Source of the DNA: Betaproteobacteria bacterium
Lineage (GTDB): Bacteria; Pseudomonadota; Gammaproteobacteria; Burkholderiales; SG8-41
Assembly: GCA_016192825.1 (NCBI GenBank)
Contig: JACPTK010000006.1
Coordinates: forward strand, 62,001-126,000
DNA length: 64,000 bases
Direction of reading: 5' to 3'
Each line of letters begins with the position of its first letter. Positions within the stretch are counted from its first letter, which is position 1. Of the stretch, positions 1 to 64,000 are shown piece after piece. The notes under the pieces were generated by a model that had not been told where the DNA came from, searched no databases, and worked only from the letters and a program-made list of their open reading frames with translations. The position numbers and the translations under genes are program-made.

Positions 1-2
1 TT

Positions 3-158
3 TTCCAAGCAAAAGATGGCAAGAGCCAGTATTGGTATATCAACACCTTCGGCAATCAGGTGAACCTCGACATCTACGATCACCAGATAATCGATACTGA
101 ACTCATGCGCCGAGGCATACGCAAGCGCGGTGTGTTCGGCCTTGTCGGTAGCTTGTAA
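3..158 (+). CDS. 3' end of an unknown protein (partial)
   Basis: An open frame enters from the left edge and ends at a TAA, giving the last 51 residues of a protein. The tail is rich in Tyr, Asp and Ile and ends in a basic stretch followed by GVFGLVGSL. I do not recognise the family. The frame is absent from the ORF track because it has no start codon in the window. Another frame stops at the TGA near 61-63 and the remaining one at the TGA near 97-99, so this is the only frame open throughout, which supports it as real coding sequence. Confidence 0.5.
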   Translation, partial: FQAKDGKSQYWYINTFGNQVNLDIYDHQIIDTELMRRGIRKRGVFGLVGSL

Positions 159-230
159 GGATTACCGCGAGCGTTTGTCTCGGGGTTGGCAAAACAATTC
201 AGCTCGATAACTGTAAGAGAGGAGAACGCC

Positions 231-1226
231 ATGGGTGCAATGCATAATCAGACTATGCTTCGCTTCGTCCTCACCGCAGTCCTATGCGGCGTACTGGCGG
301 GAGAAGGAGTTGCTGGTTTCGCTGCAAGCTGGCAACCGACAAAGCCCTTGACGCTCGTGGTGCACGCTAGTCCCGGCTCGGGGGCCGATTTGTTCGCGCG
401 CCTCGTGGCCAAAATTGTGAAGGACGAGAGGCTGCTTCCGGTTGCAGTAGAAGTGCTCAACCGGACCGGAGGTCGTGGCGCCATCGCGATGAACTTCGTT
501 GCTAACAAACGTGGTGATCCCGGCGTTCTCATGGGCGTGACGACCCCCTTTATTACGGCTCCGCTACAGCAGAAGGGGTTGCCAACCTACCGTGACTTCC
601 TGCCCGTGGCCCTGATGGCTGAAGACACCAGCGCCGTGCAGGTGCTCGCTACGTCGCGTTACCACACGATCCACGATCTCATCGAAGCGGCGCGACGGCA
701 GCCGAACACCGTTACTCTCGCTTTTGGCGCGTTCGGCGGAACAGACCACATTAATGGCTTCCAGCTCGGCAAGGCAGTTGGTGCACAGTTCCGCTTCGTT
801 GCGTTCAAGGGTGGCGGGGAAACGGTCACACAGTTGCTCGGCGGGCATATTGACTTCATTACTAGCAATCCGGCCGAGACTCGCGCCTTGGCGCAAGCAG
901 GAAAGGTACGGGTTCTTGCGATTATGGGCGAGAAACGCTTAGCGGTTTTCCCGGATGTGCCCACTCTCCGGGAACTTGGAATTAACATGGGTGGCACCTT
1001 CGCGGCATTCCGAGGCTTTGTCGCGCCCGGCGGCGTGCCCGAAGAAGCGATCGAGGCGTATGGATCGCTCATGCGCAAGGTGATGGAAGCGGCCGCATGG
1101 AAGCGCTACGTGAGTGACAACGACCTCGTCGAGGAGTACCTCGGCCCAGCCCAGATGGTTCGATTCCTCGAGGAGCGCGAACGCAGCCTTGCGCGCGCGC
1201 TCGTCGAGATGGGTGCTGTGAAGTGA
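231..1226 (+). CDS. Bug/TctC-type tripartite tricarboxylate transporter receptor
   Basis: A predicted periplasmic solute-binding protein of the Bug (TctC) family, which captures small organic acids, sometimes for TctAB-type transporters. I chose ATG 231 rather than the ORF-track start at 186 because GAGAGGAGA lies just upstream and the signal peptide (LRFVLTAVLCGVLAG) then falls at the true N terminus, giving 331 residues. The family fold shows in the KPLTLVVHASPGSGADLFAR segment, the GGRGAIAMNFVA loop, and the late PDVPTLRELGI and FVAPGGVPEEAIEA blocks. No tctA or tctB gene is adjacent, which is usual for orphan Bug receptors. The ligand cannot be read from sequence. Confidence 0.85.
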   Translation: MGAMHNQTMLRFVLTAVLCGVLAGEGVAGFAASWQPTKPLTLVVHASPGSGADLFARLVAKIVKDERLLPVAVEVLNRTGGRGAIAMNFVANKRGDPGVLMGVTTPFITAPLQQKGLPTYRDFLPVALMAEDTSAVQVLATSRYHTIHDLIEAARRQPNTVTLAFGAFGGTDHINGFQLGKAVGAQFRFVAFKGGGETVTQLLGGHIDFITSNPAETRALAQAGKVRVLAIMGEKRLAVFPDVPTLRELGINMGGTFAAFRGFVAPGGVPEEAIEAYGSLMRKVMEAAAWKRYVSDNDLVEEYLGPAQMVRFLEERERSLARALVEMGAVK

Positions 1227-1285
1227 GCCGCGAGGGCGTGCCGGTCGAGCACTTGCGCGCCCTGGGTCTCTCGGGCACCGAGTGA

Positions 1286-1438
1286 GCCGCCGCCCAAGTG
1301 CACACCTTGCGCGCGAAGCTGCTGAAGATCGGCGCGGTCATCATCCGCAACACGCGCCGCATCCGCGTGCTGCTCTCCAGCCACTATCCGTATAAGGACG
1401 CCTTTCGGCGCGTCTATCTCGCGCTCAACTCCAGTTGA
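1286..1438 (+). pseudogene. IS1380-type transposase C-terminal remnant
   Basis: The frame reads VHTLRAKLLKIGAVIIRNTR, then RRIRVLLSSHYPYKDAFRRV, and ends at TGA. This matches the usual C-terminal tail of IS1380-family DDE transposases. The same frame is interrupted by an in-frame TGA just upstream, and no catalytic domain is present, so only a scar of the insertion sequence remains. The rest of 1227-1609 shows nothing else that I can support. Confidence 0.6.
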
Positions 1439-1609
1439 AGCCCGATCGAGTGCTGTCCCCGGCACACTGACAAACAACGGGGGTAAGGGGTGGTGTCGCC
1501 CGAAACGAGGCTTTTGCGCAAAAACTACTCAGCCCGCATGTCCCCATCACTATTGGACGTGCGTACCCTCAAAATCCCCCTTGCGCTGGCAACTCGTGCA
1601 ACATGCGAG

Positions 1610-2431
1610 CTAGTAGATGCGCCGCACGAGCTTGGCCTCGTGCAGGATCGTCGTCGCCAGCTCCTCGACCGACTTGCTGGTCGCGTCCAGGAAGGGGATT
1701 CCTTCCTGCCGCATGAGCGCTTCGGCCTCGCGCACCTCGAATTCGCAATTGGCGAGCGTCGCGTACTGGCTCCCGGGTCGACGCTCGTTGCGGATCTGCT
1801 GAAGCCGCTTGGGCCGTATGGACAGGCCGTAGAGCTTGCCGCGCAGCGAGCGCAGCTGCGCGGGCAGTCGCATGGTGCTGAAGTCCTCCGGGATGAGCGG
1901 GTAATTGGCGGCGCGGATGCCGAATTGCATGGCGAGGTAGAGACAGGTCGGCGTCTTGCCGCAGCGCGAGACGCCGATCAGGACGACGTCGGCATCGCTG
2001 ATCTGGCGGTTGGAGACGCCGTCGTCGTGCGACAGGGCGTAATTCACGGATTCGATGCGGTTGTGGTAATTGACGAAATCCGAGACGTTGTGAGTGCGTC
2101 CGATGGCATGCGAGGACCGGATCCCGAGCTCGCGCTCGAGGGGGGAGATGAAAATCTCGAAGCAGTCGAGAAACAAGGCGCTGGACTGGCCGATGGCTTG
2201 CGCGATCTCGGTGCGCGCGAGCGTGCTGATGACGAGCGGGCGCGCGCCGTCCGCGGTTCCCTGATGGTTGATTCTTTCCACCACTTCGCGCGCCTTTTCC
2301 AGCGAGTCCACGAACGGCAAGGTCACTTCGTTGAAGCGCACGCCGTCGAACTGGGTGAGCAGGCTGTGTCCCAGCATTTCCGCAGTAATCCCGGTGCGGT
2401 CGGATACGAAGAACGCGGTGCGCTTCTGCAT
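1610..2431 (-). CDS. ppsR: Phosphoenolpyruvate synthase regulatory protein (bifunctional kinase/pyrophosphorylase)
   Basis: A 273-residue DUF299 protein that reversibly inactivates PEP synthase by ADP-dependent threonine phosphorylation and reactivates it by Pi-dependent phosphorolysis. It starts [19 protein letters not shown], the family signature, and carries the P-loop-like [15 protein letters not shown] near residues 150-165. It is divergent from ppsA with about 50 bp between them, the classical arrangement for regulator and target. Length and start agree with the family. The long plus-strand ORF across this locus is a shadow. Confidence 0.95.
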
Positions 2432-2454
2432 CAGCGAGGCTGCCTGCGGCTTGA

Positions 2455-2466
2455 TTTACCGGTAAA
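2455..2466. promoter_or_regulatory. 12-bp perfect dyad between ppsR and ppsA
   Basis: TTTACCGGTAAA is a perfect palindrome in the 53-bp divergent gap, overlapping a TAAAAT that could be a -10 element for ppsA. It could be an operator shared by both genes. No regulator is identifiable from the site, and it does not resemble the Cra box known from enterobacterial ppsA. Confidence 0.35.
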
Positions 2467-2484
2467 ATAACTTTTTTTCCTGCA

Positions 2485-6667
<4,183 letters not shown>

Positions 6668-6750
6668 GTGCCGGCGTCATGACTTCCCGCCCGCGACGCT
6701 TGCCAACCGCACCGTCGCCGCAGCGCGGCGGGTCGCGCTCCGGCGACGCG

Positions 6751-7587
6751 ATGGAGTTGTGCGGATTCAGGGCGGGGCTCGACCAGCCGTTGTTCCTGAT
6801 TGCGGGGCCGTGCGTCGTCGAGTCCCGCGACCTCGCTTTCGATACTGCGGGCGCGCTCAAGGAAATCTGTGGCCAGGTCGGGGTCCCCCTGATCTACAAG
6901 TCGTCCTACGACAAGGCCAATCGCACATCAATAAACTCCTTTCGTGGCTTGGGGATGGATAAAGGTCTTGAGATTCTGGATGAAGTCAGGAAGCGGCTCG
7001 GCGTGCCGGTCCTGACCGACGTCCACGAAATCGACGAGATCGCCGCCGTGGCGCGGGCCGTCGACGTGCTGCAAACGCCGGCCTTCCTGTGCCGCCAGAC
7101 CGATTTCATCTGCGCGGTCGCCGCGACCGGCAAGCCGGTCAACATCAAGAAGGGCCAGTTTCTTGCGCCGGGCGACATGAAAAACGTGGTGGAGAAGGCG
7201 AAGTCGGCAAGCGGGCGGGACAACATCCTGGTGTGCGAGCGCGGGGTGTCGTTCGGCTACAACAACCTCGTCTCCGACATGCGCTCGCTCGCGATCATGC
7301 GCGAGACCGGCTGTCCGGTGGTATTCGACGCGACACACTCGGTCCAGTTGCCGGGCGGGCAGGGGACCGCGAGCGGCGGCCAGCGCGAATTCGTGCCGGT
7401 GCTCGCGCGCGCCGCGGTGGCAAGCGGCATCGCGGGCCTGTTCATGGAGACGCACCCCCGGCCCGAGAAGGCGCTTTCGGACGGCCCCAACGCCTGGCCG
7501 CTGAAACTGATGAAACCCCTGCTCGAGACGCTCAAGGCGCTCGACGTCATGGTCAAGAGCCGCGGCTTTGCCGAAAGCCTGCTGTGA
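6751..7587 (+). CDS. kdsA: 3-deoxy-8-phosphooctulonate synthase
   Basis: Condenses PEP with arabinose 5-phosphate to KDO 8-phosphate for lipopolysaccharide inner core. The ORF track starts at 6679, but family members start at MELCGF, so I use ATG 6751 (278 residues, normal length). Signatures are [59 protein letters not shown] and [17 protein letters not shown]. It lies between pyrG and eno on the same strand with short gaps. Its presence shows a Gram-negative outer membrane. Confidence 0.96.
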
Positions 7588-7617
7588 GCGCGACAGCGCA
7601 ATGAAAATCGACCCTGA

Positions 7618-8940
<1,323 letters not shown>

Positions 8941-9045
8941 TCAGCGGCGCCGTGCAAGCCCCGTCGTTCCGGGTTTGGCGGGTGTTGCCGGTGACGTTGC
9001 GCTGCGCCTCTGGCGCCTTGCCCTTCACCCGTCACGCATCGCCCG

Positions 9046-9354
9046 ATGAGAATGCTGACGCTTGTGCTCGCAGCGCTGATCGTGCTGATCCAGTATCCGC
9101 TGTGGCTGGGCAAGGGCAGCTGGTTGCGGGTGTGGGAGGTGGACCAGCAGATCCGCGCGCAGCGCGAGACCAACCGCCAGCTGCAGTCCCGCAACAGCGC
9201 CCTGGAAGCCGAAGTGCGCGATCTCAAGGTCGGGCTGGAAGCGATCGAGGAACGGGCCCGCAGCGAGCTCGGCATGATCCGGCAGGACGAGATATTCTTC
9301 CAGGTGCTCGAAACCGTTCCTCCCGCTCGCCTTTCCGAACCTGCAAAACCCTGA
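9046..9354 (+). CDS. ftsB: Cell division protein FtsB
   Basis: A 102-residue bitopic divisome protein. Residues 3-22 form one transmembrane segment ([20 protein letters not shown]), followed by a periplasmic coiled coil (heptad-like [20 protein letters not shown]) and the short conserved tail [18 protein letters not shown]. It acts with FtsL and FtsQ to regulate septal peptidoglycan synthesis. It follows eno, the usual location. The 132-bp gap from eno holds the GTGAGGC repeats. Confidence 0.92.
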
Positions 9355-9355
9355 G

Positions 9356-10240
9356 ATGACGGCCCCACGAGGAGCGCCTGCCGCCGAGGTGATCGACGGA
9401 ACGGCCGCGGCGCGCGAGGTTTATGCGCGGCTCAAGGCTCGCGTTACCGCGCTCGCGGCCTCGAACGTCCGTCCCGGCCTGGCGGCCATCCTGGTGGGCG
9501 ATAACGCGGCATCGAAGATCTACCTGCGCAACAAGGTTCGGGCGTGCGACGAGACCGGCGTGCGTTCCGACGTCCGCTACCTTCCGGCCGACAGTCCCCA
9601 GGACGAGGTGCTGGCGACGCTGGACGAGCTCAACCGCGATCCGAACGTGCATGGCGTCCTGCTGCAGCTGCCGCTGCCGTCTCATCTCGACGCCGTGCGC
9701 ATCCTGCAGGCCGTGTCTCCGGCGAAAGACGTTGACGGTCTCACCTGGGCAAGCCTGGGCGCGCTGGTCGCCGGCCAGCCCTCGTTCGAGCCGTGCACGC
9801 CCGCGGGCGTGGTCGCCCTCCTCGAGCGGGCCGGAGTCGGCATGGACGGCAGCCACGCGGTGGTGGTGGGACGCAGCGCGATCGTCGGCAAGCCGATGGC
9901 GCTCATGCTGATGGCGCGCGGCGCGACCGTGACGATCTGCCACAGCCGCACGCGGGGCCTGGCGGATCACGCCCGGCGCGCCGACATTCTGGTAGCGGCG
10001 GCCGGCCGGCCGCGACTCATTACCGCCGAAATGGTCAAGCCGGGCGCCGCGGTGATCGATGTCGGCATCAACCGGCTGCCGGACGGCAAGCTTGCCGGGG
10101 ACGTGGATTTCGCGGGAGTGCGCAACGTGGCCGGCTGGATCACCCCCGTGCCGGGCGGCGTCGGGCCGATGACGGTCGCCATGGTCATCGTCAACACGGT
10201 CCGGGCCGCGGAGATGCGGCTGGCGGGGAGCGCCGCATAG
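9356..10240 (+). CDS. folD: Bifunctional methylenetetrahydrofolate dehydrogenase/cyclohydrolase
   Basis: Oxidises 5,10-methylene-THF to methenyl-THF and hydrolyses it to 10-formyl-THF. The length of 294 residues is typical. Signatures are LAAILVGDNAASKIYLRNK with the catalytic Lys following, GVLLQLPLPSHLD, KDVDGLT, the NADP-binding VVVGRSAIVGKPMALMLM, and PVPGGVGPMTVAMV near the end. The ATG lies 1 bp after the ftsB stop, suggesting translational coupling, although ftsB-folD is not a universal pair. Confidence 0.95.
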   Translation: MTAPRGAPAAEVIDGTAAAREVYARLKARVTALAASNVRPGLAAILVGDNAASKIYLRNKVRACDETGVRSDVRYLPADSPQDEVLATLDELNRDPNVHGVLLQLPLPSHLDAVRILQAVSPAKDVDGLTWASLGALVAGQPSFEPCTPAGVVALLERAGVGMDGSHAVVVGRSAIVGKPMALMLMARGATVTICHSRTRGLADHARRADILVAAAGRPRLITAEMVKPGAAVIDVGINRLPDGKLAGDVDFAGVRNVAGWITPVPGGVGPMTVAMVIVNTVRAAEMRLAGSAA

Positions 10241-10253
10241 CGCCCGTAACCCT

Positions 10254-10400
10254 TCAGCACGAAAACGCGCTCGAGAAATTCAGCAGCAATTCCGGGCTGA
10301 AATAGCCGCGAAACGCGAAGTAAGTGACGAGGGCGGCAAGCGTGGCCAGGATCAGCCACAGCAGGATGCGTCTCGCCTGGGTCATGCGGACGTTGAGCAT
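10254..10400 (-). CDS. Small single-pass membrane protein
   Basis: A 48-residue protein: a basic N terminus (RMTQARRI), one hydrophobic helix (LLWLILATLAALVTYFAF) and a short tail ending in Cys. The ORF track extends upstream to 10481, but ATG 10400 gives a compact N-in membrane protein. I believe similar short proteins occur in betaproteobacteria, but I cannot name a family. It is convergent with folD. Function unknown. Confidence 0.5.
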   Translation of the reverse strand: MLNVRMTQARRILLWLILATLAALVTYFAFRGYFSPELLLNFSSAFSC

Positions 10401-10567
10401 CGCCGTAGCACCCGTGCATCCGTGGTGAGAGGGTGGCTGCATTATGGCACACGGGCTCGCGCGTTTATCGGCGCCGGACATCCCGGATGAATGGAACGCG
10501 CGCTGAAAAGCCGATGACTAACTGATTGATATAATTTTTCCTTTTTCACGAGTAGCCGGTTCTCCCT

Positions 10568-13500
10568 GTGGCCGCAGACATCATTCCCGTAGCCGGATCG
10601 GGGCTCGAATTCGAAGACCTCTATCGCCGCGAGGGCTTGCTGAAGCTCGACCGGCGCTTCCTCCACGAGCTGGCGAGCAGCGACACCGCGCTGCATGGGC
10701 AGCTGCTGCGCGCTCGAGCCGAGCCGACGATGCTGGCACCGAAGCAGGAGTCCGAATTGCTGGTCGCACTGGCGGCGCACCTGGAAGGATTCGTCGCGCG
10801 CCTGTTCGGAATCGAGGCGGAGGCGCGGGCGCTTGCCGGCAGGCATCACGAGCTCTCCCCGCTCTATGCCGCGAAGCGGCAGTTCGTGCAACGCAAGGCC
10901 ATGCACCGGGTGAAGCCCGAAGAGGCGGAAAGCGTCGACGGCCTCGCGCTGGAGCGGGCGCTCGAGCGGTCATTCGGCGAGCCGTTCACGGAGCTCGCCT
11001 TCGCGCGCCACGTCAGCCGATGGCAGGAGGACGCGGGGGCCTACGAGGCCGAGCTCGAGACCGCTTTGCGCTACGCGGCTTGGGCCGTGCATTCCGCGAT
11101 CGGGAGGAGGCGGCACCGGACGGGCGTGCTGTTCAAGGCGCCGGCCCGGCTCGATCCGCGACGCCTCGTGCCCGTCGTCACCGAAGATGGAGGCGGATAC
11201 CCGGTCCATCGCCTGGGCGAGGAAAACCTGCGGCGGCGCGAAGGGTTCAAGCTGACCGACCCCGGAGCCGACCTCACCGGCGCCCTGGACGAGGCCAACT
11301 ACTGCATCTGGTGCCACGAGCAAGGCAAGGATTCCTGCTCAAAGGGGCTGCGGGAAAAGGGCGGAACCGGAACAGGGAAGGCATCGTTCAAGAAAAGTCC
11401 ATTCGGCGTCACGCTCGCGGGCTGCCCGCTGGAAGAAAAGATCTCGGAATTCCAGAAGGCCAAGGCGGAGGGTCTCGCGATCGGCGCGCTCGCCATCATC
11501 GTGGTGGACAACCCGATGGTCGCGGCGACCGGGCATCGTATCTGCAACGATTGCATGAAGTCGTGCATCTACCAGAAGCAGGACCCGGTCAACATTCCCC
11601 AGGCCGAAACCCGGACGTTGAAGGATGTGCTCGAGCTGCCGTGGGGCTTCGAGATCTATTCGTTGCTCACGCGCTGGAACCCGCTCAACCTGCGCACGCC
11701 CTATCCCGCGGCTCCGAGCGGCAAGCGCGTCCTGATTGCCGGCATGGGTCCCGCGGGCATTGCGCTCGCGCATCATTTGATGAACGACGGCCATACCGTG
11801 GCCGGCATCGACGGGCTGAAGATCGAGCCGCTGCCCTCTGGCGTGTCCGGCGTGGACGCGCTCGGGAGGCGCGTGCCGATCCAGCCGATCCGCGACGTCC
11901 GGATGCTCTACGAAGCCCTGGATCGGCGCGTGATGGCGGGTTTCGGCGGGGTGGCGGAATACGGAATCACGGTGCGGTGGGACAAGAACTTTCTCAAGGT
12001 GCTGCGCCTGCTGCTCGAGCGCAGGCGCGAGTTCGCCTTGTTCGGGGGCGTGCGCTTCGGCGGCACGCTGACGGCGGAGGAGGCCTTCGCTGCCGGCTTC
12101 GACCATGTGGCGCTCGCCATCGGCGCCGGGCGCCCGACCGTGCTCGACCTTCCCAACGGGCTCGCGCGCGGCGTGCGCACCGCTTCAGACTTCCTGATGG
12201 CGCTGCAACTCACCGGCGCGGCGAAGCCGGACTCGATTGCCAACATGCAGTTGCGGCTGCCCGTCGTCGTGGTGGGCGGCGGGCTGACCGCGATCGACAC
12301 GGCGACCGAAGCACTTGCCTACTACCCCCTGCAGGCCGAGAAATTCCTGCAACGCTACGAGAAGCTGGCGCGCGAGCACGGCGAGACCGCGGCAAGGATC
12401 GCCTGGACCGACGAGGAAAGGGGCATCGCCGACGAATTCCTGGGCCACGCGCGAGCGCTCCGGTCGGAGCGCATGCGCGCGGTGGCCGAAGGGCGTGCGC
12501 CGCGCATCCTCGAATTGCTGCAGTCATGGGGAGGCGTCACGATCGCCTATCGCAGGCGGCTGATCGACAGCCCGTCCTATACGCTCAACCACGAGGAAGT
12601 GCACAAGGCGCTGGAAGAGGGCATCCGGTTCGCTGAAGGACTGACCCCGCTCGCCGTCGAAGTGGACGAGGACGGGCACGCCCGCGCGCTCAAGGTCTCG
12701 GTGCAGCAACGCGGCGAGGACGGCCGCTGGGCCGAAATCGGCAAGGCCGAGCTGCCGGCCAGGACGCTTTTGATCGCCGCGGGGACGCAGCCCAACACGG
12801 TCCTCGCGCGCGAGGACCCCGGCCACTTCAGGCTGGACGGCCGCTATTTCCAGGCCTGCGACGAAAACGGCGAACCGCTCGGCGTGGAGCAGGCGATATC
12901 CAAGCCGGCCCGCTCGAGCGTGCTGCTGTCGCGACGCGACGATGGCCGCTTCATGAGCTATTTTGGCGACGTTCATCCGTCCTATTTCGGCAACGTCGTG
13001 AAGGCCCTGGGCAGCGCCAAGCAGGGTTATCCGGTCGTGAGTCGCGTGCTGGAGCGCACCGGGCCGGCGTCCGGGCTGAGCGAAGAGGCGTTTATCGGCC
13101 GGCTCAACGGGGAGCTGCGCGCCACCGTGCATGAGGTGGCGCGCTTGACGCCCCTCATCGTCGAAGTCGTGGTGCGCGCGCCGCTTGCAGCGCGCCGCTT
13201 CCGGCCCGGGCAGTTCTACCGGCTTCAGAATTTTGAAACGCTGGCACCCGTTGCCGAAGAAACACGCCTCGCGATGGAAGGCATCGCCCTCACCGGCGCG
13301 TGGGTGGACCCCGGGCGCGGCCTGATCTCGCTGATCACGCTGGAAATGGGCGGCTCCTCCGACCTGTGCGTGCTGCTCAAGCCCGGCGAACCGGTGGTGG
13401 TCATGGGCCCGACCGGCGCGCCAACGGAAATCCCCTCCGGCGAAACCGTGATTCTCGCCGGCGGGGGCCTGGGAAACGCCGTGCTGTTCTCGATCGGGCA

Positions 13501-14098
13501 GGCCATGCGTCGCGCCGGCTGCCGCGTGCTCTACTTCGCCGGCTACAAGCACATGACGGACCGCTACAAGATCGCCGAGATCGAGGCGGCCGCGGACCTG
13601 GTGGTCTGGTGCTGCGACGAGGAGCCGGGTTTCACGCCCGACCGCCCGCAGGACAGGACTTTCGTCGGCACCATCGTGCAGGGCATGCACGCCTACGCCA
13701 GCGGCGCGCTCGGCGGCCAGCCGATCCCGTTCGACGCGGCGGACCGCCTGGTCGCGATCGGGTCGGACCGCATGATGGCGGCGGTGGCGCACGCGCGGCA
13801 CGACCTGCTCGAGCCCCACCTCAAGCCGGGTCACCGCGGCATCGGCTCGATCAACTCGCCCATGCAATGCATGATGAAGGAGATCTGCGCGCAGTGCCTG
13901 CAGCCGCACGTGGACCCGTCGACGGGGAAGGTGAGCTACGTGTTTTCCTGCTTCAACCAGGATCAGCCGCTCGACCTCGTGGACTGGCAGGCGCTCGATG
14001 CACGGCTGCGCCAGAACTCGGTGCAGGAAAAGCTCGCCGCCGAATGGATAGACCACTGCCTCGTGGCGGCCGGCAGGCGCAGCATGCAGCGCGTCTAG
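10568..14098 (+). CDS. Large fused Fe-S/FAD/NAD(P) oxidoreductase (GltD-like plus PyrK-like)
   Basis: A 1176-residue cytoplasmic protein with a GTG start. Residues 1-230 have no recognised motif. A cysteine-rich block follows (CIWCHEQGKDSC near 245 and CNDCMKSC near 327), resembling the Fe-S motifs of glutamate-synthase small-subunit-like enzymes. Next is a GltD-like nucleotide-binding core (VLIAGMGPAGIALAHHL near 391 and VVVGGGLTAIDTATEAL near 562). The C-terminal third is ferredoxin-reductase/PyrK-like (RPGQFYRLQNF near 880 and LAGGGLGNAVLFSIGQAM near 963) and ends with a possible cluster (CMMKEICAQC and a later FSCF). The likely role is electron transfer between NAD(P)H and an unknown acceptor. 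The gene stands alone; a TATAAT lies at 10530-10535. Confidence 0.75.
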   Translation: MAADIIPVAGSGLEFEDLYRREGLLKLDRRFLHELASSDTALHGQLLRARAEPTMLAPKQESELLVALAAHLEGFVARLFGIEAEARALAGRHHELSPLYAAKRQFVQRKAMHRVKPEEAESVDGLALERALERSFGEPFTELAFARHVSRWQEDAGAYEAELETALRYAAWAVHSAIGRRRHRTGVLFKAPARLDPRRLVPVVTEDGGGYPVHRLGEENLRRREGFKLTDPGADLTGALDEANYCIWCHEQGKDSCSKGLREKGGTGTGKASFKKSPFGVTLAGCPLEEKISEFQKAKAEGLAIGALAIIVVDNPMVAATGHRICNDCMKSCIYQKQDPVNIPQAETRTLKDVLELPWGFEIYSLLTRWNPLNLRTPYPAAPSGKRVLIAGMGPAGIALAHHLMNDGHTVAGIDGLKIEPLPSGVSGVDALGRRVPIQPIRDVRMLYEALDRRVMAGFGGVAEYGITVRWDKNFLKVLRLLLERRREFALFGGVRFGGTLTAEEAFAAGFDHVALAIGAGRPTVLDLPNGLARGVRTASDFLMALQLTGAAKPDSIANMQLRLPVVVVGGGLTAIDTATEALAYYPLQAEKFLQRYEKLAREHGETAARIAWTDEERGIADEFLGHARALRSERMRAVAEGRAPRILELLQSWGGVTIAYRRRLIDSPSYTLNHEEVHKALEEGIRFAEGLTPLAVEVDEDGHARALKVSVQQRGEDGRWAEIGKAELPARTLLIAAGTQPNTVLAREDPGHFRLDGRYFQACDENGEPLGVEQAISKPARSSVLLSRRDDGRFMSYFGDVHPSYFGNVVKALGSAKQGYPVVSRVLERTGPASGLSEEAFIGRLNGELRATVHEVARLTPLIVEVVVRAPLAARRFRPGQFYRLQNFETLAPVAEETRLAMEGIALTGAWVDPGRGLISLITLEMGGSSDLCVLLKPGEPVVVMGPTGAPTEIPSGETVILAGGGLGNAVLFSIGQAMRRAGCRVLYFAGYKHMTDRYKIAEIEAAADLVVWCCDEEPGFTPDRPQDRTFVGTIVQGMHAYASGALGGQPIPFDAADRLVAIGSDRMMAAVAHARHDLLEPHLKPGHRGIGSINSPMQCMMKEICAQCLQPHVDPSTGKVSYVFSCFNQDQPLDLVDWQALDARLRQNSVQEKLAAEWIDHCLVAAGRRSMQRV

Positions 14099-14240
14099 AG
14101 TCCTTGGGTCCGACAAGCTCCTTAGGAGCGGGAAAACCGGGAAAGCGCATAGGGCGAGGATCGCGCAAAGTATCTTCGCTAATCTCGAACCGGCTCCGCG
14201 TTTCCAGGGCGCCCTCGCGCCTTGGTGGTCAGCGTTCGCT

Positions 14241-15560
14241 CTACGCGATTTCGCGCAGCACCGCGGCAAGCGTTGCGACGATCTCGTCGACCTGGCCCTT
14301 GCTGATGATGAGCGGGGGCGACAAGGCGATGATATCGCCCGTGACGCGCGTCATGACGCCTTTTTCGAAACACTTGAGGAACGCCTGGTAGCCGCGCGCG
14401 CCGGGCTTGCCCGCCTGCGGCTCGATCTCGATTCCCGCCATCAGGCCGAAATTGCGGATGTCGATCACGCGGCCCGCTCCCTTCAGGCTGTGCACCGCCT
14501 GCTCGAAATAGGGCGCGAGCTCCCGGGCGCGGTCAAATAGCTTCTCTTCGTGGTAGAGCGCGAGCGTCGCCTCGGCCGCGGCGGTGGCGAGCGGGTGACC
14601 CGAATAGGTGTAGCCATGGAAGAGCTCGACCGTGTCGGGCGGCGCACTGTTCACCACCGCGTCGTGGATTGCGCGGCTCACGATCACGCCAGCCAGGGGA
14701 ACCGCGCCGCTCGTCACGCCCTTGGCGAACGTGATCATGTCCGGCGTCACGCCGAACGTCTGCGCCGCGAAGGCATGGCCGGTGCGGCCGAACCCGGTGA
14801 TCACCTCGTCGAAAATCAGCAGCAACCCGTGCTTGTCGCAAATCGCGCGCAGCCGTTCGAGGTAGCCCTTTGGCGGCACCAGGACGCCGGTCGAGCCGGC
14901 GACCGGCTCGACGATCACCGCGGCGATATTCGACGGGTCGTGCAGCGCAACGACGCGCTCCAGGTCGTCGGCGAGATGGGCGCCCCACGCCGGCTGCCCG
15001 CGGCTGTAGGCGTTGCGCTCGAGGTTGTGGGTATGGGGCAGGTGATCGACCCGCGCGAGCAAGTTGCCGAACGCCTTGCGATTGGCCGGAATGCCCCCGA
15101 CGGAGATGCCCCCGAAGCCGGCCCCGTGATAGCCGCGCTCGCGCCCGACGAGGACGTTGCGATGCCCCTCGCCGCGGGCGCGATGACAGGCCAGCGCGAT
15201 TTTCAGCGCCGTGTCGACCGCCTCGGAGCCCGAATTGGCGAAGAACACGTGATCGAGACCCGCCGGCGCCAGCTGTGCGACGAGGGCGGCGGCACGGAAT
15301 TCGCCAGGGTGTCCCATCTGGAACAGCGGTGAGTAGTCGAGCGTTCCGGCTTGCCGGCGGATCGCCTCGACGATTTTCGGGCGGCAGTGCCCCGCGTTCA
15401 CGCACCACAGCCCCGCCGTGCCGTCGAGAATGCTGCGGCCGTCCTCGGCGGTGTAATGCATGTCCCTGGCGGAAACCAGGATGCGCGGCGCCGCCTTGAA
15501 CTGGCGGTTGGCGGTAAACGGCATCCAGAACGGCTCGAGCGGATAATCGCGTGGTGTCAT
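14241..15560 (-). CDS. Omega-amino acid--pyruvate aminotransferase (class III PLP enzyme)
   Basis: A 439-residue class III (subgroup II) aminotransferase, most like beta-alanine/omega-amino acid:pyruvate enzymes. The N terminus FWMPFTANRQFKAAPRILVS is typical of that subgroup. The PLP-phosphate loop is FFANSGSEAVDTALKIAL, the cofactor Asp lies in LLIFDEVITGFGRTG, and the Schiff-base Lys is in MITFAKGVTSGAVPLAG. It would transfer amino groups from beta-alanine or similar amines to pyruvate. It is convergent with the oxidoreductase and divergent from the osmoprotectant transporter. Exact substrate is inferred. Confidence 0.85.
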   Translation of the reverse strand: MTPRDYPLEPFWMPFTANRQFKAAPRILVSARDMHYTAEDGRSILDGTAGLWCVNAGHCRPKIVEAIRRQAGTLDYSPLFQMGHPGEFRAAALVAQLAPAGLDHVFFANSGSEAVDTALKIALACHRARGEGHRNVLVGRERGYHGAGFGGISVGGIPANRKAFGNLLARVDHLPHTHNLERNAYSRGQPAWGAHLADDLERVVALHDPSNIAAVIVEPVAGSTGVLVPPKGYLERLRAICDKHGLLLIFDEVITGFGRTGHAFAAQTFGVTPDMITFAKGVTSGAVPLAGVIVSRAIHDAVVNSAPPDTVELFHGYTYSGHPLATAAAEATLALYHEEKLFDRARELAPYFEQAVHSLKGAGRVIDIRNFGLMAGIEIEPQAGKPGARGYQAFLKCFEKGVMTRVTGDIIALSPPLIISKGQVDEIVATLAAVLREIA

Positions 15561-15630
15561 GGGCGCTACGGGAAAGTGGGTTTGACGGTATTTTGCCAGC
15601 GCCGCCCGCGTTCGGCCATACTGCGAATCG

Positions 15631-17160
15631 GTGAACTATCCCCTCGTGCGCCTGCTGACGCTGCTCCTCCTGCCCGCGCTGGCGCTGGCCCAGCCGGTCG
15701 TCAACGTGGGCTCCAAGCGCTTCACCGAGTCCTATATCCTGGCGGAGATCATTTCGCGCACACTGGAACGGACGGGCGAGGCGCGCGTTGTGCATCATCA
15801 GGGACTGGGGAACACCGCGATCGTGTTCGCGGCGCTCAGGAGCGGGTCGATCGACGTCTATCCCGAGTACACCGGCACCCTCGCGCTCGAGGTGCTGGGG
15901 TTGGATCGCGTGCCGGGCCTCGGCGATCTTAACCGCGAACTTGCGCGCCACGGGCTCGCCGCCGGCGTGCCGCTGGGCTTCGGCAACAGCTACGCCCTTG
16001 CGATGCTGGAGAGCCGCGCCGCGGCGCTGGGAATCACGCGGCTGTCCGATCTGGGCGCACACCCCCAGCTCCGGATCGCGCTCTCCCAGGAATTTCTCCA
16101 GCGCAAGGATGGCTGGCCGGCGCTGCAGCGGGCCTATCGCCTGCCGCCCGGAGGTGCGGGCGGCCTGGATCACGGCCTCGCCTACGAGGCGCTCGCCGCC
16201 GGCACGATCGACGTCATGGATGTCTATGCGACCGATGCCAAGATCGAGCGCTACCGGCTGCGCGTGCTGAGGGATGACCGGGGCTTCTTCCCAGCCTACG
16301 ATGCCGTGATCCTGTATCGCGCCGATCTGCCTGCGAGGCATCCGCGGTCGTGGCAGGCATTGCAGGGATTGGCGGGGCGGATCCGTCCGGAGCAGATGAT
16401 CCGCCTCAATGCGGCCGCGGAGCTGTCCGCGGTGCCATTCGCCAGGATCGCCGATGATTTCCTGGCCGGCCGCCACGCGGAAGGCGCCCCTGCGTCACGG
16501 CACGAGCGCAGGGAATTCCTGTCCGCCCTGTTCGGCGAGGACTTCTGGCGCCTGACGTTCCAGCACCTGGGCCTCGTGTTCGTATCACTCGCGCTGGGCG
16601 TGGCGGCAGGGGTGCCGCTGGGCATAGGCGCGAGCCGCATGCCGCGCGCCCGGGCCTGGATACTGGGAGGGGCGGGCGTGCTGCAGACGGTGCCGGCGCT
16701 CGCGCTGCTCGCCTTCCTGATCGCGGCGCTCGACCGCATCGGGACGCTGCCGGCCATCATCGCGCTGTTCCTGTACTCGCTGCTGCCCATCGTCCGCAAT
16801 ACGGAAACCGGGCTTGCCGGCGTGCCGCGCGCGCTCAAGGATTCGGCCACGGCTCTCGGAATCGGGGAGGGGACGAGGCTACGATTGATCGAGCTGCCGC
16901 TGGCGGCGAGAACCATTCTCGCCGGCATCAAGACGGCCGCGGTCATCAACGTCGGCACGGCTACCATCGCCGCGTTCATCGGCGCTGGCGGCTACGGCGA
17001 GCGCATCGTCGCCGGGCTCGCGGTCAACGACCCCGTTCTGCTGCTGGCTGGAGCGGTGCCGGCCGCGGTGATGGCGCTCGGCGTGCAATGGGGATTCGAT
17101 GCGCTCGATCGGCTGCTGGTTTCGCCCGCTCTGAGCCACACCGGAGGGCGACCGGGCTGA
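15631..17160 (+). CDS. Fused glycine betaine/osmoprotectant binding protein and ABC permease
   Basis: A 509-residue protein with a GTG start. A signal-like N terminus (LVRLLTLLLLPALALA) leads into an OpuAC-type substrate domain (NVGSKRFTESYILAEIISRT, then GSIDVYPEYTGTLALEVL). From about residue 305 comes a BPD-type permease with several transmembrane helices and the EAA-like loop LKDSATALGIGEGTRLRLIE. Such binding-protein/permease fusions belong to the quaternary-amine uptake family. The partner ATPase is not adjacent and is not found in the window, so transport would need an ATPase from elsewhere. Ligand specificity is inferred. Confidence 0.85.
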   Translation: MNYPLVRLLTLLLLPALALAQPVVNVGSKRFTESYILAEIISRTLERTGEARVVHHQGLGNTAIVFAALRSGSIDVYPEYTGTLALEVLGLDRVPGLGDLNRELARHGLAAGVPLGFGNSYALAMLESRAAALGITRLSDLGAHPQLRIALSQEFLQRKDGWPALQRAYRLPPGGAGGLDHGLAYEALAAGTIDVMDVYATDAKIERYRLRVLRDDRGFFPAYDAVILYRADLPARHPRSWQALQGLAGRIRPEQMIRLNAAAELSAVPFARIADDFLAGRHAEGAPASRHERREFLSALFGEDFWRLTFQHLGLVFVSLALGVAAGVPLGIGASRMPRARAWILGGAGVLQTVPALALLAFLIAALDRIGTLPAIIALFLYSLLPIVRNTETGLAGVPRALKDSATALGIGEGTRLRLIELPLAARTILAGIKTAAVINVGTATIAAFIGAGGYGERIVAGLAVNDPVLLLAGAVPAAVMALGVQWGFDALDRLLVSPALSHTGGRPG

Positions 17161-17248
17161 TGCCCATGGAAAGGCGCACCACGCCCGGTAGCCTCACCCG
17201 GGGGTCGCGGCGGGGGCAAGGCGTGGCCACCGGTCCCGGACCGGGCGT

Positions 17249-17274
17249 GAACTAATATTAGCCCGTCCGGTCAG
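17249..17274 (+). promoter_or_regulatory. Possible sigma-E-type promoter of the rpoE operon
   Basis: GAACTA (17249-17254) followed about 15 bp later by GGTCAG loosely fits the sigma-E pattern GGAACTT-N15/16-TCTGA. Autoregulation of rpoE is known in related bacteria, which makes the position sensible, but the match is imperfect. The rest of 17161-17392 is GC-rich spacer with no gene visible. Confidence 0.25.
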
Positions 17275-17392
17275 TGCATTAACGATCAGGCTTCGCGTGC
17301 CGCGTGGACCGGGCGGGGGCGGTATACTTCCCCTGTCCAGCCGGTGCCACCGCTCGACCTGGATAACAATTTGAAGATCAGGGACGGGTTTG

Positions 17393-17992
17393 ATGAGCGA
17401 TCGCGAAGTCGATCAGCAACTGGTCGAGCGCGCGCAGCGCGGCGACAAGAAGGCTTTCGAGCTGCTGGTCAGCAAGTACCAGCGCAAGCTCGCGCGGTTG
17501 CTGTCGCGCTTCATCCGGGACCCGGCCGAGGTGGAGGACGTGGCGCAGGAGGCCTTCATCAAGGCCTACCGGGCACTGCCGACGTTCCGCGGCGACAGCG
17601 CTTTTTACACGTGGCTGTACCGGATCGGCATCAACACCGCCAAGAACTACCTGGTGGCGATGGGAAGGCGGGCGCCGACCAGGACGGATATCGACAGTGA
17701 GGAGGCGGAGGCTTTCGAGGACGGCGACCAGCTGCGCGACCTCAACACGCCGGAGAACGAGCTCGCAACCCGGCAGATCGCCGAAACGGTGAACCAAACG
17801 CTGGGCGAGTTGCCAGAGGAGCTAAGGACGGCGATCACGCTGCGGGAGATCGAAGGCCTGAGCTACGAGGACATAGCGAATATAATGAACTGCCCGATCG
17901 GTACGGTGCGGTCGCGGATTTTCCGGGCACGAGAGGCAATAGCGTCGAAATTAAGACCGCTGCTGGGGACGCAGAAGGACAGGAGATGGTGA
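17393..17992 (+). CDS. rpoE: RNA polymerase sigma factor RpoE (ECF sigma-E)
   Basis: A 199-residue ECF sigma factor for envelope stress. The ORF track starts at TTG 17390, but ATG 17393 is the better start. Region 2 is visible as RDPAEVEDVAQEAFIKAYRA and FRGDSAFYTWLYRIGINTAK, and region 4 as LPEELRTAITLREIEGLSYE followed by the helix-turn-helix IMNCPIGTVRSRIFRAREAI. It directs genes for outer-membrane and periplasmic quality control. It is followed with 1 bp spacing by its anti-sigma factor rseA, then rseB and mucD, the full canonical operon. Confidence 0.97.
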   Translation: MSDREVDQQLVERAQRGDKKAFELLVSKYQRKLARLLSRFIRDPAEVEDVAQEAFIKAYRALPTFRGDSAFYTWLYRIGINTAKNYLVAMGRRAPTRTDIDSEEAEAFEDGDQLRDLNTPENELATRQIAETVNQTLGELPEELRTAITLREIEGLSYEDIANIMNCPIGTVRSRIFRAREAIASKLRPLLGTQKDRRW

Positions 17993-17993
17993 G

Positions 17994-18560
17994 ATGGACA
18001 AGATTTCAGAGTTGATGGACGGTGAGCTGGACACGCGCCGGGCGCGCGAGCAGGTTGCGCGCATGAACCAGAACGAAGAGCTGCTTCATTGCTGGGACGC
18101 GTTCCATCTGGTTGGCGACGTGATGCGCGGCGAGCACGTCCTGCCTCGGGATTTCACCCGCAAGCTGTCCGCCCGCCTGGCCAAGGAACCCGCGGTGCTG
18201 GCGCCGCACCGCAGCGCGCTCCGGCGCGTCGCAACCTACACCCTGTCCGCAGCCGCCTCCCTGTCCGCGGTCGCCGTGGTCGGCTGGCTGGCCTTCTTCA
18301 ACAACCCGCTCGTCCCGCAGACCGAGATCGCCAGAGCCCCCGTCCCGATCGTTCCCGCAGCAGCCCCTTCACTCGCCAATGCCCCGGTCCCGGTCCTTCC
18401 CGCAGCGGCCCCTTCAGCGCAGCTGGCCAACGTACCCAGCGACGGGAAGATGAGCGAGTATCTGATCGCGCACCAGGAATTCTCGCCGAGCACCGCGATA
18501 CAAGGACTCGCTCCCTACATCCGCAGCGTATCGAGCACGCAACAGGCCCAGGGGCGCTAG
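17994..18560 (+). CDS. rseA: Anti-sigma-E factor RseA (MucA-like)
   Basis: A 188-residue inner-membrane anti-sigma factor. The N-terminal RseA_N domain (MDKISELMDGELDTRRAREQ, then CWDAFHLVGDVMRGEHVLP) would hold sigma-E in the cytoplasm. A transmembrane helix lies near residues 83-103 (SAAASLSAVAVVGWLAFF), followed by a Pro/Ala-rich periplasmic region. That region has a near-duplicated stretch (ARAPVPIVPAAAPS and NAPVPVLPAAAPS). Stress-induced proteolysis normally releases sigma-E. It is directly downstream of rpoE, so the two are almost certainly co-translated. Confidence 0.93.
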   Translation: MDKISELMDGELDTRRAREQVARMNQNEELLHCWDAFHLVGDVMRGEHVLPRDFTRKLSARLAKEPAVLAPHRSALRRVATYTLSAAASLSAVAVVGWLAFFNNPLVPQTEIARAPVPIVPAAAPSLANAPVPVLPAAAPSAQLANVPSDGKMSEYLIAHQEFSPSTAIQGLAPYIRSVSSTQQAQGR

Positions 18561-18561
18561 C

Positions 18562-19542
18562 GTGAAGGGCGCGTGGCCCATCGTCGTGCTGGGACTCGCG
18601 GCCCCGGTCCTGGCCGCGGATTCCGGTGCCCCTCAGGACGGGCTTGCCTGGCTCAAGAAAATGGCGAGCGCCTCGCGCCAGCTCAACTACAGCGGCACGT
18701 TCGTCTATCGCCACCTCGACCGGACCGAAACGTCCCGGGTGGTTCACTACGTCAATGCCGCCGGCGGCGAATTCGAAAAGATGGAAACGCTCGACGGTCC
18801 GGCGCGAGAGGTGATCCGCACCAACGACGAGGTCACCTGCTATCTTCCCGCCGCGAAGACCGTCCTCATCGAGAAGCGCGGCAAGCGCCGCTTCCCGTCG
18901 TTGCTGCCGGAGCCGCTCGTCGGCGTATCCGAAAACTACACGGTGCGCCTCGCCGGCACCGACCGGGTGGCCGGCAACGAGTGCCAGACGATCGTGCTCA
19001 CGCCCAAGGACGCGCTGCGGTACGGCCATCATTTTTGCGCCGACGTCGCCTCCGGGCTGCCGCTGCGCGCGCGCAGCTTCAACGAGAAAAACGAGCCGCT
19101 CGAATCGTTCGCCTTTACCGAGCTCAAGATCGGCATCAGCTTCAACCGCGACAAGGTGAGGTCCCGCTACGCCGCCAAGAGCCGGGACTGGAAAATCGAT
19201 TCCTCGGCGTTTTCGATCGCCGAGGCGCCGGCCGATACCGGATGGGTCCTTACCCAGCGGCCGGCGGGCTTCAGGAAACTCACGGAGCTGAAGCGGTCGT
19301 TCGCGGGGCGCGCCGCGAAGGTTTCGCATATCGTCTATTCCGATGGTTTCGCGGCGGTTTCGGTATTCATCGAGCCGCTGCCCAGGGCCCGTCTGGCACC
19401 GAACCTCTGGCATCAGGGCGCCGTCAACATCTTCGTCCGCCCGGTTTCGGACTACATGGTGACGGTCCTCGGCGAGGCGCCCGCCGCCACCGTGATGCAA
19501 ATCTCCAATTCCCTGGAATTCAGGGGGGGAACGCCCCGGTAA
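18562..19542 (+). CDS. rseB: Sigma-E regulatory protein RseB/MucB
   Basis: A 326-residue periplasmic protein that binds the RseA periplasmic domain, protecting it from cleavage and sensing mislocalised lipoprotein or LPS. It has a GTG start 1 bp after rseA, a signal peptide (WPIVVLGLAAPVLAAD), an N-terminal lipid-binding-like domain (LNYSGTFVYRHLDRTETSRV, the family hallmark) and a smaller C-terminal domain. It lies in the canonical rpoE-rseA-rseB-mucD order. Confidence 0.93.
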   Translation: MKGAWPIVVLGLAAPVLAADSGAPQDGLAWLKKMASASRQLNYSGTFVYRHLDRTETSRVVHYVNAAGGEFEKMETLDGPAREVIRTNDEVTCYLPAAKTVLIEKRGKRRFPSLLPEPLVGVSENYTVRLAGTDRVAGNECQTIVLTPKDALRYGHHFCADVASGLPLRARSFNEKNEPLESFAFTELKIGISFNRDKVRSRYAAKSRDWKIDSSAFSIAEAPADTGWVLTQRPAGFRKLTELKRSFAGRAAKVSHIVYSDGFAAVSVFIEPLPRARLAPNLWHQGAVNIFVRPVSDYMVTVLGEAPAATVMQISNSLEFRGGTPR

Positions 19543-19605
19543 GTCCCGCAGCATTCGCGCCTGAAGCCGTTCCCGACGATCCCGCACTAACCCGTGAGTC
19601 CCTTC

Positions 19606-21000
19606 ATGTTCAAGCGTCTGCTGCTGCACATCGTGTTCCTGCTATCCGTCGCCGTGCCGATCGCTGCAGCAGGCCAGCTTCCTGATTTCGCCGAGCTCGT
19701 GGAAAAGCAGGGCCCCGCAGTGGTGAACATCAGCACCACCCAGTCGGTGCGCAATCCGCTGGTGCCGCAGATACCGAACCTGCAGGAGGACGATCCTTTC
19801 TACGAGTTCTTCCGGCGCTTCATGCCCCAACCCGGACCGCGTGAGTTCCAGTCGCAATCGCTCGGCTCAGGGTTCATCATCAGCCAGGACGGCTACATCC
19901 TGACCAACGCCCACGTGGTCGAGACGGCCGATGAAATCAACGTCAAGCTGATCGACAAACGCGAGTTCAAGGCCCGCGTCATAGGCGCCGACCGCCGCAC
20001 GGATGTCGCGCTGATCAAGATCGACGCGTCGAACCTGCCGGCCGTCAGGTTCGGCGATCCGAGCAAGCTCAGGGTCGGCGAATGGGTGCTCGCGATCGGG
20101 GCTCCCTTCGGTTTCGAAAACACCGTGACCGCGGGGATCGTCAGCGCCAAGGGACGCTCGCTGCCCCAGGAGAACTACGTGCCGTTCATACAGACCGACG
20201 TGGCCGTCAACCCCGGCAACTCCGGCGGCCCGCTGTTCAACCTGAAGGGCGAGGTGGTCGGGGTCAATTCGCAGATTTACAGCCGCACCGGCGGATTCAT
20301 GGGACTTTCTTTTGCGATCCCGATCGACGTCGCGAACGACATCGCGCAGCAGTTGCGCACCGCGGGCAAGGTGACGCGCGGCCGCATCGGCGTCGTGATC
20401 CAATCCGTCACCAAGGAGCTTGCCGACGGGTTTGGTCTGACCAAGGCGCAGGGCGCTCTGGTCAACTCGGTGGAGAAGGGCGGACCGGCGGACAAGGCGG
20501 GCATCGAGGCCGGTGATGTCATCCTGCGCTTCGACGGCAAAGCCGTGAACGCGTCGGAAGACCTGCCGCGCATCGTGGGCGCGACGCGCCCCGGGTCGCG
20601 GGTAACGCTGCAGATCTGGCGCAACAAGCAGGCGCGCGACCTGCCGGTGGTCGTTGCGGAGATGCAGGATGAGCGCCAGGGGCGGCCGGGGCGGCGCGGC
20701 GGGAAGCCTCCCGCAGCCTCGCCCGGCCAGTACGGGTTGACGCTGTCCGATCTCACCGAGGCCCAGCGAACCGAACTCAAGATGTCCGGCGGCGCGCTGG
20801 TCGAGAACGCGCAGGGCGCCGCGGCGCGGGCCGGCATCCGCCGGGGCGACGTGATCCTTGCGGTCAACAACCAGGACGTGAAATCCGTCGAGCAATTCAA
20901 CCAGTTGATGGGGCAGTTCAACAAGGGCAGGATCGTGGCGCTGCTGATCCGCCGCGGCACCAATTCGCTCTACATCCCGTTCCGCGTCGATGGCAACTAG
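19606..21000 (+). CDS. mucD: Periplasmic serine protease MucD (DegP/HtrA family)
   Basis: A trypsin-like HtrA protease with two PDZ domains that degrades misfolded envelope proteins. The catalytic triad is clear: His in LTNAHVVETADEINV, Asp in RRTDVALIKIDA and Ser in NPGNSGGPLFN. PDZ1 contains GALVNSVEKGGPADKAGIEA and PDZ2 contains GIRRGDVILAVNNQDVKSVE. A signal peptide (LLLHIVFLLSVAVPIAAA) begins just after ATG 19606; a GTG at 19594 is an alternative start. The length of 464 residues is normal. It ends the sigma-E operon. Confidence 0.93.
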   Translation: MFKRLLLHIVFLLSVAVPIAAAGQLPDFAELVEKQGPAVVNISTTQSVRNPLVPQIPNLQEDDPFYEFFRRFMPQPGPREFQSQSLGSGFIISQDGYILTNAHVVETADEINVKLIDKREFKARVIGADRRTDVALIKIDASNLPAVRFGDPSKLRVGEWVLAIGAPFGFENTVTAGIVSAKGRSLPQENYVPFIQTDVAVNPGNSGGPLFNLKGEVVGVNSQIYSRTGGFMGLSFAIPIDVANDIAQQLRTAGKVTRGRIGVVIQSVTKELADGFGLTKAQGALVNSVEKGGPADKAGIEAGDVILRFDGKAVNASEDLPRIVGATRPGSRVTLQIWRNKQARDLPVVVAEMQDERQGRPGRRGGKPPAASPGQYGLTLSDLTEAQRTELKMSGGALVENAQGAAARAGIRRGDVILAVNNQDVKSVEQFNQLMGQFNKGRIVALLIRRGTNSLYIPFRVDGN

Positions 21001-21127
21001 GCCCGCGCTCACCCTCTACGGCCGCGCCGGGTGCCACCTTTGCGAAGAAATGCACGGCGGACGCGAGCTGTGCCGCCATCGCCTGGAACCGGAGGCCGTC
21101 ACGGCGTATCTGGCTAAGATCTCCTGA
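20990..21127 (+). pseudogene. Glutaredoxin-like (DUF836-type) gene with internal deletion
   Basis: Starting at an ATG that overlaps the mucD end, the frame encodes only 45 residues: LTLYGRAGCHLCEEM joined directly to GGRELCRRHRLEPEAVTAYL. The first part is the beta-strand and CxxC active site of the small glutaredoxin-like proteins that commonly follow mucD in beta- and gammaproteobacteria; the second part is their C-terminal end. The middle (about 35 residues in relatives, by memory) is missing while frame and stop are kept. It is too short for the ORF track. Probably non-functional. Confidence 0.6.
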
Positions 21128-21160
21128 TTTCCTATAAAATACGCCGCTTTAAATGATTGG

Positions 21161-21182
21161 AAGGGCACTGGCAGGTGCCCTT
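21161..21182 (+). promoter_or_regulatory. Hairpin immediately upstream of the lepA start
   Basis: AAGGGCAC-TGGCAG-GTGCCCTT is a perfect 8-bp stem with a 6-nt loop, followed by TT and ending 4 nt before the lepA ATG (21187). A -10-like TATAAAAT lies at 21133-21140. The stem occupies the ribosome-binding region, so it may limit translation or act as an attenuator. This is read directly from sequence; any function is inferred. Confidence 0.5.
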
Positions 21183-21186
21183 TTCC

Positions 21187-22977
21187 ATGCAGCACATCCG
21201 CAACTTCTCCATCATCGCCCACATCGACCACGGCAAATCGACGCTTGCCGACCGCTTCATCCAGCTTTGTGGAGGGCTTGCCGAGCGCGAGATGGAGGAA
21301 CAAGTCCTCGATTCCATGGACCTGGAGCGCGAGCGCGGCATCACCATCAAGGCCCAGACCGCGGCGCTCCAATACCGCGCGCAGGACGGCAAGCAGTACC
21401 TGCTCAACCTGATCGACACGCCGGGGCACGTCGACTTTTCCTACGAGGTATCCCGCTCGCTCTCCGCGTGTGAGGGCGCGCTGCTGGTGGTGGACGCGTC
21501 CCAGGGCGTGGAGGCGCAGACGGTGGCAAACTGCTACACCGCCACCGAGCTCGGAGTGGAGGTCATACCGGTCCTCAACAAGATGGACCTGCCCCAAGCC
21601 GAACCTGAGCGCGTGATCGCCGAGATCGAGGACATCGTCGGCATTCCGGCCAAGGATGCCCTGCGGGTCAGCGCCAAGACCGGCGAGGGCGTCGCCGAGA
21701 TCCTGGAAGCCGTGATCCGGCGCATACCACCGCCCGCCGGAGACCGGAATGGGCCGCTCAAGGCGCTGATCATCGATTCCTGGTTCGACAACTATGTCGG
21801 GGTGGTCATGCTGGTGCGGGTCGTGGACGGCGAATTGAAGCCCAAGGACAGGATCCTGCTGATGTCCACGGGCGCGAATTACCTGTGCGAGCAGGTCGGC
21901 GTGTTCACGCCGAAGGCGAACGGCAAGGAGGCCCTGTCCGCCGGCGAGGTCGGTTTCGTGACCGCCGGCATCAAGGAGCTGAAGGCCGCGCGCGTCGGTG
22001 ACACGCTGACGCTGGCCCCGCGCCCCGCCGCGAGCCCGTTGCCCGGATTCAAGGACATCAAGCCGCAGATCTTCGCCGGCCTCTATCCCGTGGACTCGAG
22101 CGATTACGAAGCCTTGCGGGATGCGCTCGAGAAATTGCACTTGAACGACTCCTCGCTGCGCTACGAGCCGGAATCCTCCCAGGCCCTCGGGTTCGGTTTC
22201 CGCTGCGGCTTCCTGGGGCTGCTGCATCTGGACATCGTGCAGGAGCGGCTCGAGCGGGAGTACGGCATGAGCCTGATTACCACGGCGCCGACCGTCGTCT
22301 ACCAGGTCCTCCTGCGCGACGGCTCCGTGATCGAGATCGAGAATCCGTCCAAGCTGCCCGACCCCAGCAAGATCGCCGAGATCCGCGAGCCCGTCATCAC
22401 CGCCTCGATCCTGGTGCCCCACGACTACGTCGGCCCGGTCCTCACCCTCGCCAACCAGAAGCGCGGCGTCCAGCGCAACATGCAGTACCTGGGGCGCCAG
22501 GTCATGCTGACCTACGAGCTGCCGCTCAACGAAGTGGTGATGGATTTCTTCGACCGGCTGAAGTCGGTCTCGCGCGGCTACGCCTCGCTCGACTACGAAT
22601 TCCTGGAGTTTCGCGCCGGCGACCTGGTGCGGCTCGATATCCTGATCAATGGCGACCGGGTCGATGCGCTGTCGCTGATCGTTCACCGCGACCACGCCCC
22701 GCATCGCGGCCGCGATCTCGCCGTCCGGATGCGCGAACTCATTCCGCGCCAGATGTTCGACGTGGCGGTGCAGGCCGCGATCGGATCGCACATCATCGCG
22801 CGCGAGACGGTGAAGGCGCTGAGGAAAAACGTGCTGGCGAAGTGCTATGGCGGCGACATCACGCGCAAGAGGAAGCTTCTGGAGAAGCAGAAAGCCGGCA
22901 AGAAGCGCATGAAGCAGGTCGGGAGCGTCGAGATTCCGCAGGAGGCCTTTCTTGCCATCCTGCAGGTCGAAAAGTAA
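21187..22977 (+). CDS. lepA: Elongation factor 4 (LepA)
   Basis: A ribosome-associated translational GTPase. I use ATG 21187 because family members start [18 protein letters not shown]; the ORF-track start at 21157 is a TTG inside the leader hairpin. G motifs are [16 protein letters not shown] (P-loop), [15 protein letters not shown] (G3) and [10 protein letters not shown] (G4). The LepA-specific C terminus includes [20 protein letters not shown] and [18 protein letters not shown]. The length of 596 residues is standard. lepA-lepB-rnc-era follows the usual proteobacterial order. Confidence 0.97.
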
Positions 22978-23090
22978 TGAGTGATGAGTGATGGGTGATG
23001 AGTGATGGGTGACGAGCCTGAGCGGTTGATTTGGGTGTTCGCAAACACCCATTACCCATTACGCATTACCCATTACCGGTGGGGGGCGAA
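22978..23090. repeat. Tandem and inverted spacer repeats between lepA and lepB
   Basis: Directly after lepA come alternating GTGATGAGTGATGGGT units. A perfect 7-bp hairpin follows at 23033-23050 (GGGTGTT-CGCA-AACACCC), then units of CCCATTACCCATTACGCATT type that are roughly the complement of the first set. The block is non-coding and low in complexity, of the same style as the repeats after eno. The units are too short and too uneven to be CRISPR. Confidence 0.6.
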
Positions 23091-23894
23091 GTGAACTTCG
23101 CTTTGATCCTGTTCCTGCTGCTGGTCGCGACCGGCGCCGTGTGGCTGCTGGATCATTTCTGGCTGCGCCGCCGGCGCGGGCCGGGCCGTCCGGAACCCTG
23201 GTGGGTCGAATACCCGAAAAGCTTCTTCCCGGTGATCCTGGTGGTGTTCCTGCTGCGATCGTTCCTGGTGGAGCCGTTCAAGATACCTTCCGGCTCGATG
23301 CTGCCGACGCTGCTGGTCGGCGATTTCATACTGGTGAACAAGTTCACCTACGGCATCCGCTTGCCGGTCATCAATCTCAAGGTCGCTGACGTCGATCAGC
23401 CGCGCCGCGGAGAGGTGATGGTGTTCCGCTATCCCGAGAACCCCGGTCTGGACTACATCAAGCGCGTGGTCGGGCTGCCGCAGGACCGGGTCACTTACCG
23501 CAACAAGCGACTGTGGATCAACGACGAGGAGATCAGGCTCGCGCCGGACGGCGAGTATAATTACATCGAGTCGGGACTCAATTTCGTCTCGACGCAACGC
23601 CTGATCGAAACGCTGGGGGAGTACAGTCACGCGATACTGGTGCAACCGGAGGTGCCGAGCGTGCACGTTTCCGGCGTGCGGTTCTTTCCCTTCCGTGACA
23701 ATTGCGCCTACAATGAGGCGGGCTTCACGTGCACCGTGCCGAGCGGGCATTACTTCCTCATGGGGGACAACCGGGACAGCAGCAGCGACAGCCGCTATTG
23801 GGGATTCGTGCCCGAAGCCAATATCGTCGGAAAGGCGTTCATGATCTGGTGGAATTTCGACGATTTCAAGAGGATCGGGCAGTTCATTAACTGA
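23091..23894 (+). CDS. lepB: Signal peptidase I
   Basis: An inner-membrane serine protease that removes Sec and Tat signal peptides. I chose GTG 23091 behind GGTGGGGGGCGAA; the ORF-track start at 23031 lies in repeat DNA. It has two N-terminal membrane segments (FALILFLLLVATGAVWLL, then FFPVILVVFLLRSFLVEPF), the catalytic Ser in FKIPSGSMLPTLLVGD, the catalytic Lys in DYIKRVVGLPQD, and box E GDNRDSSSDSRYWGFV. The length of 267 residues is normal. It sits between lepA and a DUF4845 gene. Confidence 0.96.
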   Translation: MNFALILFLLLVATGAVWLLDHFWLRRRRGPGRPEPWWVEYPKSFFPVILVVFLLRSFLVEPFKIPSGSMLPTLLVGDFILVNKFTYGIRLPVINLKVADVDQPRRGEVMVFRYPENPGLDYIKRVVGLPQDRVTYRNKRLWINDEEIRLAPDGEYNYIESGLNFVSTQRLIETLGEYSHAILVQPEVPSVHVSGVRFFPFRDNCAYNEAGFTCTVPSGHYFLMGDNRDSSSDSRYWGFVPEANIVGKAFMIWWNFDDFKRIGQFIN

Positions 23895-23906
23895 GGAAGG
23901 TGGATC

Positions 23907-24263
23907 ATGCACAGACAAAAAGGCGTCACCTTGTCCGGGTTCATCCTCTGGGCGGTCGTGTTCATCTTTGCCGCGTTGCTGGGCTTCAAGATCGGCCCGC
24001 CGTACTTCGAGTATTTGAAGATCCAGAAGCAGCTGCAGGAAATCGTGAAGGACGACGAGGCCCGCAGCGGGCTGCGGCGCGACGTCGAGAACGCCTTCGT
24101 AAAGCGCTCCCTGATCGAGGATATCAACGCCATCAGCGCCAAGGATCTCATCATCACCAAGGAGGGCGACGGCATCGTGGTCAGCGCTGAATATTCGACC
24201 TGCGTGCCGATCATGGGCAACCTGCGCGCGTGCATGGATTTCGCGCCGTCGTCGGCCAAGTAA
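23907..24263 (+). CDS. DUF4845 membrane protein
   Basis: A 118-residue protein with one N-terminal transmembrane segment ([19 protein letters not shown]) preceded by the basic [11 protein letters not shown], and a small periplasmic domain ([20 protein letters not shown] and [18 protein letters not shown]). The DUF4845 family is regularly found between lepB and rnc. The pilin-like start ([10 protein letters not shown]) is notable, but no pilus function is established. It is 12 bp after lepB, so likely in the same operon. Confidence 0.85.
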
Positions 24264-24291
24264 CAGGCACGACCGCGCAGCCGGCCGCCTG

Positions 24292-24963
24292 ATGGATCTC
24301 GAGGGGTTCTGCCTCAGGATCGGGCACCGTTTCGCCGACTCCGAGTTGCTGCGGCGCGCCCTGACGCACCGCAGCTACAGCGCTGTTCACAACGAGCGCC
24401 TGGAGTTTCTCGGCGACAGCGTAGTCAATTGCGTCGTCGCGCTGGAGCTCTATGGAAGATTTCCGCAGCTGACCGAGGGCGAGCTGTCGCGGCTGCGCGC
24501 CAATATCGTCAACCAGCCGTCGCTGGCGGCTGCGGCGCAGCGATTCGCCTTCGGCGAGGCGCTGCGCCTCGGCGAGGGCGAGCTGAAGAGCGGGGGCGCG
24601 CGCCGGCCGTCCATCCTCGCCGACTCGGTCGAGGCCGTTGTGGGCGCGGTTTTTCTCGATGGCGGTTTCGAGCCCGCCCGGCGCGTGGTGCGCACCTTGC
24701 TGGGCGACATGCTCGACACCATCGATCCCGCCACCTCGGGCAAGGACCCCAAGACGCTGCTCCAGGAGTACCTGCAAGGACGCAGGCTTTCGCTGCCCCA
24801 ATACGCCGTGGTGGCCACCCGGGGCGAGGCGCACGAACAGCAGTTCCAGGTCGAGTGCGCCATCCCCGAGCTCGGGATACGGTCGCTGGGGGAGGGCGCC
24901 AGCCGGCGCGGTGCCGAGCAGGAGGCTGCGCGCCAGGCCTATGAGCTCGCGACCCGCGCCTGA
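24292..24963 (+). CDS. rnc: Ribonuclease III
   Basis: A double-strand-specific endoribonuclease for rRNA and mRNA processing. The 223-residue protein has the signature [20 protein letters not shown] with acidic catalytic residues, a second acidic site in [18 protein letters not shown], and a C-terminal dsRNA-binding domain ([20 protein letters not shown] to [17 protein letters not shown]). Its last 23 bases overlap the start of era, a typical rnc-era coupling. Confidence 0.96.
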
Positions 24964-25855
24964 AGCGCGACGCGTGCACCGCGCCGGTGCCGTGGCCATC
25001 GTGGGGCGCCCCAATGTCGGCAAATCCACGCTGCTGAATCGGCTCGTCGGCTGCAAGCTCAGCATTACCTCGCGCAGGCCCCAGACCACGCGGCAGCGGA
25101 TCACCGGCATCGTCACGCGCGACGACGCGCAAATCGTGTTCGTCGACACGCCGGGCTACCAGACCGAGCACGTCAGCCCGATCAACCGGGCGATGAACCG
25201 CAGCGTCGCGGCGGCTCTCGAGGGCGTGGACGCGATCGTGTGGGTCGTGGAGGCGCTGAAGTTCGATGCGCGCGATGAAACGGTGGCGAGGCTGCTGCCG
25301 CCCCGCGCGCCTGTGATACTCGCGGTGAACAAGACCGACACCGTCAAGGAAAAGCACCGGCTGCTGCCTTTTATCGCCCGGCTTTCCGGACGGCGCACAT
25401 TCGATGCGATCGTCCCGATCTCGGCCGCCACCGGCGCGCAGGTCGGCGAGCTGCTCGACGCGATCGTGGCACGCCTGCCGCACGGGCCGCCGCTTCATGA
25501 CGCGGACGAAATCACCACGGTCAACGAGCGCGTCCTGGCGGCGGAGCTGCTGAGGGAACAGCTGTTCCGGCAGCTCGGTGAGGAACTGCCTTACTCGACT
25601 GCCGTCGAGGTCGAGCGGTTCCAGCAGAAAGGTGAACTGCGCCGCATTGCGGCGTCGATAGTGGTGGACAAGGACGGCCAGAAGGCGATCGTCATCGGAG
25701 CCGGCGGAAGGAAGCTCAAATCCATCGCCTCGCGGGCGCGTCAGGACATGGAGCGGCTGTTCGGGGGCAAGGTGTTCCTGGAAGTCTGGGTCAAGGTCAG
25801 GCGCGGCTGGTCGCAGAGCGAATCGGCGCTCAAGCGCATGGGATTCGAAACATGA
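24941..25855 (+). CDS. era: GTPase Era
   Basis: A GTP-binding protein that binds 16S rRNA during 30S maturation. The ORF track begins at 24638, inside rnc; the sensible start is ATG 24941, giving 304 residues. G motifs: [16 protein letters not shown] (G1), [10 protein letters not shown] (G3), [10 protein letters not shown] (G4). The C-terminal KH domain has [20 protein letters not shown] and ends [10 protein letters not shown]. It overlaps rnc by 23 bp and recO by 4 bp (ATGA). Confidence 0.97.
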
Positions 25856-26574
25856 GGGAAAAAGCGCGGCACGATTCCCAGCCGGCATTCGTGCTGCACA
25901 GCTACCCTTTCCGTGAAACCAGCCTGATCGTGGAAGCCTACACCCGCGATCATGGCCGGATCGCGTCGGTGGCGCGCGGCGCGCGGCGGCCACGCTCCTC
26001 GCTGCGCGGAGTCCTGCTCCCGTTCCAGCCGCTGCTCCTGTCGTGGACCGGCCGCCGGGAGCTGCGCACCCTGACCCGCGTGGAGTGGCAGGGCGCCTAC
26101 GCGCCGATCCGGGGTCAGGCCCTGATATGCGGTTTTTACCTGAACGAGCTGCTGCTGAAGCTCCTGCCGCGCGAGGATCCCCACGAGCGGCTGTTCGAGA
26201 TCTACGAAGGCACGCTTGCCGCGCTGGGCGACGGCGCGGATCAATCCGCGCTGTTAAGGCGTTTCGAGCTCGCGCTGCTGCGCGAGCTGGGCTATGCGGT
26301 GATTCTGGATCGCGACGTGGAGCGGGACGAGCCCGTCGCCCGCGAGCGCCGCTACGTGTACGTCGTCGAGCGCGGCCCCGTGAGCGGGGACGGTGCGCCG
26401 CGAAACGGGGTAGAATTGTCCGGCCAGACGCTGATCGACATGCAGTCCGGCATTTTCACGAGCGCCGTGACGCAGCAGCAAAGCAAGGCGCTGATGCGCA
26501 CGCTGATCAATCATTATCTCGGCAGCCAGGTCCTGCACACTCGCCAGCTGCTGCGCGACCTGCAGGAACTGTGA
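25852..26574 (+). CDS. recO: DNA repair protein RecO
   Basis: A recombination mediator of the RecFOR pathway that helps load RecA on SSB-coated DNA. The 240-residue protein has the N-terminal OB-fold ([20 protein letters not shown], then [20 protein letters not shown]) and the helical C-terminal RecO domain ([20 protein letters not shown]). No zinc-binding cysteine pair is visible, as in many proteobacterial RecO. The start ATG overlaps the era stop (ATGA) and the stop overlaps the pdxJ ATG (TGATG). Confidence 0.93.
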
Positions 26575-27293
26575 TGCTGCTGGGCGTCAATATCGACCAC
26601 GTGGCGACCGTGCGCCAGGCGCGTGGCACCTCTTATCCCGATCCGGTTGAAGCGGCCCTGGCGGCGGAGGAGGCCGGCGCCGACTACATCACGCTGCACC
26701 TGCGCGAGGACCGCAGGCACATCCAGGAGCGCGACGTCGAGGTCCTGCGGAAGCGCTTGCGGACACACATGAACCTGGAAGCCGCGGTGACGCCGGAAAT
26801 GATCACGTTCGCGCAGCGCGTGCGGCCGCACGATGTCTGCCTGGTGCCCGAGCGCCGTGCCGAGCTCACGACCGAGGGCGGGCTGGATGTCGCGGGCAAG
26901 TTCAGGCGCGTGGAGCGGGCGTGTCGCGATCTGCGCGCGCGGGGCATACGCGTGTCGCTGTTCATCGATGCCGACAGAAGCCAGATCAACGCCGCGCTGG
27001 GCGCCGGCGCCCCCGTGGTGGAACTGCATACCGGACGGTACGCGGATGCCCGTGGATCCAGGCAGCGGAAGCAGGAGCTCGAACGGATCCGTGCCGCCGC
27101 GATATACGCCGCGGGCAGGGGATTGCGCGTCAACGCCGGTCACGGGCTGAATTACGGGAACGTCGGTCCGATCGCCGCCGTTCCGCAGATCAGCGAACTC
27201 AACATTGGCCACGCCATCGTCGCCAGGTCGGTGCTCGTGGGCATCGCCCGGGCCGTGCGCGAGATGAAGTCCCTCATCCGCTCCGCGCGATGA
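26574..27293 (+). CDS. pdxJ: Pyridoxine 5'-phosphate synthase
   Basis: Condenses 1-deoxyxylulose 5-phosphate with 3-amino-2-oxopropyl phosphate to pyridoxine phosphate. The ORF track begins at 26043 inside recO; the family start [20 protein letters not shown] is at ATG 26574, giving 239 residues. Other signatures are [39 protein letters not shown] and [19 protein letters not shown]. It overlaps recO by one base and acpS by four. Confidence 0.97.
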
Positions 27294-27673
27294 TCTACGG
27301 CATCGGCATCGATCTCGTGGAGCCTCCCCGCATCGCGCGGCTGGCGGAAAAGTACGGCGAGCGCTTTGCGCGGCGGATATTGACGCCCCTGGAATGGCCC
27401 GCCTACCTCAAATCGGTGCGACCGGTGCTGTTTCTCGCCAACCGTTTCGCGGCGAAGGAGGCGTTCTCCAAGGCCATGGGCACGGGATTCCGCTATCCCG
27501 TGACCCTGCAATGCATCAGCGTGGTCCAGAACCGCGCCGGCAAGCCCGGGTTCGCCTTCCACCCCAATCTCGAGCGGCTCGTCGCAAGCCGTGGCATCGT
27601 CGGCCACCATCTCACGATCAGCGACGAGCAGAGCCTTGCCTGCGCCTGCGTGGTGCTGGAGGCCGCGGCGTGA
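27290..27673 (+). CDS. acpS: Holo-[acyl-carrier-protein] synthase
   Basis: Transfers 4'-phosphopantetheine from CoA to apo-ACP for fatty acid synthesis. The 127-residue protein starts [16 protein letters not shown], with the Mg-binding Asp in GIDLVE, and has the family motif [20 protein letters not shown]. The ORF-track frame begins far upstream; ATG 27290 overlaps the pdxJ stop. The pdxJ-acpS pair is conserved in proteobacteria. Confidence 0.95.
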
Positions 27674-28737
27674 TGGAAAAGTCGCTGGCGCTGGGCCCGC
27701 TCATGCTGGACGTCGCGGGGACGGAGCTGACCGCCGATGATCGCAGGCGCCTCCTGCACCCGCTGGCGGGCGGCGTCATCCTGTTCTCGCGGAACTACGT
27801 TTCCCCCGAGCAACTCGCGCGCCTGACCGCCGGCATTCACGCCTTGCGCAATCCGCCGCTGATCATCGCGGTCGATCATGAGGGCGGCCGGGTTCAGCGC
27901 TTTCGCGAGGGTTTTACAGCGATACCGGCCATGTGCGAGCTGGGCAGGGCGTGGGACGAGCATCCCCAGCGCGCCCGGCAACTCGCCACCGACACGGGAT
28001 TTGTCCTCGCGGCCGAGCTGCAGGCCCACGGGGTGGACCTGACGCTCGCACCGGTGCTCGACGTCGACCACGGCGCGAGCAGCGTCATCGGCGACCGGGC
28101 GCTGCATTCCGAGCCGCGCGTGGCCGCGGAATTGGCGCGCGCGTTGCTGCACGGATTCAAGCAGGTGGGCATGAGCGGCGTCGGCAAGCATTTTCCGGGG
28201 CACGGGCACGTGCGCGGCGATTCCCATCACGAAGTGCCCGTCGACGGGCGGACCCTGAAGCAAATCGAAGCCACTGATCTGGGTCCGTTCCGGCGGGCAA
28301 TCGACGCCGGGCTGGGCGGCATCATGCCGGCGCACGTGATCTATCCCAGCGTGGACAGCCGCCCCGCGGGTTATTCGGCGGTCTGGCTGAAGCAGATATT
28401 GCGAGAGCGGCTGGGGTTCGGCGGTGTGGTGTTCAGCGACGATCTCAGCATGGAAGGGGCGAGCGTCGCGGGCGGTCCGGTTGCACGCGCCGAGGCGGCG
28501 CTGGCGGCAGGCTGCGACATGGTGCTGTTATGCAACAACCCGGCGGCCCTGGACGAACTGCTGGGCGGCCTGAATTATGCGATGCCGGCAATGGGCCTGG
28601 CCCGGCTTGCGCGCATGCACGGGAAACCGCGGCCCGGCGGCATGGCGAAACTGCGGGAAGACGCCCGTTACAGCCGCGCGCTGCATGCGATCGCCGGTAT
28701 CGGCCAGCGCGACGGCGAGCTGCCGTTGAGCTCATGA
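27673..28737 (+). CDS. nagZ: Beta-N-acetylhexosaminidase NagZ
   Basis: A cytoplasmic GH3 glycosidase that removes GlcNAc from 1,6-anhydro-muropeptides in cell-wall recycling. The 354-residue protein has LIIAVDHEGGRVQRFREGFT, the His/Asp dyad loop GKHFPGHGHVRGDSHHEVPV, IMPAHVIYPSVDSRPAGYS and the nucleophile Asp in VVFSDDLSMEGA. The ATG shares a base with the acpS stop. It lies in a run of overlapping core genes. Confidence 0.96.
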   Translation: MEKSLALGPLMLDVAGTELTADDRRRLLHPLAGGVILFSRNYVSPEQLARLTAGIHALRNPPLIIAVDHEGGRVQRFREGFTAIPAMCELGRAWDEHPQRARQLATDTGFVLAAELQAHGVDLTLAPVLDVDHGASSVIGDRALHSEPRVAAELARALLHGFKQVGMSGVGKHFPGHGHVRGDSHHEVPVDGRTLKQIEATDLGPFRRAIDAGLGGIMPAHVIYPSVDSRPAGYSAVWLKQILRERLGFGGVVFSDDLSMEGASVAGGPVARAEAALAAGCDMVLLCNNPAALDELLGGLNYAMPAMGLARLARMHGKPRPGGMAKLREDARYSRALHAIAGIGQRDGELPLSS

Positions 28738-29672
28738 GCGAGCATCGCTACCCGCCCCGCGAGCGGCGCCGGCCCGCGTTCCTCACGGCGCTCGCCATCA
28801 CCGCCGGCTACGCCCTGGTCGAGCTGGCCGGAGGATTTTGGACCGGCTCGCTGGCGTTGCTGGGCGATGCCGGCCATATGTTTTCCGATGCGCTCGCCCT
28901 GGGGCTTGCTGCGGTCGCGGCGCATCTCGCGCTGCGGCCGGCCGGCCGCCGCCATTCCTACGGCTGGGCGAGAGCCGAGGTCATCGGCGCGCTGGTCAAC
29001 AGCATGCTCATGCTCGCGGTTGTCCTGGCGCTCGTGGTGGAGTCAGTCGCTCGATTGCAGGCCCCACGACCGGTCGCGGCCGCGGAAATGATGCTGATCG
29101 CCTTCGTTGGCATGCTGATGAACGGCACGGTCGCCTGGATCCTGGGACGCAGCGAGCTTACCCTGAACGTGCGCGCGGCGTTGCTGCACGTCATGGGCGA
29201 CCTGGTGAGCTCCTTCGCCGCCCTGGTGGCGGGCGCGGTGATCCTCGCGACCGGGTGGCTGCCCATCGATTCCATCCTTTCCCTGGTGATCGCGGGATTG
29301 ATCCTGGTCAGCACGTTCAAGCTGCTGCGGGACACCCTGCATGTGTTGATGGAAGGCGTGCCACCCGCGCTGGAGCTCTCGTCCATCGGGCAATCGCTGG
29401 CGCAGGTGCCGGGAGTCGTCTCGGTGCATGACCTGCACGTCTGGAGCATTGCGCCGGACAAGGTCGCCTTGTCCGCGCATGTCGAACTCGACGATTTGCA
29501 GCGCTGGCCTGCGATCCTGGCGGCGGCGGGCGCGCTGCTGCACGAGCGCTACGGAATCGGGCACATCACGCTGCAACCGGAGGTCCGCAGCGCGCCGGGC
29601 GCCTCCCGCACGGCTACTTCGGTGATTCGGCTGCAGCGAAGAAATTCCGGACCGGAGTCCGGAATTTCTTAA
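28734..29672 (+). CDS. Cation diffusion facilitator (CzcD/ZitB-like zinc efflux)
   Basis: A 312-residue CDF antiporter that exports Zn2+ or related divalent cations against protons. The ORF track begins at 28530; ATG 28734, overlapping the nagZ stop by 4 bp, fits the family. It has six transmembrane segments, with zinc-site motifs LGDAGHMFSDALAL (helix 2) and LLHVMGDLVSSFAAL (helix 5), and a cytoplasmic C-terminal domain (VHDLHVWSIAPDKVALSAHV). The stop codon is inside a 13-bp stem hairpin. Confidence 0.9.
   Translation: MSEHRYPPRERRRPAFLTALAITAGYALVELAGGFWTGSLALLGDAGHMFSDALALGLAAVAAHLALRPAGRRHSYGWARAEVIGALVNSMLMLAVVLALVVESVARLQAPRPVAAAEMMLIAFVGMLMNGTVAWILGRSELTLNVRAALLHVMGDLVSSFAALVAGAVILATGWLPIDSILSLVIAGLILVSTFKLLRDTLHVLMEGVPPALELSSIGQSLAQVPGVVSVHDLHVWSIAPDKVALSAHVELDDLQRWPAILAAAGALLHERYGIGHITLQPEVRSAPGASRTATSVIRLQRRNSGPESGIS
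29639..29670 (+). terminator. Hairpin spanning the cation-efflux stop codon
   Basis: AAGAAATTCCGGA and TCCGGAATTTCTT form a perfect 13-bp stem with a 6-nt loop and include the end of the coding region. No clear U-tract follows, so it may be a 3'-end stabiliser or a bidirectional terminator rather than a classical intrinsic terminator. Confidence 0.5.
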
Positions 29673-29768
29673 TTGATAAGATTGATCCTGGTATTGTGCG
29701 ATCGCAACCCGCCGGTGCCCTGATGGATGGCAAGTCCTCGAGCGACCCGTGCCGGTTTGTTCCATGTG

Positions 29769-29802
29769 ATGACAGCCTGGCGCGCTAGCGACAGGCTGTC
29801 AT
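29769..29802 (-). terminator. Hairpin at the efp 3' end
   Basis: ATGACAGCCTG and CAGGCTGTCAT form a perfect 11-bp stem with a 12-nt loop. The arm nearest efp contains the efp stop codon. It lies between the convergent cation-efflux and efp genes. No strong U-tract is present. Confidence 0.5.
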
Positions 29803-30365
29803 GCGCGCTCGATGTACTCACCGGTATCGGTGTTGACCTTGATCCTCTCGCCTTCGATGACAAACTGGGGCACCATCACCGTCACGCCGGTCTCGGTTCT
29901 TGCCGGCTTGAACGAGCCGGTGGCCGTGGCGCTCTTGAGGTTGGGCTCGGTTTCCACCACGGTGAGCGTGACGGTGGGCGGCATTTGCACGCCGATCGGC
30001 CGGTCGTTGTGAAAGTTGACCTGCACGTCGGTGTTGGGGATGAGGTAGCCGGCCTGCCCCTCGAGAAAATCGGCGGGGAGGGTGATCTGCTCGAACGTTT
30101 CCTTGTCCATGAACACGTAGCCGCTGCCGTCGCTGTAGAGAAACTGCATCTCGCGCGGCTCGACGAACGCGCGCTCGATCTTGTCCTCGGTGCGGATCCG
30201 CTCGTTGCGCTTGGTGCCCGACTCGAGGTCCTTCATCTCGACCTGCATGAAGGCGCCGCCGCGCCCGCCGACGTGGACATGATGCGACTTGAGCACGCGC
30301 CAGACGCGCTTGTCCCACTCGATCAGGTTGCCGGCGCGGATCTCAGTTGCCAGAACTTTAGCCAT
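29799..30365 (-). CDS. efp: Elongation factor P (KOW-type, atypical Arg at the tip loop)
   Basis: Relieves ribosome stalling at polyproline runs. The ORF track begins at 30476; MAKVLATEIRAGNLIEWDKR at 30365 is the family start, giving 188 residues, with SD-like GGCAGGGCAGC upstream. All three beta-barrel domains are present (FMDKETFEQITLPADFLEG; the C-terminal TVMVPQFVIEGERIKVNTDT). The domain I tip loop reads VGGRGGAF, so Arg35 sits where many EF-Ps have the modified Lys of a PGKGGAF loop. The sequence looks more like the alphaproteobacterial type than the EarP-type (SGRNSA loop) usual in betaproteobacteria. Confidence 0.9.
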   Translation of the reverse strand: MAKVLATEIRAGNLIEWDKRVWRVLKSHHVHVGGRGGAFMQVEMKDLESGTKRNERIRTEDKIERAFVEPREMQFLYSDGSGYVFMDKETFEQITLPADFLEGQAGYLIPNTDVQVNFHNDRPIGVQMPPTVTLTVVETEPNLKSATATGSFKPARTETGVTVMVPQFVIEGERIKVNTDTGEYIERA

Positions 30366-30435
30366 TTCGCTGCCCTGCCTGAAAAAAGGGCGTAATTTTA
30401 CACCATCGCCAACGGCACGTTCCCCGGTCACGCCC

Positions 30436-32235
30436 GTGTTCGATCCCGCGCCCGTCATTTCCAGCCTGCCGCACATGCCCGGCGTCTACCGGATGCTGAA
30501 CCAGGCAGGGGAGGTGCTCTACGTCGGCAAGGCCCTTGATCTCAAGAAGCGGGTCGCCTCCTATTTCCAGAAGGCGGGCGGACTCTCGCCGCGCATCCAG
30601 GTCATGCTCGGACAGGTGGCTGCGCTGGAGACCACCGTTACGCGGTCGGAAGCGGAGGCCCTGCTGCTGGAAAGCAACCTGATAAAGGCTTTAAGTCCAC
30701 GCTATAACATACTGTTTCGCGACGATAAATCTTATCCGTACGTGGTCATAACCGGACATCGCTATCCCCGCCTGGGGTTTCACCGGGGCCCTCTCGACAA
30801 GCGCCATCGCTATTTCGGGCCTTTCCCCAACGCGGGTGCCGTGCGCGAGAGCATCCAGCTGCTGCAGAAGGTGTTCCGCATCCGCACCTGCGAGGACACG
30901 GTTTTCGGCAACCGCTCCCGCCCGTGCCTGCTGCACCAGATCCAGCGCTGCACCGCGCCGTGCGTGGGGCTGATAGGTGAAAGCGATTACGCGGAAGACA
31001 TCGGGGCAGCCGAGCTGTTCCTGACGGGCAAGGAGGATGAAGTGATCGGGCGCCTGGTGGCGCGCATGAACGACGCCTCGGCGCGCCTGGATTACGAGGA
31101 GGCCGCGCGGATTCGGGACCGGATTGCGGCGTTGCGCAAGGTGAGGGAAAAGCAGTTCGTGAGCGGCGAAGGCGAAGATGCTGATGTAATTGCGTGCGGC
31201 CACGCCGCTGGCGTAGTGTGCGTCAACCTGGTGATGATCCGGGGTGGCCGCCACCTCGGGGATCGGAATTTCTTCCCGCGCAACGCCGAGGGCTGCAACG
31301 CGGCGCAGATCGTCGAGGCATTCGTGCAACAGCACTACCTGCAACACGGCGTCCCTTCGCATGTCGTGGTCGGCGCCGATTTGGACGCGAGGCTGCTCGA
31401 ACCTCTGCTGTCCGAGCGCGCAGCCCGCAAGGTGCGAATTCACGCGAATCCGGCCGGCACGCGGCGTGCCTGGCTGGAAATGGCGGAGCGCAACGCGCAG
31501 CTCGGGGCAGGGCAGGCCCTGGGATCGCAGACAACCCAGGAGGCGCGGCTGGCGGCGCTGCAGCAGGCATTGGAATTGCCCGAAACGGCGCAACGCGTCG
31601 AATGCTTCGACGTCAGCCATACCCAGGGCGAGGCGACCGTCGCCTCGTGCGTGGTGTACGACAAGTCGACAATGCAAAAAAGCGAGTATCGGCGTTTCAA
31701 TATAACCGGCGTCGAACCGGGTGACGATTACGGGGCGATGCGCGAGGTATTGACGCGCCGGTATCGCCGGGTTGTCGCGGGCGAAGGCAAGATGCCCGAT
31801 CTGGTGCTCATCGATGGCGGCAAGGGGCAGCTTGCCGTCGCGTGCGAAGTGTTCAACGAGCTCGGGATAAACGACGTTGCGGTCGTCGCGGTGGCGAAAG
31901 GCGAGGACCGGCGGCCGGGCCGCGAACAGCTGCTGCCGGCGGGAAACGCCGGCCCGCTGGCATTGGGGCCCGATCACCCCGCCCTGCATCTCGTCCAGCA
32001 GATCCGCGACGAGGCGCATCGCTTCGCCATTCAGGGGCATCGCGCGCGGCGCGATGCAAGCCGCAGCCGCTCAACACTGGAGGAGATTCGGGGAGTCGGC
32101 GCCAAACGCCGCCAGCAACTGCTGGCCCGTTTCGGCGGGATGCGCGGGTTGCTTGCCGCCAGCGTGGAGGAGATCGCCCGGATCGAAGGCATCAGCCGCG
32201 CACTCGCCGAAAAGATCTATCATGAGCTGCACTAG
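30436..32235 (+). CDS. uvrC: Excinuclease ABC subunit C
   Basis: The dual-incision nuclease of nucleotide excision repair. I use GTG 30436 (VFDPAPVISSLPHMPGVYRM), since the ORF-track N terminus upstream runs through the efp leader. Domains: GIY-YIG nuclease (GEVLYVGKALDLKKRV), UvrB-interacting UVR motif (SARLDYEEAARIRDRIAALR), RNase H-like second nuclease (VECFDVSHTQGEATVASCVV and LVLIDGGKGQLAVA) and terminal helix-hairpin-helices (GVGAKRRQQLLARFG). The length of 599 residues is normal. The TAG stop is also the first bases of a structured repeat. Confidence 0.96.
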   Translation: MFDPAPVISSLPHMPGVYRMLNQAGEVLYVGKALDLKKRVASYFQKAGGLSPRIQVMLGQVAALETTVTRSEAEALLLESNLIKALSPRYNILFRDDKSYPYVVITGHRYPRLGFHRGPLDKRHRYFGPFPNAGAVRESIQLLQKVFRIRTCEDTVFGNRSRPCLLHQIQRCTAPCVGLIGESDYAEDIGAAELFLTGKEDEVIGRLVARMNDASARLDYEEAARIRDRIAALRKVREKQFVSGEGEDADVIACGHAAGVVCVNLVMIRGGRHLGDRNFFPRNAEGCNAAQIVEAFVQQHYLQHGVPSHVVVGADLDARLLEPLLSERAARKVRIHANPAGTRRAWLEMAERNAQLGAGQALGSQTTQEARLAALQQALELPETAQRVECFDVSHTQGEATVASCVVYDKSTMQKSEYRRFNITGVEPGDDYGAMREVLTRRYRRVVAGEGKMPDLVLIDGGKGQLAVACEVFNELGINDVAVVAVAKGEDRRPGREQLLPAGNAGPLALGPDHPALHLVQQIRDEAHRFAIQGHRARRDASRSRSTLEEIRGVGAKRRQQLLARFGGMRGLLAASVEEIARIEGISRALAEKIYHELH

Positions 32236-32440
32236 CAGCCTGCCGGACCTGGGTATCCGACAGGCTGCTAACGGCAAAACCGCCCGCGAATTTCAAATGA
32301 GCCCCAGTGTAACGGCCCCAATTGGCCTCCGATGGACACGCGCGCAGGCTGGAGATAAGGTTTTCACTGCTATTGACTCCCGTTATCGCGCGGGCGGTTT
32401 TGCACAAGGAGTTTGTCGGGGCTCAGTCCGACAAACTCCT
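32234..32440 (+). repeat. Structured 207-bp repeat, copy 1
   Basis: A compound palindromic element between uvrC and pgsA. The left hairpin is AGCAGCCTGCCGGA/TCCGACAGGCTGCT (32234-32269, one mismatch). The inner long-range pair is GCAAAACCGCCCGCG (32274-32288) with CGCGGGCGGTTTTGC (32389-32403), a perfect 15 bp. The right hairpin is AGGAGTTTGTCGG/CCGACAAACTCCT (32407-32440). A second copy in opposite orientation lies at 62343-62550 with the same architecture. It ends 5 bp before the pgsA ATG. It may be a MITE-like element or a structured RNA. Confidence 0.8.
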
Positions 32441-32445
32441 GGATC

Positions 32446-33018
32446 ATGATGCCGCTCAACCTGCCCAACGTCCTCACGTGGCTGCGGATCGTATTGATCC
32501 CGATGTTCGTCGGCATTTTCTATTTCGAGACGACCTGGGTGTCGATACCGAACCAGAACCTGCTGGCGACCGTCATTTTCACCACCGCCGCCGTCACCGA
32601 CTGGCTCGACGGCTGGCTCGCGCGCAGGCTCAACCAGATGTCCGCTTTCGGCGCCTTCCTCGACCCGGTCGCCGACAAGCTGATGGTGGCGGCGGCCCTG
32701 ATCGTCCTCGTGCAGCTCGAGCGGGTGGACGCGATCATCGCGCTTATCATCATCGGCCGCGAAATCGCGATTTCCGCGTTGCGCGAGTGGATGGCCCAGA
32801 TCGGGGAGGCCAGGAGCGTAGCCGTTTCGTTTCTCGGCAAGATCAAGACCGCCTCGCAGATGCTGGCAATACCGCTGCTCCTCTACCACGACAGCATCGG
32901 CGCATTCAGCCCGCAGCGGGTGGGCACGTGGCTGATTTATCTCGCGGCACTGCTGACGCTCGCATCGATGGCATACTATCTGAAGGTCGCTTTGCCGCAG
33001 GCGTGGAAGCGGCCCTAG
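32446..33018 (+). CDS. pgsA: CDP-diacylglycerol--glycerol-3-phosphate 3-phosphatidyltransferase
   Basis: Makes phosphatidylglycerol phosphate in the inner membrane. Starts at ATG 32446 or the adjacent 32449 (MPLNLPNVLTWLRIVLIPMF), about 190 residues. The CDP-alcohol phosphotransferase motif is complete: DGWLARRLNQMSAFGAFLDP followed by VADKLM. Several hydrophobic helices are present. No clear Shine-Dalgarno sequence lies upstream because the repeat hairpin occupies the leader. uvrC-pgsA-tRNA-Gly is the same order as in E. coli. Confidence 0.94.
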   Translation: MMPLNLPNVLTWLRIVLIPMFVGIFYFETTWVSIPNQNLLATVIFTTAAVTDWLDGWLARRLNQMSAFGAFLDPVADKLMVAAALIVLVQLERVDAIIALIIIGREIAISALREWMAQIGEARSVAVSFLGKIKTASQMLAIPLLLYHDSIGAFSPQRVGTWLIYLAALLTLASMAYYLKVALPQAWKRP

Positions 33019-33102
33019 CAGTGTGTCGGACTTTGGGTTCCGAACGGGTTTTCGCAGGCCACGGTCATCCTGATCTGCGGTGCCGGCGGGCGACACACTG
33101 CT
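33017..33102 (+). repeat. Hairpin relative of the 207-bp repeat, after pgsA
   Basis: AGCAGTGTGTCG (33017-33028) and CGACACACTGCT (33091-33102) are perfect 12-bp inverted repeats around about 60 bp. The left arm continues as GGACTTTGGGTTCCGA, which looks like the original hairpin loop, followed by about 50 bp of other sequence. As with uvrC, the pgsA TAG stop overlaps the first bases of the element (TAGCAG). Confidence 0.6.
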
Positions 33103-33207
33103 ATGGGTCCAGGTGCGCACGAAGGCGCGTTCCGACACTGACCGCATCTTAGGCCATCGCGGCGGGACCGCAGCCGGCGCGCTGAAACAAACGGGTGCGG
33201 CAACCAG

Positions 33208-33236
33208 TTGCCCCCGGAAGGGCCCTGTCCTATAAT
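33208..33236 (+). promoter_or_regulatory. Sigma-70 promoter of the tRNA-Gly gene
   Basis: TTGCCC (33208-33213) and TATAAT (33231-33236) are separated by 17 bp and end 14 bp before the tRNA. Before the islands inserted, this promoter could have served a glyW-cysT-leuZ operon. Confidence 0.65.
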
Positions 33237-33250
33237 TTTCCTTACGAAAC

Positions 33251-33326
33251 GCGGGAATAGCTCAGTTGGTAGAGCGCAACCTTGCCAAGGTTGAGGTCGC
33301 GAGTTCGAGACTCGTTTCCCGCTCCA
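33251..33326 (+). tRNA. glyW: tRNA-Gly (GCC)
   Basis: A 76-nt cloverleaf with encoded CCA: acceptor GCGGGAA/TTTCCCGC, D-arm AGCTCAGTTGGTAGAGC, anticodon arm CAACCTTGCCAAGGTTG (anticodon GCC) and T-arm GCGAGTTCGAGACTCG. It follows uvrC-pgsA as in E. coli, where the neighbours are cysT and leuZ. Its 3' half is the left attachment site of island A. Confidence 0.97.
33279..33326 (+). repeat. attL of island A (48-bp tRNA-Gly 3' half)
   Basis: The 48 bp from the anticodon stem through CCA of tRNA-Gly are repeated exactly at 43078-43125. The integrase gene begins 102 bp downstream. This is the usual layout of tyrosine-recombinase islands in tRNA genes. Confidence 0.9.
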
Positions 33327-33428
33327 GATTTCGGCTAGGTGCCTGACCGGAATCCTGAAACTGCGCCACCACGGCGACCAAGGGCCCCTGAAAAGGGTTG
33401 TGGTCGACGGCAGTTAAGGAGAACCGAA

Positions 33429-34307
33429 ATGGCGTTGTTCAAGGATGTAGTTGAAGCGTTCATCGCGTCACGGGAGTTTGATAAGGCAACACTCACCCGG
33501 CTCGCGTTCTGGGTCGAAGTGATCGGTGAGAAGGAGATCGCGGCCATCACCGCGGACGACATTGACGCGGCCCTCGTGAGGCTCGCCGAGCGCGGGCGGC
33601 TCAAGGCTGGCAGGCGGGCTACCGTGTCAGTTGGTCAACCGCTCGCCGGCTCGACCGTCAACCGTCACCTGACGCAGGCCGGGAGCGTGTTCAAGCACGC
33701 CAAGCGGCTGAAACTCGTGCCGCGCACGTTCATCGCGCCCACCCGCGGCATCGAGCGCATCCCCGAGCGTCCCGATCCCGAGCGCTATCTGCGGCCCGAG
33801 GAAGTCGCACGCCTCATCGCCGTGGCGCGGGTCGTGGATCGGCGGTGGAAAAAAATGCTCGCCCTCATCACCGTGGCCTATCACACGGGCATGCGCGTGG
33901 GCTCGATACTGGCCGTGCGTGGGAAGGACGTGGACCTCGACGCTGGCACGATCACCGTGCCTCGGACCAAAAACGGCGACCCGATCACAGCGGCGCTGTC
34001 GGCTGGCGCGCTTGCGGAATTACGGCGTCTGCCCAAGGTTGGCCCGGAGGCGCTCGTATTCGGAAACCGCGACGGCCGGCGCTACCACTACACCCCCCTG
34101 TGGCGGCGGATCACCGAGGAGGCGCGGCTTCCTGGACGTGTCTTCCATGAGCTGCGGCATGGTCACGGTTACGAGCTCGCCCGCGCCGGGGTAAGTCAGC
34201 AACTCATCATGGCGAGCATGGGGCACAAGACGCTCGCGGCCAGCCAGCGCTACGCCCATGCCAGCATCGCCGACAAGAAGGCTGTGATCGAGCGCGTGTT
34301 CGGATGA
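33429..34307 (+). CDS. int: Tyrosine recombinase/integrase of island A
   Basis: Catalyses site-specific integration and excision at tRNA-Gly. The ORF track starts at 33339, but ATG 33429 follows AAGGAGA and gives 292 residues. An N-terminal core-binding SAM-like domain (FKDVVEAFIASREFDKATLT) precedes the catalytic domain: Arg in AYHTGMRVGSILAVRGKDVD, Lys near PRTKNGDPI, the His-x-x-Arg box FHELRHGHGYELA, His in MASMGHKTLAAS and the nucleophile Tyr in QRYAHASIADKK. All catalytic residues are present, so it should be active. It overlaps the next ORF by ATGA. Confidence 0.93.
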   Translation: MALFKDVVEAFIASREFDKATLTRLAFWVEVIGEKEIAAITADDIDAALVRLAERGRLKAGRRATVSVGQPLAGSTVNRHLTQAGSVFKHAKRLKLVPRTFIAPTRGIERIPERPDPERYLRPEEVARLIAVARVVDRRWKKMLALITVAYHTGMRVGSILAVRGKDVDLDAGTITVPRTKNGDPITAALSAGALAELRRLPKVGPEALVFGNRDGRRYHYTPLWRRITEEARLPGRVFHELRHGHGYELARAGVSQQLIMASMGHKTLAASQRYAHASIADKKAVIERVFG

Positions 34308-34750
34308 AGAAGAAACTCAACCTCGAAACCACGCAGCTGCTCGAGCTGATAGTGGAGGGCAAGCCGGTGCGCGTGCGCATCGACGCCGCCGGCAACCCGA
34401 TCACGCTGAATGCGGGTTGTTGGATTGGCGGCGATGATGAACGTATCGCCAAGCTCGCGCTCGCGACGGTGAGACTGCAAATACGGGAGGCGACCGCACG
34501 CCGCCATCACGCTACCCGCACCCAGGCTTCAACCAGCACCAAGCGCGACCGCGCGGCCGACTTCTGGGGCGACGAATGGCTCGCCGTCGCGCACCTCAAG
34601 CACCCCGATTACCGCGCCGATCGCCTTGCGCAGGAGGCGCGCCGCATCATCGCGTTGAACGGCGAGGAGAAATCCGCGTACAAGAAGCGTAAAGACATTA
34701 CCGTGTACCGCGCCAAGCAATACCTCAAGAACAAGGACTCCAACCGCTAA
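34304..34750 (+). CDS. Hypothetical protein, co-translated with the integrase
   Basis: A 148-residue basic protein whose ATG overlaps the integrase stop (ATGA). The N terminus has a short beta-like segment (VEGKPVRVRIDAAGNPITLN), the middle is Arg/Thr-rich, and the C terminus is Lys-rich (YKKRKDITVYRAKQYLKNKD). The high charge would fit DNA binding, and its position suggests a directionality or regulatory factor, but I do not recognise the family. Confidence 0.6.
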   Translation: MKKKLNLETTQLLELIVEGKPVRVRIDAAGNPITLNAGCWIGGDDERIAKLALATVRLQIREATARRHHATRTQASTSTKRDRAADFWGDEWLAVAHLKHPDYRADRLAQEARRIIALNGEEKSAYKKRKDITVYRAKQYLKNKDSNR

Positions 34751-34885
34751 AGGGCATCCGTTTCGGCGAGACGTTACATTTCGCCGGGTTTTCTAGGTGT
34801 AGTCCTCCCCCTTTCGCCGGCAGCACATCGTCGTCGTGTTCCAGAATCTCCCTGTCGCCGTGGTGGCGCACACAGGAGGTTTGGA

Positions 34886-35167
34886 ATGGAACGAACGGAC
34901 GCGCCGGCACCGGACGAGCTGGCCGGCTATATTAACGTCGCGGACTGGCTCGACCGGCACGCCGGCCCGTTCTTCGAGACGCGCTCGAGCCTGGACTGGT
35001 TCATCAAACGAAACCGCCTTGAGCTGGTTGAGCGTGGCGCGCTCTTGCCCCGCGAGGGGCGCAGTGGCTCGCTCCTGTCTGTCGAGAAATTTCCCAAGGC
35101 CGTAGTCGAGATCCTCCGGCGCAGGGCGCTCGATAAGGTCCGTCCTGATTGCGGGAAGGCCGCGTGA
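34886..35167 (+). CDS. Small hypothetical protein, possible DNA-binding accessory factor
   Basis: A 93-residue protein with a strong ribosome site (AGGAGG, spacing about 8) before ATG 34886. It is mostly helical, with a basic core (SSLDWFIKRNRLELVERGAL, then FPKAVVEILRRRAL). The size and location after the integrase are typical of excisionase-type factors, but no clear winged-helix signature is visible. A hairpin terminator follows at 35186. Function unknown. Confidence 0.55.
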   Translation: MERTDAPAPDELAGYINVADWLDRHAGPFFETRSSLDWFIKRNRLELVERGALLPREGRSGSLLSVEKFPKAVVEILRRRALDKVRPDCGKAA

Positions 35168-35185
35168 GCCGGCGGAGAAATGAAA

Positions 35186-35208
35186 GCGCCCGCGTGCGAG
35201 GCGGGCGC
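35186..35208 (+). terminator. Hairpin after the integrase-proximal genes
   Basis: GCGCCCGC and GCGGGCGC form a perfect 8-bp stem with a 7-nt loop, preceded by ATGAAA. It lies between the 93-residue ORF and the DUF3102 gene, so it may separate early integration genes from the replication/structural block. No U-tract is present. Confidence 0.45.
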
Positions 35209-35279
35209 CGGATGGATCAGGTGAATGGACTACATCCGCAGTCTACACCAACCGCACGCACCCTGCGCCCGAGGGCAGC

Positions 35280-36080
35280 GTGAGGGCGCCCGCAATGAAA
35301 CTCCCAATCTCCCTGTTCAAGAGGGCGGATGATGTGTATGCCGAAAACCGCCCAGCAAGAGAGAAGCTTCGGGAATGCGCCGCGCGCATACATGCTCACG
35401 GTCACCGGATGATCGAGGACTGCCTTGCAATCGGCAAGGAGTTGGTCGCGGCGCGCGAGATCACCAGGGGCGCATGGCAGGGAGGTTCGCAAGAGGGCGA
35501 GTGGCGCAACTTCCTCGCCGAGCAAGTGAAGATGCCGCGTAGGCAGGCGCAGCGGTTCATCGACGTATACGAGAAATACGGGACGGGGGTGCCACGTGGC
35601 ACCCCCCTACCTGATACGAGTTTTCGAGTGCTCGCCGAACTGGCCGCCCCCGAGGCCGATCCGGAAGTCGTCGCCGAGCTGGAAGAGAAGATCGCCAAGG
35701 GCGAGCGCGTGACGGTCCGGCAGGCTACGCGGGCGAAGAAATCCAAAGCAACATCTGCGCGCCGAGATTGTGTTGAACAACCTGTTCACCGGGAACAAGT
35801 CGCAGATCTCAAGCAGTCCACGCCGACGCCGAAATCGAAAGGCGCGTCGCGCGCGGCACGGTGGGCCGATGCCTGCGCCAGCGCCTCAGCGGCGCTTGAG
35901 TGCCTGGTGGAACTCCAGGGGGACTACTCCGCATGGCGGGAGAACCTGCCTGAGAACTTCGCCGCGTCTGTAGTCGCCGACAAGTTGGACGTGATCACCG
36001 AGATCGACCTGCAGAGCGCGATCGACATCGTTAACGAGGCCGCCGGCGCGGACCTGCCGATGGGATTCGGGAGGGATTGA
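35280..36080 (+). CDS. DUF3102-like mobile-element protein
   Basis: A 266-residue protein. GTG 35280 follows GAGGG; ATG 35295 is an alternative. The first 100 residues match the DUF3102 pattern found in phage and plasmid proteins: HGHRMIEDCLAIGKELVAAR, then WRNFLAEQVKMPRRQAQRFI. Next come a Pro/Gly linker encoded by a perfect 22-bp palindrome (GVPRGTPL), an acidic helical region and a basic tail. DUF3102 proteins are often near ParB-like or replication genes, which fits the replication initiator immediately downstream. Molecular function is not known. Confidence 0.6.
   Translation: MRAPAMKLPISLFKRADDVYAENRPAREKLRECAARIHAHGHRMIEDCLAIGKELVAAREITRGAWQGGSQEGEWRNFLAEQVKMPRRQAQRFIDVYEKYGTGVPRGTPLPDTSFRVLAELAAPEADPEVVAELEEKIAKGERVTVRQATRAKKSKATSARRDCVEQPVHREQVADLKQSTPTPKSKGASRAARWADACASASAALECLVELQGDYSAWRENLPENFAASVVADKLDVITEIDLQSAIDIVNEAAGADLPMGFGRD
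35585..35606. repeat. Perfect 22-bp palindrome inside the DUF3102 gene
   Basis: GGGGGTGCCAC is followed at once by its exact complement GTGGCACCCCC. It lies in frame and encodes GVPRGTP. It is the strongest local dyad in island A outside the iterons. Confidence 0.8.
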
Positions 36081-36082
36081 CG

Positions 36083-36772
36083 ATGAGCGGACCAGGCCGC
36101 GGCGCGCGATTCAGATGGGAGCGTGATGTGCTCAGCAAGCGCGGGCCGGCCAACCCCACCACCAGGCACGTCCTACTGACGCTGGCGACGCACGTCAATG
36201 CCTCTTTGAACTGCTGGCCTACGACGAGGTTGCTCGCCCAGGAATCCGGTCTATCGGAGCGAGCCGTCTGCACCCACCTTGAGATCGCCGTCGGCGAGGG
36301 CTGGATTCGCCGAACGCTGAGAAGGGAGGGTAAAGGCTGGAGGAACTTCGTGTATACGCTGGTCGTTCCTGCTGAACCACGTTCAGCAGCATTACCACCT
36401 GATGGCGCTGAACCACGTTCAGCAGCAAGCGATAGCACAGGCATTCCCGCTTCTGGTGCTGAACCTGGTGCAGTTGGTGCTGAACGTCACGCACATGGTG
36501 CTGAACGTGACGACAATTTGGTGCTGAACGACGTTCAGTCTAACACTTCAATGTTCAACACTTCATTGAACAATTCAAAGAACACAAGCGCGCTCGCGCG
36601 CGCTGCTGAACCCCTTTTTATGGATGGAAAATCGAACACACCAAAACCGCCTGCAGGGATCGAGAAGTGGGCAATTGAAAACGGCATCGCAAGGTTGAGC
36701 CACGAAAGCGAACCCCAGTTTCGCAGACGTGCGACCGAAGCCTGGATGAAATCCATCGGGGCGAATCCATGA
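36083..36772 (+). CDS. Replication initiator-like helix-turn-helix protein of island A
   Basis: A 229-residue protein (ATG 36083 behind GAGGG). The N-terminal 90 residues form a winged-helix typical of phage replication/primosome-organiser proteins (NPTTRHVLLTLATHVNASLN, then TRLLAQESGLSERAVCTHLE and EGWIRRTLRREGKGWRN). The middle is low-complexity (repeated GAE) because the DNA there holds iteron-like repeats. A conserved-looking C terminus follows (FRRRATEAWMKSIGA), perhaps a helicase-loader contact. The layout, a DNA-binding initiator with repeats and an AT-rich stretch inside its own gene, resembles lambda gene O. Function is inferred. Confidence 0.65.
   Translation: MSGPGRGARFRWERDVLSKRGPANPTTRHVLLTLATHVNASLNCWPTTRLLAQESGLSERAVCTHLEIAVGEGWIRRTLRREGKGWRNFVYTLVVPAEPRSAALPPDGAEPRSAASDSTGIPASGAEPGAVGAERHAHGAERDDNLVLNDVQSNTSMFNTSLNNSKNTSALARAAEPLFMDGKSNTPKPPAGIEKWAIENGIARLSHESEPQFRRRATEAWMKSIGANP
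36371..36538. repeat. Iteron-like repeats inside the initiator gene (putative origin)
   Basis: Six copies built on GCTGAAC: two full dyads GCTGAACCACGTTCAGC (36371 and 36407), three half-sites GGTGCTGAAC (36455, 36476, 36497), the last two extended by GT, and a final dyad GCTGAACGACGTTCAG starting at 36523. Sites 3 to 6 are spaced 21-23 bp, about two helical turns. An AT-rich stretch (36541-36590) with related TTCAAC/TTGAAC words follows. This is the layout of an iteron origin next to an unwinding element. Confidence 0.7.
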
Positions 36773-36954
36773 ACGCCACGCTTCAACGACGCGCCGCAGA
36801 AACCCGGCTTGCCAACGCGCGCCGTGCATATGCACTCGCATCAGGACGCGCCCGCGGCGATCCGGAGGCAGCCGAGGAAGCACGGCAAGCCCGCCGCGAG
36901 ATCGACCGGGCGACGCGCGAGCTCGCACGACTGAATGCGAAGGGGATGCAATGA
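36769..36954 (+). CDS. Small helical hypothetical protein
   Basis: A 61-residue, Arg/Ala/Glu-rich protein likely to be one long helix or coiled coil (ETRLANARRAYALASGRARG, then ARREIDRATRELARLNAKG). Its ATG overlaps the stop of the initiator gene (ATGA), indicating co-translation. No family is recognised. Confidence 0.5.
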   Translation: MNATLQRRAAETRLANARRAYALASGRARGDPEAAEEARQARREIDRATRELARLNAKGMQ

Positions 36955-37093
36955 GGCGCTCGACCCCCGGGGGGGCCTTTCCAGTTGGAATCAACGACTT
37001 AGCTGTGTACCCCGCCGCACCTCAGGCGCAGAGGTGACGGGCGGTCCTATGTTTGAAACGGTGCGGCGCACAAATTGAAGGGGTCAGACAGAC

Positions 37094-37399
37094 ATGACGA
37101 CCAGGAAACCGGACGGTCCACCCGCGCATCTTTCGGACGAATCGAAGCGGCTCTACAAGAGACTCGTGCTGGAATTCGTGCTCGACGATTCGGCGGCTCT
37201 GATGCTGCTCCAAGCCGCGCTTGAGGCCCGCGACCGGCTCCAGGAGGCGCGGGAAATTCTCTCCAGGGACGGCTGCATGACGACTGACCGCTGGGGCAAG
37301 CCGCGCCCGCACCCGGCGCTGACCATGGAGCGGGATGCCCGCGCCGGGATGCTCAACGCGCTGCGGCTGCTGCGGCTCGCGCCGGGATCGGTGGACTAA
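37094..37399 (+). CDS. Phage terminase small subunit, P27 family
   Basis: A 101-residue protein of the P27-type TerS family, which recognises DNA for packaging. Visible family features are PPAHLSDESKRLYKRLVLEF, then LMLLQAALEARDRLQEAREI and the loop GKPRPHPALTMERDARAGML near the end. In phages TerS is followed by the large terminase, but here a 100-residue unknown protein follows instead. A TerS without a TerL fits a satellite that redirects a helper's packaging motor, or a deletion. Confidence 0.8.
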   Translation: MTTRKPDGPPAHLSDESKRLYKRLVLEFVLDDSAALMLLQAALEARDRLQEAREILSRDGCMTTDRWGKPRPHPALTMERDARAGMLNALRLLRLAPGSVD

Positions 37400-37702
37400 A
37401 TGACGACATCAAAATCAGTGCTGCGCGCCCGGCGGACGGTGGCCGGCCAACGGATGCCACTCGAAATTGAGCAGTGGTTCAGCGGCGAGATCCCGCCCGC
37501 GGATATTCCGTGGCCGGCGCTGATGCCCCCGGATTGCGACCGCCTGCTGCATTGGTGGTGGGAGTATTGGCGCGAACACCCGCAAGCCGTGCCGCCGCCG
37601 TACGTGCGCGGCGCGTTGCGGAATCATTGGGACGCCTACCTGGCGGCGCATCCCGGCGCGATGATGCCGGACGGCTTGGCCGGCATGATCGGCGACGACT
37701 GA
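37400..37702 (+). CDS. Hypothetical protein in the TerL position
   Basis: A 100-residue protein starting right after the TerS stop. It is rich in Trp and Pro (LLHWWWEYWREHPQAVPPPY, then ALRNHWDAYLAAHPGAMMPD). It has no Walker motifs, so it is not a terminase ATPase. Its stop overlaps the next ATG (TGATG). The position suggests a role in DNA packaging or capsid assembly, but this is only context. Confidence 0.55.
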   Translation: MTTSKSVLRARRTVAGQRMPLEIEQWFSGEIPPADIPWPALMPPDCDRLLHWWWEYWREHPQAVPPPYVRGALRNHWDAYLAAHPGAMMPDGLAGMIGDD

Positions 37703-37926
37703 TGACCGGACCTCGCCTACGCCAGCCGGCGCCCTCGACGCGCGACGTTGCGCTCGCCCGAGCCGATGCGCGCCTGGCAGCAGCCAGAGAGAAATTCTCG
37801 ACCGCGTGCGCCGCCTGCCTCGCCGGGCGCATGGATTCCGACGCTCGGATTCAGGACGCCCTGCAGGCCGTGGACCAGGCCCGCGCCGAGCTCGCCCGCC
37901 TCGCTGATGTTGAGGCTGACGAATGA
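37702..37926 (+). CDS. Small helical hypothetical protein
   Basis: A 74-residue protein. The ORF-track frame begins upstream, but ATG 37702 overlaps the previous stop. It is almost entirely Ala/Arg/Asp/Glu-rich helix (DVALARADARLAAAREKFST, then DALQAVDQARAELARL) with a Cys pair (CAAC) in the middle. It overlaps the next ORF by ATGA. Could be a scaffold-like or adaptor protein; function unknown. Confidence 0.5.
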   Translation: MTGPRLRQPAPSTRDVALARADARLAAAREKFSTACAACLAGRMDSDARIQDALQAVDQARAELARLADVEADE

Positions 37927-38318
37927 GCGCGCGCCCGATGCCTGCCGACGCCGATCTGCTCGCCTTGCTGATCCGGATCGACGCCAAGCTCGACCGCCTG
38001 CTCGAGGCCGTCGAGGGTGGGCGCACGCCGGCGCGATCGCTGCGGCATGAGGACCGTGCGGCGATGGCGAAAATTCTCCCGGTCCTGTCTGCAAACTTTT
38101 CCGGCAGCTTCGGGACGTGGGAGCTTATCGACGCCGCTATGCAACCCGATGCGCTCGGCGCGAATCTGCGCTTGGTGCTCGGAGGGCGCGGGGCCCGGGT
38201 GCTGGGGAAGCTATTCCAGCGCGCCCAAGATCAAGACGTTGATGGCTTCCGACTGCGCCGGGCCGGGCAAGACGGAAACGGCGCCTTGTGGGAGTGCATT
38301 GGCAATGAATCGTCCTAG
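37923..38318 (+). CDS. Hypothetical protein upstream of the capsid gene
   Basis: A 131-residue protein. It has an N-terminal coiled segment (LLALLIRIDAKLDRLLEAVE), then a globular part with FGTWELIDAAMQPDALGANL and GARVLGKLFQRAQDQDVDGF. The second part reads like a small helix-turn-helix or DNA-binding fold of phage regulators (residue context only). It lies between TerS-linked ORFs and the capsid gene. Confidence 0.5.
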   Translation: MSARPMPADADLLALLIRIDAKLDRLLEAVEGGRTPARSLRHEDRAAMAKILPVLSANFSGSFGTWELIDAAMQPDALGANLRLVLGGRGARVLGKLFQRAQDQDVDGFRLRRAGQDGNGALWECIGNESS

Positions 38319-38373
38319 CCCGCGCGCGCCGTGCGCCGGATCATGGCGTCAATTCTCAAAGAAAGGACGCAAC

Positions 38374-39441
38374 ATGATCCGACTTCAGTCAGGCGTGCAT
38401 GGCACTTTGCTTGCGGTTCTCGTTCAATGTCTTGCGCGCGCCAACGGCAACCATGGCGTCGCGGCGATGATGGCGAAGTCCGCTTTTCCCGGTTTTCCAA
38501 GCGTCGCCGAAACGCTCGGCCGAATGGGCGGAGTCCGAATGGACGACGTTCCGACTGGCGACACCACGACCGCCGGATGGGCTTCCGAACTTTCGCCTTT
38601 CAACTTGGATTCCGATTTCATCGAGGCCGTTCGCGCGAGAACCATTATCGACAGGTTGAATCAGGCGCGGCGCGCCCCGTTTTTGACCAACGTTCCCGTC
38701 GAGACCGGCCCGGCGAGCGGCGCGTGGGTCGGCGCTGGCGAACCGATTCCTGTAGGGCGAAGCACGTTTACGAATTTCGCGCTGGCGCCGTTTCGCTGCG
38801 GCGTGATCGTGCCTTTGACGCGCGAGTTGATCGACTCCCTCGCGCCGGCCGCGATTGTTGCGATTCGCGAGAGCTTGATTCGAGGCATCGCGGCCTATTT
38901 GGACTCGCAATTTCTCGACCCGTCCGTCGCTGCCGTCACCGACGTTTCCCCCGCCTCGATCACCAATGCACTTGTGCCGGTCATGAGCAGCGGCACCACG
39001 GCGGCGACGATTGCCGCCGATCTCGCCGCGATGCTCAATGCGACCGCGGATTTGGTAAACCCAGTCTGGATCGCGAACGCGCGCACCGCCGCTTACCTCG
39101 CGCTCACGCTCGGGCGGGAGGAAATCAAAATCAACGGCGGAACGCTGCTCGGCATTCCGCTCCTCACGACGCAAAGTTCGCCCGCGCCGGTTGGCAGCCC
39201 GGCAATGCCGAGGATGATTTGTCTGCTCGACCAGGACGCGCTGCTCGTCGCCGACGACGGGCAGGCCGATGTCGCGGTTTCGACCGCGACGGCGCTGTCG
39301 CAGCAGACCGCGCCGAGCTCCGGCGCGCAAAGCACCGTCAGTTTATTTCAAACGCATGCCGTCGCCGTTCGCACGATTCGGCGCATCTCGTGGCGGCGCA
39401 CGCGCACGGCGGGCGTCGTTTACATGGAAGTCAATTACTGA
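38374..39441 (+). CDS. HK97-fold major capsid protein
   Basis: A 355-residue phage capsid protein. The ORF track begins at 38017, but ATG 38374 follows GAAAGGA. HK97-family features: DFIEAVRARTIIDRLNQARR, ASGAWVGAGEPIPVGRSTFT (the usual WVGE-type motif), FRCGVIVPLTRELIDSLAPA, and a C-terminal LFQTHAVAVRTIRRISWRRT. The N-terminal segment is short, so a separate scaffold or a delta-domain may be missing. With the downstream ClpP-like protease it implies that this element builds its own shell. Confidence 0.8.
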   Translation: MIRLQSGVHGTLLAVLVQCLARANGNHGVAAMMAKSAFPGFPSVAETLGRMGGVRMDDVPTGDTTTAGWASELSPFNLDSDFIEAVRARTIIDRLNQARRAPFLTNVPVETGPASGAWVGAGEPIPVGRSTFTNFALAPFRCGVIVPLTRELIDSLAPAAIVAIRESLIRGIAAYLDSQFLDPSVAAVTDVSPASITNALVPVMSSGTTAATIAADLAAMLNATADLVNPVWIANARTAAYLALTLGREEIKINGGTLLGIPLLTTQSSPAPVGSPAMPRMICLLDQDALLVADDGQADVAVSTATALSQQTAPSSGAQSTVSLFQTHAVAVRTIRRISWRRTRTAGVVYMEVNY

Positions 39442-39452
39442 TCGAGGCGCGC

Positions 39453-39962
39453 ATGGACGTACGCGAAAGAATCGCCGCGCTGAACCGGGAATTTTCCGCT
39501 CCCGGCTGCAAGAAACCGATTTCAGAATACAACGCGCGACTCTCAGAGCTCGAGGCCGAAGAGCGACAGGAAAAAGTGTTCGCAGCGGCGCAGAAAGCCA
39601 GGCCGACGATAGACGGGCGCGTCCCGAAACCCGCGCCGGAAGTCTCGCTGGAAAACGACCCGACGCCCGTCACGCGAAAGTTTTTCATGGGAGTTATGAA
39701 GTCCGTGCTGAAAGATGTTGCCGACACGTTCAGGTCCGAGGACGCCAAGCTGCTCGAGAAACTGGAAGCGCGCATAACCGCGATCGAAAACCGCCCAACG
39801 ATGCAGTATCGCGGAGTCTGGGAAGCGGATGGGCGCTATCAACCTGGCGATGTCGTCACGGACTCAGGCTCCATGTGGCACGCCAACTGCAGCACCACCG
39901 CGAGGCCAGGCGCCTCGAGCGATTGGACGCTGTGCGTGAAGCACGGCCGTGATTTGCGATGA
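39453..39962 (+). CDS. Structural protein with a C-terminal carbohydrate-binding-like domain
   Basis: A 169-residue protein from ATG 39453. Residues 1-110 are helical and charged (MDVRERIAALNREFSAPG, and MGVMKSVLKDVADTFRSEDA). The last 55 residues read YRGVWEADGRYQPGDVVTDS, then GSMWHANCSTTARPGASSDW, the aromatic pattern of CBM5/12-type chitin-binding domains often found on phage virions. It may decorate the capsid or bind the cell surface. It overlaps the next ORF by ATGA. Confidence 0.6.
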   Translation: MDVRERIAALNREFSAPGCKKPISEYNARLSELEAEERQEKVFAAAQKARPTIDGRVPKPAPEVSLENDPTPVTRKFFMGVMKSVLKDVADTFRSEDAKLLEKLEARITAIENRPTMQYRGVWEADGRYQPGDVVTDSGSMWHANCSTTARPGASSDWTLCVKHGRDLR

Positions 39963-40204
39963 GCGCCGGGCTGGACCTTTACGACCGCCGCGTGCTGCTG
40001 CACACTTTTGTTAATGACGAAATGGCCAAGGTAGCGGACGGGCTGCGCGCGGAGCTTGAGGCGCAATTTCCGGAAGCCCCGCAATCCGTAATCGACGAGG
40101 CAATCGCCGAAGGCCGGCGGCTGATCTATCAAGAATCGCAGGCGCTTCATGCGCGAGTCGATCGCACGATTGACGGCGCGGTCAAGCGACTGGAAGGAAA
40201 ATGA
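39959..40204 (+). CDS. Small hypothetical structural-module protein
   Basis: An 81-residue, mostly helical acidic protein (LLHTFVNDEMAKVADGLRAE and VIDEAIAEGRRLIYQESQAL). It overlaps both neighbours by ATGA, so it is translated as part of the capsid block. No family recognised. Confidence 0.5.
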   Translation: MSAGLDLYDRRVLLHTFVNDEMAKVADGLRAELEAQFPEAPQSVIDEAIAEGRRLIYQESQALHARVDRTIDGAVKRLEGK

Positions 40205-40461
40205 ACACGCTCGCGCCCGGCACGATTTGCTTCCTGCGCGGTCTTGCCGACTATCCGGACCTGACCGGCCGCGTGGTCGAGGTCGCCCACCTTGTGACGC
40301 TTCCGGATTTCGGCGACGATTGGTATGAGCTGTACGCGCTTTGGATCGTCGAGCGTTTTCCGGGTCAGATGGCGCTTGCGCCGCGCCGCTGCTTGCTGCC
40401 GATCACGCCACCCGGGCCCGCGGCGACAGCCCGCAAGCCCGTGACCGTCGAGGGCTCATAG
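40201..40461 (+). CDS. Small hypothetical protein
   Basis: An 86-residue protein with a beta-rich pattern (TICFLRGLADYPDLTGRVVE, then WYELYALWIVERFPGQMALA) resembling small SH3/KOW-like barrels, ending in a Pro/Ala-rich tail. ATGA overlap with the upstream ORF. The gene is in the structural block; function unknown. Confidence 0.5.
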   Translation: MNTLAPGTICFLRGLADYPDLTGRVVEVAHLVTLPDFGDDWYELYALWIVERFPGQMALAPRRCLLPITPPGPAATARKPVTVEGS

Positions 40462-40462
40462 C

Positions 40463-41425
40463 GTGCGACTCACGGCTTCCGCGCCGGGCAAGTGGGACCC
40501 GGATTTTCGCGCCATTCGGATTTACGCGAGCACGGTTCAAGGCTTCACGCCCGCGTCGGAAAATATCGTTTTCGACGGCGGCGTGATCCCCGAGAACGGC
40601 GAGACTCTCGCCGCCGATGTGAGCGGGCTCGACCCCGGAACGACCTACTACGCGCGCTATCAACTTTTCGATCTTCTTGGCGGCGGCGACATTTCCGACG
40701 AATTTTCATTCACGACGCAGCGTGTCGTTGATCGAGCGACTCCGTACGGCCCCGACTCGACCACCTACACCAGCACCAAGACCGACGTGGCCGGCCCTAA
40801 AGTTGTCGCGATGATCGAGCACACGAATTACCCCGCGGTGCCGGCCCAATTGAGCGCTACCTTCGCCGCGCAGTTAACCGTGGGACCGCTCGATAACGGC
40901 GTCACGCAGTACTGGACGGCTATCCGCTACACCTCGAAACCGGCGTCGGACGGAACTTGCGCGCTCTCGTGGGCCGGAGTCGGCGGCTCGAAATACGATG
41001 TCGTCGGCACCGGCACCGACTTCACGCTGCTGGCGGCCAAGGACTACATATATTTTGGGCCGGGCAAGCCGCTCGCCACGGTCAGCTCGATCACCGATGC
41101 AACGCACATGCGCGTCGCGCTCTATCCAGCCAGTTCCGCGGTGGCGGGCACCGACTTCCCGGTCAGCGGCTGGACCTTTCAGGCATATCACCACACATCC
41201 GGGCTCGCGCAGCAATGCGACCCGCAGTCCGATGTCAGGGAGATGCTGGCGAGCGCGACGCAGGATATCTCCGTGCGGACGGGTTTCCCCATGGTCTTGG
41301 ACGGCGCCATTGGCGTCGCGCTTTTTGCGCTGGCGCAATCGTCAACTGGTGGTGGCGCTAGTTACTACTGCGAAGTGAAGCAATCCTCGCTCGATTCTCA
41401 GTGGGTGATAGGGTCCGGGGCGTGA
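40463..41425 (+). CDS. Putative virion protein with an FN3-like domain
   Basis: A 320-residue protein with a GTG start 1 bp after the previous stop. The N-terminal 95 residues look like a fibronectin type III or Ig-like beta sandwich (GLDPGTTYYARYQLFDLLGG, DEFSFTTQRV). The rest is beta-rich with many Ser, Thr and Gly, as in head-decoration or fibre proteins (CALSWAGVGGSKYDVVGTGT, GWTFQAYHHTSG). No tail tape-measure or baseplate gene is nearby. It could be a capsid fibre. It ends in a GTGA overlap with the protease. Confidence 0.5.
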   Translation: MRLTASAPGKWDPDFRAIRIYASTVQGFTPASENIVFDGGVIPENGETLAADVSGLDPGTTYYARYQLFDLLGGGDISDEFSFTTQRVVDRATPYGPDSTTYTSTKTDVAGPKVVAMIEHTNYPAVPAQLSATFAAQLTVGPLDNGVTQYWTAIRYTSKPASDGTCALSWAGVGGSKYDVVGTGTDFTLLAAKDYIYFGPGKPLATVSSITDATHMRVALYPASSAVAGTDFPVSGWTFQAYHHTSGLAQQCDPQSDVREMLASATQDISVRTGFPMVLDGAIGVALFALAQSSTGGGASYYCEVKQSSLDSQWVIGSGA

Positions 41426-42093
41426 GCGACTGGCACATCGGCGAGGCCAGCCTGATCGCGCGAATCGCGGGCCCGATCAAGCGCCACATGCCGGGCGAGC
41501 TGCGAGCGTTGCTCCCGTACGCGCGCGGAGAAGTGTTAGTTTTTCTGGATAGCCCTGGCGGCGACGGCGACGCGGCGCGCGAGATCCACGACATGCTGCG
41601 AGCGCATCCGCACCAGATCACCGTTTTTATCAGCGGTCACGCGGACTCGAGCGCGTCCTTGATCGCGATGGCCGGGCGGCGGATCTGGATGAGCCCCTCC
41701 GCGCGGATGCTGCTTCATAACCCCGTGCCTGGCCGTGCGGTAAAAAATGCGCCGGGCATGCGGGCGGTCGCGGACGCACAACGCGGCGCGATCTCCGCGC
41801 AACAGAGCTGGCACGGCGTGGCGAGTGTCATCAACGGCGCGATCTCCGAGGCCCTGGCGCAGCCGAGCGCGACATGGGTCGAAGAGCACGCCGCGCAGTA
41901 CGCGAAAATCTACGCTCGCCGGACGCGGCGCCCCGTATCGGAAATGCGGCGGCTGATGGAGATCGGGACCGATCTGAGCGCGCAGCAGGCGGTGGCGAAG
42001 GGATTCGCGGACCGGATCGCCGTCATTGAGCTGCCGCGCGAGGGCAGTATGGGGTGGCGCATGCCGATTTATTCACATGCGAGGCCATCATGA
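41422..42093 (+). CDS. ClpP-like head maturation protease
   Basis: A 223-residue ClpP/SppA-fold serine protease typical of phage prohead processing. I use GTG 41422, overlapping the previous stop; the ORF-track start is 41401. Key motifs: LDSPGGDGDAAREIHDMLRA (oxyanion region), ISGHADSSASLIAMAGRRIW (nucleophile Ser) and PSARMLLHNPVPG (His). The C terminus has GTDLSAQQAVAKGFADRI, common in ClpP-type phage proteases. In most phages it precedes the capsid gene; here it is about 2 kb downstream. Confidence 0.85.
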   Translation: MSDWHIGEASLIARIAGPIKRHMPGELRALLPYARGEVLVFLDSPGGDGDAAREIHDMLRAHPHQITVFISGHADSSASLIAMAGRRIWMSPSARMLLHNPVPGRAVKNAPGMRAVADAQRGAISAQQSWHGVASVINGAISEALAQPSATWVEEHAAQYAKIYARRTRRPVSEMRRLMEIGTDLSAQQAVAKGFADRIAVIELPREGSMGWRMPIYSHARPS

Positions 42094-42296
42094 TGCAATC
42101 CCTCTACTGCATGTTGTTCTGGGCCGCCTGCCAGTCGCCGGGCATCGAGCCCGAGTGGGACGAGTGGGCGTGGTCGCTGCCGCCGCGCGTCGAGCAAGCC
42201 CGCCCGCTCGAACAGTCGCCGCCGTGGTCGAGTTTCTACGCGCGCATTTTCGAGCAGCCGCCGTCACCGGGCCACGGCGTGCCGGGCCGGCGCTGA
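42090..42296 (+). CDS. Small Pro-rich protein, possible lipoprotein
   Basis: A 68-residue ORF overlapping the protease stop (ATGA). A short hydrophobic N terminus with a Cys (SLYCMLFWAACQSPG) precedes a Pro/Glu/Trp-rich tail (PPWSSFYARIFEQPPSPG). This loosely recalls Rz1-type spanin lipoproteins, but the lipobox is poor and no holin or endolysin is present, so the call stays open. Confidence 0.4.
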   Translation: MMQSLYCMLFWAACQSPGIEPEWDEWAWSLPPRVEQARPLEQSPPWSSFYARIFEQPPSPGHGVPGRR

Positions 42297-42325
42297 CGCA
42301 TCCGCGCGCGCGAGGCGCGCTAAAC

Positions 42326-42355
42326 AAAAGCCTTCCCAATAATGGGAAGCCTTTT
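42326..42355 (+). terminator. Terminator of the island A structural operon
   Basis: AAAGCCTTCCC-AATAAT-GGGAAGCCTTT forms a stem of about 10 bp with one internal C-C mismatch, followed by TT. The direct repeat CGCGCGCGCGAGGCGC flanks it on both sides (near 42304 and 42364). Confidence 0.65.
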
Positions 42356-42446
42356 GCGTCACCCGCGCGCGCGAGGCGCACTGTGCCGAGTCTTGCGTGC
42401 TCCAGGCCTCGCGGGCTGTCGAGTATTCAACCTGATACGCTTGGCG

Positions 42447-42812
42447 ATGGCGGAAAATGGCCTGAACGGCTTCGGCGCGCGATTCGAAAACTGGCGGCGC
42501 TGGTGTTTTGCAAACGGCCGCCATGTCGGTCGCGCCGGCTCCGCCGAGGGCGGCTGGCGCAGCCCGCAGCATTGGTATCCCGAGGATCCCCGGCCACCCG
42601 CGATCGACGTGCCGGACGCGGTGCTCGTGAATCAGGCATTCACGTCGCTTGCGTTACTCGCGCCGCGACAGGCGCGGATCATCAAGATCATCACCTTCCG
42701 CCCGTACCTCAGGCCCCAGTACCAAGCTCAGAAGCTCGGCATCCACTACCTGCAGCTCGGCGAGGCGTACCACCGCGCCAAGCTGGCGCTCGCCGCGCGG
42801 CTGTCAGACTGA
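42447..42812 (+). CDS. Putative antiterminator Q/RinA-like regulator
   Basis: A 121-residue protein; the ORF-track frame begins at 42342 in the terminator, and ATG 42447 is the first sensible start. It contains FENWRRWCFANGRHVGRAGS, then VNQAFTSLALLAPRQARIIK and a helix-turn-helix-like end (YLQLGEAYHRAKLALAARLS). This combination resembles late-gene regulators of the phage Q/RinA/sigma-70-like group. It stands alone at the distal end of island A behind a terminator. Call is by pattern only. Confidence 0.45.
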   Translation: MAENGLNGFGARFENWRRWCFANGRHVGRAGSAEGGWRSPQHWYPEDPRPPAIDVPDAVLVNQAFTSLALLAPRQARIIKIITFRPYLRPQYQAQKLGIHYLQLGEAYHRAKLALAARLSD

Positions 42813-42942
42813 TCCTCTCCGCGCCCTGATTCCCTATCGCCTGGCCGCGTGGCGCTGCGCTGTGGCGCTCGCGCGCCCTGCCTGACCCATTCCCCCGTCC
42901 GCGGCCGGCGGCGCGTCCTGACGCAAATCTCGAATGAAAACG

Positions 42943-42959
42943 CCCGCCAGTGTGGCGGG
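42943..42959 (+). terminator. Hairpin near the right end of island A
   Basis: CCCGCCA-GTG-TGGCGGG is a perfect 7-bp stem with a 3-nt loop, preceded by ATGAAAACG. No U-run follows. It lies 130 bp after the last island A gene. The rest of 42813-43012 shows no gene. Confidence 0.5.
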
Positions 42960-43012
42960 TGACCCCGACGACCGCGAGGCTAGGGCGGTGGCGAATCCAG
43001 ACAGCGCCACTG

Positions 43013-43042
43013 TTCGCAACGCCTTGCAACACCCGGTATAAT
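43013..43042 (+). promoter_or_regulatory. Island-borne promoter facing tRNA-Cys
   Basis: A perfect TATAAT (43037-43042) with TTCGCA 18 bp upstream, located 35 bp before the attR copy of the tRNA-Gly 3' half. It points toward tRNA-Cys and may replace the original upstream tRNA promoter that the island displaced. Confidence 0.4.
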
Positions 43043-43077
43043 TACGGTGTCGCTAGTTGTAGCGCAGTGGCGGGATT

Positions 43078-43125
43078 ACCTTGCCAAGGTTGAGGTCGCG
43101 AGTTCGAGACTCGTTTCCCGCTCCA
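43078..43125 (+). repeat. attR of island A (tRNA-Gly 3' half copy)
   Basis: Exact 48-bp copy of 33279-33326. Upstream it is joined to TAGCGCAGTGGCGGGATT, which cannot form the normal D-arm and acceptor of tRNA-Gly, so this copy is not a functional tRNA. Confidence 0.9.
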
Positions 43126-43133
43126 ATTTTCCC

Positions 43134-43209
43134 GGGGAAAACGGAGTAGTGCGATTTTGGCCTGGGCTGGCCCATAAGGGTTAGCCTGCGCCGGATCTCC
43201 GTTTTCCCC
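43134..43209. repeat. 13-bp inverted repeat between the tRNA-Gly end and tRNA-Cys
   Basis: GGGGAAAACGGAG (43134-43146) and CTCCGTTTTCCCC (43197-43209) are perfectly complementary around a 50-nt centre that contains further small hairpins. It fills the original glyW-cysT spacer and could form a stem in a polycistronic tRNA precursor. Confidence 0.55.
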
Positions 43210-43220
43210 GTTTGGTTTTC

Positions 43221-43291
43221 GGCGGGGTGGCAGAGTGGTCATGCAGCGGCCTGCAAAGCCGTGGACGCCGGTTCGATTCCGACCCCCGCCT
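43221..43291 (+). tRNA. cysT: tRNA-Cys (GCA), CCA not encoded
   Basis: A 71-nt tRNA: acceptor GGCGGGG/CCCCGCC, D-arm GGCAGAGTGGTCATGC, anticodon arm CGGCCTGCAAAGCCG (GCA) and T-arm GCCGGTTCGATTCCGAC. The 3' end reads T-CCC rather than T-CCA, whereas the displaced 3' half at attR of island B reads TCCA. So CCA was probably encoded before island B integrated and must now be added enzymatically. Confidence 0.95.
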
Positions 43292-43293
43292 CC
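43250..43293 (+). repeat. attL of island B (44-bp tRNA-Cys 3' half)
   Basis: From the anticodon stem to the end of tRNA-Cys, 44 bp are repeated exactly at 54462-54505. An integrase relic follows about 130 bp downstream. Confidence 0.88.
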
Positions 43294-43418
43294 CTCCCAT
43301 TCTCGCGAAGCGCAGTAACCCTTCCTTCCCCCTCGACGGGGGAAGGATCAGAGGATGGGGGTGGTGCTCAACTTCCTCCATCCTTCGGGTCTGCGACTGC
43401 TCGGCCGCCGTGGTCCCT

Positions 43419-43604
43419 GCACGGGACAAGCTCGGCCTCAAGGACCTGCGGCTGCACGACCTGCGCCATGAGGCAACGTCCACGCTCTTCGAGAAGGGCC
43501 TGTCCCCGATCGAGGTGGCGACGATGACGGGGCACAAGACACTGAACACACTGAAGCGGTATACACACCCGAACGTCACTGAGATTGCGCGGAAGCTCGG
43601 ATAG
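43419..43604 (+). pseudogene. Integrase C-terminal relic of island B
   Basis: The frame carries the end of a tyrosine recombinase: LGLKDLRLHDLRHEATSTLF (His-x-x-Arg), ATMTGHKTLNTLKRYTHPNV (His and the nucleophile Tyr) and a TAG stop. The first Arg box and the whole N terminus are missing. A 9-bp hairpin CCTTCCCCC/GGGGGAAGG (43324-43346) lies where the body of the gene should be. It marks the tRNA-proximal end of the island. Confidence 0.8.
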
Positions 43605-43605
43605 G

Positions 43606-43820
43606 TCGCCGGGCTTGAGGCTGACGAACTCGCGACCGCCCTTGCTAGTGCGCGCCCAGCCTGCGCCGATCTCGACCTTGCCGACGAACACGCGGTAGTC
43701 GGGAGCGGAATCGCTGCGCTTCTCGACCGCGGTGATCGCGACCTTGGCCTTGAGGCCGACCGTCTGGATCGTGCCGGTGAAGCCGCCGTTGGTCTTCGTG
43801 AAGGTGCCGATGGTTGCCAT
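43606..43820 (-). pseudogene. Truncated DUF736 protein
   Basis: Starts at ATG 43820 behind AAGGAGA. It reads MATIGTFTKTNGGFTGTIQT, then APDYRVFVGKVEIGAGWART and GREFVSLK, a clear DUF736 match (ICE and plasmid proteins near conjugation genes). The conserved end (normally KLDDPSFPAPI-like) is replaced where the integrase relic begins on the other strand. The frame stays open to 43368, but that part is antisense to the integrase and not DUF736. No other conjugation gene remains. Confidence 0.7.
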
Positions 43821-44040
43821 GTGAAGTCTCCTTTCGTTTATCTCGGCCGCGCCAATCGCAGCCTCGATGGAAGTGGCAAAGCCGGCCCGGCGCCGGCCGC
43901 ACCCACAGGGCCGCAACGCAGAGGAGGACGGCCGTGACGCTGTTTTTCGGAGCACAGCGATCGCGAGGAATGGCGCAGCCAGGGGAAAAAACTGCGGCGA
44001 GCGCGAGCGCCGGCCGTTGCGGCCTCAATGGTCTTCGTGC

Positions 44041-44131
44041 AAATGCCTGACAGCGCATTTGCCGCTGTCCATTTCCCCTCTCCACTCGGGAGAGGGGGAA
44101 GGGGTGAGGGGTCGAGCGGCGTCAGGCATTT
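44041..44131. repeat. 91-bp palindromic REP/MITE-like element
   Basis: The outer arms AAATGCCTGAC and GTCAGGCATTT are perfect 11-bp inverted repeats. Inside are GACAGCG/CGCTGTC and a CCCCTCTCC/GGGAGAGGGG hairpin with a trailing GGGGTGAGGG, a word common in proteobacterial intergenic repeats. The interval 43821-44509 shows no credible gene; its ORFs are low-complexity shadows. Confidence 0.55.
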
Positions 44132-44509
44132 TTACGACGCTCGTTTGGCGACGGGGCGGCTAACTTCCATCATGAGAGGCAGCGTTGGATGCGCGGCGGA
44201 CGAAAGGAGGCTGCGGCAACGAAGGAACCGCATCGATTCGCCAGCGAGGCGCCATCTGCCCGCTGGCAAGGGCGATGACTCCGCTCTCGTGAAGAATGTC
44301 CGCGCCGTCGCATCGGTGGACGCCGGCAGGGGCGCGGAGAGGCTAGTTGGGGGTGGCAGCAGCTCGTCGCCGCACGATGAATATGCGTTGCTTGGCAACG
44401 TTATAAACTAGCCGCAACGTGGTTGCGGAGATCCCTACCAATCTTTTGAGGCTGACGCCGGTCCAGTTGGACAGCCCCGTCTCCGGCGGGACACCGTACG
44501 AGATTTGTC

Positions 44510-44665
44510 ATGACTGTTGAAACCGAAGCGAAAAGCCGAATCCTTAAGGCGGTTCACCAAACCGCCCGCGATCTTCAGGTGGCCGGATTGATCGACGAAC
44601 GGGCGGATGGTGAGCACAACGCACTGTGCCTTGCGCCATTGCCGGACTATTCAAGAGAGCAGTAA
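44510..44665 (+). pseudogene. N-terminal relic of a HigA-like antitoxin
   Basis: A 51-residue frame from ATG 44510: KSRILKAVHQTARDLQVAGL, then EHNALCLAPLPDYSREQ and TAA. It matches the N terminus of HTH antitoxins whose next residues would be the Cro/CI helix-turn-helix. The DNA-binding domain and any toxin partner are missing. Too short for the ORF track. Confidence 0.45.
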
Positions 44666-44723
44666 TCTTGACGTACTGCTGAACGGAGGCAAAAAATGCG
44701 GGTTAGGCAAGGGGGGATCCACC

Positions 44724-45884
44724 ATGGATCGGAGGCTCAAAGTACTTCTCGTCGAAGATAGTCGGACCGACGCCGAGCTCGCTCTTCACGAGTTGAAAGA
44801 AGCCGGGATGGACTGCGTCGGTCGAAGAGTGGAGACCCGCGCCGAAATGATCAGCGAGCTGGAAACCTTCGTCCCCGACGTTATTTTGGGAGACTTCTCG
44901 CTTCCCCAATTCGACGGTCTTTCAGCCCTGGAGATCGCCCGCACGAGAAGTCCGGCAACGCCGTTTATTTTTGTCTCGGGTACCATCGGGGAAGATGCGG
45001 CAATTGAAACGCTCGAGCACGGTGCCGCCGATTACATCCTGAAAACCAATCTCAAACGGCTCGCCACCGCCGTGCGTCGAGCGCTGAAAGACGTCAAGGA
45101 GCGCGCCGCGCGCGAGCGGCTGGAATCGCGGCTGAGTCGTCTGGCGCGATACGACGCCCTGACGGAACTGCTCAATCGCAGCCAGTTTCGCGATCGTCTG
45201 GGTGGGGCGATGGCGCGGGCAACCCGTAACAAGCAACTGGTGGGGGTCATGTTCCTCGATCTGGACCGCTTCCAGACCGTGAACGCGACGCTGGGTCACG
45301 GTGCAGGCGATTTCGTGCTCAAGCAGGTGGCCGAGCGCCTCGAGCAGAGCGTGCGCAAGGGCGACACGGTCGCCCGCCTAGGCGGAGACGAGTTCTCCGT
45401 GATCCTCGAGGGGCTGGGCGAAAAAGACGGGGCGACCGTGGGGGCGCAGCGGGCTCTGGAGTCGCTGTCGCGGCCGGTGCTTCTGAACGGCGAGGAAATC
45501 CGATTGACCGTCAGCATCGGCATCACCGTCTTCCCGCTCGACGCCCATGACCTCGACGCATTGCTGCGAAACGCCGACGTGGCGATGTACTACGTTAAGG
45601 AGCACGGGCGCAACAACTACCGGTTCTATTCCCCAGGCCTGGAGGCGAATAGCCGGCGCGACGCACTGCGCCGCGGCGAGATCGAGCAGAGGCTGGCGCG
45701 CCTGACGCCGCGCGAGCGCGAAGTGCTGGACCTGCTGATCGCGGGAAAAGCGAGCAAGATGATCGCCTATCTTATCGGTGCCAGCTGCCGGACCATCGAG
45801 CATCACCGCGCCAGAATCATGGACAAGATGCAGGCCGACTCCCTGCCCGAACTGGTGCGCATGGTGCTCGAGCAACGAGGCTGA
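44724..45884 (+). CDS. Response regulator with GGDEF and LuxR-type HTH domains
   Basis: A 386-residue protein; ATG 44724 follows AAGGGGGGAT. The receiver domain (KVLLVEDSRTDAELALHELK; phospho-Asp about residue 57 in ILGDFSLPQFDG) is followed by a diguanylate cyclase domain (YDALTELLNRSQFRDRLGGA; catalytic RLGGDEFSV near 220, with the inhibitory-site RKGD five residues upstream). The C terminus is a LuxR/NarL HTH (LTPREREVLDLLIAGKASKM, then CRTIEHHRARIMDKM). GGDEF and RxxD sites look intact, so it may make c-di-GMP and bind DNA. It has no kinase adjacent on its 5' side; the hybrid kinase is downstream. Confidence 0.85.
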   Translation: MDRRLKVLLVEDSRTDAELALHELKEAGMDCVGRRVETRAEMISELETFVPDVILGDFSLPQFDGLSALEIARTRSPATPFIFVSGTIGEDAAIETLEHGAADYILKTNLKRLATAVRRALKDVKERAARERLESRLSRLARYDALTELLNRSQFRDRLGGAMARATRNKQLVGVMFLDLDRFQTVNATLGHGAGDFVLKQVAERLEQSVRKGDTVARLGGDEFSVILEGLGEKDGATVGAQRALESLSRPVLLNGEEIRLTVSIGITVFPLDAHDLDALLRNADVAMYYVKEHGRNNYRFYSPGLEANSRRDALRRGEIEQRLARLTPREREVLDLLIAGKASKMIAYLIGASCRTIEHHRARIMDKMQADSLPELVRMVLEQRG

Positions 45885-45897
45885 ATTCATATAGCCA

Positions 45898-45945
45898 GAT
45901 TCCCTGCCCGAGCTGGTGCACAAGCGAACCTTATGTCGATTATAG
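45898..45945 (+). pseudogene. Duplicate LuxR-HTH tail
   Basis: Thirteen bases after the preceding stop, the frame reads DSLPELVHKRTLCRL and TAG, nearly repeating that protein's own DSLPELV tail. It looks like the end of a second response regulator gene, left by recombination between homologous genes. No upstream part exists. Confidence 0.45.
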
Positions 45946-46220
45946 TCAATACGTTGTAACTAATTTTGAGCCCCAAGCCCAGCACACTTAATGGGTACAT
46001 GTACGGATTTCCCGTGCTTGAGCACTTGTATAAGATTCATGTCGCATGCTGTGCGATGGACGCGGCCGAAACAGCGGACTTCCGCCGCGCGGCAGCGTGC
46101 GGCAAAGCTCCTACTGTTACTGATGCAACGGCACGTTTGGAGTTGGCGTGAACGGAGCATCACCTAACATTGAGCGGCCAAGCGGTAGAATTACAGGGGA
46201 AATACAGCACTTGAACCAAA

Positions 46221-46317
46221 GCTTCCGTTGAAGGGCAAACCCGACCGAAAGGCGGGGGCGCAAAGTCACCAGTCTAAAGGGTGAAAACCCTAGGACAGTG
46301 GGATCGCTAGATGGAAC
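46221..46317 (+). promoter_or_regulatory. Cyclic-di-GMP-I (GEMM) riboswitch
   Basis: The leader contains the hallmarks of the c-di-GMP-I aptamer. P1 pairs TTCCGTT (46223) with GATGGAA (46310). GGGCAAACC leads into a stem with a bulged A and a GAAA tetraloop (CCCGACCGAAAGGCGGG), then GGCGCAAAGTCACC and AGTCTAAAGGG, a second arm closed by ACCC, and GGACAGTGGGATCGCTAG. These match the order of conserved blocks in the Vc2 aptamer. It lies about 160 nt upstream of the hybrid kinase GTG. Downstream hairpins (CCGGCT/AGCCGG at 46384; CGAATGC/GCATTCG near 46403) may be the expression platform. No U-tract terminator is seen. The rest of 45946-46220 shows no gene. Confidence 0.85.
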
Positions 46318-46475
46318 TCCCGGCCCGGCGCTTCGCGGGGCCTATCTCATCCGCGTTTCCCATCCCGTTTACTGACTAGCCCCCGGCTTTCTGCAGCCGG
46401 ATTCGAATGCGCTTTCGGCGGCATTCGTCAACCCGGTGGAGGTTGCCCCAACGAATTTGCGGGGAGGGAAAGCAC

Positions 46476-49400
46476 GTGCTCAACTTGGATTTGTTTAGCC
46501 CATTGCGATGGCTGGGGCCGCCTTTGCGCGCTTTGCGGCGATTCTCCACGATCGCGCTTCCGTCAGTTTGGAATGAACAGAATCGCAGTAGTCTGGCGGC
46601 GCTTTTCACCTTCGTATCGCTGTTTGCGCTCACCCTGTGGTCTTGGCACCTCATTTCCGGAGACGTCTTGCGGATCGGACGCGAGCGGTTCGATTTCAAA
46701 GTAAGCGAGGTTCAGTTCGCGGTTGAGCAGCGCCTGCTCGCCTATGAACAGGTGCTGCGCGGCGGGGTCGCCTTGTTCGCCGCGAGCGACGAAGTGAGCA
46801 GGGACGAATGGCGCGCGTACGTGCGCACACTCCACGTCGACCGGAAATATCCCGGCATTCAGGGAGTGGGCTTCGCGGTCAGCGTGCGTCCGGCCGAACG
46901 CGAGACACACATCCGGACCATTCGATCGCAGGGCTTCCCGTCTTACAACATATGGCCAGCCGGTGAGCGCGAGGAGTATACGGCGATCATTTACCTCCAT
47001 CCCTTCGACTGGCGCAACCAGCGTGCCTTCGGCTACGACATGTTCTCTGAACCAGTGCGCCGGGAAGCCATGTCTCGCGCCCGCGACACCGGGAACACGG
47101 CCGTATCGGCCAGGGTCAAGCTCGTCCAGGAAACCGAGAAGGACGTCCAGCAGGGCTTTCTGATGTACCTCCCGGTGTATCGCAACGGCGCCGCCACAAA
47201 TGATGAGCAGGTGCGAAGGAACGCCTTTTTGGGTTATGTCTATGCCCCGTTTCGAATGAACGATTTGATGGTGGGCGTTCTTGGGCTGGAGAAGCTGCCG
47301 AACATCCGTTTTGAGATTTTTGACGGTGAAACGGCTTCGGCGGAGCACCTGATGTACGACAGCCTGATGCAATCGGCGGCGAGCAAACCGGCGTACACGG
47401 CCACGGAGGCATTCGAATTCAGCGGGCGACGCTGGACGCTTCGCTATAGCACGTTGCCCGCATTCGACGCGACGATTGACGTGCAGAAGCCCCGCTTGGT
47501 GCTGTTAAGCGGCCTGCTGATCAGCGCTTTGGTCGCAGCGGTTGTGTGGGCGCTCTCGCTGAACCGCCGGCGGGCGCGCGCCCTCGCCGACGCGAATCGC
47601 GGCCTGGAAGCCGAGATCGAGGAGCGCACCAGGCTCGCGGCCGAACTGAGGGACGCGAAGAACGCCGCCGAGGCGGCGAATCAGGCGAAGAGCGAGTTTC
47701 TGGCGAACGTTAGCCACGAGCTGCGCACGCCCCTGACGTTGGTGCTCGCGCCCCTGGAGCAGTTGCTCCGCGCACGTCACCCGTCAGCGGAATCGCGCAC
47801 TCAACTCGAGCGCGCCCAGCGCAATGCGCTGTTGCTTCTGAACCGCGTCAATGACCTTCTCGATTTCTCGAAGGCCGAAGCGGGCAAGTTCGAAGTGCGC
47901 TGGGAGGCCGTTGATCTCGGCGAACTACTTCCGCCGATCGCCGAAGACGCGGCGGCGGTCGCCGAGAGCCGCGGCTGCTCACTCACCTGCCACGTTGATC
48001 CCGAATTGGGATCGGTGTACCTGGAGCGCCGCCACTTCGACAAGATTGCACTGAATTTGATCAGCAACGCGCTCAAGTTCACGCCGGCCGGCGGACGGAT
48101 CCGCATTGAGGCTGCGGCGCTTGACGCAGAGCACTTCGAATTCGCGGTCCAGGACTCCGGTATCGGTATCCCGGCCGATAGGCTCCCGCTGCTCTTCGAG
48201 CGCTTCCGGCAAGTCGATAGCTCCGCGACGCGCCAGTACGGAGGAACCGGCATCGGGCTTGCACTGGTCAAGGAACTGGCGCAGCTGATGAATGGCCGGG
48301 TCGGCGTCAGGAGTGAGCCGGGTCAGGGTTCACGCTTCTACGTGCGCTTTCCCCGCACCAGGACCTGCGTCGGAACGCCGGATTCCTGCGTGGAGTCCGG
48401 ATCTGCGGTCGTCCCTGCCGAGATGGATGTCGCGCTGCGTCGGATTCGTTTCCGGGATGGGGGAGCTCATGAGACACGCGAGTCCGCTAACCCGCAAGCC
48501 CCGGGGGCGGTGCGCGGCGCCGCCGCGTCCCATGTTCTGGTCGTCGACGACAGCCCGGAGATGTGCAGCTACCTGGCCGAGTTGCTGAGCGAGGAGCACC
48601 AGGTCCTCAGCGCCGCCAACGGCCACGAAGCTTGGGACCTGCTTCAGCGCCATCCCGTCGACGTCGTGGTCTCGGACGTCATGATGCCGGTGCTGGACGG
48701 GTATGGCCTCACGGCCCGAATCAAGGCAAGCGCGAGTTTCGCTCACGTCCCCGTGATCCTGGTGACCGCCCGCGGCGGCCCGGACGCGGGTGCTTCGGGA
48801 CTCGATGGCGGAGCGGACGACTATATCGCCAAGCCGTTCTCGCCGCAGGAGCTGAGAGCGCGGGTACGCGCAGCGTTGCGCATGCGTGAGGTCCAGTCGC
48901 GGCTGACGAACCTGTCCCGGGAAGCGGGCATGGCGACTGTCGCCGCCGACATCCTGCATGACCTGGGCAACGTCCTGAGCGTCCTCAACGTGTCCTCGGA
49001 GGTCATCCTCGACACGCTGCGCCGATCCAAGCTGGCCAAGCTCGAAAAAGCCGCCGCGCTGCTGCAGGAACATGCGAACGATCTGTCGGCCTTTCTCGGC
49101 GAGGACGGCCGCGGCGGCAAGCTGCAAGCCTTCCTGGCTCAACTCGTCGAGCACCTTGAGGCCGAACGAGCCGTGCTGCTCAGGGAGTGCGACGTAATTC
49201 GTGACTGCACGGATCACGCGGCTATGGTTATCTCGGCGCACGAGCCGCTCGCAAGGGCCGGCAGGCTGTGCGAAATCGTTTCGGCGAACAGCCTGGTGGA
49301 GGGCGCGCTCAAGATGAAGAACGGGATCTTCGACCTCCACGGGATCAAAATCGAGCGCGATTACGCTGCAACCGCCCCGTTGGCGGTTGACCGGCACAAG

Positions 49401-49781
49401 GGGCTGCAAATTCTGTTGAACCTGCTCGCGAACGCCGTCGATGCCCTGCGCGCAGCGCAACGTCCCGACAGGCGGATCAGGCTCCGAACGACCAGAGCGG
49501 AGGGGCGCATCCGCATCGAGATCAGCGACAACGGCCAGGGCATCGAGCCGCAGCATCTCGCGCGCCTGTTCGACCAGGGCTTCACCACCAAGGCGGACGG
49601 TCGCGGCATAGGCCTGCATGCGAGCGCGAACTGGGCCCAACAGCTTGGCGGAAGGCTCTGGGCACACAGCGAAGGGCGGGGAAAGGGCGCCACCTTCATC
49701 CTCGAAATCCCGGCACTGGCGATGGACGGGCCGGGCGCGGAGGTTGCTGTCCCGGCTCACCTCGAATCTGCCGAGTCTTAG
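46476..49781 (+). CDS. CHASE-domain hybrid histidine kinase with a second ATPase module
   Basis: GTG 46476 follows GGGGAGGGAA, giving 1101 residues; the ORF track begins at 46407. In order: transmembrane helix, periplasmic CHASE domain (RKYPGIQGVGFAVSVRPAER; FLMYLPVYRNGA), second helix (RLVLLSGLLISALVAAVVWA), HisKA (LANVSHELRTPLTLVLAPLE, His about 413), HATPase (LISNALKFTPAGGRIRI; GGTGIGLALVKELAQL), receiver (VLVVDDSPEMCSYLAELLSE; Asp about 736 in VVSDVMMPVLDG), then a second HisKA-like box (AADILHDLGNVLSVLNV) and a second complete HATPase (LQILLNLLANAVDALRAAQ; GRGIGLHASANWAQQLGG). The c-di-GMP riboswitch upstream should couple its expression to the nucleotide. Confidence 0.88.
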   Translation: MLNLDLFSPLRWLGPPLRALRRFSTIALPSVWNEQNRSSLAALFTFVSLFALTLWSWHLISGDVLRIGRERFDFKVSEVQFAVEQRLLAYEQVLRGGVALFAASDEVSRDEWRAYVRTLHVDRKYPGIQGVGFAVSVRPAERETHIRTIRSQGFPSYNIWPAGEREEYTAIIYLHPFDWRNQRAFGYDMFSEPVRREAMSRARDTGNTAVSARVKLVQETEKDVQQGFLMYLPVYRNGAATNDEQVRRNAFLGYVYAPFRMNDLMVGVLGLEKLPNIRFEIFDGETASAEHLMYDSLMQSAASKPAYTATEAFEFSGRRWTLRYSTLPAFDATIDVQKPRLVLLSGLLISALVAAVVWALSLNRRRARALADANRGLEAEIEERTRLAAELRDAKNAAEAANQAKSEFLANVSHELRTPLTLVLAPLEQLLRARHPSAESRTQLERAQRNALLLLNRVNDLLDFSKAEAGKFEVRWEAVDLGELLPPIAEDAAAVAESRGCSLTCHVDPELGSVYLERRHFDKIALNLISNALKFTPAGGRIRIEAAALDAEHFEFAVQDSGIGIPADRLPLLFERFRQVDSSATRQYGGTGIGLALVKELAQLMNGRVGVRSEPGQGSRFYVRFPRTRTCVGTPDSCVESGSAVVPAEMDVALRRIRFRDGGAHETRESANPQAPGAVRGAAASHVLVVDDSPEMCSYLAELLSEEHQVLSAANGHEAWDLLQRHPVDVVVSDVMMPVLDGYGLTARIKASASFAHVPVILVTARGGPDAGASGLDGGADDYIAKPFSPQELRARVRAALRMREVQSRLTNLSREAGMATVAADILHDLGNVLSVLNVSSEVILDTLRRSKLAKLEKAAALLQEHANDLSAFLGEDGRGGKLQAFLAQLVEHLEAERAVLLRECDVIRDCTDHAAMVISAHEPLARAGRLCEIVSANSLVEGALKMKNGIFDLHGIKIERDYAATAPLAVDRHKGLQILLNLLANAVDALRAAQRPDRRIRLRTTRAEGRIRIEISDNGQGIEPQHLARLFDQGFTTKADGRGIGLHASANWAQQLGGRLWAHSEGRGKGATFILEIPALAMDGPGAEVAVPAHLESAES

Positions 49782-49796
49782 GACCAGGAGTGAGCC

Positions 49797-51905
49797 ATGA
49801 GGAGCATCAAGCCCAATAACGCTGCCGCGGAGGCCGGGGTAATGGGCCGCCGGCAGATTGCGACTTGCGCGAACCACGCCTCTTCCGGCGGAGTTCGCTC
49901 CGCGCCGATAAATGGCCGACCGCATTTGGCGGTATCTGCCGCTGTGGAAAGTACAGAAAACCATGGGGATCAAGAGAGCCCCGTCGTTCCGCGGATCCTG
50001 GTCGTTGACGATAATTCCGACATCCTGGCTCTGTTTAGCAAGATTCTTGGCGGGGGCAGCAGTACCTCGGCCCGGACACTGGAGCAGCTTGAGGCGTCGC
50101 TGTTGGGTGTCGACGTCCCGGAGATCCCCGATCAGCCCCGCTTCCAACTGGATGTGACGAACAGCGGCGAGGACGGACGTGCCAAAGCGATCGCCGCGCG
50201 CCTTGAGGGGCGCCCCTACAGGGTGGCCTTCGTCGATATGCGCATGCCCGGCGGCTGGAACGGTCTGGAAACGATCGAGGCACTGTGGGAGGCGGATCCC
50301 GACATCCAGGTGGTGATCTGCAGCGCCTATAACGACTACTCCCGGAACGAAATCGTCGGCCGGCGCGGTCGCTCGGACAACCTGCTGATCCTGCGCAAGC
50401 CGTTCGAGGCGATCGAAGTGCTTCAATGTGCTTGTGCGCTGTCGGACAAATGGTCGCTGCATCGGGAGCGCGAAGTCCGGTTGAACGAGCTGGAACAGCG
50501 AATCGAAGAGCGTACGCGCCAACTCCAGTACCAAGCGACCCATGACGCGCTCACCGGCTTGCCGAACCGCACGCTCTTCATGGATCGCCTGCAGCAGCGG
50601 ATCGCTTACGCGAAGCGTCATGGCGGGCGCATCGTGGTTTGTTTAATCGATCTGGATCACTTCAAATTCGTGAACGACAGCCTCGGACATGGCAGGGGAG
50701 ACCAGTTGCTGAAGACGGTATCCGACCGCATGTCGGGGTGCCTGCGCGAATCGGACACCATCGCGCGCTTCGGCGGCGACGAGTTCGTGCTCCTGCTGTC
50801 GGCTCCTCACGAGCCCGAAGATGCCATGCAAATCCTGCGGCGCCTGGTCGCCTCCCTGTCCCAGCCCGTCGTGCTCGGCGGGCAGGAGGTGATCGTCACC
50901 TGCAGCGTGGGCTGTAGCACCTACCCGGAAGACGGGTCGGACGCCAATGCGCTGCTCAAGTTCGCCGACGCCGCGATGTACTGCGCCAAGGAAATCGGCC
51001 GCAACGGAATCCAGGTCTACAACGATCGCCTGCGCGGCCGGATCGATGAGCGGATCAAGCTCGAATCGGAATTGCGGCGCGCGCTGGACCGCGGGCAGCT
51101 CGTGCTTGACTATCAACCGCAGGTCGATCTGCGGACCGGCCGCATCGTCGGGATGGAGTCCCTGCTGCGCTGGAAGCATCCCGAATTCGGCCTCGTCGCC
51201 CCCGGCCGCTTCATTCCCATTGCTGAGGAAATTGGCGTTATCGTGCCGCTCACCGAGTGGGTGTTGCGGCAGGCGTGCGTCCAGAACAAGGCCTGGCAGG
51301 AGGCGGGACTGCCGCCCGTACAAATGGCTGTCAACTTGTCGATGAAGCAACTGAGACGCCTCAAGCTCGACTCCCTGGTCGCCCAGTGCTTGGCTTCGAG
51401 CCGGCTCGACCCGGGCTTCCTGGAGCTTGAGGTCACCGAGAGCGCCACGATGGAGGATCCCGAAGCAACCATTCTCCTGATGCGCGCGCTCAAGAAATGT
51501 GGCGTCGGCATCACGATCGACGATTTCGGCACGGGATTCTCCAACCTGCGCTACCTCAGGCAGTTTCCCGTAGACAAGCTCAAGCTGGACGGTTCGTTTG
51601 TCCGGGACATCGCCAGCGATGCAGGCAGCCTCGCCATCGCCGACGCGATCATCGCCATGGCCCATCGGCTGAATCTCAAGGTCGTCGCCGAAATGGCGGA
51701 AACCGAGGAGCAGGTCGCGTGCCTTGTGAGTCATGGTTGCGACTACGTCCAGGGCTATTACTTCGGTCGCCCGGTCGGCGCCGACGAGTGCGCGCGGCTG
51801 TTGCGGTCAGGCCCTTTCCCGGTTCCCGGGCACACCGGGGCCGCCAGCGCTCGCGATCGGACGGCCAGAGGCTTGCAGCTTGGGGATTCCGCGAGCCGCC
51901 CCTAG
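49797..51905 (+). CDS. Response regulator with GGDEF and EAL domains
   Basis: A 702-residue protein (ATG 49797, SD AGGAGTGAG), 15 bp after the kinase, so probably its output partner. A 60-residue disordered N terminus leads to a receiver (PRILVVDDNSDILALFSKIL) that has an insertion of about 30 residues before its phospho-Asp (VAFVDMRMPGG, about 147). A coiled linker (NELEQRIEERTRQLQYQATH) joins GGDEF (TIARFGGDEFVLLLSA, with inhibitory-site RESD) and EAL (motif variant GMESLLRWKHPEFG; VTESATMEDPE; DDFGTGFSNLRYL; VAEMAETEEQ; GCDYVQGYYF). Both cyclase and phosphodiesterase residues appear present. Its TAG shares CTAG with the convergent next gene. Confidence 0.88.
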   Translation: MRSIKPNNAAAEAGVMGRRQIATCANHASSGGVRSAPINGRPHLAVSAAVESTENHGDQESPVVPRILVVDDNSDILALFSKILGGGSSTSARTLEQLEASLLGVDVPEIPDQPRFQLDVTNSGEDGRAKAIAARLEGRPYRVAFVDMRMPGGWNGLETIEALWEADPDIQVVICSAYNDYSRNEIVGRRGRSDNLLILRKPFEAIEVLQCACALSDKWSLHREREVRLNELEQRIEERTRQLQYQATHDALTGLPNRTLFMDRLQQRIAYAKRHGGRIVVCLIDLDHFKFVNDSLGHGRGDQLLKTVSDRMSGCLRESDTIARFGGDEFVLLLSAPHEPEDAMQILRRLVASLSQPVVLGGQEVIVTCSVGCSTYPEDGSDANALLKFADAAMYCAKEIGRNGIQVYNDRLRGRIDERIKLESELRRALDRGQLVLDYQPQVDLRTGRIVGMESLLRWKHPEFGLVAPGRFIPIAEEIGVIVPLTEWVLRQACVQNKAWQEAGLPPVQMAVNLSMKQLRRLKLDSLVAQCLASSRLDPGFLELEVTESATMEDPEATILLMRALKKCGVGITIDDFGTGFSNLRYLRQFPVDKLKLDGSFVRDIASDAGSLAIADAIIAMAHRLNLKVVAEMAETEEQVACLVSHGCDYVQGYYFGRPVGADECARLLRSGPFPVPGHTGAASARDRTARGLQLGDSASRP

Positions 51906-53494
51906 GTTTCGGGGCTCAGCAGCGTAGTCATCTCCTCAAAGGGCAGCGGCTTGCTATAGAGAAACCCCTGCATCTCGTCGCAGCCGAAAAGGCGCAGGAC
52001 GTTTGCCTGGTCCTCCGAATCAACACCCTCGGCCACGACGGTCAGCTTCAAGGAATGAGCCAGCTCGATGACCGTGCGGAAGAGGCTCATGGTATCCGGA
52101 TCCGCCAGCATCGTAATGACGAACGACCGGTCGATCTTGAGTGAATGCACGGGCAGCTTGGCCAGGTATGCGAGCGAGGAATAGCCGGTCCCGAAATCGT
52201 CGATCGCGATGCGAACGCCGAGGCCCCGGACATTCTTCAGCTTGTCGATGTTGCCCTGAACGTCCTCCATGACGACGCTCTCGGTGATCTCCAGATCGAT
52301 ACCTGTCGGAGCGATACCCTCCATGATCGCCCGTTCGACGGTCCCGACAAAGTCGCGCTGTCGCAACTGTATTGACGAAACGTTTACCGCAATTCTTGGC
52401 GCTGGGAGCCGGGCCTCGGTCCACCTGCAGTGATCGAGGGACGCTCGATTCATCGCCCAGGATCCGACTTCCAGGATAAGACCGGTTTCCTCCAGCAACG
52501 GGATGAATTGCACGGGAGGTACGAGGCCGAGTTCGGGGCTCCGCCACCGGATCAGCGCCTCCACTCCCGCGATTTTCCGCGTCTTGAGGTCGACCTTCGG
52601 CTGGTAGTGCAGCACGAACTCCTCCTTTTCCAGCCCCTGCCTCAGCTTGTTTTCCAAGGCCAGCTTCTCCGCCACCCGTGCGGTCATCTGCGGGGCGTAG
52701 AACAAGTAGCGTTCGCCGCTGGTCTTCGCCTTCTTGACCGCTGCTTCAGCGTGCTTGAACAGCGTTTCGGCATCATCGCCATCAGCGGGGAACAGCGCGA
52801 TGCCGGCCTTTGCCGAGACGCGGAGCTCCGTCGCATGAAGCCGGTAGGGCTGACCAAACACCGTTCGCGTGTGCGCCTCGACGATCCGGGCAAGCTCGTC
52901 CTCCAGGCGAATATCCGGGAGTAAGACGGCAAACTGATCGGCCCCGACGCGCGCAACGGCGCCCGCGTCGCCGACGGCTTTCGCCGTGCGTTGGGCCACT
53001 TGCTTGAGCAATTCGTCGCCCGCCGTCCGACCGAGCGAATCATTGATGGTCTTGAATCGTTCGATGTCCGTCAGGAGTAACGCAAGCGCCCGCGGTCGTT
53101 GGGCTCCGGCGTGAACGAGCTGGCCCACCCTCTCCAGAAAGAGGGTGCGATTCGCCAGCCCCGTCAATGAATCGTAGTAGGCGAGATAGGCGAGCTTTTG
53201 CTCTTTTTCGAGATGGTCCAGCGCGAAGGCGATGTCGCCGACCAGCTCGCGCAACAGCTTGATCTCTTCTTCATCAAAGAAGCCGCGTTCCCCCGCGTGC
53301 AGCACCAGAACCCCGGCAGCCTCGCCGGAAACGATGAATGGCAGCACCGCCAGCCCATTCGCCTTACGACGAACGAGTGGTACAAGGCCGCTCAACTCGG
53401 CGACACGTACTGGCTCTACGTCGTGTGGGACCCGCTCGGCAAGCCGGACCGCGAGCCGGTGCGGATTCGGAACCCCGTGAAGCACCTCGATCAC
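51902..53494 (-). CDS. GAF-GGDEF-EAL protein, 5'-truncated, degenerate cyclase
   Basis: The ORF has 530 codons, but true homology starts near 53360: the first 45 codons are antisense to a plus-strand DUF3883 relic. What remains is the second half of a GAF domain (LAVLPFIVSGEAAGVLVLHA; FFDEEEIKLLRELVGDIAFA), a GGDEF domain whose active site is GADQF (VARVGADQFAVLLP), hence not a cyclase, and a full EAL domain (GVEALIRWRSPELGLVPP; LEITESVVMEDV; DDFGTGYSSLAYL; VAEGVDSEDQ). It could still be a phosphodiesterase if translated from an internal or antisense-derived start; otherwise it is a pseudogene. Confidence 0.75.
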   Translation of the reverse strand: MIEVLHGVPNPHRLAVRLAERVPHDVEPVRVAELSGLVPLVRRKANGLAVLPFIVSGEAAGVLVLHAGERGFFDEEEIKLLRELVGDIAFALDHLEKEQKLAYLAYYDSLTGLANRTLFLERVGQLVHAGAQRPRALALLLTDIERFKTINDSLGRTAGDELLKQVAQRTAKAVGDAGAVARVGADQFAVLLPDIRLEDELARIVEAHTRTVFGQPYRLHATELRVSAKAGIALFPADGDDAETLFKHAEAAVKKAKTSGERYLFYAPQMTARVAEKLALENKLRQGLEKEEFVLHYQPKVDLKTRKIAGVEALIRWRSPELGLVPPVQFIPLLEETGLILEVGSWAMNRASLDHCRWTEARLPAPRIAVNVSSIQLRQRDFVGTVERAIMEGIAPTGIDLEITESVVMEDVQGNIDKLKNVRGLGVRIAIDDFGTGYSSLAYLAKLPVHSLKIDRSFVITMLADPDTMSLFRTVIELAHSLKLTVVAEGVDSEDQANVLRLFGCDEMQGFLYSKPLPFEEMTTLLSPET

Positions 53495-53587
53495 GCCAAG
53501 CGGGAAGTGGTCGCGGCTCGGTACTTCGACATCCCCGCCGATGCGATCGAGAGCGCGGCGCGGACCCAGCAGGAGGCTCGTCCGTGA
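53363..53587 (+). pseudogene. C-terminal relic of a DUF3883/SNF2-type helicase (drmD-like)
   Basis: The frame reads LTTNEWYKAAQLGDTYWLYV, then VRIRNPVKHLDHAKREVVAA and RYFDIPADAIE, ending at TGA. This is the typical DUF3883 end of large helicases in defence loci. Its 5' side is cut at the truncated GAF-EAL gene. It overlaps the next frame by GTGA exactly as in an operon, so the original gene order is preserved. Confidence 0.65.
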
Positions 53588-53703
53588 CCGACAACGACAA
53601 GCGGCTGATCGAGGACTACCTCCCGATCGATGCCATCAGTGAGGAGGCGGTGCGAGAGAAGAGCGTTCGCCAGGGGCACATATCCTCGCGAGCGGTTCTG
53701 CAA
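53584..53703 (+). pseudogene. N-terminal relic of a DUF1156 adenine methyltransferase (drmMI-like)
   Basis: From GTG 53584 the frame reads DNDKRLIEDYLPIDAISEEA, then VREKSVRQGHISS, the highly conserved start of DUF1156 DNA methylases, which normally continues TLHLWWARRP. The match stops after GHISS, and the frame ends a few codons later. Together with the helicase tail it recalls the drmD-drmMI pair of class 1 DISARM loci. No other DISARM gene remains. Confidence 0.6.
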
Positions 53704-53768
53704 TCTTGATGGAGTTCTGATCGTTGAAATGCCATTTGAGAGCTACGTTAGTGCTCTCATGAGCCCAA

Positions 53769-54065
53769 ATGGCAAGCGCAGCAGGCTCACGCGCCAAGGG
53801 TCTGGGAGCGAAAGTGAACCCCCGCAAGCTGGCCAAACTTGCAGCGGTTTATGAAAACTCTTCCGTCCGGCGGCTCGGATACTTGCTGGAACTCGCCGGC
53901 CACGTGCGCCAAGCGAAGGCGCTGGAGCCCTTCGCGAGCAAAGCGAAATCTGTGAAGCCTCTGGACCCTTCGGTCAAATCCTTCATTGTGTCGCTTGCTA
54001 GTCCGCTGCAGAAGAATCCAAAGTGGATGCTGCTCATCAACGAACCGGTGGAGATTGAATCTTGA
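53769..54065 (+). pseudogene. C-terminal part of an AbiEi-type antitoxin
   Basis: A 98-residue frame whose last 80 residues match the C terminus of AbiEi-family antitoxins (type IV toxin-antitoxin): VNPRKLAKLAAVYENSSVRR, then LGYLLELAGHVRQAKALEPF and PKWMLLINEPVEIES. The N-terminal winged-helix DNA-binding part is absent. Its stop overlaps a TTG that begins an AbiEii-like N terminus, as in intact abiE operons. Confidence 0.55.
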
Positions 54066-54284
54066 TCCCGCAGGCTTACCTGCAGGAATGGAGCGCCAAG
54101 CCTGACCGAAGACATCGATCCACTGCTACCAACCGGTGTCCGATTCACCGATGCCGATGCGATCGAGGCCTTTGGCAGGGTTTGGACGAAACTCATCGCG
54201 GGTATTAAGGGCGAAGCCTGGAAGCTGACCGACAAGGCCATCGAAGAAATTCGCCAAAAGAAATACCCGAGTCTTTTAAGGTGA
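54062..54284 (+). pseudogene. AbiEii-type toxin scar (first 12 codons plus a C-terminal piece)
   Basis: TTG 54062 reads IPQAYLQEWSA, the characteristic start of AbiEii nucleotidyltransferase toxins. It then breaks off, and from 54099 another frame reads TEDIDPLLPTGVRFTDADAI, then GRVWTKLIAGIKGEAWKLTD and a stop at 54282. The second piece looks like a toxin-type C terminus. The nucleotidyltransferase core is gone. A large internal deletion with frame shift is the simplest reading. 54285-54461 shows no gene. Confidence 0.45.
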
Positions 54285-54461
54285 GAGTGAGCTGGTAGCC
54301 GTCAAGCAAAGAATGCGACAATGCGGCTTGGGACTTTTTGGGACAGTTGGCGGGAAAAAGTGGTCGTACAGCGTTATTGTTAGATATCACCAGAAATCGC
54401 AATGCGCTGTTTTGGAAGGAATCGCTCCGTAAGTGGTTGATCGGCTTGAAGGCATTTTTGA

Positions 54462-54505
54462 CCTGCAAAGCCGTGGACGCCGGTTCGATTCCGACCCCCG
54501 CCTCC
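54462..54505 (+). repeat. attR of island B (displaced tRNA-Cys 3' half)
   Basis: Exact 44-bp copy of 43250-43293, followed by A so that the original CCA is visible (CCTCCA). tRNA-Leu begins 21 bp further on, which should be the ancestral cysT-leuZ spacing. Confidence 0.88.
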
Positions 54506-54526
54506 AGTTTCTTCGTATAGGACGAT

Positions 54527-54611
54527 GGGCGAGTGGTGGAATTGGGATACACAAGGCACTTAAAATGCCTCGGCGCAAGCCATACCGGTTCGAGTCCGGT
54601 CTCGCCCACCA
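54527..54611 (+). tRNA. leuZ: tRNA-Leu (UAA)
   Basis: An 85-nt class II tRNA with encoded CCA: acceptor GGGCGAG/CTCGCCC, anticodon arm AGGCACTTAAAATGCCT (anticodon TAA in the loop CTTAAAA), a long variable arm (CGGCGCAAGCC) and T-arm ACCGGTTCGAGTCCGGT. With tRNA-Gly(GCC) and tRNA-Cys(GCA) it completes the glyW-cysT-leuZ order of E. coli. No obvious promoter lies between island B and this gene. Confidence 0.96.
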
Positions 54612-54638
54612 TTTTCAGCTTCGGCCAAGGAAATGTAG

Positions 54639-55088
54639 ATGATCGTTTTTGACCTGGGATGCGAGAACCACCACCGGTTCGAGGGCTGGTTTGCCTCGAA
54701 CGAGGATTTCGAGCGCCAGATCGGCAGCAAGCTCGTGGTGTGCCCCGTGTGCGGCAATGCCAATGTCGTGCGACTGCCGCACGCCTCCCACATCGGTACC
54801 GGCGTGAAGGAGCGCCCGGCCGGCGCCGAACCCGCGGCCGCGACGCCCCGGCAGTATGCCAACGTGGGCACTCAGGTGCTGTCCCGGCTGATCGAACATA
54901 TCATCGACAACACCGAGGACGTCGGCACCGCGTTCCCGGAAGAAGCGCGCAAGATCCACTACCGCGAGGCGCCTGAGCGGCGGATCCGCGGCACCGCCTC
55001 GCGCGAGGAGGTAGAGGCGTTGAAGGACGAGGGGATCGAAGTCGTCGCGCTTCCCATTCCGGCCCACCGGCTGGGCAAGGCACATTGA
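54639..55088 (+). CDS. DUF1178 family protein
   Basis: A 149-residue small protein with an N-terminal zinc-ribbon-like start (MIVFDLGCENHHRFEGWFAS and VVCPVCGNANVVRLPHAS), a flexible Ala/Pro linker and a conserved C terminus (GTAFPEEARKIHYREAPERR, then IRGTASREEVEALKDEGIEV). DUF1178 is common in alpha- and betaproteobacteria; function unknown. It is 27 bp after tRNA-Leu. Confidence 0.88.
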   Translation: MIVFDLGCENHHRFEGWFASNEDFERQIGSKLVVCPVCGNANVVRLPHASHIGTGVKERPAGAEPAAATPRQYANVGTQVLSRLIEHIIDNTEDVGTAFPEEARKIHYREAPERRIRGTASREEVEALKDEGIEVVALPIPAHRLGKAH

Positions 55089-55156
55089 CGCGGCCGGCGC
55101 GATCGGGCGCAGGCTGATTTGCGCCGCAACGCCCTGGGGTACCGGCGGCCGCCCGC

Positions 55157-55170
55157 TTGACCTGGATCAA
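55157..55170 (+). promoter_or_regulatory. FNR/ANR-like operator upstream of the universal stress gene
   Basis: TTGACCTGGATCAA fits the FNR-family consensus TTGAT-N4-ATCAA at nine of ten positions. With a TAATTT (55192-55197) as -10 element, the site would be centred about 41 bp upstream of transcription start, the activating class II position. Oxygen-limited induction of usp genes by FNR/ANR is known in relatives. Confidence 0.6.
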
Positions 55171-55237
55171 CCCCGACCCGCGATAGCATGCTAATTTCTA
55201 GCAGTAGTTTTCCGTTCCAAGATCATCCGGAGGCATC

Positions 55238-55681
55238 ATGTTCAAGCACATACTGTTACCCACTGACGGCTCAAAGCTGTCCGACAAAGCGGTCAAGCTC
55301 GGCATCGAGTTCGCGAAGAAAACCCAGGCGCGCGTCACGGCGATCCATGTCGTCCCCGAGTTCAAGATCATGGCGGACGAGGGGATCGCGATATTGAATC
55401 CCACCGTCAAGAAGCGCTTCGAGGAGGAGGGACGGGCGCGGGCGCAGAAAATGCTCGACGGAATTGCCGCAAAGGCGCGCGCGCAGGGCGTGCGGTGCGC
55501 GACCGTGAGCGCGGCGAGCGACCTGCCCTATCAGCAGATCATCGCCACCGCGAAGAACAAGAAGTGTGATCTCATCATGATGGCCTCTCACGGCCGGCAC
55601 GGCCTGTCGAGCCTGCTGCTCGGCAGCGAAACCGCCAAGGTGCTCACGCACTCGAAGGTGCCGGTTCTGGTCGTGCGCTGA
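55238..55681 (+). CDS. Universal stress protein (UspA family)
   Basis: A 147-residue cytoplasmic stress protein. It starts MFKHILLPTDGSKLSDKAVK behind CCGGAGGC, and has the ATP-binding pattern G-x2-G-x9-G-S/T near the end (HGRHGLSSLLLGSETAKVL, then VPVLVVR). Such proteins help survival under energy or oxygen limitation. The FNR-like site upstream supports anaerobic control. It is a single gene, convergent with the Bug receptor. Confidence 0.93.
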   Translation: MFKHILLPTDGSKLSDKAVKLGIEFAKKTQARVTAIHVVPEFKIMADEGIAILNPTVKKRFEEEGRARAQKMLDGIAAKARAQGVRCATVSAASDLPYQQIIATAKNKKCDLIMMASHGRHGLSSLLLGSETAKVLTHSKVPVLVVR

Positions 55682-55711
55682 CGCCGCGCCCGCGCCGTTC
55701 CAGCGGCGCCG

Positions 55712-56680
55712 CTAATTCGCCTGGAGTTTCATTTCGACGATGAGCTTGCGCCAGCGCTCGAATTCCGCGCGCCGGTAGCGGGCCAGCTGCTCGGGCGTGT
55801 TGGCGGCTGGCTCGGCGCCCTGGCTCGCGAGTCGCCGGGACATTTCCGGCTGGGACAGAATCTTCACGACCTGGGCGTTGAGCTTGGCAACGATGTCACG
55901 CGGGGTGCCGGCGGGCGCGAACAGGCCGTACCACGTCACGTACTCGAAACCGGGAACGCCGGCTTCCGCCACGGTCGGTATATCGGGCGCGGCGGGCGAC
56001 CGTTTCGCGCTGCCGACGGCGATGCCGCGGAGCTTGCCGGCGTGCACCTGGGGCAGCACCGACGGCATGCTGTTGAACATCAGCGACACGTTCCCGGCGA
56101 GGATATCGGTGACGGCCGGCGCCGTGCCCTTGTAGGGCACGTGCACCATGTCGATCCCGGCCATGCGCTTCAGCATTTCCATCCCGAGGTGCTGCGGACT
56201 GGCATTCCCGACCGAGGCATAATTGAGCTGTGCGGGCCGGCGCTTCGCCAGGGCAACCAGCTCTTTGATCGACCGCACCGGCAGCGAGGGATGCACCACC
56301 AGGATTTGCGGATTGATCACGAGCAGGGTTACCGGCGCGAAGTCGCGCTCGGGGTCGTACGGCAGCTTTCCGCCGCGCGCGGGGTTGATGCAGAAGCCGG
56401 CGGAAGTTCCGAGCAAAAGGGTATAACCGTCCGCGGCTGCGCGTGCAGCCACCTCGGTGCCGATGGCGCTGGCCGCGCCCGCACGATTTTCAACCACGAC
56501 CTGCTGTCCCCAGGCTTCGGTCAGCTTTTGCCCGACCAGGCGCCCGACGAAATCGGTAGGACCGCCGGGCGGGTAGGGGACGATCAGGCGGATCGGCCTG
56601 ACTGGATAGTTTTGCGCGAACGCTGCGAGAGACGCCAATCCCGCAAGGATCGCACAGCATGCACTTGCCCACTGCCGCAT
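55712..56680 (-). CDS. Bug/TctC-type tripartite tricarboxylate transporter receptor
   Basis: A 322-residue periplasmic binding protein: signal peptide (ACCAILAGLASLAAFAQ), the standard start YPVRPIRLIVPYPPGGPTDF, QQVVVENRAGAASAIGTEVA, then LNYASVGNASPQHLGMEMLK, HVPYKGTAPAVTDILAG and the late PDIPTVAEAGVPGFEYVTWY. It is closer to the family norm than the receptor at 231-1226. It is divergent from the beta-oxidation genes and could serve uptake of an acid fed to them, but that is only context. Confidence 0.93.
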   Translation of the reverse strand: MRQWASACCAILAGLASLAAFAQNYPVRPIRLIVPYPPGGPTDFVGRLVGQKLTEAWGQQVVVENRAGAASAIGTEVAARAAADGYTLLLGTSAGFCINPARGGKLPYDPERDFAPVTLLVINPQILVVHPSLPVRSIKELVALAKRRPAQLNYASVGNASPQHLGMEMLKRMAGIDMVHVPYKGTAPAVTDILAGNVSLMFNSMPSVLPQVHAGKLRGIAVGSAKRSPAAPDIPTVAEAGVPGFEYVTWYGLFAPAGTPRDIVAKLNAQVVKILSQPEMSRRLASQGAEPAANTPEQLARYRRAEFERWRKLIVEMKLQAN

Positions 56681-56869
56681 GAGTTCTCCTCAGGCCATTC
56701 AAACTTCCGCACGTCGAGCGGCGGCTCACTTCGTCCGTGAGCGCACGAGGTCAAGCCAGCGCTGCGCGCCCGCATTCTACGCTTAAACTAGCACAGTGGC
56801 GTCGCCCGCCTCCCGAGAGACGCCCTGAATAAGCTAAACTACGCGTCATGCGAGTCACCCGAAGCTACC

Positions 56870-57685
56870 ATGAATGATCCCGCCGTTCCCATCCGAACTC
56901 TCACGGACAAGCTGATCGCCCGGAAGGAGAGCGCGATCGGGTGGGTCGTCTTCAACAACCCGGAGCGGCACAACGCGACATCCTACGAGATGTGGCAATC
57001 GCTGCCGCTGGTGCTCGACGCGTACGTCAGCGACCCCGAAGTGCGCGTCATCGTGTTCCGGGGAGCCGGGGAGAAGGCCTTCAGCGCCGGCGCGGACATC
57101 TCCCAGTTCAAGGAGAAGCGCACGGGCGCGGAAGCCGTCGCGGAATACAACGCGGCAGCCGACGCCGCAAACCGGGCGCTGCGGGAATGCGCCAAGCCGA
57201 CCATCGCCATGATCCGCGGCTATTGCATCGGGGGCGGCACGGCCGTCGCCGTGGGCTGCGACATCCGCATCGCGGCTGACGATGCGCGCTTCGGCGTGCC
57301 CGCCGCCAAGCTCGGGCTGGGTTATCGGTTCGAGGGCATCCGGCGGCTCGCCAGTATCGTCGGGCCCTCGCACACGGCTGAGATCTTCTTCACCGCGCGG
57401 CAGTTCACCGCACAGGAAGCGCTGCAGATGGGCTTGGTCAACCGCCTGGTGCCCGCGGGCGAGGTGGAAGCCCACACCCGCGACTATGCCGGCACCATCG
57501 CCGTCAACGCGCCGCTCACCATTGCAGCGGTAAAGCGTTCGCTCATCGAGTTGCACAAGGATCCTTCACAGCGCGACCTGGCGTCGTGCCAGCGGATGGT
57601 GGACGCCTGCTTCGAGAGCGAGGATTACAAGGAAGGACAGGCCGCGTTCATGGCGAAGCGCAAGCCCCAGTTCAAGGGCCGCTGA
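56870..57685 (+). CDS. Enoyl-CoA hydratase/isomerase family protein
   Basis: A 271-residue crotonase-fold enzyme. The oxyanion-hole segments are GAGEKAFSAGADISQF and GYCIGGGTAVAVGCDIRIAA. The region that normally carries the second catalytic Glu reads KLGLGYRFEGIRRLASIVGP, a variant also seen in some enoyl-CoA hydratases. It would hydrate 2-enoyl-CoA esters. It is the first of three co-directional CoA-ester genes (hydratase, dehydrogenase, thiolase), together a complete lower beta-oxidation or aromatic-acid pathway end. Confidence 0.88.
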   Translation: MNDPAVPIRTLTDKLIARKESAIGWVVFNNPERHNATSYEMWQSLPLVLDAYVSDPEVRVIVFRGAGEKAFSAGADISQFKEKRTGAEAVAEYNAAADAANRALRECAKPTIAMIRGYCIGGGTAVAVGCDIRIAADDARFGVPAAKLGLGYRFEGIRRLASIVGPSHTAEIFFTARQFTAQEALQMGLVNRLVPAGEVEAHTRDYAGTIAVNAPLTIAAVKRSLIELHKDPSQRDLASCQRMVDACFESEDYKEGQAAFMAKRKPQFKGR

Positions 57686-57721
57686 ATCGGCGGTGCATCG
57701 GAAACGCCAGCAGGAGACATC

Positions 57722-59251
57722 ATGGCATTTGACGCAAATCGTGACGATCTCACCGTCGGTGTGATCGGCACCGGCGCAATGGGCCGGGGCATCGTTCAGG
57801 TCGCGGCAGCCGGCGGCATGCGCGTCCTGATGACGGACACCCGCCCCGGCGCGGCGGCGGAGGCGCGCGATTTCGTGGACAAGATGCTCGCGCGCGCGGC
57901 GGAAAAAGGATCCATCACGCGCGACGAGGCGGCGGCGGCAACGGGCCGCATCCAGGTCGTCGGCGGTCCCGCGGACATGAAGCCGTGCCACGTGGTCATC
58001 GAGGCGATCGTCGAAAACCTTCAGGCCAAGCAGGAGTTGTTCGGCGAACTGGAGGCGATCGTCGCGCCCGACTGTATACTCGCCACCAACACGTCCTCGC
58101 TGTCCGTGGTCACGATCGCCTCCAAACTGAAGACGCCGGGGCGTTTCGCGGGCCTGCACTTCTTCAACCCGGTGCCGCTGATGAAGCTGGTCGAGGTGGT
58201 CGAGGGCTTGCGGACCGAGGCGTGGGTGGTCGAGGCGCTGATGACGGTAGGGCGCCGCATGACGCGCGAGCCGGTGCATCTGAAAGACGCCCCCGGTTTC
58301 CTGGTCAACCAGGTCGGGCGGGGATTTACGCTGGAAGCCTCGCACCTGGCATATGAAGGCATTGCGGGCTTCATCGACGTAGACCGCGTGATGCGGGACG
58401 TGGGCGGTTTCCGGATGGGACCCTTCGAGTTGATGGAGCTGACGGGCCTTGACGTGACGCATCCCGCGTCCGAGCTCATTTACAACCAGTTCTTCCACGA
58501 GCCGCGCTACCGCCCCAATCTCATCATGCGCAGCCGTTACGAGGCCGGCGTGCTGGGCCGCAAGACCAAGCGCGGATTCTACGACTACGACGCCGAGATG
58601 AAACCGGTCATCGCGCCGGAGCAGCCCGCGCCGGCCGCCCATCCGGGCAGCGTATGGGTAAGCCCGGCCGAGCCGCAAGGATGCGCCGCGCTGACCGAAC
58701 TGCTCAAGAAGCTCGGCGCGCGAATCGAATCCGGGGCCAAGCCCGACGCCAGGGCGCTGATCCTGGTGACGCCGATCGGCCAGGATGCGACCACGTGCGC
58801 GGTGGAGCAGGGGCTCGATCCGAAGCGCACGGTCGCGGTGGACACGCTGTTCCCGATGGCCAAGCGCCGCACCATCATGGGCACGCCGCTCACCGATGAA
58901 GGCTATCGCCAGGGCGCGCACGGGCTGCTCGCCTCGGACGGCGTGCCGGTGACGGTTTGCCGGGACAGTCCCGGATTCATCGCACAGCGGATCGTCGCGA
59001 TGATCGTCAATATCGGCTGTTCGATCGCACAGAGCCGCACGGCGCAGCCCGCCGACATCGACAAGGCCGTGACGCTCGGCCTCAATTACCCGCACGGCCC
59101 GTTCAAGTTCGGCGACGTGCTCGGACCGGGGCGCGTCTACCAGGTGCTGTCCAGCATGCACCGTATCTACGGCGATCCCCGATACCGTCCTGACATCTGG
59201 CTCACGCGACGCGCCCGGCTGGGCGTCTCGCTGCTGACACCCGAACCCTGA
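57722..59251 (+). CDS. 3-hydroxyacyl-CoA dehydrogenase (PaaH-like, two-domain)
   Basis: A 509-residue NAD-dependent enzyme. The Rossmann start is VGVIGTGAMGRGIVQVAAAG; the catalytic His lies in FAGLHFFNPVPLMKLVEVVE; and the C-terminal helical domain is LKDAPGFLVNQVGRGFTLEA. A second, shorter copy of the C-terminal domain follows (VCRDSPGFIAQRIVAMIVNI), the layout of PaaH-type single-chain dehydrogenases. It oxidises 3-hydroxyacyl-CoA to 3-oxoacyl-CoA, between the hydratase and the thiolase. SD AGGAGAC precedes the ATG. Confidence 0.92.
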   Translation: MAFDANRDDLTVGVIGTGAMGRGIVQVAAAGGMRVLMTDTRPGAAAEARDFVDKMLARAAEKGSITRDEAAAATGRIQVVGGPADMKPCHVVIEAIVENLQAKQELFGELEAIVAPDCILATNTSSLSVVTIASKLKTPGRFAGLHFFNPVPLMKLVEVVEGLRTEAWVVEALMTVGRRMTREPVHLKDAPGFLVNQVGRGFTLEASHLAYEGIAGFIDVDRVMRDVGGFRMGPFELMELTGLDVTHPASELIYNQFFHEPRYRPNLIMRSRYEAGVLGRKTKRGFYDYDAEMKPVIAPEQPAPAAHPGSVWVSPAEPQGCAALTELLKKLGARIESGAKPDARALILVTPIGQDATTCAVEQGLDPKRTVAVDTLFPMAKRRTIMGTPLTDEGYRQGAHGLLASDGVPVTVCRDSPGFIAQRIVAMIVNIGCSIAQSRTAQPADIDKAVTLGLNYPHGPFKFGDVLGPGRVYQVLSSMHRIYGDPRYRPDIWLTRRARLGVSLLTPEP

Positions 59252-59289
59252 TAACTGCTGCTCTCACAATGCCCTGAGAAGGAGATTAC

Positions 59290-60492
59290 ATGCTCAATGC
59301 CTACTTCTACGAAGGACTGCGCACCCCGTTCGGGCGCCACGGCGGCGTGCTCGCCAAGGTCCGCCCCGACGATCTGCTGGCGGACGTGCTGAAGGCGCTG
59401 ATGGCGAAATCGGCGTTCAAGCCGGAGCAGATCGAGGACATCGTCGTCGGCTGCGCCAACCAGGGCGGCGAGGACAGCCGCTGCGTTGCCCGTCACGCGG
59501 GCCTCGTCGCGGGTCTGCCGGTCGAGACGCCGGGCACCGTCCTGCAGCGCAACTGCGCGAGCGGCCTGGGCGCGATGGTGCATGCCGCGCACGCGATCAG
59601 CGCGGGCGAGGGCGACGTCTTCCTGGTCGGCGGCGTCGAGAGCATGAGCCGCTCGCCGTGGGTGATGAGCCGCTCGGAATCGGCGTTCGGCCGCGACATG
59701 AAGCTCTACGACAGCACGATCGGGCCGCGTTTTTCGAATCCCAAGCTGGTGAAGCGCTTCGGCGACGATCAGATGCCGCAGACCGCCGACACGCTGGCGC
59801 GCGAGTACCAGATCAAGCGCGAGGAGGCCGACCAGTTCGCGCTCGCTTCGCAGCAGAAGTACGCCATCGCGAAGGGGGAAGGCTTTTTTGCCGGAGAGAT
59901 CTCGGCGGTGGAAATGCCGGCCACCCGCAAGGGGCCGCAGCCGCCGGTGGCCGACGACGAGCATCCCCGGCCGAACACCGATCTCGCCACGCTCGCCAAG
60001 ATGCGGCCGCTGTACGAGGGCGGCGTCACCACCGCGGGCAATGCTTCCGGCGTCAACGACGGCGCCGCGGCGCTGATCCTCGCGTCGAAAGAGGCGGGCG
60101 ACAAGGCCGGGGCCAAGCCGCTGGCGCGCGTGGTGGCGAGCGCCGCGGCGGGCGTGCCGCCGAACATCATGGGCATCGGTCCGGTCGCCGCCTCGAAGAA
60201 GGCGCTGGCGCGCGCCGGGCTGAGCATCAAGGACATGGACATCATCGAGATCAACGAAGCCTTTGCGACCCAGGTGCTGTCGTGCCTGAAAGGGCTGGGC
60301 GTCGCCTTCGACGACAAGCGCGTCAACCCCAACGGCGGCGCGATTGCGGTGGGACACCCGCTGGGTGCGTCCGGCGCCCGGCTGGCGCTCACGGCCGCGC
60401 GCCAGTTGCAGCGTTCCGGTTCCCGCTATGCCCTCGTCAGCCTGTGCATCGGGGGCGGACAGGGCATGGCCGTGATACTCGAGCGAACCTGA
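59290..60492 (+). CDS. Acetyl-CoA acyltransferase (thiolase, PcaF/PaaJ-like)
   Basis: A 400-residue thiolase with an AGAAGGAG ribosome site. The N terminus YEGLRTPFGRHGGVLAKVRP resembles beta-ketoadipyl-CoA thiolases. The acylated Cys is in LQRNCASGLGAMVHAAHAIS, and the other catalytic motifs are NPNGGAIAVGHPLGASGARL and SLCIGGGQGMAVIL. It cleaves 3-oxoacyl-CoA with CoA. It is the last gene of the three-gene set and is followed by an intrinsic terminator. Chain-length specificity is not readable. Confidence 0.93.
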   Translation: MLNAYFYEGLRTPFGRHGGVLAKVRPDDLLADVLKALMAKSAFKPEQIEDIVVGCANQGGEDSRCVARHAGLVAGLPVETPGTVLQRNCASGLGAMVHAAHAISAGEGDVFLVGGVESMSRSPWVMSRSESAFGRDMKLYDSTIGPRFSNPKLVKRFGDDQMPQTADTLAREYQIKREEADQFALASQQKYAIAKGEGFFAGEISAVEMPATRKGPQPPVADDEHPRPNTDLATLAKMRPLYEGGVTTAGNASGVNDGAAALILASKEAGDKAGAKPLARVVASAAAGVPPNIMGIGPVAASKKALARAGLSIKDMDIIEINEAFATQVLSCLKGLGVAFDDKRVNPNGGAIAVGHPLGASGARLALTAARQLQRSGSRYALVSLCIGGGQGMAVILERT

Positions 60493-60531
60493 CGCTCCCC
60501 TCCCAAGCGTCATGCGACAAGCCGGGGCCCG

Positions 60532-60546
60532 TGCCCCGGTTTTTTT
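60532..60546 (+). terminator. Rho-independent terminator after the thiolase
   Basis: The full hairpin is CCGGGGC-CCGT-GCCCCGG (60532-60549) and runs into seven consecutive T residues (60550 onward through 60546's neighbours at 60541-60546). It ends the beta-oxidation operon and is the clearest intrinsic terminator in the window. The listed end is approximate to within a few bases. Confidence 0.85.
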
Positions 60547-60612
60547 GCGGGCGGTTTCCGAGGGTGTCCGTCCGATCGAGACCGTCACGGGCGAAAGCGA
60601 CCGGCCATCAAC

Positions 60613-60641
60613 TTGACGTGCGGGCTGGGTAAGCGCATTAT
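60613..60641 (+). promoter_or_regulatory. Sigma-70 promoter of the MerR-cyclase gene
   Basis: TTGACG (60613-60618) and CATTAT (60636-60641) with 17-bp spacing, 35 bp upstream of ATG 60676 in a locally AT-rich patch. Confidence 0.5.
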
Positions 60642-60645
60642 CTAC

Positions 60646-60671
60646 ATAATCAGTCTAAATGGACTGGTTAT
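60646..60671. promoter_or_regulatory. Dyad operator or leader hairpin before the MerR-cyclase gene
   Basis: ATAATCAGTC and GACTGGTTAT (one mismatch in ten) flank a 6-bp centre, between the promoter and the start codon. The N-terminal MerR-type domain of the encoded protein makes autoregulation through this dyad plausible. Confidence 0.45.
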
Positions 60672-60675
60672 ACTA

Positions 60676-62214
60676 ATGCTAACAAGCAAAGAATTACTAG
60701 AAAAAACAGGCATTTCTCGGGCGACACTCAACAATTACGTCGCTCGTGGCTTGCTGCCGCGTCCCGTCGTTGCCAGCCCAGCGGTGCGGGGTGGAAGGCG
60801 GCCCCGTCAGATCGGCTACTTTCCGGATGAGGCGCTCGCGCGCCTCGAACAGATCCTGCAGCTGAAGGGGGAGGGATTGAGCATGGACGAAATCACCTCG
60901 AGACTACTTTCGGAGCCGAAAGGCGCGCATGAACAAACTGTCGCGCGGGCAGCGCCGTCGGCCCCGGCGGGCGCGCAGGTCATCTCCCATCCCGCGGCGG
61001 CGGCCGGCAGGCAGCCTCTGGTCGTCACCGTGGACCAGATGCCGCACCCCGCCTACATGGTCAATTACCGCTTTGAGGTGGTCTGGTTCAACGACAAGGC
61101 ACGCGAGGCCATGGATGGGGCATTCAATCAGCTCGCGCCCCGCACCGAAGAGCGGAGCGTCTTCCGCTTGCTCCTGGCGAACGGGGAGCCACCGGCGCGC
61201 GAGAACCGCGCGGCGCTGCTGCGCCTGAATATCGCCCTTGCCAAGGAGCGCATGCATCTGGAGGCCATACTCCAGCCGTTGCAATCGATGGCCGCCGCCA
61301 AGTCGCAGCTGCTCGAACGTCTGTATGCGGACACCGAGCCGGTCACCCCAGGGCCGATCGTCGAGATCCCGTTGCGCCTGAAGGAAGCGAAGGGCAGCAG
61401 GGTGGAAAACTACTGTGCCTACGCCGCCTATTTTCGCGAAGGCATCCTGGTGATCCTGGCCCCGCTGCGCGAAGGCGCCGAGGGATTGCTGCAATTGCTC
61501 AGCCGGCGCGATTCCGTGATCCGGAACCTGCTCAGCAAGCGTCTCCCCACGCTGACGGATCTCGCGGTGCTGGTGGCGGATCTGCAGGATTCGGTGAAGA
61601 TCTGCTCGGAGCTGCCCCCGGAGGAATATTTCGAGCTGATCAACCAGATCTGGTCCAGCGCCGGCGCGGTCTTCCGCAAGTACTACGGCACGCACGGCAA
61701 GCACGTGGGCGACGGCATGGTTTATTACTTTTTCCCGCAGCCGGATTGCAGCTACATCGTGAACGCGGTCGTCTGCGCGCACGAGCTCAGGACCGTGATG
61801 TCGCGAATCAGCAAGGAATGGCAACTGCGGAAAAAGTGGGCGACGGAGCTTTATCTCAACACGGGGCTGAACGAAGGCCAGGAATGGCTGGGAACGTTCC
61901 AGACCGCCACCACCGTGGAATTCGCCGTGCTGGGAGAAACCATCAATCACACCGCGCGGCTCTCCGATTTCGCGCGCTACGGGGCCATCTGGGCCACCAA
62001 GAATTTCCTCGGCAAGATCCCGGCCGGCGAGCGCAACCGAATCAGGTTTGGAATCCGCCGGCCAGGCCCGGAAGGGCAGCCGACCTTCGTGGAGTCGACG
62101 TATTCCCGCGTCGGCAACCTCGTGGATCTCACTGCCGGGCGCCACGAGAAACTGAAGGATATCGCCGGGCTGCCGGTCACCGAGATCGTGGACGTCGCCG
62201 CTCCTCCGCAATAG
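60676..62214 (+). CDS. MerR-type HTH fused to a class III nucleotide cyclase domain
   Basis: A 512-residue protein from ATG 60676; the ORF track begins at 60613 inside the promoter. The N-terminal MerR-like winged helix is clear (LLEKTGISRATLNNYVARGL, then RQIGYFPDEALARLEQILQL). A PAS-like segment follows (DQMPHPAYMVNYRFEVVWFN). The C-terminal 200 residues are class III adenylate/guanylate cyclase-like, with metal Asp candidates in VLVADLQDSVKICSELPPEE and HGKHVGDGMVYYFFPQ, and FAVLGETINHTARLSDFARY carrying the transition-state Asn/Arg. It is a rare one-piece DNA-binding/cyclase architecture. Whether it makes a cyclic nucleotide is inference. Confidence 0.8.
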   Translation: MLTSKELLEKTGISRATLNNYVARGLLPRPVVASPAVRGGRRPRQIGYFPDEALARLEQILQLKGEGLSMDEITSRLLSEPKGAHEQTVARAAPSAPAGAQVISHPAAAAGRQPLVVTVDQMPHPAYMVNYRFEVVWFNDKAREAMDGAFNQLAPRTEERSVFRLLLANGEPPARENRAALLRLNIALAKERMHLEAILQPLQSMAAAKSQLLERLYADTEPVTPGPIVEIPLRLKEAKGSRVENYCAYAAYFREGILVILAPLREGAEGLLQLLSRRDSVIRNLLSKRLPTLTDLAVLVADLQDSVKICSELPPEEYFELINQIWSSAGAVFRKYYGTHGKHVGDGMVYYFFPQPDCSYIVNAVVCAHELRTVMSRISKEWQLRKKWATELYLNTGLNEGQEWLGTFQTATTVEFAVLGETINHTARLSDFARYGAIWATKNFLGKIPAGERNRIRFGIRRPGPEGQPTFVESTYSRVGNLVDLTAGRHEKLKDIAGLPVTEIVDVAAPPQ

Positions 62215-62342
62215 CGCCGGCATCACACCGGCCTCGGCGTTCGTTTTCCGCGCATTTCAATTTTCTGTCGTTCTCCCGTAGATGCTGTACTGTGCCGTTT
62301 TTCACGGTCGGGCATGATCCTTCCTGGCATTGTTTTTGCGCT

Positions 62343-62550
62343 AGGAGTTTGTCGGACTTAGCACCGACAAACTCCTAATGCAAAACCGCCAGCGCAAAAG
62401 TGAAAGGAAAAGGCAGTGAAAACCCTATTTTCAGCGTGCTCGCATGCCCATTGGAGGCCAGGAAGGGTCGTTATCCCAAATTTTATTCGAAATTCGCAGG
62501 CGGTTTTGCTGTGAGCAGCCTGTCGGAATACCAACTCCGACAGGCTGCTA
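62343..62550 (-). repeat. Structured 207-bp repeat, copy 2 (inverted)
   Basis: Read on the minus strand, it repeats copy 1: hairpin AGCAGCCTGTCGGA/TCCGACAGGCTGCT (62515-62550, perfect here), inner pair built on GCAAAACCGCC/GGCGGTTTTGC, conserved words TGGCCTCC and GGTTTTCACTGC, and terminal hairpin AGGAGTTTGTCGG/CCGACAAACTCCT (62343-62376, perfect 13 bp). Length differs by one base from copy 1. It fills most of 62215-62653; the rest shows no gene. Confidence 0.8.
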
Positions 62551-62653
62551 GCACTCTCGAAGACCGCGAAAATGCGCTTTTAGTAGCGTAAGCGTCTGAA
62601 TTTAAACGATCAATGACGAAATGCCGTCATCACACGATGGCGTGGGGACCCCG

Positions 62654-63475
62654 ATGACGTTGCAGGAATGGATTTCCGAAACCGCGCTGGGGCGCCCATC
62701 CCAATGGTGGGCACGCTACCTGGCGGCCGGCGTCATTACTTTGCTGTCGATATTCATTGTCGCCGTGCTGTGGCGCCGGTGGGGCGCCATTGCCGATCCC
62801 GGGCTGCTCCTGCTGTTCACGGTCGCGGCTTCGACCTATCTGGCGGGCGGGATGGCCGGGATGCTGAGCGCGGCGATCGTATTGTTCAGTTCCTTCATCC
62901 TTTTTTCCCATCCGTTATATCCGTTCCGCTATTCGGACCTCGACTGGCAGCAAATGATGGTGGTGGCCGTGGCGTGCCCGCTGATCGCCCTGATGGTGGG
63001 ATCGCTCAGGGAGCAGGTGGACCGGCTGAAGATCGTCACCCGGGAAGCGGAGGCGCTGAAAGACGAGATCCGCCGGATCGAAGTGGTAAAGGAAGCGCAA
63101 TTCCTGTGCGAGCAGCGATTCCGTCTCGTGGCCGGGTGCCTGGACGATTACGCGGTGAGCGTGCTGGATGCCAATGGTTTGGTCAAAAACTGGAACCCCG
63201 CCGCCGAACGCCTGCTCGGTTATACCGATCCGGAAATACTGGGGCAAAGCTATTCACGGTTTTTCGCCCGGGAAGATCTGCTCGCCAAACTGCCAGAGCG
63301 GCTGCTGGAGCAGGCGCGTTTTTCCGGGCGCGCGGATGAGGAGGGCTGGCGCCTGCGTAAAGGCGGCGGGCGTTTTCGCGCCAAGACCACCCTTATATTG
63401 CTGCGAAACTCCCACGGTGCCCCCAGCGGCTGCGTAATGGTGGTGCGGGATATGGACCGGTCGAGGGAAGGGTAG
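62654..63475 (+). CDS. Membrane protein with DUF4118-like helices and a PAS domain
   Basis: About 273 residues from ATG 62654 (the ORF track begins at 62621). Three or four transmembrane helices (YLAAGVITLLSIFIVAVLW, LLLLFTVAASTYLAGG, MLSAAIVLFSSFILFS, MMVVAVACPLIALMVG) recall the DUF4118/KdpD-type sensor module. A coiled linker and a PAS domain follow (YAVSVLDANGLVKNWNPAAE, then LLGYTDPEILGQSYSRFF, and CVMVVRDMDRSRE). It stops right after PAS with no kinase, GGDEF or other output domain, so it may be a truncated sensor or signal through a partner. Confidence 0.75.
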   Translation: MTLQEWISETALGRPSQWWARYLAAGVITLLSIFIVAVLWRRWGAIADPGLLLLFTVAASTYLAGGMAGMLSAAIVLFSSFILFSHPLYPFRYSDLDWQQMMVVAVACPLIALMVGSLREQVDRLKIVTREAEALKDEIRRIEVVKEAQFLCEQRFRLVAGCLDDYAVSVLDANGLVKNWNPAAERLLGYTDPEILGQSYSRFFAREDLLAKLPERLLEQARFSGRADEEGWRLRKGGGRFRAKTTLILLRNSHGAPSGCVMVVRDMDRSREG

Positions 63476-63497
63476 GCCCCCTCACGGTAGACTTGGC

Positions 63498-63516
63498 GCA
63501 CGACCCAGTGTCGTGC
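63498..63516 (+). terminator. Hairpin after the PAS protein
   Basis: GCACGAC-CCAGT-GTCGTGC is a perfect 7-bp stem with a 5-nt loop, 23 bp after the stop codon. No U-tract follows. Confidence 0.45.
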
Positions 63517-63534
63517 CTATGCGGCGCAAGACGC

Positions 63535-63768
63535 TTAGCGGGACGGCTTCCGCTCTGAGCTCCTGGTTTCACCCCTTTTCCTTCGCCGCTGCAGTATCAG
63601 CGTGGCAAGCGCGCCGGCCAGCGCCGCGACGCAGACAACCCCAAGAACGATGCCTACAAAGCTCCAGAACCCTTGGCACCGGGCCAGGGCTTCCTCGGCG
63701 TTTATGCATGAGTCGGCGTATGCCAGCCACCAGGAGATTCTCGCCTCGAGGAATTGCAGGGCTTCCAT
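63535..63768 (-). CDS. Small membrane protein
   Basis: A 77-residue ORF with an amphipathic N terminus (MEALQFLEARISWWLAYADS), one hydrophobic helix (FVGIVLGVVCVAALAGALAT) and a basic tail (QRRRKRGETR). The composition and topology look like a genuine membrane protein, but there is no good Shine-Dalgarno sequence and no recognised family. It is convergent with the PAS gene. Confidence 0.4.
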   Translation of the reverse strand: MEALQFLEARISWWLAYADSCINAEEALARCQGFWSFVGIVLGVVCVAALAGALATLILQRRRKRGETRSSERKPSR

Positions 63769-63930
63769 GTTTGGGGGCGGAGAGGGGAAGAAATAATGCC
63801 GTCCTTATACAACCATGGGCAGGTGCCTGTGATGTAATTTGACATAATATACATTATACGCACTAGAACATCGGCGACTTTATACCCAAACCCTCCATTT
63901 TTGAACCCTCATCTGCCACCATACCCCCAT

Positions 63931-64000
63931 ATGCAGCCAGACCTCCTCACCGTCCTGGCCACCATGTATGGATACACATACGCCATAGTGATCGGACACA
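63931..64000 (+). CDS. Start of an unrecognised ORF (partial)
   Basis: ATG 63931 opens MQPDLLTVLATMYGYTYAIV and remains open to the window edge. The DNA before it (63839-63930) is AT-rich with a perfect TTGACA and the dyad ATAATATACATTAT, so a promoter here is plausible. Too short to identify. Confidence 0.3.
   Translation, partial: MQPDLLTVLATMYGYTYAIVIGH

Follow-up and report, generated by a model that had tools for sequence, protein, structure and literature searches.

A short DNA word, GCTGAAC, recurs many times within a single gene of a 9.8-kb integrated phage-derived element, and the question raised by this locus is whether the repeats are kept for the protein that they encode or for the DNA itself. 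The gene, found in a 64-kb stretch of DNA analysed as a whole (hereafter the window), encodes an O-like replication initiator. On the sequence evidence, positions 36371–36589 are very probably the replication origin of the element, embedded in its own initiator gene; the O-like protein would bind and open this origin, and a DnaB-type helicase would then be recruited.

The initiator and its repeat array

The initiator gene occupies 36083–36772 on the forward strand and encodes 229 amino acids; the reading frame opens at 36077, the ATG at 36083 is the likely start, and the stop codon ends at 36772. The N-terminal domain is the winged helix HTH_36 (PF13730, Pfam E 5.5e-7, above the gathering score), and in PHROGs the protein matches two families of O-like proteins for replication initiation, phrog_391 (E 4.9e-14) and phrog_1032 (E 2.2e-13), with a profile match spanning both the N-terminal domain and the linker. 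In the AlphaFold model, the winged helix comprises residues of about 5–96 (pLDDT mostly >90), followed by a linker of about residues 100–184 that is predicted to be disordered (pLDDT mostly <50) and contains the repeat array, and by small C-terminal helices at residues 193–224. Structure searches with the initiator recovered the winged-helix fold only; the best matches were winged-helix proteins of many functions, many of them tied, and no single initiator stood out among them. The C-terminal domain gave no match to a known helicase-interaction domain.

Nine GCTGAAC/GTTCAGC half-sites lie within the linker, with GCTGAAC on the forward strand at 36371, 36407, 36458, 36479, 36500, 36523 and 36605 and GTTCAGC at 36381 and 36417; the shorter GTTCAG is found at 36533. 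The sequence-only reading had proposed six GCTGAAC-based sites inside the coding region, three of them dyads, which is confirmed by the coordinates (36371–36539). Iterons 1 (36371–36387) and 2 (36407–36423) are the same perfect dyad GCTGAACCACGTTCAGC, iteron 3 (36458–36474, forward strand) is a degenerate dyad GCTGAACCTGGTGCAGT, and iteron 6 (36523–36539) is the dyad GCTGAACGACGTTCAGT with one mismatch, read in the frame VLNDVQ versus AEP/AER elsewhere. Iteron 4 (36479–36485, forward strand) is a half-site GCTGAAC inside GGTGCTGAACGTC, and iteron 5 (36500–36506, forward strand) is a half-site GCTGAAC followed by GTGACGACA, which is conserved in homologues. Paired half-sites make up three 17-bp dyads, of which one contains a mismatch, and two of the six sites consist of a single half-site. 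From one site start to the next, the distances are 36, 51, 21, 21 and 23 bp; the last four sites keep the 21–23-bp register that had been read from the letters, and the first three, 36 and 51 bp apart, fall outside it, which counts against an origin.

The density of the word far exceeds expectation. Nine occurrences were found in the 258-bp linker, where a first-order Markov model gives 0.095 on average (at most 3 in 50,000), and nine in the initiator coding sequence versus 1.18 in synonymous-codon shuffles (maximum 6 in 20,000). If GC-rich CGCGCGC runs are disregarded, no 7-mer is repeated more often within 220 bp anywhere in the 64-kb window, and the initiator array has no second mismatch-free occurrence in the host genome.

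An AT-rich stretch (36534–36589), the presumed DNA unwinding element, encodes an Asn/Thr/Ser-rich segment and carries imperfect 12–15-nt direct repeats (AACACTTCAATGTTC, AACACTTCATTGAAC and AACAATTCAAAGAAC). AT content reaches 66% over 36540–36589 versus 36% over the element, and duplex stability within the 9,847-bp element is lowest in the 50 bp at 36534–36583 (-60.0 kcal/mol), at the last iteron, compared with a mean of -78.4 (sd 4.6) for 50-bp stretches and a next separate minimum of -66.0. Both the minimum at 36534 and the imperfect repeats bear out the earlier description of an AT-rich stretch with related words after the sites. A GC-rich hairpin (AGCGCGC...GCGCGCT) is located at 36587–36604, between the AT-rich stretch and a seventh GCTGAAC copy (36605–36611, forward strand) that the sequence-only reading had missed and whose significance is uncertain.

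Selection on DNA rather than protein

The contribution of the protein to the repeats was assessed by a shuffle test in which synonymous codons were permuted with the protein kept and repeated 9-mer pairs were counted. The initiator gave 63 pairs versus 4.5 (sd 3.0) in the shuffles (0/1000, z 20.7), and lambda O, the positive control, gave 24 versus 5.3 (z 6.2, 0/1000). Nine other genes of the element and its neighbourhood ranged from z -1.1 to 3.4, six of them at 1.3 or less and the other three at 2.1–3.4. Some control genes showed a modest excess that is unexplained, including the helicase of phage ZF40 (L052 2728–4140, z 4.5) and an element gene of unknown function (40463–41422, z 3.4). In sixteen homologous loci, among them some that barely differ from one another, z was 7–23.

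Codon usage was then compared among eight sequences, namely that of the window and those of seven homologues sharing 43–49% identity with it in the DNA-binding domain, over a 45-bp block aligned on the CTGAA core. This 15-codon block (36497–36541, forward strand), which comprises a half-site and a dyad, is conserved at the DNA level: where the residue is identical, the codon is also identical in 94% of cases, versus 38% in the DNA-binding domain, and third-position identity is 0.76 versus 0.36, numbers that are not independent because they come from pairwise counts among eight related sequences, with one close pair omitted. Within the DNA-binding domain, third-position identity stayed at or below 0.42 in every stretch of 15 codons. 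After removal of all CTGAA/TTCAG core codons, the block still showed 0.89 codon identity and 0.69 third-position identity. The sequence-only reading had proposed that homologues should conserve the repeats as DNA while the encoded linker varies, and the 94% versus 38% of identical codons agrees with that.

The word is also read in more than one frame. In the window it encodes A-E-P/R in one frame versus V-L-N-D-V-Q in another, and in seven homologous loci (L021, L023–L026, L029 and L030) it appears both as GGC ACT GAA (G-T-E) and as AAG GCA CTG AAC (K-A-L-N). The predicted disorder and the two reading frames uphold the suggestion that the linker is of low complexity with the DNA under selection. 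Since the same words recur in distant relatives despite differing protein, the DNA signal itself is preserved, and comparison of the homologues indicates that DNA content, not protein, is under selection at the sites.

Homologues and their repeat words

Homologues from Burkholderiales, a Desulfosarcina MAG and viral contigs were recovered with an alignment query; single-sequence searches for related loci with the initiator, the capsid and the small terminase found no relatives. One locus (L008) was set aside for a match containing a stop, and two more (L035 and L036) as distant HTH proteins without arrays (z <1 in the synonymous-codon shuffle).

The array word is TGGTGCTGAAC in the window, AAGGCACTGAAC in seven loci (in L021 the last base is often changed), ACTTGCTGAAC in L031, GGTACCGAAC/GTCCCGAAC in L022, TGGTCCCGAA in L011, TGGTCCGGGC in L006 and GGTGGTCCA in L032; L006, L027 and L032 use words other than CTGAA(C) or CCGAA. 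The recognition helix reads GLSER(A/S)V(C/I/V)TH(L/I) in the window and the CTGAA(C) group, GLSERAVGIHL in L022 and GLSERAVSTHL in L011 (both with the word CCGAA), GMNEKAVRTHI in L006 and GLSRSSVIAHI in L032. These pairings are suggestive of an iteron word that varies with the recognition helix within the family, in a sequence comparison not corrected for relatedness.

Embedding of the array is frequent and not universal: L011 has a weak array that scores z 2.1 in the shuffle, and no clear array is present, unlike in the window, in the HTH_36 initiators of the Burkholderia phages BgVeeders33 (z 1.4) and KS9 (z 3.0). A DnaB helicase gene adjoins the homologue in L021, L031, L033 and L046, and annotated helicase genes adjoin the initiator in BgVeeders33, KS9, BUCT708 and ZF40. 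In L031, an HNH-like segment (CEVCGD...HHPDYSKP...WLCRAHH) is inserted in the initiator linker at about 8330–8530, just before the repeats.

Comparison with known origins

In lambdoid phages, the origin is made up of inverted-repeat iterons together with an AT-rich tract, halfway along gene O (PMC7466680), and lambda itself has four annotated iterons in gene O with spacings of 20, 24 and 23. The locus shares with the origins of lambda and the Stx phages a central position within the initiator gene and 4–6 dyad iterons at about 20–24 bp; an AT-rich tract directly downstream of the iterons, an N-terminal DNA-binding domain and a C-terminal part encoded after the origin are likewise common to lambda and the window. 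It differs in the word GCTGAAC with 17-bp dyads mixed with half-sites, in the lack of a P-type loader adjoining the initiator in the element, and in the protein family: lambda O matches Phage_rep_O (PF04492), whereas the initiator here matches HTH_36 only. The label "lambda-O style" given to the locus by the sequence-only reading therefore stands for the architecture and fails for the Pfam family. Comparison of the initiator profile with lambda O by hhalign found no relation (probability 0.8%). PHROG 345 and 678 match both proteins over overlapping parts and PHROG 391 mostly over different parts, and because some profiles match both, a remote relation is possible. As an architecture, a lambda-type embedded origin is well supported by these comparisons. 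The element is not filed as a whole lambda replication module (O plus P), because no helicase or loader was recognised beside the initiator.

Closer in domain are the initiators of BUCT708, ZF40, ST64B and SfV (Stenotrophomonas, Pectobacterium and enterobacterial phages), which share the HTH_36 domain and a shuffle excess (z 7–12), and in BUCT708 and ZF40 also the helicase neighbour seen in some relatives; they differ in being only 25–30% identical and in having other repeat words. The oriL of SPP1 contains direct repeats and an AT-rich unwinding element inside gene 38, which encodes the origin-binding protein, and a DnaB-family helicase is loaded there (PMC6316719). Compared by description rather than by sequence, the two origins are alike in being embedded in the gene of the origin-binding protein, while SPP1 is a Gram-positive phage with a second origin, oriR, and its own loader and helicase. 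In PICIs, the origin lies 3' of the Pri-Rep gene and two iteron sets flank the AT-rich region (PMC6092414). The PICI replicons of SaPI and EcCICFT073 resemble the element in having an island-borne origin with an AT-rich region and an own initiator on a small integrated element; here, by contrast, an O-like gene contains the origin and the element has no recognised primase. A PICI replicon was ruled out by this layout, which has no Pri-Rep gene with a 3' origin and flanking iteron sets.

Full-text searches of open-licence literature turned up no publication on origins embedded in the HTH_36 initiators of the window's group, and one may exist.

Alternative functions of the repeats

Two other roles for the array have to be weighed. 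The repeats might serve as a functional repeated peptide (GAEP/GAER in a low-complexity linker) or be a plain repeat expansion with no DNA role, and five of the six forward-strand copies before the AT-rich stretch indeed share the AEP/AER frame. However, the last of these copies lies in the other frame (VLNDVQ), in several homologues two frames occur with similar frequency, codon choice is conserved beyond the residues, shuffles that preserve the protein lose the repeats, and the linker is predicted to be disordered; this explanation is accordingly hardly credible. Microsatellite-like expansion and protein-level selection were discarded in view of the codon and frame tests.

The array might instead be an operator or autoregulatory (incompatibility) site, at which the HTH protein shuts off transcription of its own gene rather than starting replication. 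The winged helix, whose best structural matches are for the most part regulators of transcription and general transcription factors, would suit such a role, which would need roadblock action within the gene because a search for sigma-70-like promoters over 35900–37100 found none. The PHROG matches to O-like replication initiators, the DnaB and other helicase neighbours in relatives, the stability minimum directly beside the array and the lambda-like number and spacing of sites all speak against it, and an operator in place of an origin is very unlikely. Autoregulation could coexist with origin function.

The 9.8-kb element

The element spans 9,847 bp (33279–43125) between two tRNA-Gly repeats. 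The attL-side repeat (33279–33326, forward strand) is the 3' end of tRNA-Gly(gcc) (33251–33326, ARAGORN), and the attR-side repeat (43078–43125, forward strand) is its exact 48-bp copy (blastn-short 48/48). A tyrosine integrase (33339–34307, forward strand; PF00589 E 2.4e-24, phrog_1 E 9.8e-48) is accompanied by DUF3102, the O-like initiator, a small terminase, an HK97-type major capsid protein, a ClpP-like protease and unknowns. Searches with Pfam and PHROGs recognised neither a large terminase nor a full portal nor tail genes in the element, and no DnaB, DnaC, P gene or other helicase or loader. Just outside it, an open frame at 43212–43604 resembles the C-terminal part of an integrase and overlaps tRNA-Cys (43221–43293); it is possibly the remnant of a second integration. 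In the host's family, a genome (G016) holds a second element (L044 4350–18354) with integrase, O-like initiator, capsid and tape-measure genes, whose initiator carries a different iteron word and in which about 1.5 kb between initiator and capsid leaves no space for a large terminase and portal.

The element could be a satellite or a prophage in decay. Compared with capsid-forming satellites (cfPICI-like), the small terminase, major capsid and ClpP-like protease are present and the large terminase and full portal were not found. Tentatively, it could be a phage satellite of a kind absent from the literature searched, one that encodes its own capsid and small terminase, pairs an HTH_36 initiator with a lambda-O-style origin, and lacks genes for a recognisable helicase, large terminase or tail. 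No candidate helper is named, because the TerL model PF03354 gave no match in the host genome. It is about equally conceivable, and likewise rather improbable, that the origin is real and no longer works in a decayed prophage, which is compatible with the origin identification. The size of only 9.8 kb, a capsid and small terminase left without large terminase and full portal, and a host genome without a PF03354 match would fit such decay; against it, the flanking 48-bp repeats are intact, the initiator, integrase and capsid frames are open, and the origin block is conserved as much as in other homologues.

Proposed mechanism and implications

By analogy with lambda and SPP1, we infer the following course for an active element. 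The element would excise at the tRNA-Gly repeats, and the O-like protein would bind the GCTGAAC dyads and half-sites via its N-terminal winged helix, building up a nucleoprotein complex across all six sites. Opening of the neighbouring AT-rich stretch would follow, and the small C-terminal domain of the initiator would recruit a DnaB-type helicase. Because neither a helicase nor a loader was recognised among the genes of the element, both would have to come from the host or a helper phage.

The locus offers a clear case, readable from sequence alone, of protein-coding DNA kept for its DNA content. The HTH_36 initiator family is common, and no study of it was found in the literature searched. 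The apparent joint variation of word and recognition helix makes the family a ready-made series for working out how a winged helix selects its DNA, and the synonymous-shuffle test lets HTH_36-type prophage origins be located from sequence. If the satellite reading is true, the satellite would start its own replication, borrowing helicase, packaging motor and tails from its host or helper.

Follow-up and report, generated by a model that had tools for sequence, protein, structure and literature searches.

A single gene of the window (the whole stretch of DNA that was analysed, 64,000 nucleotides) was found to encode a REC domain, a GGDEF domain and a LuxR-type HTH in one protein, designated P0001. 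This architecture, which the sequence-only reading of the same DNA had proposed, was confirmed by translation, Pfam and AlphaFold2. We suggest, with a probability of roughly 0.42, that P0001 may be a phosphorylation- and c-di-GMP-gated transcription factor derived from a diguanylate cyclase.

P0001 is predicted to be a protein of 386 amino acids read in one unbroken frame (Table 1); the ATG at position 44724 is preceded by AGGGGGGAT and opens straight into the REC fold, while the open frame itself extends upstream of this codon. All of the REC phosphorylation residues were found to be present (the E11/D12 acidic pair, the D57 phosphoacceptor, S85 and K107), and a GGDEF domain follows, as in the PleD/WspR class. 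The HTH is full-length, with a recognition helix reading RTIEHHRARIM against RTVExHRAxxM (Pfam; alignment), and follows a linker helix of the FixJ type that starts near residue 304 (alignment; PDB FixJ matches). The AlphaFold2 model, for which the input was a 37-row alignment, had a mean pLDDT of 92.3 and showed well-formed REC and GGDEF domains and an equally well-formed HTH of four helices, with a long helix (residues 107-142) connecting REC to GGDEF and a second helix (residues 304-325) connecting GGDEF to the HTH. The top full-chain fold matches were the REC-GGDEF cyclases WspR (3bre, 3i5a), DgcR (6zxb) and PleD (2wb4); none of the 50 fold matches listed, judged from their descriptions, paired a GGDEF domain with an HTH.

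Table 1. Features of P0001 and its surroundings, in positions of the window.
Feature	Position	Strand	Basis and remarks
REC-GGDEF-LuxR HTH fusion gene P0001	44724..45884	+	Translation, Pfam, AlphaFold2
REC domain of P0001	44742..45074	+	Residues 7-117; Pfam Response_reg 7e-17
GGDEF-HTH block common to the window and L006:6589-7352	45111..45871	+	blastn, 85% DNA identity over 766 bp
GGDEF domain of P0001	45144..45617	+	Residues 141-298; Pfam 2.6e-47, profile 1-161/161
Altered active-site positions Q184 (PleD K332) and A188 (PleD D336)	45273..45287	+	GGDEF comparison
I-site RxxD (R211-KG-D214)	45354..45365	+	Site completed by R165 and R243
GGDEF motif	45381..45395	+	P0001 residues 220-224; translation
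LuxR/GerE HTH (FixJ-type) of P0001	45699..45866	+	Residues 326-381; Pfam 2e-16, profile 2-57/57
Relic copy of the HTH 3' end (45832-45861)	45893..45922	+	83%, 30 bp; 61 bp downstream; one frame reads PDSLPELV
Imperfect palindrome, core GTACATGTAC	45981..46018	.	Speculative operator candidate; weak
Sigma-70-like promoter match just 5' of the riboswitch	46164..46191	+	Consensus scan; weak
c-di-GMP-I riboswitch aptamer	46224..46311	+	70.2 bits, E = 1e-11
CHASE-HisKA-HATPase-REC-HATPase hybrid histidine kinase	46476..49781	+	Pfam; riboswitch-led
REC-GGDEF-EAL gene, next on the same strand	49797..51905	+	Pfam
GAF-GGDEF-EAL gene, convergent	51902..53494	-	Pfam

A genome-contig scan identified one further GGDEF-HTH fusion, with the domain order PAS-GGDEF-HTH, in a Rubrivivax MAG (locus L006). 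DNA similarity between this locus and the window was confined to the block given in Table 1 (blastn), so what the two loci share is the GGDEF-HTH block, preceded by PAS in L006 and by REC in P0001; gating by REC is thus not a conserved feature of the two fusions. A shift in GC3, from 0.659 in the REC part to 0.825 in the block, coincides with the block border. The Ka/Ks ratio between P0001 and its L006 counterpart was 0.31 for the block, 0.31 for GGDEF and 0.26 for the HTH (Ks 0.38), and values of about 0.3 indicate that both domains have been preserved by selection since the two fusions split.

The rarity of the GGDEF and LuxR HTH pairing, also part of the sequence-only reading, was borne out: among about 1,800 sampled Pseudomonadota genomes the fusion was found only in this genome and in the Rubrivivax MAG. 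No other fusion was detected in 74 genomes of the family, 399 of the order, 369 of the class or 399 of the phylum, nor in 22 genomes from the family to which the sister clade of the HTH belongs, nor, with the GGDEF-HTH block as query, in 401 genomes drawn from the family of the Rubrivivax MAG. Matches to a junction query (residues 255-386) covered the GGDEF side or the HTH side and never both in the order, class and phylum samples and the 22 genomes, and the idea that the fusion is common in relatives was rejected on this ground. These genome searches were of samples with prefilters, other phyla being covered by a peptide-pattern scan only; to call the fusion rare is justified, while 'unique' goes too far. 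There was no relative in IMG/VR, and the best of the plasmid matches listed carried EAL or GGDEF-EAL protein annotations or none at all; spread by phage or plasmid was rejected accordingly. Terms such as GGDEF-LuxR or GGDEF-HTH occurred in none of the open-access papers searched.

Upstream of P0001 lie a tRNA (43221-43291), a tyrosine recombinase represented by its C-terminal part, a minus-strand DUF736 frame and a short truncated frame (44510-44665), and the remnants at 43221-44665 suggest a degraded mobile element. At the other end, the relic at 45893-45922 is probably a rearrangement scar. Frames at 38017-42093, near this tRNA, look phage-like, which suggests a prophage remnant. These flanks (integrase fragment, DUF736, truncated frame and HTH relic), and the lack of the fusion in any family relative, are what might be expected of a non-functional or mis-assembled chimera, produced by rearrangement beside the mobile element or by an assembly error. 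We consider such an origin highly improbable, since the junction is found again in an independent MAG (85% identical DNA, omega about 0.3), and P0001 has whole domains, uninterrupted by stops or frameshifts. Chance or artefact was rejected for the complete domains and the second, independent copy. The proviso that this might be a recent fusion of neighbouring genes conserved nowhere else did not hold either: the GGDEF-HTH block is present in a second lineage as well, where purifying selection has acted on it, and a recent event restricted to this genome was rejected.

The GGDEF domain had been read as looking intact and as a possible source of c-di-GMP. The GG[DE]EF motif does stand, as do the metal ligands (D179 and the GGDEF acidic residues), the guanine contacts (N187, D196), K292 and R296; in PleD numbering D327, N335, D344, E371, K442 and R446 are retained, of which D327, N335 and D344 are reported to be essential (PMC7288161). 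The wider active site is altered, the near-invariant K332 and D336 of PleD being replaced by Q184 and A188. Among 52 comparison GG[DE]EF domains, which were search matches of the fusion itself and not a random draw from the GGDEF family, 51 had K and one R at the K332 position and all 52 had D at the D336 position; P0001 and L006 have Q and A, a pattern of loss that rests on these two fusion sequences. In L006 there is, in addition, a change of the metal ligand D327 to G and of H340 to Q; the metal-ligand loss is confined to L006, whose cyclase activity has probably been lost, and P0001 carries the two active-site substitutions. In the fusion at L006:6100-7365 the GGDEF motif reads intact despite D327->G, so that the motif alone would mislead annotation.

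Synthesis of c-di-GMP by P0001 is doubtful given Q184/A188 and the further loss in L006. K332 has been described as a transition-state stabiliser (PMC12943098) and, in one review, as a phosphate contact via the main chain (PMC7288161); if the contact is through the main chain, Q may be tolerated there, and with the metal ligands, guanine contacts, K292 and R296 kept, P0001 may have residual or full activity. A serious rival, if on balance an unlikely one, is the idea of the sequence-only reading, an active bifunctional 'trigger DGC', a diguanylate cyclase and phosphorylation-dependent transcription factor in one, product-inhibited at its I-site and feeding the downstream riboswitch. The motif, ligands, contacts and I-site, the intact REC and HTH, and the adjoining c-di-GMP riboswitch, for which the genome gave no second copy, would all suit such an enzyme, but it would have to work with Q and A where 52 of 52 comparison domains have K/R and D, and the second fusion shares both changes and has lost a metal ligand as well.

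The inhibitory site proved to be as intact as had been supposed. It comprises R165, R211xxD214 and R243 in P0001, a complete I-site of the kind found in PopA-like receptors, in which RKGD (211-214) ends five residues ahead of the GGDEF motif, and all four residues (R313, R359, D362 and R390 in PleD numbering) are kept in both P0001 and L006. This retention while the catalytic pocket drifts, together with the constraint on GGDEF (omega 0.31), argues against a plain phospho-regulated FixJ-type factor whose GGDEF domain is a dimerisation spacer, neither making nor sensing c-di-GMP; we regard that arrangement as improbable, though the decay of the active site, seen in the two fusions alike, and the slightly stronger constraint on the HTH (0.26 vs 0.31) would agree with it.

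The origin of the HTH was traced through its closest matches. In an order-wide search the best HTH-side matches began at about residue 306, within the linker, and those that were translated were FixJ-type REC-HTH regulators; the HTH and linker of P0001 also matched the NCBIfam FixJ model and PDB entries 5xso and 1x3u. Among 19 foreign neighbourhoods surrounding such matches, 5 (L135, L136, L137, L139 and L141) had a REC-HTH gene followed directly, in the same orientation, by a GGDEF-EAL(-REC) gene, and the HTH tree joined the two fusions as sister, with moderate support (87/85), to a clade composed mostly of these operon regulators. At L137 the REC-HTH gene is also preceded, at a distance of 41 bp, by a GGDEF-EAL-REC gene, and we infer that a deletion between neighbours of this kind would yield a GGDEF-HTH fusion. 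The GGDEF tree placed the GGDEF domain of the fusion no further than as sister to L006, being too weakly resolved to indicate a donor; in the same tree the REC-GGDEF-EAL gene of the window (49797) clustered with the operon GGDEFs (94/92, long branch).

The same order of FixJ-type REC-HTH and GGDEF-EAL(-REC) genes recurs at the five foreign loci and at L134 in the genome of P0001 itself (C122:38000-55000), and thus in several genomes of one taxonomic order; in most of these loci a histidine kinase lies nearby. It is possible that this gene order represents a conserved c-di-GMP operon that is without a riboswitch.

The riboswitch leader predicted downstream of P0001 was identified as a c-di-GMP-I aptamer, 340 bp beyond the gene and the sole copy found in the genome. 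It leads a CHASE hybrid kinase with two HATPase-like domains, the open frame of which begins at 46407, with a probable GTG start at 46476 and GGGGAGGG in front. The 29 other riboswitches examined in the family had no kinase of this sort paired with them in the surrounding 1.5 kb or so, where one REC ORF only was seen, and the kinase itself had no family match at E <= 1e-150. The palindrome at 45981-46018 had no copy at the other fetched loci. The kinship of the HTH with regulators beside GGDEF-EAL genes makes a local c-di-GMP operon a plausible target, and on the same ground P0001 may control the riboswitch-kinase operon, one possibility raised by the sequence-only reading.

The complete domains, the Q and A shared by both fusions, the retained I-site, the low Ka/Ks, the precedents of PopA and PdeL and the kin of the HTH together favour the reading of P0001 as a c-di-GMP-responsive transcription factor. 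That it binds c-di-GMP, that catalysis is lost, and what its DNA target and kinase partner would be, we infer as follows. D57 of REC would be phosphorylated by the neighbouring CHASE hybrid kinase or by another kinase, and phosphorylation would promote dimerisation via the helix that joins REC to GGDEF, as happens in WspR and DgcR. With its cyclase activity weak or absent owing to the two replaced active-site residues, the GGDEF domain would act chiefly as a receptor for c-di-GMP through its intact I-site. Bound c-di-GMP would alter the geometry of the dimer, and the linker helix of the FixJ type (304-325) would relay this change to the LuxR HTH, which would gain or lose its hold on DNA. A local c-di-GMP operon would be the likely target, perhaps the promoter of P0001 itself or that of the riboswitch-kinase-GGDEF-EAL genes. 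More generally, and tentatively, the I-site of an impaired GGDEF domain may have become the ligand pocket of a FixJ-type HTH, with REC or PAS as a second input.

A 2016 review of trigger phosphodiesterases asked whether diguanylate cyclases could also be trigger enzymes, with binding at the I-site steering a direct output (PMC5052742), and a protein that unites a GGDEF domain, an intact I-site and a DNA-binding domain in one chain opens this question to a direct test. If the proposed reading is true, it would offer a simple evolutionary path from a signal-making enzyme to a signal-reading transcription factor, and would place protein and RNA sensing of c-di-GMP within one gene cluster, beside the only riboswitch found in the genome.

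Several known systems share parts of this arrangement. In the WspR/DgcR/PleD-type cyclases REC and GGDEF are likewise joined by a helix, but these have no HTH, and PleD has K332 and D336 where P0001 has Q and A. The HTH and linker helix of P0001 are of the type seen in FixJ/TtrR-type NarL-family regulators; in these REC is joined directly to the HTH, whereas in P0001 the GGDEF domain lies between. VpsT/CsgD-type LuxR regulators combine REC, a LuxR HTH and c-di-GMP control, the last of which is proposed for P0001, and bind the ligand by a W[FLM][TS]R motif (PMC10333796); binding of this type was excluded for P0001, which lacks the motif and contains no tryptophan. SLUN_31535 of Streptomyces lunaelactis has, like P0001, a c-di-GMP-turnover-type domain with altered catalytic residues and a C-terminal LuxR HTH (PMC6205966), but the domain is HD-GYP instead of GGDEF, an unrelated signalling domain. 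PopA, the REC-REC-GGDEF receptor of Caulobacter, resembles P0001 in its REC and GGDEF domains, kept I-site and altered active site, and binds c-di-GMP via the I-site of a degenerate GGDEF domain (PMC5052742); it differs in that the GGDEF motif itself is degenerate, there is no DNA-binding domain and the output is proteolysis. Finally, in the E. coli 'trigger' phosphodiesterase PdeL (YahA) an EAL domain is coupled to a LuxR HTH, and the protein binds the promoter of its own gene at an imperfect palindrome (PMC5052742). Both proteins carry a c-di-GMP turnover-type domain and a LuxR HTH in one chain, GGDEF replacing EAL in P0001; c-di-GMP-controlled transcription has been shown for PdeL and is proposed here for P0001. 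PdeL differs in having a domain that degrades c-di-GMP, an N-terminal HTH and no REC domain, and by this analogy P0001 would, on the best reading, be the GGDEF mirror image of PdeL.

Follow-up and report, generated by a model that had tools for sequence, protein, structure and literature searches.

We identified a c-di-GMP-I riboswitch in front of an operon that encodes a CHASE hybrid kinase and a REC-GGDEF-EAL response regulator, both located on an acquired island. With moderate confidence, we propose that this riboswitch controls the operon through a translational OFF mechanism. In the absence of ligand, the strand at 46348-46391 would invade the aptamer (the 3' strand of P2, the GAAA loop, the AGUCA segment and the 3' strand of P3/P1), leaving the Shine-Dalgarno sequence GGGGAGGG free and allowing translation of the kinase. 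With c-di-GMP bound, the aptamer would hold, and the strand UUUCCCAUCCCGU (46356-46368) would be released to pair with GCGGGGAGGGAAA (46459-46471), blocking translation. All coordinates refer to the window, that is, the whole analysed stretch of 64,000 nucleotides, and the relevant features are as follows.

43250-43293, forward strand: attL-type repeat, the 3' end of tRNA-Cys(GCA) (gene at 43221-43293, ARAGORN); 44-bp perfect direct repeat
43404-43604, forward strand: C-terminal remnant of a tyrosine integrase beside attL (PF00589, 38.8 bits, ORF residues 70-122, profile positions 117-170 of 172; PHROG integrases)
44607-45884, forward strand: REC-GGDEF protein with LuxR-type HTH (Pfam); GGDEF motif and RxxD I-site intact in the translation
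46164-46191, forward strand: sigma-70-like promoter candidate CTAACA-16-TAGAAT (consensus scan, 9/12 matches; weak evidence)
46223-46316, forward strand: c-di-GMP-I aptamer with P1, P2 with GAAA loop, and P3 (RF01051, 70.2 bits; P1 from folding)
46348-46391, forward strand: predicted switching strand, with the aptamer or (via 46356-46368) the Shine-Dalgarno region as partners (folds)
46383-46400, forward strand: predicted hairpin CCGGCU/AGCCGG (46383-46388/46395-46400), formed only with the switching strand off the aptamer (folds)
46459-46478, forward strand: Shine-Dalgarno sequence GGGGAGGG (46461-46468) and probable GTG start (46476) of the kinase (sequence; folds)
46476-49781, forward strand: hybrid kinase, CHASE-HisKA-HATPase-REC and a second HATPase module (Pfam)
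49797-51905, forward strand: REC-GGDEF-EAL response regulator, 15 nt past the kinase in the same operon (Pfam)
51902-53494, reverse strand: GAF-GGDEF-EAL protein with degenerate GADQF and intact EAL, a convergent island neighbour (Pfam; motifs in the translation)
54462-54505, forward strand: attR-type repeat, second copy of the tRNA-Cys 3' end and right border of the island; 44-bp perfect direct repeat

The earlier note had read a c-di-GMP-I riboswitch with a GAAA tetraloop and a closing P1 from positions 46221-46317. The identification held, and the coordinates were correct to a few bases (46223-46316 with P1). The Infernal search that it had proposed (Rfam 15) returned RF01051 (c-di-GMP-I) at 46224-46311 of the forward strand with 70.2 bits (E 9.8e-12, model positions 1-87 of 87), twice the gathering score of 35 bits; the remaining Rfam matches in the 64-kb window were three tRNAs. 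All blocks of the aptamer were present, including the GAAA tetraloop, P2, P3 and the CGCAAAG joining region. According to folding, P1 closes the aptamer outside the Rfam model with 7 bp (46223-46229/46310-46316, UUCCGUU/GAUGGAA; five Watson-Crick and two G-U pairs). P3 contains one A-C mismatch (46264/46305). In the RF01051 alignment, G46234 and C46307 are the G and C found in c-di-GMP-specific members, and we take them to be equivalent to the ligand-contacting positions G20 and C92 of Vc2. Judged by these features, the element at 46224-46311 is a genuine member of the c-di-GMP-I class, ordinary as an RNA and predicted to bind c-di-GMP. It shares with the class the full-length aptamer, the P1-P2-P3 arrangement, the GAAA loop and the ligand-contacting G and C. 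It differs in its first gene, a CHASE hybrid kinase, and in the proposed switching strand, which would invade P2 and the joining region plus P3/P1 and would target the Shine-Dalgarno sequence rather than a terminator.

That the surrounding cluster lies on an acquired island, as the earlier note had supposed, is demonstrated by the att-type repeats of tRNA-Cys and by empty sites in relatives. The 11.2 kb between the repeats contain the whole c-di-GMP cluster together with the riboswitch. In six genus relatives, tRNA-Gly(GCC), tRNA-Cys(GCA) and tRNA-Leu(TAA) occur within 0.9 kb with the same flanking genes, and the empty site is seen as tRNA-Cys and tRNA-Leu at most 0.5 kb apart; in a seventh relative the tRNA-Leu side alone is visible. 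In the window, this tRNA array is split by two inserts of 9.8 kb and 11.2 kb. The G+C content of the 11.2-kb island is slightly below that of its left flank (62.1 versus 65.5%). We found no intact integrase on the island, only the C-terminal fragment, so the island has probably lost the ability to move on its own.

The 9.8-kb element at tRNA-Gly(GCC) (33279-43125) is bordered by 48-bp perfect repeats of the tRNA-Gly 3' end (33279-33326 and 43078-43125). It encodes an integrase, a replication-initiation-like protein, a major head protein and a head maturation protease; the ORFs tested included no tail genes. Such a gene set suggests a capsid-forming phage satellite or a reduced prophage.

Pfam analysis of the island agreed with the reading of a downstream operon of a kinase and a GGDEF-EAL protein, and of a GGDEF response regulator upstream of the riboswitch. 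The latter is a REC-GGDEF protein whose LuxR-type HTH matched PF00196 with 59.6 bits. Among the listed matches from 200 genomes of the order, none outside the window combined REC, GGDEF and HTH, and a cyclase with DNA-binding output seems rare. The CHASE domain of the kinase matched PDB 6k62 (E 8e-25, an entry labelled 'Histidine kinase'), which we take to be the PcrK sensor domain. Close orthologues of the kinase were not found in 74 genomes of the family, where the best-scoring match reached 46% identity over partial length, and at E 1e-120 the kinase matched nothing but itself in 300 genomes of the order. Its nearest relatives elsewhere share about 33-53% identity with it in segments, one example being that of Mesorhizobium camelthorni; the kinase was not found in viral contigs or plasmids. 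In the REC-GGDEF-EAL protein (49797-51905) both the GGDEF motif and the RxxD site are intact in the translation. The degenerate GADQF and intact EAL of the convergent protein (51902-53494), whose GGDEF domain has no I-site, suggest an island-borne phosphodiesterase. The host genome encodes about 20 other GGDEF domains.

From the promoter-like site, transcription is predicted to start at about 46198. The kinase most likely begins at GTG 46476, because GGGGAGGG lies 8-15 nt upstream of it. The in-frame ATG 46407 chosen by the ORF caller falls within the leader and has no comparable Shine-Dalgarno sequence; a start there would mean that translation begins inside the leader and would count against the OFF model.

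The competing complementarities of the leader are directly visible, and in silico they yield two folds that exclude each other; in the one that keeps the aptamer, the Shine-Dalgarno sequence is blocked. In the free fold, 46247-46251 pairs with 46387-46391, 46253-46259 with 46379-46385 and 46264-46268 with 46373-46377, and further pairs form between 46298-46303 and 46358-46363 and between 46310-46313 and 46348-46351. Strand 46348-46391 thereby dismantles P2, P1 and part of P3. In the aptamer-kept fold, 46356-46361 pairs with 46466-46471 and 46363-46368 with 46459-46464, masking the Shine-Dalgarno region 46459-46471.

The calculated cost of opening the Shine-Dalgarno sequence was 2.65 kcal/mol with the aptamer displaced versus 13.46 with the aptamer enforced. 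This difference of 10.8 was reached by none of 400 dinucleotide-shuffled linkers (mean 1.66, sd 2.13), as a prediction from one sequence and by a metric picked after the folds were inspected. In a second context (46198-46520, core Shine-Dalgarno GGAGG) the difference was 6.92, compared with 0.84 ± 1.47 for the shuffles, 2 of 600 of which reached it. The sign of the difference was unchanged in 20 of 20 choices of start and end, at each of three temperatures and under the Andronescu parameter set (6.96). When the transcript was started at 46175 instead of about 46198, the difference was only 0.2-4.6 kcal/mol. The energy model places the aptamer state about 11 kcal/mol below the displaced state in stability; switching would therefore have to be co-transcriptional and stabilised by ligand. 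A search of 74 family genomes, 300 genomes of the order and 80 kinase-relative loci retrieved no homologous leader for a covariation test of the competing pairings. A switch test based on the raw energy of antisense pairing of the aptamer with the linker was uninformative (window z +0.7), because it ignores intramolecular structure.

The same region might instead serve ligand-dependent control of transcription, with c-di-GMP exposing the C-rich stretch 46343-46391 to Rho, or with termination in the absence of ligand. This stretch is C-rich and G-poor and follows a GC hairpin (46322-46342); in the free state the aptamer covers it, whereas in the aptamer state part of it becomes exposed. Moreover, Rho-dependent riboswitches are known, such as E. 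coli ribB, which is cited in PMC11218506. However, the leader has no intrinsic terminator, the C-rich strand is better accounted for as an anti-Shine-Dalgarno and anti-aptamer strand, and Rho sites have no reliable consensus. We regard this explanation as possible but doubtful. Control by an intrinsic terminator and antiterminator was rejected, since the leader contains no such site (zero terminator-like sites in 45850-46520).

The riboswitch could also be a relic that still binds c-di-GMP but ceased to control the kinase once the island had entered its present host. In line with this, the island integrase is truncated, P3 carries the A-C mismatch 46264/46305, and the riboswitch is the sole RF01051 match in its own genome (5.1 Mb, 123 contigs) and absent from the sampled genus relatives. 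Yet a 70-bit aptamer with every core block in place, intact reading frames and a linker that is far from random as regards switching make a relic unlikely. As a point against the OFF model, the operon could be silent in the present host.

A translational ON switch, with kinase expression raised by c-di-GMP, would have precedents, as c-di-GMP-I and related cGAMP aptamers act as both ON and OFF switches (PMC9262584). But the Shine-Dalgarno sequence was less accessible with the aptamer folded in all 20 contexts, and we consider this direction very unlikely. That the RNA senses 3',3'-cGAMP (GEMM-Ib) or another molecule is scarcely credible: the superfamily is the same and variant classes (RF03167) occur in the same bacterial family, but G46234 occupies a position that is A in cGAMP-sensing variants, the best-matching family is RF01051 and not a variant model, and the local enzymes have ordinary GGDEF motifs.

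The class is common across the order and patchy near the present genome: RF01051 was present in 149 of 399 genomes of the order, 17 of 74 of the family and 0 of 9 other genomes of the genus. As the target at 138 loci of the order we took the longest ORF starting at most 600 nt from the riboswitch, a rough rule applied with no gene finder. The targets fell into 49 clusters; 30 representatives were submitted to Pfam and the others were motif-screened only. DUF1631 proteins formed the largest cluster (47 of the 138 loci, including L213, L174, L187, L191 and L194), and we found no literature naming both DUF1631 and c-di-GMP. Other targets were subtilases, pilin-like GspH, cNMP-binding, REC-PilZ, REC-Hpt and CheW proteins, an Hpt protein that is maybe CheA, and HD, EAL and adenylate/guanylate cyclase proteins. 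Variant aptamers at four loci (L017, L023, L024 and L025) fit RF03167 (c-di-GMP-I-GGC) with 57-66 bits, two of them just under the cut-off of 59. These aptamers come from the same bacterial family, and some of them lie ahead of PEP-CTERM or adhesin-like (RTX, cadherin-like) genes. Five related riboswitches from one genus (L011, L013, L014, L022 and L030) precede cNMP-binding proteins. In L011, for example, AGAGAUUGCC in the 3' part of the aptamer has its near complement, GGUAAUCUCU, downstream of it, likely a platform that competes with P1/P3, unlike that of the window.

Control of a CHASE hybrid kinase had been called unusual in the earlier note. This stands for the first gene, since a histidine-kinase motif was detected there at only one of the 138 loci, that of the window. 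It needs softening in other respects: at locus L301, from another family of the order, kinases are the second and third genes, and signalling genes are frequent targets. L301 has a c-di-GMP-I riboswitch of 76.5 bits followed by ETR1_N-PAS, PAS-HisKA-HATPase and REC-GAF-PAS-HATPase proteins. Many c-di-GMP-I-associated genes are known to act in c-di-GMP production, degradation or signalling (Sherlock and Breaker review, PMC7266159). Under the same target rule, 22 loci outside the order yielded one GGDEF protein and no kinases. Among 80 kinase-relative loci (1.07 Mb including the window), none outside the window had a riboswitch, and in literature searched by titles and abstracts we recognised no c-di-GMP riboswitch ahead of a hybrid histidine kinase. 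A kinase is thus an uncommon, but not unprecedented, target.

Several described systems resemble parts of the arrangement. In Cd1 of Clostridioides difficile, an OFF switch, and pilM of Geobacter, an ON switch, aptamer and downstream strand compete co-transcriptionally (PMC9262584). The window leader has a comparable competition, and Cd1 matches its proposed OFF direction; both known switches, however, act through transcription termination, whereas no terminator was found here. In the Bacillus thuringiensis Bc1 leader, which has a long expression platform, the ribosome-binding site and the start codon become part of a stem when c-di-GMP is added (PMC11218506). The window's platform is likewise long and its start region is predicted to be masked with c-di-GMP; Bc1 differs by its two intrinsic terminators and by controlling mcpE, another kind of gene. 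At the protein level, PcrK/PcrR of Xanthomonas campestris combines a CHASE kinase with a phosphodiesterase regulator (PMC7072313). The window has a similar, putative pairing of a CHASE-domain kinase with a regulator acting on c-di-GMP, but its hybrid kinase is larger and a riboswitch stands at the head of its operon. L301 is also a riboswitch-led sensor-kinase operon; it has no CHASE domain, its first gene has no ATPase domain, and its gene set is different.

The predicted three-part leader switch is new here; each component of the riboswitch, operon and island is of a known kind, and the combination is uncommon. It is plausible that c-di-GMP feeds back on its own signalling genes. The operon product is likely a diguanylate cyclase/phosphodiesterase, so that the loop would close on c-di-GMP; the sign of the feedback would depend on the main activity of the REC-GGDEF-EAL protein, negative for a cyclase and positive for a phosphodiesterase. 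If the OFF model is true, the level of a sensor kinase is governed by c-di-GMP, and the operon of this kinase in turn makes a c-di-GMP enzyme, forming a compact feedback circuit on one acquired insert. This circuit would be a tractable case for studying how a resident network is kept undisturbed when second-messenger modules are acquired, and its three-part switch gives rise to precise mutation predictions. More tentatively, the island may represent a self-contained, horizontally acquired c-di-GMP circuit, comprising cyclase and phosphodiesterase domains, a CHASE kinase and a riboswitch that throttles translation of the sensor operon through a strand switching between aptamer and Shine-Dalgarno sequence, and may in this way limit its own effect on the c-di-GMP pool of the host.
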